Shown piece by piece: positions 1 to 46,701 of a stretch of DNA of 46,701 bases (positions are counted from its first letter, which is position 1; each line of letters opens with the position of its first letter). The notes under the pieces were generated by a model. It saw only the letters and a program-made list of their open reading frames with translations. It searched no databases and was not told the origin of the DNA. The stretch lies in the NCBI GenBank assembly GCA_945903635.1, contig CAMDOT010000018.1, positions 1 to 46,701 of the forward strand. The letters are read 5' to 3'. A program made the position numbers and the translations under genes. The stretch comes from Rhizobium sp. Q54. GTDB taxonomy: Bacteria; Pseudomonadota; Alphaproteobacteria; Reyranellales; Reyranellaceae.

Positions 1-1
1 T

Positions 2-394
2 CGCCTCGCCGAGCACTTCCACTACTGGACCAAGAACGTCCACGACAATGCCGTGCTGCAGCCGGAGATGTTCGTCGAGATGGGCGAGCGGCTGGCCAAG
101 GCCAAGGGCATCAAGAACGGCGACTGGGTAGAGGTCTCGAGCCAGCGCGGCATGATCAAGGCCAAGGCGTCGGTCTCAAAGCGCTTCCGCCCGATCATGG
201 TCGACGGCAAACCGTGCGACGTCATCGGCTTGCCCATCCACTATGGCTTCGTCGGCCTCACCCGGAAGTCCTACCCGATCAATAACCTGACGCCGCCGGT
301 CGGCGACGCCAGCGTCAATACGCCGGAATACAAGGCGTTCCTGGTCGATGTGAAGAAAACCACACCACCGGCTTCACAGCCGGCGACGGTATAG
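2..394 (+). CDS. Formate dehydrogenase catalytic (alpha) subunit, C-terminal part
   Basis: This is the 3' end of a gene that begins before the window; the reading frame is open from base 2 to the TAG at 392-394. The visible ~130 residues match the C-terminal molybdopterin-dinucleotide binding domain of respiratory formate dehydrogenases: a HFHYWT segment, then LQPEMFVEM, GDWVEVSSQRG and IHYGF. The family oxidises formate to CO2 at a Mo/W-bis-MGD site. The subunit is placed in the enzyme by the Fe-S and cytochrome b subunits that follow 12 bp downstream. The active-site residue (Sec or Cys) is outside the window. The selA/selB/tRNA-Sec genes behind it make a Sec-UGA form likely, but that is inference. 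Confidence 0.93.
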   Translation, partial: RLAEHFHYWTKNVHDNAVLQPEMFVEMGERLAKAKGIKNGDWVEVSSQRGMIKAKASVSKRFRPIMVDGKPCDVIGLPIHYGFVGLTRKSYPINNLTPPVGDASVNTPEYKAFLVDVKKTTPPASQPATV

Positions 395-406
395 GGGGAG
401 GCCGAC

Positions 407-1327
407 ATGTCCGTTCTTCAAGCCCTCGACCTCCGCCGCCGCTCCGCTTCCAGCGTGCCGCCGCTTCCTGCCGGCAAGCCGGCCGCAGTTGCCGTCGCCA
501 AGCTGATCGACGTCAGCAAGTGCATCGGCTGCAAGGCCTGCCAGACCGCGTGTCTGGAGTGGAACCAGCTCGACCAGCCGATCGGCTACACCGACGGTAG
601 CTACGACAATCCGACCGACCTCACGACGGCCTCGTGGACCGTGATGCGCTTCACGGAATACGAGCACGGCGACGATCTGGAATGGCTGATCCGCAAGGAC
701 GGCTGCATGCATTGCGACGATCCGGGCTGCCTGAAAGCATGCCCGGCGCCGGGCGCCATCGTGCAGTACACCAACGGCATCGTCGACTTCATCTCCGACA
801 ACTGCATCGGCTGCGGCTATTGCGTGAAGGGCTGCCCCTTCAACATCCCGCGCATCTCCCAGACCACCAGCAAGGCCTACAAGTGCACGCTGTGCTCCGA
901 CCGTGTCGTGGTGGGCCAAGCGCCGGCCTGCGCCAAGGCCTGCCCGACGCAGGCGATCTACTTCGGCACCAAGGAAGAGATGATCGCCCACGCCGGCAAG
1001 CGCATCGTCGACCTGAAGTCGCGCGGCTACCAGAACGCCGGCCTGTACAATCCGGCGGGTGTGAACGGCACGCACGTCATGTACGTGCTGCAGCATGCCG
1101 ACAAGCCGTCGCTCTACGCCGGCTTGCCCGACGATCCGCACATCAGCCCGCTGGTCGGGATCTGGAAGGGCGTGATGAAGCCCCTGTCGCTGGCCGCCAT
1201 CGCCTTCGCCGGCGCCTTCGGCTTCCTGCACTACGTCACCAAGGGACCCAACACGGTCACCGAGCATGACGAGGAGAAGGCGGCGGAGCTTGCGGGAACT
1301 GATAGGGCCGGGAGTGACAAGGCATGA
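407..1327 (+). CDS. fdoH: Formate dehydrogenase iron-sulfur (beta) subunit
   Basis: The 306-residue protein carries electrons from the catalytic subunit to the membrane cytochrome. Four ferredoxin-type cysteine clusters are visible in order: [37 protein letters not shown], and CTLCSDR...[10 protein letters not shown], as expected for four [4Fe-4S] centres. Near the C-terminus (about residues 262-285) a hydrophobic stretch, [18 protein letters not shown], matches the single membrane anchor of FdnH/FdoH. The start at 407 follows a GGGGGAGG-type ribosome site. The 3' end overlaps the next gene by 4 bp (ATGA), indicating translational coupling. Length is close to the E. coli homologues (~294-300). 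The fdo rather than fdn assignment is by family resemblance only. Confidence 0.95.
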
Positions 1328-1953
1328 CCGAGCATACGAAACCGGTAAGCCGCTACACGACAGCCGCCCGCATCAACCATTGGATCACCGCGGTATCGCT
1401 GATCCTCCTGGCGCTGAGCGGCATGGCGCTGTTCCATCCCTCGCTGTACTTCCTCACCTACCTGTTCGGCGGCGGCCAGATCACGCGCGCCATCCACCCC
1501 TGGATCGGCGTCGTCCTCGGCATCAGCTTCCTCGGCCTCTTCATCCGCTTCTTCGCGCTCAACTTCTGGAACCGCGACGACACGATCTGGATGAAGAATC
1601 TCGGTGCGGTGATCAACAACAAGGAAGAGGGGCTGCCCGAGCTGGGCAAATACAATGCCGGCCAGAAGCTGGTCTTCTGGGGCCAGTCGATCCTGATCCT
1701 TCTGCTGCTCGGCAGCGGCTTCGTGCTGTGGGACACCTATTTCGCGTCCTATACGACGATCGACCAGAAGCGGTGGTCGGCGGTGATCCACGCCTTGTGC
1801 GCGATCGGCGCCATCCTGATCTGGATCGTGCACGTCTATGCCGCCATCTGGGTCAAGGGCACGCTGCGCGCCATGACCCAGGGCTCCGTCACCGGCGGCT
1901 GGGCCTGGAAGCACCATCGCAAGTGGTTCCGCCAGGAAGTCGGCAAGCCCTGA
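1324..1953 (+). CDS. fdoI: Formate dehydrogenase cytochrome b556 (gamma) subunit
   Basis: This 209-residue integral membrane protein takes electrons from the beta subunit and reduces quinone. It has four hydrophobic segments, at about residues 18-37, 55-80, 112-133 and 148-175. Candidate haem histidines lie in RINHW near the N-terminus, AIHPWIG in helix 2, and VIHAL / IVHVY in helix 4. This is the FdnI/FdoI pattern. The gene overlaps the beta subunit by ATGA. The C-terminus [13 protein letters not shown] is typical of the family. It ends at 1953, overlapping the most likely start region of fdhE. Confidence 0.94.
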
Positions 1954-2894
1954 GCGACGGCCCCAACAACCCGTCCACCGGTTTCGGCGAAAACATTCTC
2001 GGCGAGGCGGCCGAGAGCGATCCCGTTCGCCTGCCTGATCTCGCGACGGTCTTTTCGCGTCGCGCGTCGCGCCTGCAGGCGTTGGCGCCCGGGCACGAGC
2101 TGGAAGGATTCCTGCGGCTGATCGCGGCCTTGGTGACGGCCCAGCATGCTGCGCTGGCGAACCTGCCGCCGGGCGTCCTGCCGGGGGCGTCGGAGATCGC
2201 CAAGGCACAACTGGTTCATCGGGCGCCGCTCGACCCATCGTTTTGGCGGCGCGACGAGAGCTGGCGCGTGGCCCTCTCGCGCATCCTGGAGACGATCGAT
2301 GTCGATGTCCTGCCGGAGCCGGCGCGAGAGGCCCGCGCGGCGCTCGGCCGGGCAAGCCCGGCTGACCTCGAAGCGCTGGCCGACCGCTACCTCGGCGGCA
2401 ATGTTGCTGCGGGCGAGGCTGCGCAGGCGATCTTCGTGGCGGCGGCGCTGCAGGTCGCGTGGACGCGTATGGCGGCGCTCCTGGACAGCGCCGACTTCGC
2501 CACGCGCGAGGTGGACGGCGGGCAATGTCCCGTTTGCGGCTCGCCACCGGTGTCCGGCCTCATCTCGCCCGGCGGCACCAAGTTCGGCCACCGGCACCTT
2601 CACTGCTCGCTGTGCGCCGCGTCGTGGCGCTACGTGCGCGTGCGCTGCGTCCATTGCGGCAGCACCGACAAGGTCTCGTTCCGCAATCTGGCCGGCACAT
2701 CCTACCTTCGCGCCGAATGCTGCGAGGTCTGCCACGGCTATTCGAAGGTCTTCTATCTCGACAATGCGCGGATGCTGGAACCTCTCGCCGACGACCTTGC
2801 CTCGCTCGGCCTCGACGTCCTGGTCGGTGAGGAGGGCTTCTCCCGTGTTCCCAACCCCTTTGTGCTGGGGGTCATGGAGCCTTCCGGGAGTTAG
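1950..2894 (+). CDS. fdhE: Formate dehydrogenase accessory protein FdhE
   Basis: FdhE is a cytosolic rubredoxin-like protein needed for maturation of respiratory formate dehydrogenases. Paired cysteine motifs run from about residue 192 to 260: CPVCGSPP, CSLCAASW, RCVHCGS and CCEVCHGY, the zinc/iron-binding signature of the family. Family-like sequence begins at about base 2020 (RLPDLATVFSRRASRLQAL). No ATG lies between the preceding gene and that point. CTG at 1950 overlaps the upstream TGA (CTGA) and has AGGAAG 10 bp upstream. GTG at 1923 is the alternative and would overlap fdoI further. The start is therefore uncertain; identity of the gene is not. Confidence 0.88.
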   Translation: MSDGPNNPSTGFGENILGEAAESDPVRLPDLATVFSRRASRLQALAPGHELEGFLRLIAALVTAQHAALANLPPGVLPGASEIAKAQLVHRAPLDPSFWRRDESWRVALSRILETIDVDVLPEPAREARAALGRASPADLEALADRYLGGNVAAGEAAQAIFVAAALQVAWTRMAALLDSADFATREVDGGQCPVCGSPPVSGLISPGGTKFGHRHLHCSLCAASWRYVRVRCVHCGSTDKVSFRNLAGTSYLRAECCEVCHGYSKVFYLDNARMLEPLADDLASLGLDVLVGEEGFSRVPNPFVLGVMEPSGS

Positions 2895-2982
2895 GGCTTT
2901 CGATTGATCGTAGGGCACGGCTGAGTCATCCTGCCGTCACACTTGCCGTCTCATCCGGCAAGATTCTCGTGGAGAAATATCC

Positions 2983-4371
2983 GTGTCGCGTGCCGACCGC
3001 GCCGAAGGCGCCTCCGCTTTCCGCCCACCGTCCGTCGATCGCATGGCCAACTGGCCGGCGCTGGCTCCGCTGATCGAGCGTGCTGGCCGACCGCTCGTCA
3101 TCGAGGCGTTGCGCGCCTGGGCCGAGGCCCATCGTGGCAAGCCCGACGTCGCCGACGAGCCCGCCTGCGTGCGCTGGTGCACGGCGCGGCTCAGCAGCCT
3201 GGTGACGCCGTCCCAGAGGCGCGTCTTCAATCTTACCGGCACCGTGCTGCATACCAATCTCGGCCGCGCCCTGCTTGCCGAGGAGGCGATCGAAGCGGCG
3301 GTTGCCGCCATGCGTTCGCCGACAACGCTCGAATACGATCTCTCGGGTGGCGCGCGCGGCGAGCGCGACGACCATATCTCGCCATGGCTTCGCCGCCTGA
3401 CCGGGGCCGAGGCGGCGACGGCTGTCAACAACAACGCCGCCGCCGTGCTGCTCGTTCTCAATGCGCTCGCCGCCGGCCGCGAGGTGATCGTCTCGCGCGG
3501 CGAGTTGATCGAGATCGGTGGCGCCTTTCGCATCCCCGACATCATGGCCCGCGCCGGCTGCCGCCTCGTCGAAGTCGGCACCACCAACCGCACGCACCTG
3601 AAGGACTACGCGGCCGCCATCGGCCCCGACACCGCCGCGATCATGAAGGTCCATCCGTCGAACTACGCCATCGAAGGCTTTACCAAGTCGGTGCCGGCGG
3701 CCGAGCTGGTGGCGCTGGCGCGTGAGAAGGGCCTGCCGCTGATCGAGGACCTCGGCAGCGGCACGCTGGCCGATCTCGAAACCTGGGGCCTGCCGCACGA
3801 GCCGACGGCGCGTGAGGCGATCGAAGCAGGAATCGATGTCGTCACCTTTTCAGGCGACAAGCTTTTGGGCGGCCCGCAGGCGGGTCTCATAGTCGGTCGA
3901 AAGGACCTGATCGAACGCATCGCGCGCAACCCGATGAAGCGTGCCCTTCGCCTCGACAAGGTCCGGCTGGCAGCCCTCGAGGCAACGCTGCGGCTCTACG
4001 CCGATCCGGGACGCCTGGCTGAGCGTCTGCCCACCATCCGGTCGCTGGCGCGACCCGCGGAAGATATTCGCGCCCAGGCCGAGCGTTTGCTGCCGGGCCT
4101 GCGCAAGGCGCTGGGGAATGCCGCCGAAGCGGGAATTGAATCAGTGCGCGGCCAGATCGGTTCGGGCGCCTTGCCGGTCGATCTGTTGGCCTCGTTCGCG
4201 TTGGCGATACGCGGCAAAGGACTTGATGGCCTGGCCGATGCGTTCCGGCGCCTGCCGATTCCCGTCATCGGCCGCATCGCCGACGACACGCTCTACTTCG
4301 ATCTGCGCACGCTCGACGACGAGGCGGCCTTCGCAGCGCAATTGGACCAGCTCGATGTCGTGGCTGGCTAA
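2983..4371 (+). CDS. selA: L-seryl-tRNA(Sec) selenium transferase
   Basis: SelA is a PLP enzyme that converts seryl-tRNA(Sec) to selenocysteyl-tRNA(Sec) using selenophosphate. The 462-residue length is the family norm. The PLP lysine is K293 in [12 protein letters not shown], the diagnostic SelA motif. [16 protein letters not shown] and [11 protein letters not shown] are also typical. The start is GTG at 2983, with GGAGA 7 bp upstream. The 3' end overlaps the Sel1-repeat gene by 17 bp. It sits in the formate dehydrogenase operon ahead of selB and the tRNA-Sec gene, so all gene products for Sec insertion except SelD are encoded here. Confidence 0.96.
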
Positions 4372-5128
4372 GCTCTTCGACCGTACGCCTCCTGTCGACG
4401 AGCGCATGGCCGATGCGCTCGCGGCGTGGACCGCCGGCGAGTATGGCGTGGCGCTCGATCTCTGGGCGCCACTTGCCCACGAGGGCGTGGCGCGCGCACA
4501 GAGCAACATGGGCGCGGCTTTCCTGGAAGGCCGCGGCGTCGAGCGCGACCTTGAAAAGGCAGCGGCCTGGTTGCGGCAGGCGGCCGAGCAGGGCGACGCC
4601 GGTGGGCAGCGCAACCTCGCGCTTTGCTACTACGAAGGCTGGGGTGTGCCGCAAGATCAAGTCGAGTCGGCCAAATGGTATGAGAAGGCAGCCCTGCAGG
4701 GCGATGCCGACGCCCAGGACATGCTGTCGTGGATGATGCTGGTCGGCGGCGGCTGCCCGCAGGATTACGTCGGCGCCCGGCAATGGGCGGAGAAGGCCGC
4801 GGCCCAAGGCCGGGCGGCTGCGATGGCGCGGCTGGGCGACATCTATCACAACGCGCTGGGCGTCGAGCGCGATCCCGTCCGGTCCGCCGAATGGTGGGGC
4901 AGGGCCGCACGCCTCGGCATGGCGGAGGCCCAGGCGATGCTGGGCGCGGCCTACCTGGCCGGCAAGGGCGTGTCGCGCGACCCCCTCGAAGCATTGCACT
5001 GGCTTCTGCGCGCCGAAGCGGGCGGCGCCGGCGAACTCGCGACGGGTTTCCTGCGCGAGGCCCAGGCCCACACCAAACCGTCGCAGCGTGCCGAAGCGGC
5101 GCGCCGGGCAGCGGAGCCTCTTTCATGA
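4355..5128 (+). CDS. Sel1-repeat (SLR/TPR-like) protein
   Basis: The 257-residue protein consists mostly of Sel1-like repeats of about 36 residues, five visible between residues 40 and 225. Typical cores are [34 protein letters not shown] and [11 protein letters not shown]. Such solenoids mediate protein-protein contacts. No signal peptide or membrane segment is seen, so it is probably cytosolic. The start ATG at 4355 lies inside the end of selA and leaves a clean [11 protein letters not shown]-terminus; a longer reading of the frame would be out-of-frame selA. Overlap with selA and position before selB suggest a role with the Sec machinery or formate dehydrogenase assembly, but its function is not known. 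Confidence 0.85.
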
Positions 5129-5135
5129 CTCTTCC

Positions 5136-5216
5136 GGACCGCGGGCGTCCCGCCCGCCTCATGAGCATGAGCCGGGTCGCGCGGAGTAATCTCCGCGCTG
5201 AGGACGCCCGCGGTCC
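5136..5216. repeat. Nested palindromic repeat element upstream of selB
   Basis: An 81-bp element fills most of the 103-bp gap between the Sel1 gene and selB. Its outer arms are a perfect 15-bp inverted repeat, 5136-5150 (GGACCGCGGGCGTCC) and 5202-5216. Inside lie an 8-bp hairpin with a TAAT loop (5179-5186/5191-5198, GCGCGGAG/CTCCGCGC) and a left-hand 7-bp hairpin GCGGGCG-TCC-CGCCCGC. It looks like a dispersed REP/MITE-type palindrome. It has no T-tract, so it is not an ordinary terminator. In RNA it would form a strong structure just before selB. Confidence 0.75.
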
Positions 5217-5231
5217 ACATGAGATGACTCC

Positions 5232-7130
5232 ATGATCGTCGGAACCGCAGGCCACATCGACCACGGCAAGACCGCGCTGGTGAAGGCATTGACCGGCGTC
5301 GATGCCGATCGCCTGAAGGAAGAGAAGGCGCGCGGCATCACCATCGATCTCGGCTATGCCTACAGCGATCTCGGCGACGGCCGCCAGCTCGGCTTTGTCG
5401 ATGTGCCCGGCCACGAGCGCTTCGTGCACAACATGCTGGCCGGCGCCACGGGCATCGATGCAGCGCTGCTCGTCGTCTCGGCGGTGGAAGGCATCAAGCC
5501 GCAGACCGTCGAGCACCTGCAGATCGTCGACCTGCTCGGCCTCGACCGCGGCATCGTGGCCCTCACCAAGGCCGACCTGGCCGACGACGACCAGATCCTG
5601 GAGCGCATGGCGGAGGTCGAGACCCTGCTTTCCTCGACGTCGCTGGCCGGGGCGGAGATCATGCCGGTCTCCGCGCTCACCGGGCAGGGCGTCGACGAGC
5701 TGAAGGCCAAGCTGCTGACCCTGGGCGAGAGCGGCAAGGGCGCCACCGGCTTCGCACGGCTGGCGGTCGACCGCTGCTTCGTGCTGTCGGGCACGGGCGT
5801 CGTCGTGACGGGGACGATCCATGCCGGCGAGATCAAGGTCGACGACCGGCTGGTGCTCACGCCCTCGGGACTGGAGGCGCGCGTGCGCTCGCTGCATGCC
5901 CAGAACCGGCCGGCCGAGATCGGACGCGCGGGCGAGCGTTGCGCGCTGAACCTCACCGGACCACGTCTCTCCAAGGATTCCGTGCGGCGTGGCGACTGGG
6001 TCGTCAGTCCGGAATTGCATGCACCGACCGACCGGATCGACGTCCGCCTGAAACTGCTCGCCTCGGAGGGCCAGCCGCTGAAGCACTGGTCGCCGGTCCA
6101 TATCCATTTGGGCGCGGCCCACGTCATGGGACGGGTGGCGCTGATCGAGGACGACAAGCTTGCGCCCGGCGCGTCGGGACTGGCGCAGCTCGTGCTCGAC
6201 GAAAAAGTGGGCGCGCTTGCGGGCGACCGCATCATCCTGCGCGATCCCTCGGCGACGCGCACGCTCGCCGGCGCCGCGGTGATCGATCCCTTCGGCCCGC
6301 CGCGCAACCGCCGGTCCGAACGCCGCCGGTCGGAACTCGGCGCGCTGGACAACGCGGATGCCGAAGTGCTGCCGAAGCTCCTGCGGCTGGAATCGGGCTT
6401 CATCGAACTGGCCCGCTTTGGACAGTCGCGCAATCTGCGGTCGGCCGAAGTGGAGGGCCTGTTGCGTGCGGCCGGTGGCGAGAGTCTCGAAGGCTTCGGC
6501 TTTCTCTCCGAAACGCTGGCCGCCGCCCGGCTGGATATCGTCGATACGCTGAAAGAATTCCATGTCGCCAAGCCCGACGTGGCCGGGCTTCAGCCCGAAC
6601 GTTTGCGCGTGACGCTGAAGAAGCGCTGGCCGATACAGGTCTTCCGCGCCCTGCTCGACCGCGAAGTGCACGCCAAGAAGGTGACGGTGGATGGGCCGTT
6701 CCTGCGGATCCCCGGGCACTCGCTCACGCTCGGGCCGAAGGACGAGGCGCTGTGGAACAAGGTTGCCGCGGAGCTGCAGCGCGAGCGCTTCAAGCCGCCG
6801 CGCGTGCGCGACTTCGCCCAGGCCTACAGCGTGCCGGAGCCGGATATGCGGCGGCTGCTGCAGCGCATGGCCAAAATCGGCCGGGTCGTCGAGGTGGCGC
6901 CGGATCAATACTTCCTGCGGCCGGTGGTGGCCGAAATGATCGGCATCGCCCACGCCTTCGGCCGCGACTTCACCGCCGCGGAGTTCCGCGACAAGCTCGA
7001 CAACGGCCGCAAGCTGGCGATCCTGATCCTGGAGTTCTTTGATCGTCATGGCGTCACGATCCGCCGCGGCGACCTGCGCCGGACGGCGCCGCAGAAGCTC
7101 GAGCAATACGGTCCGCCTCCGGCCGCGTGA
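5232..7130 (+). CDS. selB: Selenocysteine-specific translation elongation factor SelB
   Basis: SelB is the GTPase that carries Sec-tRNA to the ribosome at UGA codons marked by a SECIS hairpin. The 632-residue protein starts with the G1 loop [11 protein letters not shown] (residues 4-14). It then shows [10 protein letters not shown] (switch I), [13 protein letters not shown] (G3) and LTKADL (G4). EF-Tu-like domains 2 and 3 follow, and then about 250 residues of winged helices that bind SECIS RNA (FSRP.. / RDFAQAY / [21 protein letters not shown]). Length matches the family (~610-640). The start ATG at 5232 follows the palindromic element; no strong ribosome site is seen. Confidence 0.96.
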
Positions 7131-7182
7131 GAGCGCACGCTCATAGGTGACAGCGCCCGGCTTCTGGGGAATGATCGGAAGT

Positions 7183-7278
7183 GGAGGGGAAGCGCTCCCG
7201 GTGGGGCGGCTGGCCTTCAAAGCCAGAGAGGGCCGCCAGACGGTTCTTAGTGGGTTCGACTCCCACTCTCTTCCGCCA
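7183..7278 (+). tRNA. selC: tRNA-Sec (anticodon TCA)
   Basis: A 96-nt gene with the hallmarks of bacterial tRNA-Sec. The 8-bp acceptor stem is 7183-7190 with 7267-7274, all paired with two G-U pairs. The long D stem is GCTCCC-GGT-GGGGC from 7194. The anticodon arm is CTGGC-CTTCAAA-GCCAG with TCA at 7217-7219. A long variable arm follows, then the T arm GTGGG-TTCGACT-CCCAC ending at 7266. Discriminator G at 7275 and an encoded CCA at 7276-7278 complete it. It lies 52 bp after selB in the same direction. Its 3' end is duplicated 4.1 kb downstream, so it is an integration site. Confidence 0.95.
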
Positions 7279-7285
7279 ACTCCTC
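7261..7285 (+). repeat. Left attachment-type direct repeat (3' end of tRNA-Sec)
   Basis: The 25 bp covering the last 18 bases of tRNA-Sec plus 7 downstream bases are identical to 11347-11371. The pattern is that left by site-specific integration into a tRNA 3' end, with the element restoring the intact gene. The bases on either side of the two copies differ. Confidence 0.85.
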
Positions 7286-7442
7286 ATCCGATGTGATCTA
7301 AGGAAGACCAATAAAATCCGAATGGCGGCCCTGGTGGCCAAGTACCGGGGGGTGGCCATCCATCTTTACTACAGCCCGGTAGTATCGCCGTGACACGCAC
7401 CTCTGTTGGTCGAGTAATCTTTGCTCGTACCAGCTCGCTCTG

Positions 7443-7481
7443 TTCTATCGAAGGTTGCGCAACGTGCATACTTCGATAGAA
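7443..7481. promoter_or_regulatory. Inverted repeat upstream of the island's first gene
   Basis: Perfect 11-bp arms TTCTATCGAAG (7443-7453) and CTTCGATAGAA (7471-7481) flank a 17-bp spacer that itself begins with the palindrome GTTGCGCAAC (7454-7463). It lies 27 bp before the GTG start at 7509. It may be an operator or a structured 5' leader. The rest of the 7286-7508 gap shows no gene. Confidence 0.55.
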
Positions 7482-7508
7482 TTTCTTAGGGCGTTATAGG
7501 AGGGTGTT

Positions 7509-8876
7509 GTGACTGAGGGGGCAGACGGAGTTTTGGCACCCGACGGGACGGTGCCTACGGCGCGCGAGGGGTTGGTGCTGCGTTTGCGCAAGGCGACGGC
7601 GCGCTCTGCTGCTCTTCTTCCCCTGCTAAGGAAGGCGGCGACTAAGTCTGCCGCGTGGGCATGGAGTTGCGTGAAACGCGGACCATTTTGGTTGGGCGTT
7701 GTCTCTCTGGCTGCCTTTCTCTATGTGGCAGACTATGTTTACGACATCCTCGTCGACGACTCTTACGCCGTCCTCAAAGAGGACGATATAGGTCTTGCCT
7801 GGACAAACGGTATCGCGAGACTTGGCATCCGACCCATCTATCCGCCGCAGGAGGATTTGAGGGTTGGCGACATCTGGGTGATCATCAGCGGCACAAGCGA
7901 CAACGTCCCCGTCTTGAGTAAGGCGGTGCGTCTCGAAACCCTCGATCTACGGTCCGAGATATTCAACGGCGACCGTTTTCGACCCATTTTCTCTGACACG
8001 GTTAAGAAGGACAAGGACAACGAATTTCGCACTCTCTCTCGGAGAGAGGTTGGACCTATCGTTCGGCAGCCCGCCAACCAGAAACCATCCGAAGACAAGG
8101 CGAAAAATGTAGAAGAGGAAAAACAAGAAAAGGCGAAAGACGAGAAAGCAAAGGCAGAGCAGTTCATTGCGACGTCAATTACTGCTTTCCCAGGTTTTTC
8201 CATTAACCACGTCAAGCGCTCGTCCGCCAGTTGGGGAATAGCCAACATGCTCTTCGGTGGCGATCGAAAGGCGGGGGAGGTCGAACAAGTCATGGTTAAC
8301 GAAGTGGAGACCTACGGTGCGCCAGCGTGGGAGGCTCTTAAACGTTTAACAGGATGGTGTTTTGGAGACGGCAAGGACATATGCGCGGATGACAAGATTG
8401 CAAGGCAGTTCTTGTCCCTTGCGCTTCCCTCGCAGGCGAATGTGCTCGAAGTGAAGGATTGCAAATATACCTCTCGCATCGAACTGATCATGATTTCGCG
8501 TGTCTTCATGACACGAGAGATCGATTCGCAGCGCTGGCTCGTGGGTTCCCGAGGCGCGCGTCTCGACCTGAGCGCCAAGCCCGCATCGAAGCTTCCGCCG
8601 GCCACCGGGACGGCCGATCCATCGCCCACTGCGACGGGGAGCGTCCCACCGCTTGAAGACACCGACGCGGCATCGGGCAGACTTTCGACCTTTTCCTCCG
8701 ACAAGACGCAAATGGGCTTGAAAGGAGTCTTTCAGCGGCCTCTCGTCTTCGGTTTCCGTTCAGTGTCCATCGCCCTTGATCAACGACCACCTGAACCACC
8801 CGACGTCGAGAAACCTTGTCCCGCGCCAGCCAAGGCGACGTTGCCAAACGCTACCTCGACTGGAGGCAAACCATGA
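7509..8876 (+). CDS. Membrane-anchored protein of unknown function (island)
   Basis: I do not recognise this 455-residue protein. The N-terminal ~58 residues are basic and probably cytosolic. One membrane segment follows at about residues 59-78 (FWLGVVSLAAFLYVADYVYDI), leaving a ~375-residue domain that is probably periplasmic. Features of that domain are GIRPIYPPQEDLRVGDIWVI, a strongly charged E/K-rich stretch at about 195-222 likely to be coiled coil, and two cysteines near WCFGDGKDIC. A Pro/Thr-rich linker precedes the C-terminus. The GTG start has AGGAGGG 4 bp upstream. It overlaps the next gene by ATGA. Position in a tRNA island beside an OLD nuclease suggests defence or phage-related cargo, which is inference. 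Confidence 0.8.
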   Translation: MTEGADGVLAPDGTVPTAREGLVLRLRKATARSAALLPLLRKAATKSAAWAWSCVKRGPFWLGVVSLAAFLYVADYVYDILVDDSYAVLKEDDIGLAWTNGIARLGIRPIYPPQEDLRVGDIWVIISGTSDNVPVLSKAVRLETLDLRSEIFNGDRFRPIFSDTVKKDKDNEFRTLSRREVGPIVRQPANQKPSEDKAKNVEEEKQEKAKDEKAKAEQFIATSITAFPGFSINHVKRSSASWGIANMLFGGDRKAGEVEQVMVNEVETYGAPAWEALKRLTGWCFGDGKDICADDKIARQFLSLALPSQANVLEVKDCKYTSRIELIMISRVFMTREIDSQRWLVGSRGARLDLSAKPASKLPPATGTADPSPTATGSVPPLEDTDAASGRLSTFSSDKTQMGLKGVFQRPLVFGFRSVSIALDQRPPEPPDVEKPCPAPAKATLPNATSTGGKP

Positions 8877-9106
8877 AGCTACTGGCCATTCTGCTCATTA
8901 GCCTGCCGGCCACGTCTGCATGGGCCGAGTGCCCGTGTGCTCCTTCTGACCTTACGTGCGTTTTAAGAGAGAAATGCTTTAAAGGGGGTACCTTTGGTGG
9001 CGCGCTTGCTCCCAACAAGAACAAGCAAGTAGGTGCCGATTTCCAAATGAATGGCATGACGCCTCTTTCCGATGTTGTTGTCATTAAGGGCAAGCCGAAG
9101 CTGTGA
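8873..9106 (+). CDS. Small secreted cysteine-containing protein (island)
   Basis: A 77-residue protein with a clear Sec signal peptide, MKLLAILLISLPATSAWA, cleaved before ECPCAPSDL. The mature part has four closely spaced cysteines (ECPCAPSDLTCVLREKC) and is ~59 residues. ATG at 8873 is chosen because it gives the signal peptide, has GGAGG about 8 bp upstream, and overlaps the stop of the preceding gene (ATGA). The upstream extension in this frame lacks these. Coupling to the membrane-anchored protein suggests that the two act together in the envelope. No family is recognised. Confidence 0.75.
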   Translation: MKLLAILLISLPATSAWAECPCAPSDLTCVLREKCFKGGTFGGALAPNKNKQVGADFQMNGMTPLSDVVVIKGKPKL

Positions 9107-9321
9107 CGCCAACCTCGACCGAGGTCATGGCGGCGCGATCGGCCTATGCGGCGAAGGCAAATGCAACCAACTTGGCCGTCGTTCGGAAGGTTCAGAAGAG
9201 CGGCGTGGTCTCTCTGGCAGGCATCGCGCGTACGCTGGAGGCGAGAGGCGTAAGAACGCCCGGCAGGGGGCGCACCCAGTGGCAGCCCGTGCAGGTGTCA
9301 CGCCTTCTAGCAGTGGCTTAG
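9103..9321 (+). CDS. Fragment resembling a serine-recombinase C-terminus
   Basis: A 72-residue frame beginning with GTG at 9103, overlapping the preceding stop (GTGA). The sequence SLAGIARTLEARGVRTPGRGRTQWQPVQVSRLLA resembles the C-terminal helix-turn-helix tail of resolvase/invertase-type recombinases (pattern: IA..LN.RG..T.RGG.W....V.R.LA). The catalytic serine domain is absent. It may be a decayed recombinase, or a small stand-alone DNA-binding protein translated from the same mRNA as the two genes before it. Confidence 0.5.
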   Translation: MTPTSTEVMAARSAYAAKANATNLAVVRKVQKSGVVSLAGIARTLEARGVRTPGRGRTQWQPVQVSRLLAVA

Positions 9322-9371
9322 CGGTGATCTTGGGATGATTCCGAACATTACACTAAACCGTGCTGCTTTGG

Positions 9372-9409
9372 TCTCGTTGTGTGAACAAACGCGCTTTCGC
9401 GAAACGAGA
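9372..9409. promoter_or_regulatory. Inverted repeats just upstream of the OLD-nuclease gene
   Basis: TCTCGTT (9372-9378) and AACGAGA (9403-9409) form a 7-bp inverted repeat. The palindrome TTTCGCGAAA (9395-9404) overlaps its right arm. The structure ends 5 bp before the ATG at 9415, so it could act as an operator or occlude the start codon in mRNA. Confidence 0.4.
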
Positions 9410-9414
9410 ACCTA

Positions 9415-11229
9415 ATGCCTCTTCATCGATTTACCCGGGTGGAGTTCTCGCGGTTCAAAGCGTTTCGCAATTTTTCCCTTGAACTCAAGCAGTTCAATAT
9501 TCTTGTTGGTCCGAACAACGCTGGCAAATCAACCGTTCTAGCCGCGTTCAGAATCCTCGAAGCCGCGATGCGTCAAGCTCGCCGCCAACAACCACACAAC
9601 GTGCCTAGTGGTGCCGGACGCGTTCCAGGTTACTACGTCGACATCAGGGCCATATCGGTCGCTGAGGAAAATATCTTTCATGACTATGATGAAAGCGAAC
9701 CCGCGACCGTAGTGTTTCACTTGTCCAACCAGAATACTCTTACGCTCCACTTTCCGGAGCGGGGTACCTGCATCCTCTTCGCGAAGGTCGCGGGAACGAC
9801 CGTTGCTAGTGCCGTGGCCTTTCGATCTCACTTCGATTGCCCAATTGGTTTCGTGCCCATTTTAGGCCCCGTCGAACACCACGAGCGCATGCGGACCGAG
9901 GCCACCGCAAAACGAGCACTATTTACTTACAACGCAGCCCGCAACTTCAGAAATATTTGGTTCCACTACAATCAGGACTTCGACACTTTTCGTGACATAC
10001 TGCAGCGTACTTGGCCTGGAATGGATATTGAGAAACCTCGTGTGGAGACATCACATGGGGAAGCTCGACTAGTAATGTTCTGTCTGGAGAATCGCATTCC
10101 GCGCGAAATTTTCTGGGCCGGATTCGGCTTCCAAGTCTGGGCACAGATGCTCACACATCTAATCCACGCCAGCGAGAAGTCCCTATTTCTCATTGATGAG
10201 CCAGATATCTACCTGCATTCGGAGCTGCAACGGTTGCTACTCAGCCAACTCCGCAATCTCGGTCCTGATATCCTTATTGCGACTCATTCGACGGAAATCA
10301 TCACCGAAGCCGAAGCAGACGATATTGTTTTGGTGTCCAAGGATGCAACCCGTGCCCGCCGCATTCGAGAGCCTTCCCAACTTCGGGAAGTGTTCCGAAT
10401 ACTTGGATCCAGCATCAATCCGATTCTCACGCAAGTAGCCAAGACTAGGCGAGTCCTGTTTGTCGAAGGGAAAGACTTCCAGATTATTGGCAGGTTCGCA
10501 CAACGACTTGACCGTCCCGCAATCGGCAACCGAGAAGCCTTTGCTGTAATTCCAATCGAAGGCTTCAACCCGGAGCGAGCAAGGAGCCTGAAGATGGGCA
10601 TGGAGGAGTCTCTTGGTGGGCCAATAATCGCCGCAGTTGTGTTGGATAGAGACTACAGATCAGAGGCGGAGTGCTCTTCGATTGCTGAGAAGTGCGGGCA
10701 GTTTTGTGAATTTGTGCAGATCCTAGAGCGTAAAGAAATCGAGAACTTCACGCTAATTCCAGCTGCGATCGATCGGGCAGCCGCTATTAGAGTAGCAGAT
10801 CGTGTCAGTCGCACAGGAGTTGCTGCCAAGTATGAGAATGAAGCCGGCCGTATCCTTGCTGAGTTTGCTGCCAGCAAGAAATCGTATGTCGCGTCCCAAA
10901 TGCTCACAGCCCGCCGACTGTTCGAACGATCAGCCTTGTCGCACGTGCATGAAACCACACTGGCGGAATCTTCACTTGAGACACTCGAAAGAATTTGGTC
11001 GGATGAGGCAACGAGGCTCCAACTGATCCCTGGAAAAGAAGCGCTCAGCGCGGTCAATAGTTGGTTGCAGGAGAAGTATCGCGTAACGATCAGCCCGACA
11101 GCAATCATTGACGCATTGATTATCGAAGAAGTCCCCGCAGACATGTTGACTCTTGTAAACATGCTCTCGGAATTTGCTACAACTAGGCCCGCGACCACTC
11201 GCAGAGACCCACGACAGGAAACGGCATAA
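9415..11229 (+). CDS. OLD-family endonuclease: ABC-type ATPase fused to TOPRIM domain
   Basis: The 604-residue protein has an N-terminal SMC/ABC-like ATPase domain. Walker A is GPNNAGKST (residues 32-40), Walker B is SLFLIDEP (D261, E262), and a switch histidine is H291 in IATHST. A TOPRIM domain follows: VLFVEGKD (E351), VVLDRDYRS (D411, D413) and an ILERKEIENF motif. This order is that of OLD nucleases, which act as anti-phage effectors alone, with a GajB-type helicase (Gabija), or with retrons. No UvrD-like helicase, reverse transcriptase or ncRNA is seen beside it, so a class 1-like, stand-alone OLD is the best reading. A fused PARIS-like AriA-AriB arrangement is a weaker alternative. Base composition is lower in GC than the neighbours. 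Confidence 0.88.
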   Translation: MPLHRFTRVEFSRFKAFRNFSLELKQFNILVGPNNAGKSTVLAAFRILEAAMRQARRQQPHNVPSGAGRVPGYYVDIRAISVAEENIFHDYDESEPATVVFHLSNQNTLTLHFPERGTCILFAKVAGTTVASAVAFRSHFDCPIGFVPILGPVEHHERMRTEATAKRALFTYNAARNFRNIWFHYNQDFDTFRDILQRTWPGMDIEKPRVETSHGEARLVMFCLENRIPREIFWAGFGFQVWAQMLTHLIHASEKSLFLIDEPDIYLHSELQRLLLSQLRNLGPDILIATHSTEIITEAEADDIVLVSKDATRARRIREPSQLREVFRILGSSINPILTQVAKTRRVLFVEGKDFQIIGRFAQRLDRPAIGNREAFAVIPIEGFNPERARSLKMGMEESLGGPIIAAVVLDRDYRSEAECSSIAEKCGQFCEFVQILERKEIENFTLIPAAIDRAAAIRVADRVSRTGVAAKYENEAGRILAEFAASKKSYVASQMLTARRLFERSALSHVHETTLAESSLETLERIWSDEATRLQLIPGKEALSAVNSWLQEKYRVTISPTAIIDALIIEEVPADMLTLVNMLSEFATTRPATTRRDPRQETA

Positions 11230-11346
11230 ACGGCTTTTTGAGAGTTGGTGCTTCCAACGCTAACGTTTGGGGTAGGTCTGGGGGTATCTCGCCCACAATG
11301 AATTGGTAGAGTGAGACTAAGCAATGGCTTAGGCGCGCTATGTGCT

Positions 11347-11371
11347 TCCCACTCTCTTCCGCCAACTCCTC
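11347..11371 (+). repeat. Right attachment-type direct repeat
   Basis: An exact copy of 7261-7285, the 3' end of tRNA-Sec plus 7 bases, with no tRNA body in front of it. It marks the right end of the island. The 117 bp between the OLD gene and this copy contain no gene. Confidence 0.85.
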
Positions 11372-11424
11372 CGATAGGGACCTCTGCCAGCTGGCTATTG
11401 CATACCCGGCATGCGAACGCCGAT

Positions 11425-11453
11425 TTGCAGGTTCAATAGGAAAATGGTAAGAA
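11425..11453 (+). promoter_or_regulatory. Promoter-like element, partial third copy
   Basis: TTGCAG (11425-11430), a 17-bp spacer and TAAGAA (11448-11453). The first 11 bp, TTGCAGGTTCA, match the elements at 39759 and 45345. Beyond that the spacer diverges, and the -10 is poor, so this copy is the weakest of the three. Confidence 0.3.
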
Positions 11454-11492
11454 ATTGACTATCTTGGCGGGAGTGCGCTTCCGCTGATCCAG

Positions 11493-11532
11493 GCCCGTCC
11501 GCGCCCCGCCCAGGCGCTGTAGCGGGCTTTTT
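11493..11532 (+). terminator. Bipartite stem-loop with T-tract
   Basis: Outer stem GCCCG (11493-11497) with CGGGC (11523-11527) encloses a second stem GCGCC/GGCGC (11501-11505/11513-11517). TTTTT follows at 11528-11532. It lies 120 bp after the right island repeat. It could be the original terminator of the selC transcript, now separated from the tRNA by the island. Confidence 0.5.
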
Positions 11533-11640
11533 CATGTCCCGTTTGTGTCTCCCGTTTTGCCCAGGAGTTGCCAGTGTCCGCTTTCGTTTATTGCGTCACC
11601 TCAAGCGGCATCGGCCACGACTCCGCCTGCGGCCGGCGAC

Positions 11641-11700
11641 GAACAACTCCGAACAATTTGAACACGAACAGAATCGAAGACGCGTTGGTGTCCTTTTTGA
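11641..11700 (+). repeat. Imperfect direct repeat, copy A
   Basis: These 60 bp match 27371-27430 at 49 of 60 positions without gaps, including an identical 18-bp stretch at 11658-11675 (TTGAACACGAACAGAATC). Weaker similarity continues for about 100 bp. Copy A precedes the adhesin gene and copy B follows the block of exoprotein genes. The remaining part of the 11372-11901 gap holds no convincing gene; two short overlapping frames here have no recognisable features. Confidence 0.65.
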
Positions 11701-11901
11701 CATACCTGAAAGGCCTGTTTTATCGGCGTTTCTTCGAGCGCCCTTTGATAAAAACGCGATTCGTTGCGATTTTGTGTTCAAAAACGTCGATTTCACGCTC
11801 AAGTCTTTGGTGCAAATCCGAGCGATGAATGGTTAAAAGAGGCCTTCCGGGTAGCTTAGCGTAGTTCATGCCGTCGATCCCGCGATGGTCAGGGGAATAC
11901 G

Positions 11902-14900
11902 ATGGCAGTTGTCGTCTCATCGATCGAAACCAATGTCGGCACGGGAACATTCGGCCCCTGGCAGGAAATCACCTTCACGGTCAATTTTTCGGAGATCGTG
12001 GACGTAACGGATGTGCCGACCCTCACGCTGAACAATGGCGGGGTCGCAAGTTACTTTGACGGCAGCGGCACCTCGACCCTGACCTTCACCTATACGGTGG
12101 GCGATACCGGTTCCGGACAGGATACCGCCGAGCTGGCGGTGGCGGAGCTGATCGGCACCGTCCTGTCGAACGCCGACCTTGAGCCGGTGAGCACCGCCGG
12201 CTTCCCGTTCAATTTTCCCAACGAGTCGATCGACACGACGGGCGATGTCGATGGCGACGTGGCGCTCACGATATTCGAAACCACGATCAACGCTTCCCAG
12301 AACACGTCCGTAATGTTCGAGGTGCTGGGCCTCGATGACGATGCCACGGCCGATATCACCTTCAGCAGCAACGGCGGCGGCGATCCGTACGTCGTGCATG
12401 TGACGGCAAACGGCGTCGGCTTCGCCGACCTGTCGAGCCTGATCGACGGGGACATCAGCACGATGCTCGGCGTGACCGACGGGGTGGGCAACCACGCGAT
12501 CGCCTTCGGCTCATCCTTCACCCTCGACACGTCGGTGCCGTCCAGGCCGGGGCCGTTGCAGCTCGCGCCTGAAGATGACTCGGGTTTGTTCGATTCCGAT
12601 GGCATCACGCAAAACACGTCGAACCTGACGATCAGCGGTGCGTCCGACGACGGGACGACGGTCTCGTTGTTCGAGGATAGCGACAGCAACGGCGTGATGG
12701 ACGGCGACGAGACGGTGCTCGCGACGGTGCCGACGGTCGGCGGCAGCTTCTCGGCCGACATCTCGCTGGGGGAGGGCACGCATCGCATCGTGGCGTTCCA
12801 GACCGATGCGGCGGGCAATACGAGCGAGAACTCGATGCCACTCGACATCACGGTCGACACGACGGTGGATGCGGGCGGCGACCTGGCGCTGGTTTTTGCC
12901 CATACGGTCATCGGCGGCGCCGAGGTATACACGGTGCCGTTCACGGTCGACGGCCTGGATGACGACGTCATCGATGCGTACATCACAATCTCTCACGAAT
13001 TTGGGTCGTATGATTGGCCCGTCTCTAACGGTCCCATCGACCTGTCGTTCTTCAGTTCGGTCAACACGAGCCTCACCGTCACGGACCGGGCGGGCAACAC
13101 GACGACCGTTCCTGGCCCCACCCTCACGATCGATGCCTCGGCGGACGCCGACCACGACCTGATACTGACGATCACGGGAAACCCGGACATCAGCGCGGCC
13201 ACCAAGGCCGCGGTGGAGTTCTCGTTCACGGGTCAGGACACCGACGTGGTCGCGGCGCGGGTGGTCTTTACGGACCGCATGGGAACGGAATTCACGGTCA
13301 CCGACGCCCTGACAACGACCGTGGCCGACCTGTCGTCCTTCGTCGACGGTCCCTTCACCGCGGAACTCTTCGTGACCGATGCGGTGGGCAATACGGGATA
13401 TGCCATCAGCGGGCAGCCGCTCAACATGAACACCACGGCGGACGCCGACGATGCCGCCACCCTGACGGTCGATCGCCTGATCAGCGGAGACGAACTCGGC
13501 GCCGTTAGCTACACGATTGCCGGCGTCGATGATGACCTGATGACAGGTTTCATCGTCTTCACCGACAGTCTCGGGAACAGTCACCCTCCGGAGTACATCA
13601 CCGGCAACGGCACCTTCACGGTCGGCCTGTCGGACTTGGTCGATGGCCCCATCACCTCGGTGCTGACGATTGTCGATACGGCCGGCAACTCGGTGGACAT
13701 TGTCGGAAGCACGTCGCTGATCCATACGGCGGGGCCGCTCTCGATTTCGATCAACTTTTTCCGGTCGCTGGGCCCGGACGCGGCCGATCAGCTGTCGGAT
13801 TTCGCGGAAGTGATTCTGGAGAACAACGCCGCGGGATTCGCGTCGCTGACGGCCGAAGAAATCGCAACCTTCGGTCCGGCCGGCGTGACATCGATACGCT
13901 CCACGTCGGGTTCGCTGGCGCTGACGATGGCCCAGTACGACGCCTTGGGAACGGTCGATGTGACTGAGACCGACACCGTGACGTTGCGTGATATCGGGGC
14001 CAACTTTGCCGCTTTGGATGGCGCACTGGTCGGCGGCATCGACAGGCTCGATGCCACGGACAACGTGCTGTCGCTGACGGTGGACCAGGTCTTGTCGGTG
14101 CTTGACGGTGGGCCGTCGCTGACGAATTCGGACGTTGTGACACTGACCGGTACACAGGACGACTTGATCTGGGTGAGTCTGGACCTTTCCAGCCTCGCCC
14201 CCGCGGGCGTCGACAGGATCGATGCGGACGACGACAGCCTGTCGCTCTTGGTGTCGCAGTATCAGCTCCTCGGCGGGGTGGTGTTTGCGGATGACGACAC
14301 GGTGACGCTGGCCGACCAGAGTGCAAGCTTCGAGTCTCTCAGTTCCCGCATGTTCGAACGCTTTGCGGCTTCGGGCATCGACATTATCGATGAGGTCGAC
14401 GACCGCCTGGTCCTGACGGTGGCGCAATACAACGCACTGAACGGTATCGAGCTCACCGACTCCGATGAGGTGACGCTGCGCGACTCCGGGTCGCTCCTCG
14501 CCGGGCTGGACTTCGCTGCCGCGGCCGACGCCGGCATTGATGTGCTCGATGCTTCGAAGGATGCGTTGTCGCTGACCGTGTCGCAGTATGAGGCGCTGAG
14601 TGCAGCGTCGCTCGAGCTCACGTCGGGGGACGTTGTGACGCTGGCTGATGTTGGCGCCAGCTTCGCAGGGTTGGACCTCCTCGCACTGGAAGCGGCCGGC
14701 ATCGACAAACTCGATGCCACGGACAACGTCCTGTCGCTGACGATGGATCAGTACTCCGGGGTAGGCGCGGTGACGCTGACGTCGGCGGACATGGTGACGC
14801 TGGCCGATTATGGCACCAGCTTCGTTGGAGAGGACTTGGGACTGCTGGCTGGCTGGGGTATCGACCGGATCGATGCCACCGGCGACGACACCTTGTCGAT

Positions 14901-16344
14901 CACTCTCGGCCAGTTCAATGCCCTCGGCAGGGTTCTCCTGACGGACGCCGACACGGTGACGCTGACCGACATGGGTGCATCCCTCCAGGCTCTCAATACC
15001 CGCGCGCTCGGCCGCCTGGCGGCCGCGGGCATCGACAGGATCGATGCGGACGACGACCAGCTGACCCTGTCGATGGCGCAATACAACGCGCTGAACGGTG
15101 TCGCGCTCAGCTCCTCCGACGTGGTGAGGCTGCACGACGCCGGGTCGGTTCTCGCCGGGCTGGACTTCGCTGCCATGGCCGCCGCCGGCATTATTGTGAT
15201 CGATGCGTCGAAGAATGTGATGTCGCTGACGGTGGCGCAGTATCAGGCGTTCGATCCGACGTCGATTGCGCTCGAAGCGTCGGACGTCGTGACGCTGGCC
15301 GATAATGGCGCCAACTTCGCAGGGGTGGACTTCGCCTCGCTGGACGACCGGGGCATCGACAGGATCGATGCCACCGGCGGATTGTCGCTGACGGTGCAGC
15401 AGTACCAGGACCTTGGCGGGGTGGCGCTGACAGCGGCAGACGTGGTGACACTGGCCGACGATGCCGCCAACCTCACTGGACTGGACGACTTCGGACCGCT
15501 GGCTGGCAGGGGTATCGACCGGATCGATGCCACCGGCGACGACCCCTGGTCGCTCGACCTCGCCGAGTTCAACGCGCTGGGCAAGGTTCTCCTGACGGAC
15601 GACGATGCCGTGACCATCGTTGGCACAGACGGCAACGACAAATTCACCTTCTCGTGGCAGACCTTTACCGACAACGACAAGGTCGAGGGCGGCGACGGGA
15701 CGGACACGCTGACGTTGGTCGGCGATTACGCGGACTTGCTCACCTTCGGGGCCGGCAGCCTGTCGGGCATCGAAAAGCTCGTGGTCGGTGCGGGGCATTA
15801 TGACTTGTCCGTCGCCAACGGTGCAGCCGGCGCCATGCTGGGCGTGTACGCGACGAAGCAGGGTGCCTCGGATTCACTGAGCTTCGATGGGTCGGCTGAA
15901 ACCGCGGGATCGTTCAAGTTCTACGCTGGCCCAGGCACGAACACATTCACCGGTGGAAGCCATAGCGACGCGGTGATCGCGGGCAGCGGAATGGACATTG
16001 CGCGCTACACGGCCGCGTCACAGTCGCTTCTCGGCAGCCACGACACGATCACCGGGTTCGATGCCGGCGTCGACAAGTTCGACTTCGGGCACGCCGTAAC
16101 GGTCGATGCCGGCGCCGGCGGCGCTCTCTCGGCTTCGACGATGTCTCAGGTTCTCGAGTTGGCGTTCGCGGGTTTGCAGGACAACCATGCCGCGGTGTTC
16201 ACGGCGACCGGCGGCTCGTACAACGGCTCCAAGTTCCTGGTGGTCGATATGAACCACACGACCGGCTATCAGGCCGGTGCAGATATCGTCGTGCAGCTCT
16301 ACGGCAGCATCGGCACCATCGACACCGACACTTTCATGATCTGA
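11902..16344 (+). CDS. Large secreted Ig-like/repeat adhesin-type protein with type I secretion C-terminus
   Basis: A 1480-residue acidic protein without a Sec signal peptide. Residues ~1-85 form a bacterial Ig-like fold of the type ITFTVNFSE...PTLTLNNGG...GSGTSTLTFTYTV. Residues ~105-620 hold further beta-sandwich modules (DTSVPSRPGPLQL, ITVDTTVD, VTDRAGNT, VTDAVGNT). Residues ~640-1235 are 11 copies of a ~55-60-residue unit with core GIDRIDATDNVLSLTVAQYNAL..LTSADVVTL split across the copies. The C-terminus has GTDGNDKFTF, DTITGFDAGVDKFDF and an ending DTDTFMI, typical of RTX/type I secretion substrates. The start has AGGGGAA 5 bp upstream. Surface adhesin is the likely role. No type I transporter genes are in the window. 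Confidence 0.82.
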   Translation: MAVVVSSIETNVGTGTFGPWQEITFTVNFSEIVDVTDVPTLTLNNGGVASYFDGSGTSTLTFTYTVGDTGSGQDTAELAVAELIGTVLSNADLEPVSTAGFPFNFPNESIDTTGDVDGDVALTIFETTINASQNTSVMFEVLGLDDDATADITFSSNGGGDPYVVHVTANGVGFADLSSLIDGDISTMLGVTDGVGNHAIAFGSSFTLDTSVPSRPGPLQLAPEDDSGLFDSDGITQNTSNLTISGASDDGTTVSLFEDSDSNGVMDGDETVLATVPTVGGSFSADISLGEGTHRIVAFQTDAAGNTSENSMPLDITVDTTVDAGGDLALVFAHTVIGGAEVYTVPFTVDGLDDDVIDAYITISHEFGSYDWPVSNGPIDLSFFSSVNTSLTVTDRAGNTTTVPGPTLTIDASADADHDLILTITGNPDISAATKAAVEFSFTGQDTDVVAARVVFTDRMGTEFTVTDALTTTVADLSSFVDGPFTAELFVTDAVGNTGYAISGQPLNMNTTADADDAATLTVDRLISGDELGAVSYTIAGVDDDLMTGFIVFTDSLGNSHPPEYITGNGTFTVGLSDLVDGPITSVLTIVDTAGNSVDIVGSTSLIHTAGPLSISINFFRSLGPDAADQLSDFAEVILENNAAGFASLTAEEIATFGPAGVTSIRSTSGSLALTMAQYDALGTVDVTETDTVTLRDIGANFAALDGALVGGIDRLDATDNVLSLTVDQVLSVLDGGPSLTNSDVVTLTGTQDDLIWVSLDLSSLAPAGVDRIDADDDSLSLLVSQYQLLGGVVFADDDTVTLADQSASFESLSSRMFERFAASGIDIIDEVDDRLVLTVAQYNALNGIELTDSDEVTLRDSGSLLAGLDFAAAADAGIDVLDASKDALSLTVSQYEALSAASLELTSGDVVTLADVGASFAGLDLLALEAAGIDKLDATDNVLSLTMDQYSGVGAVTLTSADMVTLADYGTSFVGEDLGLLAGWGIDRIDATGDDTLSITLGQFNALGRVLLTDADTVTLTDMGASLQALNTRALGRLAAAGIDRIDADDDQLTLSMAQYNALNGVALSSSDVVRLHDAGSVLAGLDFAAMAAAGIIVIDASKNVMSLTVAQYQAFDPTSIALEASDVVTLADNGANFAGVDFASLDDRGIDRIDATGGLSLTVQQYQDLGGVALTAADVVTLADDAANLTGLDDFGPLAGRGIDRIDATGDDPWSLDLAEFNALGKVLLTDDDAVTIVGTDGNDKFTFSWQTFTDNDKVEGGDGTDTLTLVGDYADLLTFGAGSLSGIEKLVVGAGHYDLSVANGAAGAMLGVYATKQGASDSLSFDGSAETAGSFKFYAGPGTNTFTGGSHSDAVIAGSGMDIARYTAASQSLLGSHDTITGFDAGVDKFDFGHAVTVDAGAGGALSASTMSQVLELAFAGLQDNHAAVFTATGGSYNGSKFLVVDMNHTTGYQAGADIVVQLYGSIGTIDTDTFMI
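13818..15630 (+). repeat. Tandem coding repeats with a 654-bp super-repeat
   Basis: Eleven units encode the AQY/ID repeats of the adhesin. Units 4-7 resemble units 8-11 one to one. For example, GGCGCAATAC at 14421 recurs at 15075, and GGTTCTCCTG at 14931 recurs at 15585, both 654 bp apart. This points to duplication of a four-unit block. Confidence 0.7.
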
Positions 16345-16424
16345 GCGGCGGAAACTTCGCATCCTTTCCGGTCAGGCGTCGCCGGCGGTATTGCGTCGGC
16401 TTCGCGCAGCACACGCGCGAGCTT

Positions 16425-16444
16425 TGCGACACGGTAGTGTCGCA
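16425..16444. terminator. Hairpin between convergent genes
   Basis: A perfect 8-bp stem TGCGACAC/GTGTCGCA with loop GGTA lies between the ends of the adhesin gene (plus) and the Bug-receptor gene (minus). There is no clear T-tract in either direction, so a terminator role is only suggested by position. Confidence 0.35.
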
Positions 16445-16458
16445 CCGCAGACGGCCGG

Positions 16459-17445
16459 TCAGTCGAGCTTTACGCCGGCAGCATCGACGACCTTCTGCCA
16501 TTTCTCGATTTCGGTCCGTATGCGTCTGGTGAATTGCGCGGGTGTCTCTCCGCCCAATTCGGCGGCCTGTTCTTTCCAGATGGTCTGAAGTTTCGGGAGT
16601 GACATTGCCTTCGCGATTTCCGCGTACATCCGGTCGACGATCGGTTGGGGCGTCCCCTTGATCGCCCATAGGCCATACCAGGTGGAGACGATCCAATACG
16701 GGAGCCCGACTTCAGTGGACGTCGGAATGTCGGGAAACTCTGCAGAACGGGCAGGGGTCGCTAGCGCGAGGCCGACGAGGCGGCCGGCACGGATCTGCGA
16801 GGCCGAGGTACCCATTGCGTCGAACATCATGTCGACGTTGCCGGCGAGCAGGTCCTGCATGGCGGGGCCTGCACCGCGATAGGGCACATGCGTCATCTCC
16901 GTCCTGGTCTCCATCTTGAACAGTTCGCCGGAAAGATGATGGGCGGTTCCGATTCCAGAAGAGGCGAAATTCACTTTGCCCGGATTGGCGCGCACGTGGG
17001 CGATCAGCTCGGCGACCGTCTTCACCGGCAGGCGATTGGGATTGATCGAGATCACCTGCGGCACCGAGGCGATCATCGTGATCGGCACGAAGTCCTTCTC
17101 GATGTCATAGTCGAGCTGCTTGTAGACACTCGGGGCGATGGCGTGATGTACGGCACCGACGAAGAATACCGATCCATCCGGCTTCATCTTGGCGGCCTGG
17201 GAAGCCCCTACGGTACCGCCGGCGCCGCCGCGATTGTCGATGACGATCTGGCAGCCGAGCTGCTCGCCGACCTGGGCCGCCAAAGGCCGCGCAAACACAT
17301 CCGTGCCGCCGCCGGCCGGGAAGGGGTTGATCCAGGTGATGCTGGCGGGCGGCCACTTTCCCTGAGCCCGCGCGGCAGCAGGTGCCACCGACGCGGCAAG
17401 ACCCATCTTGAGCATATGACGTCGTAAGGCGAGTAATGATCTCAT
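16459..17445 (-). CDS. Bug-family (TTT) periplasmic substrate-binding protein
   Basis: The 328-residue protein has an N-terminal export signal (RRHMLKMGLAASVAPAAARAQ, cleaved near residue 28). It then shows the Bug-family pattern: WINPFPAGGGTDVFAR, IVIDNRGGAGGTVGA, NFASSGIGTAHHLSGELF, HVPYRGAGPAMQDLLAGNVDMMFD and PTSTEVGLP. Such proteins bind carboxylates for tripartite tricarboxylate transporters. No TctA/TctB membrane genes are adjacent, so it is an orphan receptor, common in alpha- and betaproteobacteria. The ligand cannot be told from sequence. It diverges from the gene at 17518. Confidence 0.92.
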   Translation of the reverse strand: MRSLLALRRHMLKMGLAASVAPAAARAQGKWPPASITWINPFPAGGGTDVFARPLAAQVGEQLGCQIVIDNRGGAGGTVGASQAAKMKPDGSVFFVGAVHHAIAPSVYKQLDYDIEKDFVPITMIASVPQVISINPNRLPVKTVAELIAHVRANPGKVNFASSGIGTAHHLSGELFKMETRTEMTHVPYRGAGPAMQDLLAGNVDMMFDAMGTSASQIRAGRLVGLALATPARSAEFPDIPTSTEVGLPYWIVSTWYGLWAIKGTPQPIVDRMYAEIAKAMSLPKLQTIWKEQAAELGGETPAQFTRRIRTEIEKWQKVVDAAGVKLD

Positions 17446-17517
17446 CCTTGTCCCTCATGCGCGGACGATTTCATGCAAGAACCCGACCACAACTATCGAA
17501 TATCTCGGCAAGTTCCC

Positions 17518-18477
17518 ATGGCTTCGAGGGTCTGTCCGCTGAATGCCTGTTTACCCGTCGTCTTCGCCCTGCTCATTGTTACCGGGGCAAGCGCTCAGGT
17601 CATTGTAAAGCAGCCGGCAGACGTGACCGACGTACGGTCAATCTCCCATGTGAACGCAGGCCCGCCCAAGGGAGCCGTGGGCGTCACCCTCTGGGGCTCG
17701 CATTACCAACTGCAACCCACAGAGGACCGGACCCTCGAAAATAACACCGGTTTCGCGCCACCAGACCCCAGGGCCAGCTACCAGCTCTCGGTGGCCCCGG
17801 CTTCGCCCGGGGCCACGGGTATCCAGGCCCACGGCGGCGAGATCGGGATCAACATCCAAAGCACCAGCATCGCCTCCAATCTCGCCAGCAAGTTTGACCT
17901 CGGCACCATCGTGCTGGGCGCCAATTTGCCGGCACCGGTTCAGCCCTTCGCGTCCGGCAAGAAGGCGAAATACTCCTTCGCCGCAAGAATCCCGCGGTCC
18001 GGGCAAACCAACCGGGGCGTGTCCCAGGTCGTGGCGTACTACAGCCTTCGCGACAGGGTTCACAACCAGAGCTTCTGGTTCGGTATGGTGGTGTTCGATT
18101 CGCGTGGCTGGTCCTACCAAAGCAGCCATGGTCTCGAGCGCGTGATGTGGGACAAGGGAACCAACCGGCCGATCGTCCAGGCAACCGCGGCACACTCGAA
18201 TAACCTGCTCGACCGCCTCTACCCGACCACTGCATTCGCCGGACAGCCGTTTTCCGACAGGCGCTCCTACACGTTCGCGATAGGGGCACCGCAAGTGGGG
18301 GCGGCCATTTCCCTGATGAAGTCGAGATATCCGGCCCTCGCGGCGAAGTTCTCCGACGATCCCGCGGACTACGAGATTCGCCATATCAATCTGAATCCGG
18401 AGATCTACGCTCCCCAAGGGGCATTCGCCCAGATCGGAATATCCGTGATCGATTGGCAACTGGAGATCGTCCCGTAG
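17518..18477 (+). CDS. Secreted protein of unknown function
   Basis: A ~319-residue protein with a signal peptide (ACLPVVFALLIVTGASAQ) followed by a predominantly beta-type, aromatic-rich mature part. I see SHVNAGPPKG, VAYYSLRDRVHNQSFWFGMVVFDSRGW and a C-terminal GISVIDWQLEIVP. I do not recognise the family. ATG at 17518 is preferred because it places the signal peptide at the N-terminus. ATG at 17473 would add 15 polar residues and remains possible. It is convergent with the giant RTX protease gene, 28 bp away. Confidence 0.7.
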   Translation: MASRVCPLNACLPVVFALLIVTGASAQVIVKQPADVTDVRSISHVNAGPPKGAVGVTLWGSHYQLQPTEDRTLENNTGFAPPDPRASYQLSVAPASPGATGIQAHGGEIGINIQSTSIASNLASKFDLGTIVLGANLPAPVQPFASGKKAKYSFAARIPRSGQTNRGVSQVVAYYSLRDRVHNQSFWFGMVVFDSRGWSYQSSHGLERVMWDKGTNRPIVQATAAHSNNLLDRLYPTTAFAGQPFSDRRSYTFAIGAPQVGAAISLMKSRYPALAAKFSDDPADYEIRHINLNPEIYAPQGAFAQIGISVIDWQLEIVP

Positions 18478-18505
18478 TTGGTCCGATATCCGAACCGGAA
18501 CGGGT

Positions 18506-21500
18506 CTAGGCGAAGAGGAAGTCTGCATTTGAGAGGCTGGACGTCACCACGCCGATCAGGGTGATCGTGCTGGTCGTGCCGCCGTTCGAATAGAACAGCG
18601 TCGTGGAGTTGAAGCCCAGGTTGCCGGGATCCCACTCGAATGTCGTGAAGTCGGAGAAGGAGTGGACCGCGCTGACGGTCGAGAAATCCAGCTTCTCCCC
18701 GTTGGCGTCGAAGGAGTGGATCGTGTCGGCGCCCCAGCTGGTGGCGTCATAGACGTACCGGTCCAATCCCGCTTCGCCGATCATCAGGTCGTTGCCGGTG
18801 CCGCCGGTCAGCCTGTCCGCGCCGCTGCCGCCGTAGAGGGCATCGTCGCCGTTTTGACCCAGCAACAGATCGTCGCCGTTGCCGCCGATCAGCGTGTCGA
18901 TGGCGCCACCGCCAGCCAGCGTGTCGTTGCCGTCGCCACCGTCGAGGAAGTCGATGAGGGCCGAGCCGGTGAGGGTGTCGATGCCATCCAGGCCGTAGAT
19001 GTAGACACCGGTGCTCTGGCTGGCGGCATTGAATGTATCATTGCCGGCATTGCCCCGGGCCCATTCGACGGACGCCGTGCCCATGTTCAGGTTGACCGCG
19101 GTGACGGTCTGCACGACCGCCGAGTCGAAGCCCGCGCCCCCCGAGATATTGACGTCTAGGCTGTCGATCACCAGATAGTCATCGCCATTGCCACCGGCCA
19201 GCGTGTCGGCGCCGCTGCCGCCGGTCAGCGAGTCGTTGCCGTCGCCGCCGTCGAGGACGTCCGCGAAGGCCGAGCCGGTGATCGTATCCAGGCCGCCCAG
19301 GCCGTAGACGGAGACGCCGACGCTTTGGCTGCTGGCGTCGAAGATATCATTGTCGCGGCTGCCGTGGGCCCATTCGATGGAACTCGTTCCCATGTTGAGA
19401 CTGACTGCGGTAAACTCATTGACGAGGGCCGAATCGAAGCCAGCCCCGCCGTCAATGGTGACATCGGAACCGTCGATCAGCAGGGTGTCGTCGCCATTGC
19501 CGCCGATCAGCGTGTCCGCACCGTTGGCGCCGGCCAGACGGTCGTTGCCGTCACCGCCGTCCAGGTAATCGCCGAGGGCCGAGCCGACGAGGTCGTCGGC
19601 GCCTCCCATACCGTAGATGTAGACAGCAGCAGCCGGACCCTCACTGGCAAAACTGGACGCGCCGATTATGTCGTTGCCGGTATTGCCTTGGGCCCATTCT
19701 ATGGATGCCTGCCACAAGTTGAGATTGACCCCCGTGCCGGTCCGGACGAAGAGCGAGTCGAACCCGGCACCGCCGTTGATGTTGAAATCGGAACTGTCGA
19801 TCATCAGGATATCGTTGCCGTCGCCGCCTGCCATCGTGTCGTTGCCGTCGCCACCGTCGAGGAAGTCGCCAAAGGCCGAGCCCGTGATCTTGTCGGCGCC
19901 GCCCAGGCCATAGATGAAGACGCCGGCGTTCTGGCTGGCGGCATTGAAGATATCGCCTTCGAAGTTCCCCTGGGCCCATTCGACGGAGGCCGCTCCCAGG
20001 TTGAGATTGACCGCGGAGCGGGTCTGGACGATCGCCGAATCGAAGCCGGCGCCGCCGGCAATGCCGACGTCGGAGCTGTCGATCAACAGGCTGTCGTCGC
20101 CACTACCGCCGATCAGGCTGTCGTTCCCGGCGCCACCGGCCAGCGTGTCGTTGCCGTCGCCGCCGTCGAGGAAGTCGGCGAAGGCCGAGCCGGTGATGGT
20201 GTCGGCGCCGCCCAGACCGTAGATGTAGACGCCGACGCTCTGGCGCGCGGCGACTAGGACATCATTGCCGGCGTTGCCCTGGGCCCACTCAATGGAGGTG
20301 CTCCTGAGGTCGAGCGTCACGGCCGTGCCGGTCTGGACGAATGCCGAATCGAAGCCGGTGCCGCCAGAGATGTCGATGTCTTGGCTATCGATCCGCAGGG
20401 TGTCGTCGCCCGCGCCGGCGATCAAGGTGTCGTCGCCGTGTCCACCCTCGAGGACATTGTTGCCGGCGTTTCCGATGATCGTGTTGTCTTCACTATTGCC
20501 TGTACCGCTGATATTCGCGATGCCGGTCAGGGTCAGGTTCTCGATATTGCTCCCCAGCGTGAAGCTGACGGACGCCTGCACCATGTCGGTGCCGGCCCCT
20601 GCGTTCTCCGTGGCGGTGTCTCCGGCATTGTCGACGAGGTAGGTGTCCTTGCCGGCGCCGCCCGCCATCGCGTCGGCGCCGAGCCCACCGTCCAAAACAT
20701 TATTGCCGGCGTTGCCGGTGATCGCGTTGTTCGCACTATTGCCCGTGCCATTGAGCGTTGAGCTACCTATCAGGATCAGGTTTTCGAGATTGTTGCCCAG
20801 GATGTAATTGATCGATGCGTGCACCGTGTCAGTGCCGGCCCCTGCATTCTCCGTAATGGTGTCGCCGGCATTATTGACGACATAAGTGTCGTTGCCGGCG
20901 TCGCCCGCCATCGCGTCGGCACCGGCCCCACCGTCGAGGATATTGTTGCCGGCGTTGCCGGTGATCGTGTTGTTCGCGCTGTTACCGGTGCCGTTGATAT
21001 CCGCGCTGCCGGTCAGGATCAGGTTCTCAAGATTGCTGCCCAGGGTGTAGCCGATCGACGCCTGGGCCGTGTCGGTGCCGGCCCCTGCGACCTCCATGAC
21101 GGCGTCGCCGACGTTGTCGACGAGGTAGGTGTCGTTGCCGGTGCCGCCGGCCATCGTGTCGGCGCCGGCGCCGCCATCGAGGACATTGTTGCCGGCGTTG
21201 CCGGTGATCGTGTTGTTCGCGCTATTGCCCGTGCCTTTGAGATCCGCGCTGCCGGTCAGGGTCAGGTTCTCGATATTGCCACCTAGCGTGAAGCTGACCG
21301 ATGCCAGTACGGTGTCGGTGCCGGCTCCGGCATTCTCCGTGGCGGTGTCGCCCGCGTTGTCGACGAGGTAGGTGTCGTTGCCGGCGCCCCCGGCCATCGC
21401 GTCGGCGCCGAGCCCGCCGTTCAGCGCATCGTCGCCGTCGCCACCGTCGAGGGAATCGGCGAAAGCCGAGCCGGTGATCGTGTCGGCGCCGCCCAGGCCG

Positions 21501-24500
21501 TAGATGAGGACGCCGACAGTTTGGCTGGCGGCATTGAAGACATCATTGCCGGAGTTCCCTTGGGCCCGTTCGACGGAGGTCGCTCCCATGTTGAGATTGA
21601 CCGCGAAGCGGGTCTGGACGATCGCCGAATCGAAGCCGGCACCGCCGCTAACGCTCACATCGAAACTGTCGATCAGCAGGCTGTCGTCGCCATTGCCGGC
21701 GATCAGGGAGTCGCCGCCGGCGCCGCCGGTCAGCGTGTCGTTGCCGTCGCCGCCGTCGAGGAAGTCGACCAAGCCCGAGCCGGTGATCGTGTCGGCGCCG
21801 CCCAGGCCGTAGATGTAGACTCCGACGCTCTGGCGCGCGGCGTCGAACGTATCGTTTCCGGCGTTGCCTTCGACCCATTCGATGGAGGTGGTCCTCATGT
21901 CGAGCGTCACGGCCGTGCTGGTCTGGACGAATGCCGAATCGAAGCCGGCGCCGCCAGAGATGCCGACATCGGAACTGTCGATCCGCAGGGTGTCGTCGCC
22001 GTTGCCGCCGATCAGGGTGTCGGCACCGAGTCCACCCTCGAGCACATTGTTGCCGGCGTTTCCGGTGAGCGTGTTGTTTGCACTATTCCCCGTACCATTG
22101 ATATTCGTGCTGCCGGTCAGGGTCAGGTTCTCGAGATTGCCCGCCAGCGTGAAGCTGACCGACGCCTGCACCGTGTCGGCGCCGGCTCCGGCGTTCTCTG
22201 CGGCGGTGTCGCCGGCGTTGTCGACGAGGTAGGTGTCGTTGCCCAAGCCGCCGGCCATCGCATCGGCGCCGGCCCCACCATCGAGGACATTGTTGCCGGC
22301 GTTGCCGGTAATCGAGTTGTTCGCGCTGTTTCCCGTGCCGTTGACATTTGAACTCCCCGTCAGGGCGAGATTCTCGAGATTGCTGCCCAGGATGTAGCTG
22401 ATCGATGTCTGCACTGTGTCGGCGCCGGCGCCGGTGCCTTCCGTGATGGTGTCGCCGGCATTATCGATGACGTAAGTGTCGTTGCCGGCGCCGCCCGCCA
22501 TCGCGTCGGCGCTGGCCCCACCATCGAGGACATTGTTGCCGGCGTTGCCGGTGATCGCGTTGCCTGTGCTGTTGCCTGTGCCGTTGATATCCGCGCTGCC
22601 GGTCAGGGTCAGGTTCTCGAGAGTCTTGCCCAGCATGAAGCTGATTGCCGCCTGGACCGTATCGGTGCCGGCCCCTGCGACCTCCATGACGGCGTCGCCG
22701 GCGTTATCGACGATATAGGTGTCGTTGCCGATGCCGCCCGCCATCGCGTCGGCACCAGCGCCGCCATCGAGGACATTGTTGCCGGTGTTGCCGGTGACGG
22801 TATTGTTGCCCGAATTGCCGGTGCCGTTGATGTTACCCGAGCTGGTGAGGGTCAGATTCTCCAGGTTGTTGCCCAGCGTGAAGCTGACCGATGCCTGGAC
22901 CATGTCGGTGCCGGCATCTGCATTCTCCGCGACGGTGTCTCCGGCGTTGTCGACGATGTAGGTGTCCTTGCCGGCGCCGCCTGCCATCGCGTCGGCGCCA
23001 GCACCACCATCGAGGACATTGTTGCCGATGTTGCCGGCGATTGTGTTGTTAGCGCCATTGCCTGTGCCATAGAGGGTTGATCTACCTGTCAGGATCAGGT
23101 TCTCGAGATTGCTGCCCAGGATGTAGCTGATCGATGCCTGCACCGTGTCGGTCCCGGCAGCCGCATTCTCCGTGATGGCGTCGCCGGCATTGTTGACGAG
23201 GTAGGTGTCGTTGCCGGCGCCGCCCGCCATCGCGTCAACGCCGAGCCCACCGTCCAGGACATTGTTGCCGGTGTTGCCGGTAATCGTATTGTTTTCACTG
23301 CTGCCGGTGCCATTGAGGTCCGCGCTGCCGATCAGGGTCAGGTTCTCGAAGTTTTTGCCCAGCGTGAAGCTGATTGACGTCAGCACCGTGTCGGTACCGG
23401 ACCCAGTGTTCTCTGTAGCGGTGTCTCCGGCATTGTCGACGTTATAGGTGTCGTTGCCGGCGCCGCCAGCCATCGCGTCGGCGCCAAGCCCGCCATCCAG
23501 GATATTGTTGCCGGCATTGCCGGTGATCGTGTTGTTTACACTGCTGCCCGTGGCATTGAGATCCGCACTGCCGATCAGGGTCAGGTTCTCGAGATTGCTC
23601 CCTAAGATGTAGCTGATCGATGCCTGGACCGTATCGGTGCCGGCTCCAGCGTTCTCGGTGGCGGTGTCTCCGGCGTTGTCGACGATATAGGTGTCGTTGC
23701 CGGCGCCGCCTGCCATCGCGTCGACGCCGAGCCCGCCGTCCAAGATGTTATGGCCGGCGTTGGCGGTGATCGTATTGTCGCCCGAGTTGCCGGTGCCGTT
23801 AATGTTACCCGAGCCGGCGAGGGTCAGATTCTCCAGGTTGTTGCCCAGCGTGAAGCTGATCGACGCCTGGACCGTATCGGTGCCAGCCCCGGCGCTCTCC
23901 GTGGCGGTGTCGCCAGCGTTGTCGATGACATAGGTGTCGTTACCGGCGCCGCCCGCCATCGTGTCGGCGCCGCCACCACCATTGAGGATGTTGTTGCCGG
24001 CGTTGCCGGTGATCGTGTTGCCTGCGCTGTTGCCTGTGCCGGTGAGGTCCACGCTGCCGGTCAGCGTCAGGTTCTCGAGATTGTTGCCCAGGGTGAAGCT
24101 GACCGACGCCTGCACCGTGTCGGTGCCGGCGCCTGCGCTCTCCGCGGTGGTGTCGCCGGCATTATCGACGAGGTAGATGTCGTTGCCGGCACCGCCGGCC
24201 ATCGCGTCAGCTCCGGCGGCGCCGTCGAGGACATTGTTGCCGGCGTTTCCGGTGATCGTATTGTCACCGCTGTTGCCGGTGCCGTTGATGTTGGCCGAGC
24301 CGGTCAGCATCAGGTTCTCGAGATTGTTGCTCAGAGTGTAGGTGAACGATGCCTGCACCGTGTCGGTGCCAGCTCCGGCATTCTCTGTAATGGTGTCGCC
24401 GGCGTTGTCGACGACATAGCTGTCGTTGCCGGCGCCGCCGGCCATCGAATCTGCCCCGGCGCCACCATCGAGGGCATTGTTGCCGGTGTTGCCGATGATC

Positions 24501-27136
24501 GTGTTGTCTGCGCCGTTGCCGTTGCCGTTGATATTGCCCGAGCCGGTCAGCGTCAGGCTCTCGAGATTGTTGCTCAGAGTGTAGCTGAACGATGCCTGCA
24601 CCATATCGGTGCCGGATTCTGCATTCTCGCTGACGGTGTCGCCGGCATTGTCGATGACATAGGTGTCGTTGCCCGTGCCGCCGGCCATCGAATCTGCCCC
24701 GGCGGCGCCGTCCAGGATATTGTTGCCGGCGTTGCCGATGATCGAATTGTCACCGCTGTTGCCGATGCCGTTGATGTTGCCCGAGCCGATCAGCGTCAAG
24801 CTCTCGAGATTGTTGCTCAGAGTGTAGCTGAACGATGCCTGAACCGTATCTGTGCCGGCCCCCGCGCTCTCCGTTATGGCGTCGCCGGCATTGTCGACCA
24901 CATAGGTGTCGTTGCCGGTGCCGCCCGCCATCGCGTCGGCGCCGAGCCCGCCGTCCAGGATATTGTTGCCGGTATTGCCGGCGATCGAATTGTCACCGCT
25001 GTTGCCGGTGCCGTTGATGTTGGCCGAGCCGGTCAGCGTCAGGCTCTCGAGATTGTTGCTCAGAGTGTAGCTGAACGATGCCTGCACCATATCGGCGCCG
25101 GCTCCCGCGCTCTCCGCGATGGAGTCGCCGACATTGTCGACGACATAGGTGTCGTTGCCGGTGCCGCCGCTCATCGCGTCGGCGCCGAGCCCGCCGTCCA
25201 GGATATTGTTGCCAGAGTTGCCGGTGATCGTATTGTCTGCGCTGTTGCCGGTACCGTTGATATTCGAGCCGCCGGTCAGGGTCAGATTCTCGAGATTGCT
25301 GTTTAGGGTGTAGCTGAACGATATCTGCACCGTGTCGGTGCCTGCTCCGGCATTCTCCGTAATTGCGTCGCCAGCATTGTCGACGAGGTAAGTGTCGTTG
25401 CCGGTGCCGCCGGCCATCGCGTCGGCGCCGAGCCCGCCGTCCAGGATATTATTGCCGGCGTTGCCGGTGATCGTGTTGTCTGCGCTGTTGCCGGTACCGT
25501 TGATGTTCGCGCCGCCGGTCAGCGTCAGGTTCTCGAGATTGTTGCCCAGAGTGTAACTGGCCGACGCCTGCACCGTATCGGCGGTGCCTGCTCCGGCATT
25601 CTCCGTGACGGTGTCGCCGGGATTATCGACGATATAGGTGTCGTTGCCGGCGCCGCCCGCCATCGAGTCTGCCCCGGCTCCGCCGTCGAGGACATTGTTG
25701 CCGGAGTTGCCGACGATCGTGTTGTCTGCACTGTTGCCCGTGCCGTCGATGTTGGCCGAGCCGGTCAGCGTCAGGTTTTCGAGATTGTTGCCCAGAGTAT
25801 AGCTGAACGAAACCTGCACCGTGTCGGCGCCTGCCCCTGCATTCTCCGTGATGGTGTCGCTGGCAATGTCGACGATGTAGGTGTCGTTGCCGGTGCCGCC
25901 GGCCATGGAATCTGCACCGCCGCCGCCGTCGAGGATGTTGTCGGCAGAGTTCCCCAAGATTGTGTCGGAGCCCGAGCCGCCTTTCGCGTTTTCAATGATG
26001 CAGTTGAAGGCGATACCAACATTGCTCGTCATCCCGTTGACGGACGAATAACTTCCGGGGGTCAGATTGATCGTTTGCGGGCCGCCGTAACCTGAGCAGT
26101 CCAGCGTGTCGATTCCGCCGCCATCCCAAATGGAATAGATCGGATTCGCATTCAGGGAGAAATCATAGATGGCCTTTGCCGGATCGTTCGCGGCCAGATT
26201 GCAGTTATAGCCATAAATGGTATTGGCGGTGCGCGTGGTCATATCCGCGCCGTAGATGGCTTGGATCGCCGCTATGTCGTCCACCATCGGCGTGGAAGAG
26301 TAAAGGCGACTGAGAAAAGTGCCGTCCTGCTGCCAGCCGGAGCCAAGCTGATATCCGCCAAAGTAGGACATGATCGTGTATTGACGATTGTCCTGGGCAT
26401 ATTCGGCGTACGGAATGTACGTGATCGGATTGCCGTTGGCGTTGTAACTGCCGGGATGACTAAGGCCGAGCGCATGGCCGACCTCGTGCATGTACGTTTG
26501 GAAGCCGTAGCCCCCGAAGTACATGTCACTGTCCTGGTCGTGCGACGTCCAGCCGCTGTTAAACCAGATTTCATCCCGCGTCAGATTGTAGTTGGTTGTT
26601 CCGTAGACGCCGGTTCCGGCATAGCTGAGGGATGGCGCCGCGTACGTTCCGTCCCCATCTGTCTCAGTGGCATATTCGAACTGAATTTGGCCGTACGCCG
26701 CAGTGGCAGTCTGGGTGAGACTGCGCGCGATCAAATCATCCCAAAGCTCGAACGCGAGAGCGGCCCGGCTTTGCTGCAGCGACGTCATTGTCGTTTTATA
26801 AAAAGCCTCGAAGCTGCCGGAAGCATAAGGGGTCCCGCCAATGTAATAGTTTATGGCTCCTGCTCCGCCCCACGACCACGTCGTGCCTTCGAAAGAGCCA
26901 CCCCACTGCGTCCGAAGTTGGTAAATGATTTGCGACTGATTAAAGACCGGTGGCGCGCTGACGATGTCTAACAAGCTATCGACATTGGACACGGAGATGT
27001 CGCTATCGGGTGTGGTCAAACTTTCGGCATGTCTGGCATCGGCAGCATCGGCCTCTGCAAGACGGTCAACGGCACTCTCAGCAGGCCCTTGAAGTCCATC
27101 GATGTCGGGATCACCTGACGGTTTGATGATTCCCAT
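18506..27136 (-). CDS. Giant serralysin-type metalloprotease with RTX repeats
   Basis: A 2876-residue type I secretion substrate without a Sec signal. An N-terminal M10/serralysin-like protease domain (~residues 60-330) carries the zinc site [11 protein letters not shown] (217-227) and the Met-turn IMSYF (M256). From about residue 390 onward are Ca-binding RTX nonapeptides (GGxGxDxxx) in two module types. Module A is 81 residues (..[16 protein letters not shown]../..[19 protein letters not shown]..), about 20 copies. Module B is ~100 residues (..[17 protein letters not shown]../..[15 protein letters not shown]..), 7 copies. The C-terminus ends SNADFLFA. Family members are ~480 residues, so this is an extreme extension. 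The active site appears intact. No T1SS genes lie nearby. Confidence 0.9.
18900..20450 (-). repeat. Module B repeats of the RTX protease (five copies)
   Basis: Five ~100-residue units encoding a conserved block from IDSSDV to [18 protein letters not shown]. Two further copies lie at about 21,420-22,050 between the two module A blocks. Each unit combines a non-RTX beta segment with RTX nonapeptides. Confidence 0.65.
22050..25960 (-). repeat. 16-copy 243-bp coding repeat array (module A, first block)
   Basis: Sixteen tandem 243-bp units encode module A of the RTX protease. The period is exact over most of the array. A second block of four units lies at about 20,450-21,420, separated from this one by two copies of module B. 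The units differ at scattered positions, so the array is old or under diversification, not a fresh amplification. Confidence 0.8.
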
Positions 27137-27370
27137 CGCTAGCCCTTTGGCCCGTCAAACGGCAATTCGCCAAAGTCACTACCGACTGCGTCCCCTCGTG
27201 ACATTGACCTAGGCCCCCAAGCCCACACTTCAGGGACGTAATTCCACTCTCCGATGCATCTCAAGTCAAGTCGGGCGCGATTTTGACCGAGATTGCAACT
27301 CCAGGGAGAGAGCAAGAGGCCCGGGCCCGCGAAGGCACCGAGCGAGAGCTAAGGCGGCACGGTCGGTAGC

Positions 27371-27430
27371 GAACAACGCTGTACAACTTGAACACGAACA
27401 GAATCAAAGACGATTGGGCGTCTTTTTTGC
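27371..27430 (+). repeat. Imperfect direct repeat, copy B
   Basis: The partner of 11641-11700, 15,730 bp downstream and in the same orientation, with 49/60 identical positions. It is 235 bp upstream of the RTX protease start but oriented away from it. It contains an intact terminator-like hairpin that is degraded in copy A. Confidence 0.65.
27406..27428 (+). terminator. Rho-independent terminator-like hairpin
   Basis: AAAGACG (27406-27412), loop ATTGGG and CGTCTTT (27419-27425) continue into further T residues to 27428. It reads on the plus strand although no plus-strand gene lies just before it. The rest of 27137-27720 has no convincing gene; the 14-mer AAACGCCCCGATTG occurs twice, at 27438 and 27599. 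Confidence 0.5.
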
Positions 27431-27720
27431 GTGCTTGAAACGCCCCGATTGCGGGCTTTTTCAGAGGGCAGTTTTTGAAAAATGCGATTTGGCGCGATTC
27501 AACGCGATCTGATGTCCAAAAAGCCGATTAGTCCCCAAATTCAAGCCACGATATTTATGCGTCTCCTGCCATAATCTGGTTCCGGTTGGCGGGTATCAAA
27601 CGCCCCGATTGGGCGGGAACGAGTGAACCCGTGGACCGTTTCAATCGCTTCGGCGGGGACTGCAAGTTTGGGCTCCCGCCAAATCCCCGGCCGCGCCGGG
27701 CACAACCGAGAGGAATGACA

Positions 27721-28206
27721 ATGTTGCGATCAGTTCTGGCGACGGCAAGTGCCGCACTCTTGCTCGTGGCCGCCGCAGGCGGGGCCCAGGCTCAGACCGC
27801 CGGCAAGTCCGGTGCCAATGTCGGCTCGCTGACCTGCACGGTCGCGGGCGGCATGGGTTTCATCTTCGGATCGTCCAAGGACCTGAGCTGCCTGTTCACC
27901 CGTACTGACGGCGTCGCCGAGAAGTATACCGGCAGCGTCAAGAAATTCGGCGTCGATCTCGGCTTCACCAAGGAAGCGCAGATGGTGTGGCTGGTGTTCG
28001 CGCCCGGCAGCATTGCTCCGGGGGCCCTGACCGGCGGCTATGTCGGCGCCACGGCGTCGGCCACGGTCGGCGTCGGCGTGGGCGCCAACGTGCTGATCGG
28101 TGGCGGCAGCGGGCAGATCACCCTGCAGCCGGTCAGCGTCGAAGGCAGCAAGGGCCTGAACGTTGCCGCGGGCCTGGCCGAGGTCGCGCTCCAGTACGTC
28201 AAGTAA
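27721..28206 (+). CDS. DUF992-family secreted protein
   Basis: A 161-residue protein with a signal peptide (LRSVLATASAALLLVAAAGGAQA) and a glycine-rich mature part matching the DUF992 family of alphaproteobacteria. The pattern is VGSLTCTVAGGMGFIFGSSKDLSCLFTR, then KFGVDLGFTK, then VGVGVGANVLIGG. Two cysteines may form a disulfide. The function is not known. ATG at 27721 is preferred over ATG at 27715 because GAGAGGA lies 7 bp upstream of it. A strong terminator follows, so it is probably monocistronic. Confidence 0.85.
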   Translation: MLRSVLATASAALLLVAAAGGAQAQTAGKSGANVGSLTCTVAGGMGFIFGSSKDLSCLFTRTDGVAEKYTGSVKKFGVDLGFTKEAQMVWLVFAPGSIAPGALTGGYVGATASATVGVGVGANVLIGGGSGQITLQPVSVEGSKGLNVAAGLAEVALQYVK

Positions 28207-28227
28207 GCGACGCGTCGATACGTTATG

Positions 28228-28257
28228 GCCCGCCGGCAGTCTGCCGGCGGGCTTTTT
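28228..28257 (+). terminator. Strong rho-independent terminator
   Basis: A 10-bp GC stem, GCCCGCCGGC (28228-28237) with GCCGGCGGGC (28243-28252), has a 5-nt loop and is followed by TTTTT (28253-28257). It lies 22 bp after the DUF992 stop codon. Confidence 0.92.
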
Positions 28258-28325
28258 CGTGGGCCAGTTTCGGGGTCTGCCGTGTTCGTCGGCCTGCCGT
28301 GGCGCTTGCCGGCAGCCCGCCGGTC

Positions 28326-28340
28326 GGGTCAACTTGACCC
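28326..28340. promoter_or_regulatory. Near-palindrome before the first gene of the fdhD cluster
   Basis: GGGTCAA-C-TTGACCC has perfect 7-bp arms and ends 4 bp before the ATG at 28345. There is no ribosome site in this interval, so the structure may be an operator or may control translation. Confidence 0.4.
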
Positions 28341-28344
28341 CATC

Positions 28345-28869
28345 ATGCCCACTGCCGCCGAGACCCTGATCGCCCGCCTGCAGGCCGACTGCACCGCCGC
28401 CGAAGCGGCCGAGCGGTCGGTGCGCGCCAGTGTCGAGGCGCAGATCAAGGCCGCCGAGCAGGCCCGCGCCTTCGCCTGGCGGCGGCTGAGCGCGCTGTCG
28501 GATATGGCCCGCATTGCCGCCCTCGAACCCGATCGCGAGCTTGCCGTCGAGCGCCAGCTCGAGGCGCTGTTCCGCGAGATCGGCTGGATCGAGGGCGGCC
28601 TGGCCGAACTGGGCGAGGGCGCCCGTCCGCTGGTCGACTGGCTGCGGCCGATCGCCGAGGCGCTGCATGCCGAAGCCCACCCCCTTCCGGCCGGTGCTGC
28701 CCAGACCGAGGCGCCTGCGGCGGCCGACGCACCGCTCGGCGATCCCATACTCGCCGATCCCATCGCGGCGTTTCGGGCTTTCGAGGCCTGGTACGAGGCC
28801 GAGCGCGGCGCGCCGTTTCTGCAGGTCTATGAGCGCTACATGCCGGCGACGCCGGTCGTCGAATTCTAG
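28345..28869 (+). CDS. Coiled-coil protein of unknown function
   Basis: A 174-residue protein, Ala/Glu-rich. The N-terminal ~115 residues are mostly helical with heptad-like spacing (ETLIARLQADCTAAEAAER, RQLEALFREIGWIEGGLAEL). A Pro/Ala linker and a short conserved-looking tail (FRAFEAWYEAERGAPFLQVYERYM) follow. No signal peptide. The family is not recognised. It is one base from the next gene and runs into fdhD, so it probably belongs to the formate dehydrogenase maturation operon. No ribosome site is visible before the ATG. Confidence 0.65.
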   Translation: MPTAAETLIARLQADCTAAEAAERSVRASVEAQIKAAEQARAFAWRRLSALSDMARIAALEPDRELAVERQLEALFREIGWIEGGLAELGEGARPLVDWLRPIAEALHAEAHPLPAGAAQTEAPAAADAPLGDPILADPIAAFRAFEAWYEAERGAPFLQVYERYMPATPVVEF

Positions 28870-28870
28870 A

Positions 28871-29248
28871 ATGGGCACGAAGACCGACTTCGAACACTGG
28901 CTGGCCGCGCAGTTTGCGGACACCGGCGCCTTTACGGCCTTCATCGTGCTGGTCGGCATCGGGGGCGCTCGGGTCGTTCCCTTGAAGTCGAGCTACGCCC
29001 ACCTGATCGGCGATGACATGCCGTGGTCCGACATGCGGGCCCTGCTCGACGGGGCCCGGACGCCGTGGGACGGCGTCGCCTTCTTCGTCGGCCTGGCGCA
29101 TGACGGCGGCCCGCTGCCCGATTCGGTCGCCGCGACCAAGTTGAAGGTCGTCGAGGCAGATGTGAAATCCGATCCGCTGGCGCTCAATCGCGGCCTGTTT
29201 TTCGACCGCGAGGGCCGCCATCTCCGGATCGACCAGGTCGTCGGATGA
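28871..29248 (+). CDS. Small cytosolic protein coupled to fdhD, unknown function
   Basis: A 125-residue protein with no signal peptide. It contains FTAFIVLVGIGGARVVPLKSSYAHLIGDDMPW and FFVGLAHDGGPLPDSVAATKLKVVEADVK. I do not recognise a family. Its stop overlaps the fdhD start (ATGA), and it begins one base after the preceding gene ends. Translational coupling to fdhD suggests a part in molybdenum-enzyme maturation, but no motif confirms this. Confidence 0.75.
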   Translation: MGTKTDFEHWLAAQFADTGAFTAFIVLVGIGGARVVPLKSSYAHLIGDDMPWSDMRALLDGARTPWDGVAFFVGLAHDGGPLPDSVAATKLKVVEADVKSDPLALNRGLFFDREGRHLRIDQVVG

Positions 29249-30063
29249 ACGACGATACGGGCTCCGTTCACCGTCCGGCGCAGCGGCTCACGGCGGGCGG
29301 CAGCGAGAGTCTCGACGAGATCGTCGCCGAGGAAGTAGCGGTGGCGCTGGTCTACAATGGCATCAGCCATGCCGTGATGATGGCGACGCCCTGCGACCTC
29401 GAGGATTTTGCCCGCGGCTTCTCGCTCACCGAGCGCATCGTCGAGAAGCCGTCGGAGATCTACGATATCGAGGTCGAGGACACCAAGGTTGAGTCGGGGG
29501 GGCGGGGGATCGAGGTCCGCCTCGAGATCGCGGCGCAGCGGATGGCCGGACTGCAGGAGAGACGGCGCAGCCTTGCCGGACGGACCGGCTGCGGCCTGTG
29601 CGGTGTCGACAGTCTCGATGCCGCCTTGCGTCCTGTGGCGGTGTCGCAGGCGATAGGCTTGGTCTCGCGTGCCGCGATCGAGCGGGCGATGGCATCACTG
29701 CCCGCGCATCAGCGCATCAACAAGCTGAACGGTGCTACCCATGCCGCCGGCTGGGCAGCGGCCGATGGCACCCTCGTTGTCGTGCGCGAGGACGTCGGCC
29801 GGCACAACGCCCTCGACAAGCTGGGCGGCGCGCTTGCGGTGGCCAATGTCGCGGAACCCGGCGGCTTCGTGGTGGTGACCAGCCGCTGTTCCTACGAAAT
29901 GGTGCAGAAGGCCGCGGCTCTGGGCGCGCTGGCGATCGCCGCCGTCTCGGCACCGACCTCGCTCGCGATCGAGACGGCCGAGCAGGCGGGCATCGCGCTC
30001 GTGGCCTTCGTGCGCGACGGTCGCCTGACCGTGTACGCCCACGCGGAGCGGATCGTTTCGTGA
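29245..30063 (+). CDS. fdhD: Formate dehydrogenase sulfurtransferase FdhD
   Basis: FdhD passes sulfur from the cysteine desulfurase IscS to the Mo-bis-MGD cofactor of formate dehydrogenase. In this 272-residue protein the functional CxxC motif is CGLCG (about residue 115), preceded by RTG. Other family signatures are GFSLTERIV, HAAGWAAADG, REDVGRHNALDKLGGAL, SRCSYEMVQKAA and SAPTSLAIETAE. It starts at ATG 29245, overlapping the preceding gene. mobB follows 10 bp downstream. Distance from the enzyme genes is ~27 kb because of the intervening island and exoprotein block. Confidence 0.96.
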   Translation: MNDDTGSVHRPAQRLTAGGSESLDEIVAEEVAVALVYNGISHAVMMATPCDLEDFARGFSLTERIVEKPSEIYDIEVEDTKVESGGRGIEVRLEIAAQRMAGLQERRRSLAGRTGCGLCGVDSLDAALRPVAVSQAIGLVSRAAIERAMASLPAHQRINKLNGATHAAGWAAADGTLVVVREDVGRHNALDKLGGALAVANVAEPGGFVVVTSRCSYEMVQKAAALGALAIAAVSAPTSLAIETAEQAGIALVAFVRDGRLTVYAHAERIVS

Positions 30064-30073
30064 GCACTGAGGC

Positions 30074-30559
30074 ATGACGGGGCAGCGTATTTTCGGCGTC
30101 ACCGGCTGGAAGAATGCCGGCAAGACGACCCTGGTCGAGCGTCTGGTCGCGGAGTTCGTGCGGCGCGGCTGGCGCGTGTCGACCATCAAGCACGCCCATC
30201 ACGACGTCGACATCGACCAGCCGGGCCGCGATTCCTTTCGCCACCGCGTGGCCGGCGCCACCGAGGTGGCCCTGGTCGGCGGCCTGCGCTACGCGATTAT
30301 GCGGGAACAGGCCGAACCCACGTTGGCGGAAGTACTGGAACGGCTGTCGCCAGCCGACCTGATCCTGATCGAAGGTTATAAGCGCGAAGCGCATCCCAAG
30401 ATCGAGGTGCGTGCCGGAGACGTCGAGTCCCTGGCCGCCAGGGATCCTTCCATCATCGCCATCGCCTCGGATATGCGGCCGGCGGAAACGCACCTGCCGT
30501 GGTTCCGCCGCGACGATATTGTCGGCATTGCCGGCTTCATCGCCAGCCGCGCCGGATAG
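30074..30559 (+). CDS. mobB: Molybdopterin-guanine dinucleotide biosynthesis adaptor MobB
   Basis: A 161-residue GTP-binding protein that assists MobA in forming the MGD cofactor used by formate dehydrogenase. The P-loop is GWKNAGKTTL (about residues 11-20). STIKHAHHDVDID, the DSFRHRVAGA region and LILIEGYKREAHPKIEV are characteristic of MobB. It follows fdhD by 10 bp and ends 9 bp from the convergent FecR-domain gene. MobA is not in the window. Confidence 0.94.
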   Translation: MTGQRIFGVTGWKNAGKTTLVERLVAEFVRRGWRVSTIKHAHHDVDIDQPGRDSFRHRVAGATEVALVGGLRYAIMREQAEPTLAEVLERLSPADLILIEGYKREAHPKIEVRAGDVESLAARDPSIIAIASDMRPAETHLPWFRRDDIVGIAGFIASRAG

Positions 30560-30568
30560 CGGGGCGGG

Positions 30569-31855
30569 CTACTGCTTCTTGCCGTTGAAGACGCCCGCGG
30601 CACCGTAGTTGTTGCCCGTAATGGCAAACACGCCCACCTGATTGCCTGTACTTGCCGTGGAACTCGGCACACCGCCGGATCCGGTGAAAACGCCGCCCAA
30701 GTTGAGGCTGCGGCCTGCCGGGCCAGCCACGGACGGCAAAGGTGCCGTTGTGACAAAGGCTGGGCCGTTGCCAACGACTCTGGTGTTTAGACTGCCGTTG
30801 CCATAGGTGGCGCCATCGAAGGTCGCGGTCACGGCGCCCTTTCGTTGGCCGACGTCCCAAGCGTTCGTGTAGATGCCGGTCTTGAAGGAGACATTGCCAT
30901 TGTTATTGACGAGACCTGCCATCCCACCCTTGTAGGTGATCGTCGAAGTCATCGTATTGGCGATGGGGACGGGATTGTTGAGCGGCACAGGCTTAAACTC
31001 GGGAGAGGCGCCGTTTGCATCCGTGAGGGCAACAACTATTTTGTCACTCGGGTTGGTGTTTTTGGGGCCAGGGCCACTGCCGAACTTGTCGCCCTTCGAT
31101 CCGTCGACGCCGGTACCCTTGCTGGAGTTTCCGTCCGAGAAGCCGGAATTTTTTGCCGTCTGATCGGCATTGCCGCTTCCGCCTGGCGTGCCGCCCTTCT
31201 TGGTGCCCTCGAACTGGCTGAGCAGCGCGGTCAATTGGCCCCGGGTCAACGGTGACGGCTTGCCGGGCAAGCCGCCGAAGCTGGTCGTTACTTCCGTACC
31301 CGGGCGGGTGATGGTCTCGATGCGGCCATTGGCGCCGATCGTCATGCTGAAACCGAAAATGAAGATCGAACGGGTCTTCGCCTGGTTGACGTCGAGCATG
31401 GCGATACCGCCCCGGATACCGATCGTGTCCGATGGCGTGTTGACGACGATCGCGTTGGTCTTGCTGATCTTGCCGCCGACCAGGCGGAACACGCCCTTGC
31501 TGGCCGTGATCGCGAGATCGCCGGTCTTGCTGTTGGGATCGTAGACGAACTTGTCGATCACGAGGCTGGCGTCCGGCCCGACCGTGAGCGATGTGCCATC
31601 GAGAAACATGAGGTGAGCGCGGTCGTTGGCCTTGGTGGTGATGGTTTCGTTGGCCTGTACGTCGACGCCGACGCGGAGCACGCGCTCGGCCTCGGTGGGC
31701 GGCTTGCCCAGCGGATCGCCGTCGGTCGCCGACGTGACGCCGACCTTTGCCGCCGCCGCGCCGATCATCATCGGAGAGCACAGCAACAGCAATGCTGCGG
31801 CGCCAGCGAGTGCGGCGCGCGGCAGTGACGGACTTACAATCGCAAGCTTTGCCAT
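30569..31855 (-). CDS. FecR-domain secreted protein
   Basis: A 428-residue protein with a signal peptide (ALAGAAALLLLCSPMMIGAAAA, cleavage near residue 36) and a FecR-type beta domain at about 55-160: VLRVGVDVQANETITTKAN, AHLMFLDGTSLTVGPDASLVIDKFVYD and GVFRLVGGKI. A Gly/Ser/Lys-rich linker (~225-275) follows, then a Gly/Asn-rich, probably beta-stranded C-terminus. Free FecR domains outside iron signalling often sit with large surface-protein export or TPR/barrel genes, as here. It is 20 bp downstream of the TPR/barrel gene and has GGGGA before the ATG. The ligand is unknown. Confidence 0.82.
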   Translation of the reverse strand: MAKLAIVSPSLPRAALAGAAALLLLCSPMMIGAAAAKVGVTSATDGDPLGKPPTEAERVLRVGVDVQANETITTKANDRAHLMFLDGTSLTVGPDASLVIDKFVYDPNSKTGDLAITASKGVFRLVGGKISKTNAIVVNTPSDTIGIRGGIAMLDVNQAKTRSIFIFGFSMTIGANGRIETITRPGTEVTTSFGGLPGKPSPLTRGQLTALLSQFEGTKKGGTPGGSGNADQTAKNSGFSDGNSSKGTGVDGSKGDKFGSGPGPKNTNPSDKIVVALTDANGASPEFKPVPLNNPVPIANTMTSTITYKGGMAGLVNNNGNVSFKTGIYTNAWDVGQRKGAVTATFDGATYGNGSLNTRVVGNGPAFVTTAPLPSVAGPAGRSLNLGGVFTGSGGVPSSTASTGNQVGVFAITGNNYGAAGVFNGKKQ

Positions 31856-31875
31856 GGCAATTTTCCCCGCCCCAC

Positions 31876-33366
31876 TCAGAACCGCCAGCTTACTCCCATC
31901 AGGAAGCTGTTGTTCGTGAATTGATAGTTCGAAAGATTCGCAGTCCGCACAAAACGCCCGCCCGATATCGTCATGGTTGTTCGATCGTCGAACGGCACCG
32001 TCAGAGCCAAGCTCAGGATTGTGTCCTTTTGCTGGCGGGTGACGGTCGGGTCAACCGTGGCGTCCGCCTGATCGTAGGTCCACCATTGGATGTTGGCCGT
32101 GAGCGCGATCATCCAGGGCAAATCGCTCTTGAAGAGCGGGTCGTCGAAGCGGAACTGCAGGCTGCCGCCGGTGCCGGCGACCACGTAGTTCTGCCAGGGT
32201 GTGCTGTCGGTCTCGTAGCGCTGGATATTGGCATTGCCGAAGATCGCGATCGTCGGCGCGATCTGGTACTGGAAGGTCGTCGTGCCTGAATATTCCCAGC
32301 CGTTGAATTGATCGTTGGTGGGCAGGTACCAGGTATTGGGGTGCAGTTGCCGGCGCGCCACGGCGATCGTCGTGTTGCGCAGCCGGTCGGTAAGCAGAGA
32401 GCCCACTTCCAGCCCGGATCCATAAGCACCGTAGAAGCTGGTGTCGTTCACCCAGATATAGCCGGCGGTCAGGAAGGGTTTGACGCTGATATCCTGGAAG
32501 ATGCCCTGGAACGCCTGGAAGCGCGGACCGGATGTAAGATCGATGATCGACACATTGGCCGCCTGGACCTGGAACTGGCGATTGGCGTAGGCGGTAATCT
32601 GGGTCTCGAGCTGCCCTTTGTCCTGGCCGCCCAGCTCGTAGATATGTCGTACGGCGCCTGACGTCACCGTCCCCCAGTCGGCCGTGCCGATCGCCGCCTG
32701 GTTGAGATTCGCCGTCTGGCCGAACAGCAGGACGCTGGACGTCGCTGGACCGAGATTGGCGTTCGACTGGTAGCGAAAACCACCGAAGACCTCGCCCTCG
32801 AAACGCGAAGGGCTCTGACGCTTCTCGACCTCTGCCAGGAACTGCTGCGCGCGGCTGCGCACATCAGGCGGGGTGGAGGCCGACTGGAGCGTCGTCTCCA
32901 GGTAAGTGCGGGCAACTTCGTAGGAGCCTAGGCGGTAGTAGAGCACGCCCAGTTCGAGGCGGATGCGGGGCAAGTCGGGATCGACCAGAAGCATGCGCTC
33001 GAGCGCCGAGATGGCGCCTTCGATGTCGCCGTTCTGTGCCGCCACCGTCGCGAACTTGAACAGCACATCGAGATTGGAGGGCTGACGCAGCATTTCCTGG
33101 AAGGCGTCGTCGTACGCGCGCTCCTTCTCTGTCGCGACAGCAGGCAGTGCTGGCGTCTGAGCGTAGCCAATCGACATCCCGATACTCGGTGCACCGACGA
33201 CAATCGCAAAGAACGCCAAGCAGCGGATTAGCCGCTTACTCTGACGCAAGATTCCCAATCTCCCCACCAGCCTCGGAGAATTCGCTGGTCTCAGGAGTGT
33301 ACCGTACACTCGCCAATTGAGCCAGATCAGTCCTATACCAGCCAGCTCCAGGCGATCAGGGTCCAT
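31876..33366 (-). CDS. TPR/beta-barrel outer-membrane protein (Slam-like architecture)
   Basis: The frame runs to 33366 (496 residues), but the likely start is later. A signal peptide (KRLIRCLAFFAIVVGAPSIGMSIGYAQ) begins about residue 45, so GTG at 33267 or TTG at 33258/33249 is plausible. The mature protein has TPRs (~residues 80-175: NLDVLFKFATVAAQNGDIEGAI, PRIRLELGVLYYRLG) and then a ~310-residue beta-barrel ending in Phe (MGVSWRF), the outer-membrane insertion signature. This order resembles surface lipoprotein assembly modifiers, but family membership is not proven. It is paired with the FecR-domain gene, suggesting a joint outer-membrane function. Confidence 0.78.
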   Translation of the reverse strand: MDPDRLELAGIGLIWLNWRVYGTLLRPANSPRLVGRLGILRQSKRLIRCLAFFAIVVGAPSIGMSIGYAQTPALPAVATEKERAYDDAFQEMLRQPSNLDVLFKFATVAAQNGDIEGAISALERMLLVDPDLPRIRLELGVLYYRLGSYEVARTYLETTLQSASTPPDVRSRAQQFLAEVEKRQSPSRFEGEVFGGFRYQSNANLGPATSSVLLFGQTANLNQAAIGTADWGTVTSGAVRHIYELGGQDKGQLETQITAYANRQFQVQAANVSIIDLTSGPRFQAFQGIFQDISVKPFLTAGYIWVNDTSFYGAYGSGLEVGSLLTDRLRNTTIAVARRQLHPNTWYLPTNDQFNGWEYSGTTTFQYQIAPTIAIFGNANIQRYETDSTPWQNYVVAGTGGSLQFRFDDPLFKSDLPWMIALTANIQWWTYDQADATVDPTVTRQQKDTILSLALTVPFDDRTTMTISGGRFVRTANLSNYQFTNNSFLMGVSWRF

Positions 33367-34325
33367 CCCAAAAGCGGCCCGATGCGCGCCGCCCGCATAC
33401 GCAGCAACATGCGACGATACTGGCGGTCACCGAGCGCCAGGATGAAGCGTTCGCGATGGCTAATCATTGCAGCGAGCATGCGATCAAGCATGCGGGCATG
33501 GGTGTCGCCCCAGTTGCGGCTGGAGAGATGGAGGCGGCCGCCCAGCACGGGATTGTCGGCAGCGCCGTTGCGGCCGTGCAGCCGATACGAGTAGAGCGCT
33601 TCGTCGATCAACAGCGAGCCGGCGACCATCTGGGCCATGACGACGATGTAGAAATCCATGTGCAACCGGAACGCCTCATCATCGTCGGGGAAGACGAGGT
33701 CGATCAGCGACCGGCGAAACATCATCGACGAGGTGCTGACCCACACCCAATGGACGACGCGCTTGGTGTAGAGGCGGTAGGGCGTCTGGCTCTGCCAGCT
33801 GGCGCCGCGCACCGAATCGACCTTGGGCACGCGTGCCGGATCGATCGGGGCGAAGGCCTGGTCACGGTCGACGCGGGCGCGATCCTTGCCGAACCAGTAG
33901 AGGCAGCCGGCGATCAGCGCCCCCTGGCCATCGATCAGCCGGGCGTTGCAGGCGGTGAAGCCGACGGCGTAGGTCTCGTTCAGGTGGGCGGCGAGATGGC
34001 GTTCGAGGAAATCGTCGTTCCACAGGTCGTCGGAATCGAGGAAGCACACGAAGGTCGCGCGCGTAGCGGCAAGTCCGCGGCGCGTGGCACCGGTCTGGCC
34101 GACATTTTTCTCCAGCCGCAGCAACGAGAAGCGCGGGTCGGCAAGCTCGTCGAGTGTCTGCTGGATCGCCGCTGCCGAATCATCAGTCGAGGCATCATCG
34201 ACGACGACGCATTCGAAATCATGCAGCGTCTGGCGCGCCACCGAGCGGATCGCGTCGCCGATATAGTCACGGCAATTGTAGCACGTGACGACGACGGAGA
34301 TTTTCGGAAGCTTGGTGTCGGCCAT
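33333..34325 (-). CDS. GT-A family 2 glycosyltransferase
   Basis: A 330-residue inverting glycosyltransferase. The N-terminal GT2 fold shows ISVVVTCYNCRDYI, VVVDDASTDDS and the metal-binding FLDSDDLW (DxD) motif near residue 97. An acidic HMDFY motif may supply the catalytic base. The C-terminus has a weak hydrophobic end (IGPLLGWTLIAWSWLV), perhaps membrane associated. It starts 3 bp after the dehydratase gene ends, so the two are translationally coupled. Donor and acceptor are not known. Confidence 0.87.
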   Translation of the reverse strand: MADTKLPKISVVVTCYNCRDYIGDAIRSVARQTLHDFECVVVDDASTDDSAAAIQQTLDELADPRFSLLRLEKNVGQTGATRRGLAATRATFVCFLDSDDLWNDDFLERHLAAHLNETYAVGFTACNARLIDGQGALIAGCLYWFGKDRARVDRDQAFAPIDPARVPKVDSVRGASWQSQTPYRLYTKRVVHWVWVSTSSMMFRRSLIDLVFPDDDEAFRLHMDFYIVVMAQMVAGSLLIDEALYSYRLHGRNGAADNPVLGGRLHLSSRNWGDTHARMLDRMLAAMISHRERFILALGDRQYRRMLLRMRAARIGPLLGWTLIAWSWLV

Positions 34326-34328
34326 CCG

Positions 34329-36077
34329 CTAGCGCTTCGCGCCCGCCGATCCCAGGAAATCGAAGTCTACGCCTTCATCGGCCTCGAGGACCGTGTCGAA
34401 GTAAAGGCTCGCATAGCCGCGATGGCTGCCGGGATGCGGCGGCGGCGCCTTCCAGGCCTTGCGCCGCTTGGCAAGTTCAGTGGCTGACACGAGCAGTTCG
34501 AGCCTGCGCTTGGGCACATCGAGCGTGATGCGGTCGCCGTTCTTCACCAGGGCGAGCGGTCCGCCGTTCGCGGCCTCGGGCGAGACGTGCAGCACGATGG
34601 TGCCGAAGGCGGTGCCGCTCATGCGGGCGTCGGAGATGCGGATCATGTCCTTCACTCCGGCACGTGCAAGCTTCATCGGGATCGGGAAGGACCCTGCCTC
34701 CGGCATGCCGGGCGCCCCCTTCGCCCCGGCATTGCGCAGGACGAGGATGTCGTCGGCCGTCACATCGAGCTTCGGATCGTCGCCGCGCAGTGCGAGGTCC
34801 TCGAGCGAATCGAACACAACGGCGCGACCGGTGTGGGTCAGCAACGCAGGCGATGCCGCCGAGTGCTTGATGACCGCACCACGCGGTGCGAGATTGCCAC
34901 GCAACACGGCCATGCCGCCGGTCGGCTTGATCGGGTTCTTGGGCGTCCGGATCACTGTCTGGTTGGGCACCATCTCGGCCTTGTCGATCACCTGCTTCAG
35001 CGTGCGGCCGCTCACCGTCATCGCCGTCTCGTCGAGTTTGCCGCGAATCTCTTTCATCAGGCGCGAATTGCCACCGGCCCAGTGGAAATGCTCCATGTAG
35101 TGGTCGCCGGACGGTTTGAGGTCGACCAGCACCGGCACGTTCTGGCCGATTGTGTCGAACTCCTCCAAGTCGATCTGGATGCCGAGGCGGCGCGCGACGG
35201 CGGTGAGATGGACCAGTGCATTGGTCGAGCCGCCGATCGCCTGCATGACGGTAAGCGCATTGCGGAAGGCAGCCTTCGTCATGATTTCGCTGGGCTTCGG
35301 CCCGCCGCTCTTCGCCATCTCGGCCGCGCGCTTGCCGGTGGCTTCGGCGATGCGCAGGCGGTCGGAATGCGTGGCCGGGATCGAACCGCTGCTGGGAAGG
35401 CCCATACCCAGTGTCTCGACCATGCAGCCCATGGTGCTGGCGGTGCCCATCACCATGCAGGTGCCCTTGGTCGGTGCCAGCCGCTCGCTCACCTGCTGGA
35501 TGTCCGATTCGGAGAAGGTACCGGCGCGATACTGGCCCCACAGGCGGCGGCAGTCGGTGCAGGCGCCCAAGACCTCGCCCTTGAAATGGCCCACGAGCAT
35601 GGGGCCGACCGGCAGCACGATGGCGGGACGGTCGGCGCTGGCGGCAGCCATGAGCTGGGCCGGCAAAGTCTTGTCGCAGCCGCCGATCATTACGACGGAG
35701 TCCATCGGCTGCGCGCGCACCATCTCCTCGGTGTCCATCGCCATCAGGTTGCGCAGGTACATGCTTGTCGGGTGCGAGAAGCTCTCGTGGATCGAGATGG
35801 TGGGAAACACCATCGGCAGCGCGCCTTGCAGAAGGACGCCGCGCTTCACCGATTCGATCAGGTCGGGGACGTTGCCGTGGCAGGGATTGAAGTCGCTGAA
35901 GGTGTTGGTGATGCCGACGATTGGCCGGTCCAGCGCGTCATCGGTGTAGCCTGCCGCCTTGATGAAGGCCTTGCGCAGGAACAGCGAAAAGCCCGCGTCG
36001 CCGTAGGTGGCGAGGCCTTGGCGCAGGCCGGTTGCCTTCTTCGATGCGGCCGGCGCGCGTCGCTTGGCGGTTGCCAT
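34329..36077 (-). CDS. IlvD/Edd-family dehydratase, probable sugar-acid dehydratase
   Basis: A 582-residue Fe-S dehydratase. Cluster ligands are visible in NPCHGN, GGCDKT and STMGCM. Other family motifs are SFSHPTSMYLRNLMAMDTEEM, GGSTNALVHL and SDARMSGTAFGTIVLHVSPEA. The C-terminal HPGSHRGYASLYFDTVLEADEGVDFDFL is closer to L-arabinonate/D-xylonate dehydratases than to dihydroxy-acid dehydratase for branched-chain amino acids. The start has AGAGA 8 bp upstream. Substrate assignment is inference. Confidence 0.87.
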   Translation of the reverse strand: MATAKRRAPAASKKATGLRQGLATYGDAGFSLFLRKAFIKAAGYTDDALDRPIVGITNTFSDFNPCHGNVPDLIESVKRGVLLQGALPMVFPTISIHESFSHPTSMYLRNLMAMDTEEMVRAQPMDSVVMIGGCDKTLPAQLMAAASADRPAIVLPVGPMLVGHFKGEVLGACTDCRRLWGQYRAGTFSESDIQQVSERLAPTKGTCMVMGTASTMGCMVETLGMGLPSSGSIPATHSDRLRIAEATGKRAAEMAKSGGPKPSEIMTKAAFRNALTVMQAIGGSTNALVHLTAVARRLGIQIDLEEFDTIGQNVPVLVDLKPSGDHYMEHFHWAGGNSRLMKEIRGKLDETAMTVSGRTLKQVIDKAEMVPNQTVIRTPKNPIKPTGGMAVLRGNLAPRGAVIKHSAASPALLTHTGRAVVFDSLEDLALRGDDPKLDVTADDILVLRNAGAKGAPGMPEAGSFPIPMKLARAGVKDMIRISDARMSGTAFGTIVLHVSPEAANGGPLALVKNGDRITLDVPKRRLELLVSATELAKRRKAWKAPPPHPGSHRGYASLYFDTVLEADEGVDFDFLGSAGAKR

Positions 36078-36127
36078 GTCGATTTCTCTCTTTCCCGTGT
36101 TCAGGACATTTTGTCAGGTCGGCGCAA

Positions 36128-37249
36128 TCACTTCCAGACCGGCACTTCCAGACCAGCCGCCCACCTTGCATGAGCCGCGGCATCGCGGCCCGAGACGAGC
36201 GTGCGGGCGAGTTCTAGTCCCATCAGCGCGCCGAACTTGAAGCCATGGCCGGAGCAGGGGGACATGATCCAACCATTTGTAGCCGGCTTTTCGACGACGA
36301 ACCGCTCGTCGTCCGTCACGGTGTAGAAGCAGACTTTCAGCCGGTCGGTGCGCCACTGGTCGAAGCCGCGCAAGAGGCTGCGGCAACGAGCCAGCAGGGG
36401 CCGGATGTCGTCCTCGCTGGCGGTACGTTCATCCATCGGGTCGCCGGTACGGCTGAATTCATGGTCACCGACCTTGAGGCCGCGGCCTTCCATCGGTGGC
36501 ACCAGGTAGAGCCCGACGTCGCCGGTCTTCTCGATGATCATCGGGCCCTTGCTCCAGGCGGCGCGGGCGTCGGCCGGCAGATCGAAGTAGATGACGGTCT
36601 GGCGCGACGGAACCAAGCGTTGCCCGAAGCCGGGCAACAGCCGGTTGATCCAGGCGCCAGCCGCGACGACAACGACATCGGCTGCATGCACGGCGCCGGT
36701 ATCGGTGACGACGCGACCCTGCTCGAGGTCGACCGACCGGACCGGTGTGTGTGGGTGGAGGCGAACCTGTGGCTGGCCGGCGAGGTATCGGGCAAGGGCG
36801 GCGACAATATCCTGAGCGAACAGGACGCCACCCGATTCCATCCAGAAGGCACGCTCGACACCGCGGGCTTCAATCTGCGGAAAGCGATGTCGCAAAGTCG
36901 CGACCGGCAGCTCTGTCATCGGTTTGCCGATGGTGGCCAATGCTGCGGCTGAGCGCTCCGCCCAGTCAGCACCGTTGCCGGTGAGCGCCAGGGTTCCGGT
37001 GGCGGCGTAGAGACGCTGGCCGAGGTCGCCCCACAGCAGGTCCCATGCAGCATAGGCATCGTCGATCAGGCGGGCATATCCCACCTGATCGCCGTAGGGA
37101 TGACGGATGAGGCGATGCTCGTCCATCGATGAGGCAAGCGGATTGGGCAAGGGACCTTGCTCGAACAGTTCAACGGCGTGCCCGTCGCGCGCAAGCGCCC
37201 ACGCCACGCCGAGACCCATGATGCCGCCACCGACGATGATCGCCTTCAT
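36128..37249 (-). CDS. FAD-dependent amine oxidase (monomeric sarcosine oxidase-like)
   Basis: A 373-residue DAO-family flavoprotein. The Rossmann motif GGGIMGLGVAWALARDGHAVELFEQ is at the N-terminus (broken here: glycines at 8, 9, 10, 13 and 15). The C-terminal VCFYTVTDDERF matches the site where sarcosine oxidase attaches FAD covalently to cysteine, and PCSGHGFKFG follows. Family members oxidise secondary amines or N-methyl amino acids to H2O2 and an aldehyde or imine. It lies 50 bp before the dehydratase gene in the same direction. The substrate is unknown. Confidence 0.87.
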   Translation of the reverse strand: MKAIIVGGGIMGLGVAWALARDGHAVELFEQGPLPNPLASSMDEHRLIRHPYGDQVGYARLIDDAYAAWDLLWGDLGQRLYAATGTLALTGNGADWAERSAAALATIGKPMTELPVATLRHRFPQIEARGVERAFWMESGGVLFAQDIVAALARYLAGQPQVRLHPHTPVRSVDLEQGRVVTDTGAVHAADVVVVAAGAWINRLLPGFGQRLVPSRQTVIYFDLPADARAAWSKGPMIIEKTGDVGLYLVPPMEGRGLKVGDHEFSRTGDPMDERTASEDDIRPLLARCRSLLRGFDQWRTDRLKVCFYTVTDDERFVVEKPATNGWIMSPCSGHGFKFGALMGLELARTLVSGRDAAAHARWAAGLEVPVWK

Positions 37250-37267
37250 ATCGTATCCTTTGCGGCC

Positions 37268-37558
37268 CTACCGTGCCGACCCGTGGTCAAGCGCGCATTG
37301 GTGTCGGCGCCACTCCGAACGCGATGCAAGCTCGGCGTGCACGCTGGCCGCGACATCGGTCAGAGGGAAGGCAGCTATCAGGCGGCCCGAGCCGTCGAAC
37401 GACAATTCGAGCGCACCGACCCACCGTCCTGGAAATTCGCCAGACTCGTAGTCGGCAGCATCGGCAATCAGCCGGTCGGTGGAGGCGTATTCGTCGAGCG
37501 TTCTCAGGCGACGATCCCCGATATGCTGCTCGACGATGAGATAATAGGTGTTTTCCAT
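37268..37558 (-). CDS. Small protein of unknown function, first gene of the minus-strand operon
   Basis: A 96-residue soluble protein (MENTYYLIVEQHIGDRRLR...) with no recognised family. The start has GGAGGG 4 bp upstream. A well-formed promoter with a palindromic operator lies directly before it, and the amine oxidase gene begins 18 bp after its end. It is likely to be the first gene of the run down to 30569. Confidence 0.75.
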   Translation of the reverse strand: MENTYYLIVEQHIGDRRLRTLDEYASTDRLIADAADYESGEFPGRWVGALELSFDGSGRLIAAFPLTDVAASVHAELASRSEWRRHQCALDHGSAR

Positions 37559-37585
37559 CTACCCTCCGTTCTAGGACGATAGGGG

Positions 37586-37614
37586 TAGATAGGATATAAT
37601 CCTATGGAAGTCAA
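37586..37614 (-). promoter_or_regulatory. Sigma-70-type promoter with an operator palindrome in the spacer
   Basis: On the minus strand, TTGACT (37614-37609), a 17-bp spacer and TATCTA (37591-37586) form a near-consensus promoter for the gene at 37558. The palindrome ATAGGAT-ATA-ATCCTAT (37589-37605) lies in the spacer and overlaps the -10. A repressor bound there would block RNA polymerase. The S24-type repressor gene ends 9 bp away and is the obvious candidate. Confidence 0.7.
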
Positions 37615-37622
37615 GGGATAGG

Positions 37623-38288
37623 CTAGCGAGAGTATTTACCGACGATCAGCTGAACCTTCTGCCACTGGCTGCGGTCGAGGTCGAAATCCTTCGCCGGATT
37701 GAATTGGCGCACGCGCCATTTCTCGGGGCTGATCCGCAGCAGGCGCTTGACCAGGGCCTGCTGGGTGCCGTCGCCCTGGTCACGGACGAAGACGCAGTCG
37801 TCGCCGGGTCGCACGGGTCGTCCGGGATGCACGAGCAGCAGATCACCCTGCTCGTAGGCTGGACTCATGCTGTCGCCGATGACGTAGCAGCCATAGCCGT
37901 CACGCACCGAAAGCAACGGCTCGGGCCGGCGCACATAGTCGATGGGCTCGCTGGTGATGACGATGGCTCCGCCACCGCCTTCCGCCGAAGCAAAGACCGG
38001 CAGATCGGCGCGATCCGCGGCCCGCAGCTGTCCCGCCATGCGGACGTCGCCCTCGAGGCGGCCACCAGCACCGGGTGGAGGAGCGGTCGAGCGCAAATCG
38101 TCCGGCGAAATCCCCAACAGGGGAGCCAGGCCATGCCGCGCGGCCTCCGGCAATTCGCGCGGCGAGCCGCGCATGAGGTACTGCTGGAGGTACGCATGAT
38201 TGCGACCGATCGCCAGCGAGAGGTTCTTGAGATCGAGATCCGGCCGTCGCGCCAGGGTGTCGACCAATACTTTGCGGGGTGCATCCAT
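37623..38288 (-). CDS. LexA/CI-like repressor with S24 peptidase domain
   Basis: A ~221-residue regulator. The N-terminal XRE-like helix-turn-helix (LDLKNLSLAIGRNHAYLQQYL) is followed by a Pro/Gly linker and a C-terminal S24 domain. Serine is in VIGDSMSPAYEQGD and the general-base lysine in ALVKRLL. The family dimerises and may self-cleave on RecA activation; a cleavage Ala-Gly/Cys-Gly is not obvious, though ASAEGG lies in the linker. ATG at 38288 (MDAPRKVLVDTL) is preferred; an upstream ATG at 38348 would run through the divergent promoter region. It diverges from the genes at 38388 and 38644. Confidence 0.85.
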   Translation of the reverse strand: MDAPRKVLVDTLARRPDLDLKNLSLAIGRNHAYLQQYLMRGSPRELPEAARHGLAPLLGISPDDLRSTAPPPGAGGRLEGDVRMAGQLRAADRADLPVFASAEGGGGAIVITSEPIDYVRRPEPLLSVRDGYGCYVIGDSMSPAYEQGDLLLVHPGRPVRPGDDCVFVRDQGDGTQQALVKRLLRISPEKWRVRQFNPAKDFDLDRSQWQKVQLIVGKYSR

Positions 38289-38327
38289 AGTGCTTGCATT
38301 TTGCCAGCTCGCGACGATTTCGTCTAC

Positions 38328-38400
38328 TAGGAATTGTACGATTGACAAGAACTTAAAATCCTATACTCCTGTCGGCAGGAGGTACGGATGTCCTATCCTA
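38328..38400 (+). promoter_or_regulatory. Divergent regulatory region with TAGGA/TCCTA half-sites
   Basis: TTGACA (38342-38347) and TATACT (38362-38367) lie upstream of the gene at 38388, but with only 14 bp between them, so this promoter is uncertain. Half-sites like those of the 37589 palindrome occur at 38328 (TAGGAATT), 38358-38364 (ATCCTAT, overlapping the -10) and 38391-38400 (TCCTATCCTA). The pattern fits repression by the divergent S24 regulator. Confidence 0.45.
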
Positions 38401-38654
38401 GATTATACGATCAATTGCCCACCCAGCGCTTCGCCACCGCCTTCAGCGGTCGCGCCGCCGCCGCCAACTATCATGGTGTCCGGATTGCCCGGCTCCTTGC
38501 AGCCAAAATGGGCCTACGCCCGGTCGACGTCCTGCCGTTGATGGCAAGGCCGCTGGCCCGGGAAGCCGCCCGAGCACTCGGCCGGTCCGCCGGCCGGACC
38601 TTCGCCGACCTGCTCGCCGAGATCGACAAGAAGGGAGGTCGGCATGGCCGCTGA
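38388..38654 (+). CDS. Small basic protein of unknown function
   Basis: An 88-residue, Arg/Ala-rich, probably helical protein with no recognised family. The start has AGGAGG 6 bp upstream. It overlaps the next gene by 11 bp and diverges from the S24 repressor. This arrangement resembles the early region of a prophage, although no other phage genes are seen. Confidence 0.7.
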   Translation: MSYPRLYDQLPTQRFATAFSGRAAAANYHGVRIARLLAAKMGLRPVDVLPLMARPLAREAARALGRSAGRTFADLLAEIDKKGGRHGR

Positions 38655-39108
38655 ACTCACTTTTGCCGAGGCCCGGAATGTGGTGATTGCGGCCCTGGAG
38701 CGGGCGGCCGATACCTTGAAGCGCTTGCCGATGCCGCGAAACGGCATGCCGGCACGAGAACGTTCATCGTGGCCAGCGATACCGGATGATCCGAACGAGA
38801 CCTGCAGTCGGGACCCGCAGTCGCACGTAAATCCGCCCAGGGCGCGGGCAATTTCCGAGCTCGATCAGGTGCTACCCTGGCTGGGAACGCTCGGTGGCGC
38901 GGACCGCCGAATTGTCTGGGCGCGGGCGATCGGGCTGTCGTGGCCTCGCCTTGCGCGCGAGTTCGGCATCAGTGTCGGGCAGGTGCGCTATCGATGGACC
39001 AGCGCGATTGATCTCGTCGTCATCGCGGCCGTGCATGATACGACGGTGTCCGGCGCCGGCACGGCGTCACATCGTGGGCCTTGCCAAACGCATCGACCTG
39101 CGCGTTGA
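38644..39108 (+). CDS. Helix-turn-helix protein, DUF6362-like
   Basis: A 154-residue protein. The segment DRRIVWARAIGLSWPRLAREFGIS followed by VGQVRYRWTSAID is similar to DUF6362 proteins of alphaproteobacterial phages, which carry a sigma-like helix-turn-helix. The first ~80 residues and the last ~25 are low in recognisable structure. It overlaps the preceding small gene and is probably co-transcribed with it under the S24 regulator. Confidence 0.65.
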   Translation: MAAELTFAEARNVVIAALERAADTLKRLPMPRNGMPARERSSWPAIPDDPNETCSRDPQSHVNPPRARAISELDQVLPWLGTLGGADRRIVWARAIGLSWPRLAREFGISVGQVRYRWTSAIDLVVIAAVHDTTVSGAGTASHRGPCQTHRPAR

Positions 39109-39166
39109 TGTGTTTGGACCTTATGCAACCCAAACGTCGAAACTTTTGTGTAACTGGGAGAAGACT

Positions 39167-39757
39167 ATGGCAATGACCATGCTGCAGATGGCGGGTGCCA
39201 CACCCACTCCGGCGACGATGGCGGACGGCGTTTTGTTGATCATTGACGCACAGCGGGAATACACCGACGGCCTGCTGCCGCTTACCGGTGTCGCAGGGGC
39301 AGTCGAAGCGCTCGCCGTGCTGCTCGAGAAGGCTCGCAAGGCCGGTGCGCCCGTCGTGCATGTGCGCCACCAGTCGAAGGGCAAGGCGTTCAATCCCTCG
39401 TCGACCGGCTACGAAATCGTATCCCCGCTTACGCCGCGCCCCGGCGAGACGATCGTCGACAAGGGATTGCCCAATGCCTTCGCCGGCACCGAACTCGCCA
39501 AGCACCTCGCCGCCAGCGCGCGCAAGAATCTGATCGTCGGCGGATTCATGACCCACATGTGCGTTTCGGCGACGGTGCGGGCGGCTACCGACCTTGGCTT
39601 CATGAGCACGATTGCCGCCGATTCCGTGGCCACGCGGGACCTGCCTGACGCCACCGGAGGAGCCACGATTGGTGCGGACGCGATCAACCGGATTACACTT
39701 GCCGCACTCTCGGACCGGTTCGCATGGATCGTCGGCAAGGCGACCCAAATTATTTAA
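39167..39757 (+). CDS. Isochorismatase-family cysteine hydrolase
   Basis: A 196-residue hydrolase. The catalytic triad is visible as Asp in LLIIDAQREY, Lys in VDKGLPNAF and Cys in GGFMTHMCVSATVRAA. The cis-peptide region before MTHMCV is as expected for the family. Substrates range from isochorismate to nicotinamide, ureidoacrylate and other amides, so the specific reaction is unknown. ATG at 39167 has GGGAGAAG 6 bp upstream; the longer open frame upstream overlaps the preceding gene out of frame and is not used. Confidence 0.87.
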   Translation: MAMTMLQMAGATPTPATMADGVLLIIDAQREYTDGLLPLTGVAGAVEALAVLLEKARKAGAPVVHVRHQSKGKAFNPSSTGYEIVSPLTPRPGETIVDKGLPNAFAGTELAKHLAASARKNLIVGGFMTHMCVSATVRAATDLGFMSTIAADSVATRDLPDATGGATIGADAINRITLAALSDRFAWIVGKATQII

Positions 39758-39758
39758 T

Positions 39759-39787
39759 TTGCAGGTTCAGCAGGTTTGGAGTAGATT
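39759..39787 (+). promoter_or_regulatory. Promoter-like element, repeated copy 1
   Basis: TTGCAG, a 17-bp spacer and TAGATT form a sigma-70-type layout. The first 20 bp are identical to 45345-45364. It lies directly after the hydrolase stop codon and 360 bp before the stress-protein gene. The 39788-40146 interval contains no gene; a GC hairpin AGCCCGG/CCGGGCT lies at about 39890-39920 without a T-tract. A long 5' leader or a small RNA is possible. Confidence 0.45.
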
Positions 39788-40146
39788 TTTGTGTAGAGTG
39801 GGGAGTTGTGACTCGGGTCGGGGCACCCCGGGGGGTGGCAAATTGAACCCTGCAGGCTGTACGGCACACGTAATCTCCAATCGAAAAAACGAGCCCGGTC
39901 GGCCGATCTGATCGCCGGGCTGTCGAGATTCAGGGGAAGAGCGGGCCGAGCAGCACGGCCGCTGAGGGGGCTTCAGGCCCAGATCTCCGATTGAAGTATG
40001 TTGTCTAAGCTGTTCATTATAGGAAACATTCGCACGGCCGATCCGCCTTACTTTCTCCGGCGGGCAGGATCGGCAGGCCAATGTCGAAGTTTGGGCGTGG
40101 TGCGCCTTGGGCTCATGCGATCGTTCACTGACAGGGAGGGCGTGTC

Positions 40147-40953
40147 ATGAAGTCAATTCTGACAATGGCCTGGACGGCAGAAGATCCGTCCGCATTTGAT
40201 CTAGCGGCGAAGATGGCGCGAAAATTCGACGCTCGGCTGGTCGGGCTGGAACCGCCGTCCTATGGCGTGATGAGTATGGCGTGGGCGGACGCCGGCATGG
40301 GAGCACCGATCGGCGGAGGCTTGGCGGAAGACGCCGAGGAAAGACAGCGCGTTGCCGCAGTGAAGCAGGCGTTCGATCAGAGGGCCGCCGGTCTCAGCTC
40401 CGAGTGGCGCTCGGCTGACGATAGTGGTCCGACGGCGATCGGGACCATCGGACGCGCTTACGACCTGATCGTCCTGCCCCAACCGGGGGCGCTGCCGAAA
40501 ATGCCGGAAAGTGTCTTCGAGACGGCGTTGTTCGATTCGGGCAGGCCCGTTCTGGTCGTGCCGGCGGGTGCCGATGGGCTGGTGGGCAAGCGGATCCTGT
40601 TCGCCTGGAATGGGTCGACGGAAAGCGCCCGTGCAATTTCTCTCGCAATGCCGGTATTGAGCGGTGCAGAAGAAATTGTGGTGCTGAGTGTCGACGGTGC
40701 GATGGTGCCGGGGCCGACGTCGGCGGAGATCGCCGGGTCGTTGAAGAGCCATGGCCTCAACGTCGGCAGCCGGCACGTCAAGCCGGGAACGCGGTCGGCG
40801 GGACAGACGATCGTCGACACGGCAGTCGAGGTAGGCGCCGACTTGATCGTGAAGGGGGCTTACACCCAGAGCCGCTTGCGTCAGATGATCTTCGGCGGCA
40901 TGACCCGCCATCTCATCCTCAGTTCGCCGCTGCCGGTGCTTTTCTCGTACTGA
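40147..40953 (+). CDS. Universal stress protein family, tandem Usp domains
   Basis: A 268-residue cytosolic protein with two Usp folds. The N-terminal half (residues 1-140) is degenerate. The C-terminal half has RILFAWNGSTESARAIS and the nucleotide-binding end motif VKGAYTQSRLRQMIFGGMTRHLI (written here only as a location, residues ~236-258). The role in stress survival is known for the family; the trigger here is not known. The start at 40147 has AGGGAGGG upstream. Confidence 0.9.
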   Translation: MKSILTMAWTAEDPSAFDLAAKMARKFDARLVGLEPPSYGVMSMAWADAGMGAPIGGGLAEDAEERQRVAAVKQAFDQRAAGLSSEWRSADDSGPTAIGTIGRAYDLIVLPQPGALPKMPESVFETALFDSGRPVLVVPAGADGLVGKRILFAWNGSTESARAISLAMPVLSGAEEIVVLSVDGAMVPGPTSAEIAGSLKSHGLNVGSRHVKPGTRSAGQTIVDTAVEVGADLIVKGAYTQSRLRQMIFGGMTRHLILSSPLPVLFSY

Positions 40954-41000
40954 CAATCTGTCGTCGGGGCCTCCGACAGCGGTTGTGGTAAAACCGCCCG

Positions 41001-42500
41001 ATGTCGGCTGACTCGAAACAAACCAAGAGCGGCAATCGCCTGCGTACGATCGGTGCGGCGGTGAGCGTGCTGTGTGTCGCCATCGCTCTTTTCGTGATGT
41101 TCGGTCGCAGTGAGGCGCCGGGGAACGGCGTGACGATTGGCGAGAAGCTCGCAGCGCTTCGAGCCGACCGCGCGAGCCTGCAGGCCCGTGCCGACGGCGA
41201 AGCGAGGGTCGGTTTGCTTCAGGCCTTTCGCGTTGCCAGCCTTCTGACCGACGCCCTTGCCGCGAGGTACGATGCCGATGCGGAGCGTGCCTTTGACAGG
41301 CTGCCGGCGGTTCGTCACCAGCCTTTTGCCGAGGCCGACCGGCTGAACACCGCCATCAGAGATGCCTTGGATCGGCGCGATGATGGCGCAAGACGCGCTG
41401 CCGGCAAGGCAGCGGAGCAGGCGACGATTCGGCTGGATCAGATAGCGGGTCTCGACGACGCCCCATTGGTGCTCGCCTATACGCCGCGCTTCGTGCCGCC
41501 GCGCCGCGCCACGGGCGAGCTCACGTTGACACCCGGGGCGTCCGGGTCGCCCCCTCAGGAAGGCATGCTGCGGCTCAATGCCCCGCCGGCGAGGAACTCC
41601 TCCGTTCCTTCGGCGGTGCCGACCGTGCCTCGCTACGCACCGGACTTTGCAGGTCCAGGGCAGGACGATCCGCTGGTGGAAGTCGAAGTCGTCGGGGTCT
41701 TCCTTACTTCCGGCGGCGGGCCAGCGCCGGTCCTGGTGATCGGTGCCTGGCGTGGCGAGGCGACCATGGCACCGGAGCGGCTACGTTTCTCCGTACCACG
41801 CAGCGCGTTTGCCAATGATGTGGCCCGTACCACCTTCGCGGCAGGTTCGTTGCTCGTCCGGCGGGGCTCCCGGACATCGACGTTCCAGCTTCTGTTCACC
41901 GTGTTGCCCGATCGGCCTGGCTCCTTCGCGCTCGATCAGCGGGTGCGCACCACCGAACTCGAATCCAACACGCTGGTGTCTCCCGAGATCCTGGCCCGCG
42001 CACCGGCCGGCGAAACACGTACAGTGCGGCGCTGCTTCGACCCGCCGCCAGGCTGGCGCTTCGACAAGTCGCGCCGGCGCGTCGTCATCGTCGAGCGGTT
42101 GGGCTGGCTCGACGACATAGCAGACCCGACCCTGAACAATGGCTCGGTCGAGTTCGTGCCCGAGGACCGTCCCAACCAGATCTGCGTCACCGTGGCCGCA
42201 CAGCCGGTCACGAAGGCGGCTCGGACCGCCACCATTGGACGATTCGAGACGACGCTGGTTCGTGATCTGCCGGTCGAGAATGTCTTGAAAAGCGGAATCC
42301 GCGCGCTCGATTGGCACGAACCCGCTCGGGTGCCTATCGCGCCTGGAATGATCGAATGGAAACTCTATGTCAGGCTGTTCGATGAAATCGATCGCGAATT
42401 TGATCGGGTCGCGCCGTCAGGCGTCGCGTTTCTGCGTATCGACCTCGACGATGACGGCAAGATGCTCGTTCTCCAGGTCGATCCGGCGGCTGAACCTTAG
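41001..42500 (+). CDS. Membrane-anchored protein of unknown function
   Basis: A 499-residue protein with one N-terminal membrane segment (about residues 15-33, IGAAVSVLCVAIALFVMF) and the remainder probably periplasmic. Residues 45-150 are helical and Ala/Arg-rich. A Pro-rich linker (~165-210) follows, then a beta-rich domain to the end. I recognise no family. It starts 47 bp after the stress-protein gene. Its 3' end overlaps that of the convergent gene at 42497 by 4 bp. Confidence 0.75.
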   Translation: MSADSKQTKSGNRLRTIGAAVSVLCVAIALFVMFGRSEAPGNGVTIGEKLAALRADRASLQARADGEARVGLLQAFRVASLLTDALAARYDADAERAFDRLPAVRHQPFAEADRLNTAIRDALDRRDDGARRAAGKAAEQATIRLDQIAGLDDAPLVLAYTPRFVPPRRATGELTLTPGASGSPPQEGMLRLNAPPARNSSVPSAVPTVPRYAPDFAGPGQDDPLVEVEVVGVFLTSGGGPAPVLVIGAWRGEATMAPERLRFSVPRSAFANDVARTTFAAGSLLVRRGSRTSTFQLLFTVLPDRPGSFALDQRVRTTELESNTLVSPEILARAPAGETRTVRRCFDPPPGWRFDKSRRRVVIVERLGWLDDIADPTLNNGSVEFVPEDRPNQICVTVAAQPVTKAARTATIGRFETTLVRDLPVENVLKSGIRALDWHEPARVPIAPGMIEWKLYVRLFDEIDREFDRVAPSGVAFLRIDLDDDGKMLVLQVDPAAEP

Positions 42501-43738
42501 CGGCCGCGCGCCTCCAGGCGCAAACGAAGCTTGCCAGCGGCGTCCTTGAGGTCGAGCGTTGTTGCGGCGATCTGGGCAGTCGTGACCGCACCGAGAGCGT
42601 CGATGAAGCGTCGCTCGACGGCATCCGACGGTATCGGACAGGCCATCAGGGTCATCGGCCCGGTGATGAAGCGCAAGCCGTCGGGGTCGAGGGTGTAGTC
42701 GCCACCAAGGCTGTTGCAGCCGGTCGACGCCGTGAACTTTCCATCGTCGTCGAGTTTCAGCGTCGGCCGTCGCTGTCCGTCGCCGAACGTCAATCGCTCG
42801 CCGTCGATCTCGAGGGCTCGCCATTCGGTGTCGCGCAACGCAGCGCTGCGGGGTGCCGGCGTTGGACAGCTCGCGTTGGGCTTGAGGTTGACGACGCGCT
42901 CGACCTCTATCTGACCGCCGTCGATGATGCGGCCAACGATCTGGAAGAAGAGTTGGGCATCGCGAGATGGAGCGGCCTGGACCCAGGCGTGCTCGAGGTC
43001 CGGCTCGGCGCCGCTCGGTGCCACCCGGTAGGTGCGTCCCGTCGAGCACTCGGCGAACAGCCCGCCATCCTGGGCATCGCGATAGAGGCCTTCGAGCCGG
43101 AAGCGCCCATCAATCTTGTCGGGGGTAGCGGTTTGAGCCAACTCGGCGCCGTTATCGGCGATCAGGCGGTCGCCGTCGGCCTGCCGGAAGGCGCGCCGCC
43201 CCACGATGCTGCCACGCAGGACCAGGCGAACGCCGCCATCCACTTCCTGCGCCCATTGGCCGAGATCGAAGATGGGCGGATTGTTGCCGTCCTGCTGGCG
43301 CAGGCGGAACGTTCCGTCGGGCAGCAAGGTGACGGTGAGGCCGGGGCCTGCGTAGGTCCGGGCCGGCTCGCCGGGCCGGCCGGCGGCGTGGCAGCGTATC
43401 GACCGTCCGGCCGCCGTCAGCGTCGCCTCGCGGCCGCGACCGCGCAGTTCGTAGTAGGAGTCGCCGTAGGCGAAGCCGGAGCCCGAACGCTGGCGCGGCA
43501 GCTCGATTTCGGGCTGGCCCGGGACCATCAGCGTCGCGAGGTCGCCGTCCTTGGAGAAGAGCGCACTGAAATCGGTGCCGCCCGGGCAGACATATCTGAC
43601 GTCGGGCCCCGGGGGCTGGCCTTCTTTCGTCGGCGCGCGTGAGGCCGTCGGCGCAGTTGGCGTCTGGGCCGGCGTCTGAGCCATCGCGGCACCAGCGATC
43701 GCAGCCAGCGCCATGAGGAATGGAAAGCTGCCCTTCAT
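42497..43738 (-). CDS. Envelope protein with MliC-, NlpE- and META/HslJ-like domains
   Basis: A 413-residue protein with a signal peptide (FPFLMALAAIAGAAMAQ). Three segments resemble known envelope domains. Residues ~45-110 are MliC-like (YVCPGGTDFSALFSKDG, GSGFAYGDSYYELRGRGREATL). Residues ~120-200 are NlpE-like (TYAGPGLTVTLLPDGTFRLR, IFDLGQWAQEVDGGVRLVL). Residues ~300-410 are META/HslJ (LRDTEWRALEIDGE, FTASTGCNSLGGDYTL, TLMACP). Together these suggest protection of the envelope against lysozyme or stress. The META match is the firmest; the others are by pattern. It overlaps the upstream AI-2E transporter gene by ATGA. Confidence 0.78.
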   Translation of the reverse strand: MKGSFPFLMALAAIAGAAMAQTPAQTPTAPTASRAPTKEGQPPGPDVRYVCPGGTDFSALFSKDGDLATLMVPGQPEIELPRQRSGSGFAYGDSYYELRGRGREATLTAAGRSIRCHAAGRPGEPARTYAGPGLTVTLLPDGTFRLRQQDGNNPPIFDLGQWAQEVDGGVRLVLRGSIVGRRAFRQADGDRLIADNGAELAQTATPDKIDGRFRLEGLYRDAQDGGLFAECSTGRTYRVAPSGAEPDLEHAWVQAAPSRDAQLFFQIVGRIIDGGQIEVERVVNLKPNASCPTPAPRSAALRDTEWRALEIDGERLTFGDGQRRPTLKLDDDGKFTASTGCNSLGGDYTLDPDGLRFITGPMTLMACPIPSDAVERRFIDALGAVTTAQIAATTLDLKDAAGKLRLRLEARGR

Positions 43739-44778
43739 GGCGCCTGCTCCGGAATGTCGCCGTCGGCCGACAGCAGCACGGCGACGGGTCGGGTCGTTTC
43801 GAATTGCGCCAGCACGATCAGGGCGACCACCATGATCGGCACGCACAGGAACATGCCGACGACGCCCCAGATCGTGCCCCACACGATCAGGGACACGATC
43901 ACGACCAGCGGCGAGAGGTTGAGCGAGCGACCCATCAGGGCGGGCTCCAGCACATTCGCCGTCACGATCTGTACCGTGCCGATCACGAGCAGCACGATCA
44001 GGAACGGCGTCAGATGATCGAACTGCACGAGCGTGAGGATGGCCGGCGCCAGGATGGCCAGGATCGAGCCCACGGTGGGGATGTAGTAGAGGAAGAACAG
44101 CATCACCGCCCAGAAGCCGGCGAAATCGACACCGACCCAGGCCATCACGGTGTAGCCCAGGATCGAGGTGGCGGTCGCCAGCGCGGTCTTGATGCGGATG
44201 TAGATCCGGATGTCCCGGTCGATCCGTCCCAGCACGGCGCGTACCCGCGCCTGATGGGCGTCCTGGCCGAAGACGATCGAGAGCTTGCGGCCGAAATGAG
44301 CCTGTTCGACGAACAGGAAGCCGGCATAGATGATGACGATGCCGGCGACGCTGACGACCGAGGCGGCCGCGGCGGCAAAGCCGCCCAGCGTGTCGGTGAG
44401 GCTGATGCGGTCGAACAGTTCGCCGAGCGTCGGCGCCTGTTCGATGCCGATCATCTTGGCGCCGGCGGTGACCAGGTGCTGCAGGCGGTTCTCGTAGTTG
44501 GGCGAGGCGGCCATGACGGCGGTCACGTTGGCGCCGATCGTCCGGCCCAGCACCCAGAACAGGCCGCCGATGACGCAGACTGCGGCAAGCAGCGCGATCG
44601 GCCGGGGCAGGTGGAAACCGGCCAGCCGCGGCTGCTCGAAAGCGTCGGCCAGGGCGTCGACCATGTACCAGAGCACCAGCCCCAGCACGATCGGCATCAG
44701 CAGGCCGCGGCCTGCCACCAGCAGGTAAATCGTGGCCGCGATCACGATCGCCCACAGGGCGGCGCGTTGGAGAGTCAT
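43735..44778 (-). CDS. AI-2E family transporter
   Basis: A 347-residue polytopic membrane protein with about eight hydrophobic segments, of the TerC-independent AI-2E/PerM family. Characteristic are the VLWYMVDALADAF region, the long central soluble stretch (~110-150), FFLYYIPTVGSILAILAPAIL, and the C-terminal LSPLVVIVSLIVWGTIWGVVGMFLCVPIM. Family members have been linked to autoinducer-2 export or ion antiport; substrate here is unknown. ATG at 44778 has GGAGAG-type sequence upstream on the minus strand is not obvious, but the N-terminus MTLQRAALWAIVIAATIYLL fits. Confidence 0.88.
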   Translation of the reverse strand: MTLQRAALWAIVIAATIYLLVAGRGLLMPIVLGLVLWYMVDALADAFEQPRLAGFHLPRPIALLAAVCVIGGLFWVLGRTIGANVTAVMAASPNYENRLQHLVTAGAKMIGIEQAPTLGELFDRISLTDTLGGFAAAAASVVSVAGIVIIYAGFLFVEQAHFGRKLSIVFGQDAHQARVRAVLGRIDRDIRIYIRIKTALATATSILGYTVMAWVGVDFAGFWAVMLFFLYYIPTVGSILAILAPAILTLVQFDHLTPFLIVLLVIGTVQIVTANVLEPALMGRSLNLSPLVVIVSLIVWGTIWGVVGMFLCVPIMVVALIVLAQFETTRPVAVLLSADGDIPEQAP

Positions 44779-44913
44779 GTCGGTACTATAGTGTGGGGCG
44801 CGGGTGCTGGGGAGTAGCGTAACCCCAGGGCGGCCTCCAGGGGGCGGTAATGCCGCCGTAAGGTAATATGACCAGCATCGATTGGCTCGGCTCGGGCAGG
44901 GGAGATGCGGCGC

Positions 44914-45291
44914 ATGCAGGCGTTGTTGTTCGGCTTCCGGGGGCGCTTCAATCGCGCCAGGTTCTGGTTCGTCCATGTCGGCGTCAGTGTCGCGGCGACC
45001 GTTCTCCTCGCCGTCGCCTTCGTCAGCAGCGTCCTGTCGGCCGGCGTCGAGGGCGCCGGCACCGCCCTCAGCACGACCGCCGTCGTCGTGGCGCCGCTGT
45101 TCATTCCGCTCGTCTGGATCGGTCTCGCGGCCTCGGTGAAGCGCTGGCACGACTGCGGCAAGTCGGGTTGGTGGATGCTGGTCACCTTCGTCCCGGTGGT
45201 CGGCGGCCTCTGGTACCTGATCGAATGCGGTTTCTTGCCGGGGACGCCGGGTCCGAACATCTACGGTCCCGACCCCCTGGCAGCTCTCTAG
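44914..45291 (+). CDS. DUF805 membrane protein
   Basis: A ~125-residue protein with three to four membrane segments. It begins LLFGFRGRFNRARFWF, and the ...VKRWHDCGKSGWW motif is the hallmark of DUF805. Function unknown. ATG at 44914 is preferred over 44905 because GGGGAG lies ~9 bp upstream and the family starts directly before the LLF.FxGRxNRxxFW motif. Confidence 0.9.
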   Translation: MQALLFGFRGRFNRARFWFVHVGVSVAATVLLAVAFVSSVLSAGVEGAGTALSTTAVVVAPLFIPLVWIGLAASVKRWHDCGKSGWWMLVTFVPVVGGLWYLIECGFLPGTPGPNIYGPDPLAAL

Positions 45292-45344
45292 GACCGCCCT
45301 CTGGCAGTGCGGGGGAGGGCGCAAAAAAATAGTTGAAAAAAGAG

Positions 45345-45373
45345 TTGCAGGTTCAGCAGGTTTGTGCTATAAA
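45345..45373 (+). promoter_or_regulatory. Promoter-like element, repeated copy 2
   Basis: TTGCAG (45345-45350), a 17-bp spacer and TATAAA (45368-45373), the best -10 of the three copies. It shares a 20-bp core with 39759-39778. It points toward the convergent gene at 45453, so a transcript would be a small RNA or antisense to that gene. An A-rich stretch precedes it. Confidence 0.5.
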
Positions 45374-45452
45374 TTTTGCTATGTTGCCAAAGGCGCGTTC
45401 GGGACGGTCGCGATAGGGAGCTGGAGGGCGAGCGGCTGGGGATGATCGGCCG

Positions 45453-45974
45453 CTAGGCGTCCGGCTCGACCAGTTCGTGATGCGGGACGTGAGGGATGCG
45501 GAACCACAGGGTGGCGGCCCGGCCGATGAGAAAGCCCGCCGCCGAGGTCATGCCGATCTCGAACAACAGCCGGAAGCCGGGGTTCTCGGGCCCCCGGGTA
45601 GGGCCGACCAGGATCGCCTCCGCGGCGCCCACGATGGCGACCAGCAGCAGGGCGATGGCCGCCCACATGCCCTCGCGCCAGCGGTGCAGGCGGAGCACGT
45701 TCCAGATCTGGTCAACCTCCAGGGGCATCGTCTGTCCGCGAAGGAGGCCGACGACGGCGCAGATCACCGCCAGCTCCCACATCTCCGGCTGGTCCAGCTC
45801 CTTCAGCGAGGGGTAGATGACGGTCACGAAGGCCGACAGCCCGGCCAGGACGGGCGTGAGCACGAGCTGCCACGTCCGCATCGGCCGGCGGCGGCCTTCC
45901 GGCAGCGCCGCGATGACCGCCCCGGCCGCGGCCAGGATGATGATGATCTGCGCTGTATAGAGGTTGATCAGCAT
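45453..45974 (-). CDS. Polytopic membrane protein, paralogue of the gene at 46067
   Basis: A 173-residue protein with about five membrane segments. It shares the layout and the motif RGQTMPLEVDQIWNVLR with the gene at 46067 (RGATMKLEVDQNWHLVR). The sequence resembles CcdC/DUF1453-type membrane proteins in size and topology, but I cannot confirm the family. The start is ATG at 45974. Confidence 0.75.
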   Translation of the reverse strand: MLINLYTAQIIIILAAAGAVIAALPEGRRRPMRTWQLVLTPVLAGLSAFVTVIYPSLKELDQPEMWELAVICAVVGLLRGQTMPLEVDQIWNVLRLHRWREGMWAAIALLLVAIVGAAEAILVGPTRGPENPGFRLLFEIGMTSAAGFLIGRAATLWFRIPHVPHHELVEPDA

Positions 45975-46066
45975 TTGGCCGACAATCCCACGAATCCCGC
46001 CCTGGGCACACCGATCTTGGCGCCGGAGTGCAATAATATGATCTACGCTGGATGTTCTACCTTAGC

Positions 46067-46564
46067 CTAGCGGCGCAGGTCCACATGCGGTGCCCAGTTC
46101 AGCCTGACCGCCAGCACCGCCGCGCGCCCGACCAGCAGCCCTGTGCACAGGATGGCGAGGTGCGCGCCCGCGAGGCGCACCGGCGAGCCGGTCGGCCCGA
46201 CCAGGGCGCCGGCGATCTCGAGCCCGATGGCGATCGGCAGCGCCAGGCTGACCCAGAACAGGACCCTCCTGCCGGTCGGCCGGACCAGGTGCCAGTTCTG
46301 GTCGACCTCCAGCTTCATGGTGGCGCCGCGCCAGGCGCCGCCCGCCAGGCCCAGCCCAAAGGGGACGGCGAACGTCCAGGCCGGCTGATGCGCCGCGAGC
46401 TGGAACAGCAGGAGGATCAGCGACAGCGCCAGCGCCACCAGCGGCAGGCTGTACACCCGCGCGCTGCGCATGAGCCGGCCGCGGTTTTCCCGCACCGCAA
46501 AATAGACCGCCGCGGCGGCGCCGATGACGAGGACCAGATGAAGGAGGTTGAGATGGAAGATCAC
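46067..46564 (-). CDS. Polytopic membrane protein, paralogue of the gene at 45453
   Basis: A 165-residue protein with about five membrane segments and the shared motif RGATMKLEVDQNW at residues ~79-91. A second shared feature is VGPT(R/G).P between helices 4 and 5, and GRAA.L...R.....H near the end. Together with its neighbour it forms a tandem duplicate, 92 bp apart. Function unknown. Confidence 0.75.
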   Translation of the reverse strand: MIFHLNLLHLVLVIGAAAAVYFAVRENRGRLMRSARVYSLPLVALALSLILLLFQLAAHQPAWTFAVPFGLGLAGGAWRGATMKLEVDQNWHLVRPTGRRVLFWVSLALPIAIGLEIAGALVGPTGSPVRLAGAHLAILCTGLLVGRAAVLAVRLNWAPHVDLRR

Positions 46565-46579
46565 GGACCGAGCCTAATA

Positions 46580-46620
46580 TGCCCCGCATGACGACTGCAT
46601 GACGTTTCCGCTGCGGGGCA
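46580..46620. promoter_or_regulatory. Inverted repeat upstream of the gene at 46564
   Basis: TGCCCCGCA (46580-46588) and TGCGGGGCA (46612-46620) are perfect 9-bp arms around a 23-bp spacer, which also holds a direct repeat GCATGAC. It lies 15 bp before the minus-strand start codon and has no T-tract. The last 80 bp of the window hold no recognisable gene. Confidence 0.4.
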
Positions 46621-46701
46621 CGCCCGCCGGCCAGACACTGCATCGAGGGATGCCGGGCTGACCGTGCGGACAGTACCACATCTTTGTGCGCGTAGAGTGC
46701 T

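Follow-up and report, generated by a model that had tools for sequence, protein, structure and literature searches.

The Locus and Its Target Gene

The window, meaning the whole analysed stretch of 46,701 nucleotides, carries an intact tRNA-Sec gene (selC) delimited by ARAGORN (Table 1) and placed at 7183-7274 by Rfam RF01852 with 71.4 bits; at gathering thresholds, a scan of 7100-12000 gave tRNA-Sec and no other Rfam family. Genes selA and selB lie upstream of selC and are supported by profile matches. The selenocysteine part of the selenocysteine/formate dehydrogenase setting given in the original prediction is confirmed by these profiles, and the formate dehydrogenase genes of the setting were read from ORF translations only. 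Relatives of SelB with an organism name are labelled Reyranella sp., Reyranella massiliensis, Alphaproteobacteria bacterium, or Rhodospirillales bacterium, the best named one (Reyranella sp.) at 94% identity; the host is most likely Reyranella or a near relative of it.

A direct repeat of 25 bp consists of the final 18 nt of tRNA-Sec including CCA and the next 7 nt. Its two copies are identical in all 25 positions, and the proximal one, with 18 nt inside the ARAGORN tRNA, covers the 3' end of the gene, both as had been predicted. In the own assembly (6.38 Mb), the repeat was matched at these two sites only, with up to two mismatches allowed, and about 4e-12 exact 25-mers are expected by chance within 4 kb. 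The enclosed segment is 4061 bp (4.06 kb) long and has a G+C content of 0.542. The flanks have 0.674 upstream (1-7181) and 0.640 downstream (11902-46701), which agrees with the AT-richer interior noted before. The right edge is not set by G+C content alone, as the 530 bp from the distal repeat to the next large gene (0.538) are equally AT-rich. Four genes of 455, 77, 72, and 604 codons' worth of product (in aa) are enclosed, all on the + strand, and no integrase gene was recognised within the 4.06 kb, in line with the original prediction. The segment is a site-specific island at selC.

An inverted repeat sits between the left end of the island and the gene of the 455-aa protein and is a possible operator. 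Its arm was not detected a third time in the window with up to two mismatches.

Table 1. Features of the selC island and its surroundings in the window.
Feature	Position	Strand	Basis
tRNA-Sec (selC), intact, target of the island	7182..7278	+	ARAGORN
Proximal attachment core, 25-bp repeat	7261..7285	+	exact direct repeat
Left end, homologous to integrase-bearing selC islands	7283..7323	+	nhmmer profile
Inverted repeat TTCTATCGAAG / CTTCGATAGAA, candidate operator	7443..7481	.	16-nt arms, 88% complementary
455-aa protein	7509..8876	+	ORF translation, family alignment, predicted fold
77-aa protein, signal-peptide-like N-terminus, C-x6-C	8873..9106	+	ATGA overlap with 455-aa gene
72-aa ORF, serine recombinase C-terminal tail	9103..9321	+	79% identity to G016 residues 153-219
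604-aa OLD-family-type ATPase (AAA_21/AAA_15)	9415..11229	+	Pfam, PADLOC
Paired integrase arm site GGGGTAGGTCTGGGGGTA	11269..11286	+	consensus of sister arms
Distal attachment core, 25-bp repeat	11347..11371	+	exact direct repeat
Chromosomal flank, dispersed unit	11425..11792	+	matches in G030, G049

Sister Islands and Their Integrase

A 226-bp query comprising the selB end and selC was run against 146 genomes, the own genome included, and matched 86 of them (62 from the same genus, 10 from the family, and 14 from the class). From 40 of the 61 other genomes of the genus with a match, up to about 19 kb of sequence downstream of selC was fetched. When a single integrase was used as query against 65 genomes of the genus, 36 genomes matched at E<=1e-40. 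The integrase copies listed split in two: 11 copies with 67-100% identity (query included), and the rest with 51% at most. The close copies come from 10 of the 65 genomes (G009, G016, G018, G025, G026, G028, G037, G043, G046, and G053, the last with two), and all 11 adjoin selC; judged from the contigs and coordinates listed, none of the more distant integrases is near selC. Contig ends truncate the copies of G009 and G018, and those of G018 and G028 contain a stop. Arm-binding, central, and catalytic domains of a tyrosine integrase were identified in the G043 protein. The own genome has no match to this clade at E<=1e-40.

Islands of the family adjoin the tRNA-Sec 3' end and are bounded by copies of its sequence about 17-25 bp long. 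The left end with short repeated motifs is followed by paired arm sites, a tyrosine integrase gene, and then cargo. Cargo proteins were scanned in three sister islands (G043, G025, and G016) out of the 10 integrase-bearing genomes. G043 encodes HmaA, HmaB, and HmaC (E 0, PADLOC), G025 an MmeI-like type IIG enzyme (E 1.8e-266, PADLOC), and G016 a methylase (E 2.7e-63, PADLOC) and a specificity domain (Pfam). Three of the eight proteins were without any PADLOC match, all of them from G025. The selC gene seems to be a recurrent site of defence islands in an alphaproteobacterial genus.

Attachment Ends of the Island

A left-end profile was built from 11 integrase-bearing left ends, with the window excluded. 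In the 46.7-kb window, nhmmer found the left end at E 3.8e-5, with the runner-up at E 2.9. The profile was scored also on 41 left ends (40 fetched loci and the window) and on 1000 shuffles. Scores above 22 were reached by five integrase-bearing loci, which are part of the profile, and by G003, G032, and G058, which are outside it. The window left end reached 19.9, compared with 3.0 for G002 as the next selC locus and 4.8 for the highest-scoring shuffle. Integrase fragments are present at the selC locus of G003. The locus of G058 (L044:640-900) retains the left end and the arm pair at selC without an integrase, followed by a response-regulator-like ORF (by eye), and represents a second remnant type. 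In G032 (L038), the island-type left end stands alone at selC, also without an integrase, and the flank unit of the window lies 7.8 kb downstream, past ORFs resembling ABC substrate-binding proteins (by eye) with chromosomal G+C content.

The arm pair GGGGTAGGTCTGGGGGTA begins 78 bp before the distal core and is the sole match in the window to the sister-arm consensus at up to three mismatches, with 0.03 matches expected. A left arm-site pair was not found in the window at the same tolerance; behind its left end, the window is without the arm pair and the integrase gene that come next in the sister islands. Right ends were located for three sisters, G025 and G016 via the arm pattern and G043 via a flanking gene, and none was found in the stretches fetched for the other sister islands. 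The spacing of 78 bp from arm to distal core is common to these three and the window. Over all positions of the window, ungapped identity summed over the right ends of the three sisters peaks at 11268 with 116/237, and the next-best position has 95, although nhmmer with the same right ends gave no better than E 0.75 on the window. The direct repeat of the tRNA-Sec 3' end is present at both edges in the window as well as in all three sisters, of which G016 has two changes in the distal core, G043 one, and G025 an identical stretch of 22-23 bp.

Serine Recombinase Tail

The 72-aa ORF was ruled out as a small stand-alone recombinase, since its alignment to a 220-aa serine recombinase is confined to residues 153-219. 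The DNA homology starts at about 9121, so the 5' two thirds of the gene are absent, and the genes of the 77-aa and 455-aa proteins are in that place. Intact copies of the recombinase are carried by the selC islands of G016 and G043. It was found also in G012 with 90% identity, on a contig other than that of the selC match. As G025 has no serine recombinase at E<=1e-20, this gene is not universal in selC islands.

Empty Sites and Distal Flank

In five of the 40 fetched loci (G045, G008, G029, G015, and G031), one small gene directly follows selC. This gene starts just past the distal core in G025 and G043, and the two sets form a clean empty/full pair for the sister islands. Other occupants and empty versions of the selC site, by which the original prediction could be checked, are present in the genus.

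In the window, a flank unit of about 370 bp begins 61 bp past the distal core. The same unit follows selC at about 58 bp in G030 and at about 139 bp in G049, and the direct joining of 7285 to 11372 that was expected of an empty site was found only approximately. The own genome has 11 pieces matching the unit (itself included), with seven other places, and matches were found in 10 of the 75 genomes searched (own and nine other members of the genus). With the unit dispersed in this way, only its position speaks for the empty site of the window, and the distal flank was dropped as sole proof.

The flank unit is located upstream of two large repeat-protein genes, and it matches also at 27370-27499. 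Very large proteins of 1480 and 2876 aa are encoded beside the island (11902-16344 and 18506-27136). A Big_13 domain was identified in the former along with a weak match to peptidase M10 C-terminal; a relative of the latter is present in G021, where it ends about 60 bp behind selC.

OLD-Type ATPase

The 604-aa protein has ATPase domains AAA_21 (E 2.4e-21) and AAA_15 (E 6.2e-16). NsnB, Old, and AriA are its best PADLOC matches together with several GajA profiles, one of which extends to residue 435. A defence-type gene in the island is in agreement with the original prediction. The designation as OLD nuclease holds for the ATPase domain; the Toprim-like motifs VEGKD and LDRD were recognised by eye, and a Pfam scan up to E 10 yielded no Toprim family. 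Solved chains of GajA, PtuA, and OLD are only weakly similar (best E 2.5e-6). No match to a GajB helicase or a reverse transcriptase was found in the other three island proteins. The protein resembles class 1 OLD nucleases (PMC13261556) in being an isolated AAA ATPase gene with putative Toprim-like motifs. It differs from them in its weak similarity to the solved chains and in having a large close family of its own.

This family has 3101 proteins at E<=0.001 (7997 candidates scored). The best relatives have 70% identity over 85% of the length and 67% over 98%; among the best 120 of the 3101, less the protein itself and the 70% match, identity is 58-67% over 97-99%. The few named relatives are alphaproteobacterial. 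Only one of the 65 genomes of the genus, the own one, has the gene at E<=1e-60, and the search for the same cargo at selC elsewhere was negative in this respect. As the family is large and yet the own genome alone in the genus carries the gene, import from outside the genus is suggested. When the whole 4.06 kb was compared with the 145 other genomes, matches were obtained in three, over the recombinase tail only.

Gasdermin-Like Protein and Its Small Partner

Gasdermins are pore-forming proteins of cell-death pathways. In Foldseek searches with two AlphaFold models of the 455-aa family, gasdermins ranked first, occupying the top 7 and 14 rows, and they were also the top 21 and 20 VIA rows; the scores are moderate and refer to predicted models only. 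Sequence comparison gave no such signal: no gasdermin family was found in 16 members scanned with Pfam and PADLOC at E<=5, where chance-level matches occurred in single members only, NCBIfam had no match to the window protein, and no PDB chain was matched at E<=10 with the 24-row family profile.

The family is rare. A large protein search yielded 16 proteins including the window's own, and two short patterns found eight family loci in named genomes. A homologue is encoded in Prosthecomicrobium pneumaticum DSM 16268 (L103:7860-8933). In 385 genomes of the class, the single-protein query gave four genomes (own and three weak) and the profile query two (own and one distant). Of 47 pattern matches in viral contigs, none was confirmed.

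The window protein has a single N-terminal hydrophobic segment at about 64-82 and Cys residues at positions 54, 284, 292, 318, and 437, of which the pair C284/C292 is invariant across 24 aligned members. Mean hydropathy of the segment exceeds 1.7 in 23 of the 24 (1.21 in P0136), and no second segment of such hydropathy is present in any of them. Net charge is higher before the segment than after it in 22 of 24 members (exceptions P0129 and L108), and therefore the main domain is predicted to be periplasmic. The start of the 77-aa gene was set at the ATG overlapping the stop of the 455-aa gene. In all eight named relatives, the end of the gene is overlapped or closely followed by a small one whose product has a hydrophobic N-terminus, with an ATGA overlap in six, and the motif C-x(5-11)-C is present in nine out of nine small partners, the window's included.

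Judged from the models and the alignments, the gene pair most likely encodes a gasdermin-fold protein anchored in the membrane, together with a secreted partner. It is the part of the island most worth following. Bacterial gasdermins (PMC10989679; PDB 7n50, 7n51, 7n52, 8sl0, and 9a84) share the predicted fold over the pore-forming domain. In contrast to them, the 455-aa protein has an N-terminal transmembrane anchor, a predicted periplasmic side, a Cys pair, and a small secreted partner, with no protease recognised adjacent and no detectable sequence similarity. The N-terminal palmitoylated Cys of bacterial gasdermins is absent, and the hydrophobic segment 64-82 is found instead. In literature searches judged by titles and beginnings of abstracts, no gasdermin-like inner-membrane periplasmic protein and no anchored variant with a secreted partner came up; the system of PMC13236601 contains no gasdermin, and in PMC11890865 gasdermins were found in the reference list only.

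The pair is tentatively proposed as a new branch of the gasdermin superfamily in Alphaproteobacteria, carried as cargo of a selC defence island. Its members would be tethered to the inner membrane and face the periplasm, with stabilisation by a disulphide and translational coupling to a secreted regulator, and would perforate the membrane from the periplasm. If so, the gasdermins would comprise a periplasmic form, anchored in the membrane and co-translated with a secreted partner, and the questions are raised of how a gasdermin acts from the far side of the inner membrane and what the small partner does. Alternatively, the 455-aa protein could be an ordinary protein of the envelope whose antiparallel sheet is long and twisted, with the gasdermin match reflecting a similar arrangement only. 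This alternative is considered rather unlikely.

No protease was recognised within the island. Ten neighbour proteins from seven of the eight named loci were scanned, and none was assigned to a protease family. Three were without a family; the seven assigned are ferric-reductase-like, AAA ATPase, phosphoribosyltransferase, LysE exporter, extensin-like, Dabb, and T6SS Tle1-like lipase. The lipase gene (L101:4284-7046) adjoins the gasdermin-like pair of a Xanthobacteraceae MAG. None of the eight loci has a tRNA gene. In a Rhizobiaceae MAG (L104), linkage of the pair to an OLD gene was ruled out, as the AAA_21 gene overlaps or follows a glyoxalase-like ORF and precedes metabolic genes (by eye).

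Origin and Present State of the Island

The shared left end, the 78-bp arm spacing, and the recombinase tail place the island as an integrase-less, rearranged member of the selC family. A tyrosine integrase of the selC clade is missing from both the window and the own assembly at E<=1e-40, so it is an integrase-less derivative and not an autonomous member, and the presence of one integrase clade beside selC in 10 of 65 genomes of the genus explains what is missing. It had been viewed earlier as a peculiar island free of integrase; it is instead defective by loss of the integrase, ordinary in outline, and probably stranded. The joint reading, in which a stranded integrase-less island of the selC family carries a putative anti-phage OLD-type ATPase and a predicted periplasmic gasdermin-fold protein, is held with high confidence. 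The ancestor would have entered when its integrase recombined the 3' end of the tRNA gene with its own attachment site and so restored the tRNA. By a rearrangement, the gasdermin-like pair presumably took the place of the integrase, the left arm pair, and the 5' part of the recombinase, all of which were lost. The island would now stay in place unless a selC integrase arrives in trans. The OLD-type ATPase may be a self-contained anti-phage effector. The single helix of the 455-aa protein would anchor it in the inner membrane, the gasdermin-fold domain being in the periplasm, and the small secreted partner, co-translated with it, may help to hold it inactive or to trigger it. Once activated, it may perforate the membrane.

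The segment may also never have been a full island, being instead a short passenger, still mobile, which sister selC integrases move in trans. Its small size, the right arm at the exact spacing, and the identity of both window cores, where the distal cores of G016 and G043 are changed, would suit such an element; however, G025 has the integrase and also an identical core of 22-23 bp. There is no left arm pair within three mismatches, the recombinase is truncated, the own genome is without an integrase of the clade, and the same 4 kb is in none of the 145 other genomes, which makes the mobile passenger unlikely. Less probable still is a single multi-gene defence system made up of the OLD ATPase together with the gasdermin-like protein and its partner, in which the nuclease would serve for sensing and the pore former for killing. 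Both gasdermins and OLD proteins have known roles as defence effectors (PMC10989679 and PMC13261556), and the genes are adjacent on the same strand of the same island, but the recombinase tail lies between them and no OLD homologue was found in the loci of all eight named relatives (8-17 kb each, best tblastn E 0.068). An origin of the repeat by tandem duplication, homologous recombination, or transposition instead of a tRNA-specific integrase would suit a segment without an integrase, but it can practically be dismissed given integrase-bearing sisters with the same core, left end, and 78-bp right-end spacing.

Named selC islands of enterobacteria include LEE and SHI-2.

Enterobacterial islands at selC, pheU, and pheV range from 3.4 to 57 kb (PMC6174562). 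Those at selC have in common with the islands described here the target gene and foreign DNA of widely varying size; different are the alphaproteobacterial host, an own integrase clade with its arm sites, and defence rather than virulence cargo in the islands scanned. A literature search found nothing on selC integrases or genomic islands in Alphaproteobacteria, and no title on genomic islands of Reyranella bearing on the topic. Integrase-only defence islands of E. coli at tRNA hotspots are mobile and carry swappable defence genes, and their mobilisation is described as unclear (PMC10121019). The likeness is that of mobile defence islands, many at tRNA genes, but the present island has lost the integrase as well, and its resemblance to the family lies in the attachment ends. 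An integrase-less tRNA island can be assigned to an integrase family by its ends alone (78-bp spacing and left-end profile), and the same assignment is usable for other orphan islands.

Within the integrase-bearing group, G053 has two selC-type integrases, on contigs C4 and C94 (L020 and L112), each directly preceded by a selC tail, as would be seen in a tandem array or at a second copy of selC.
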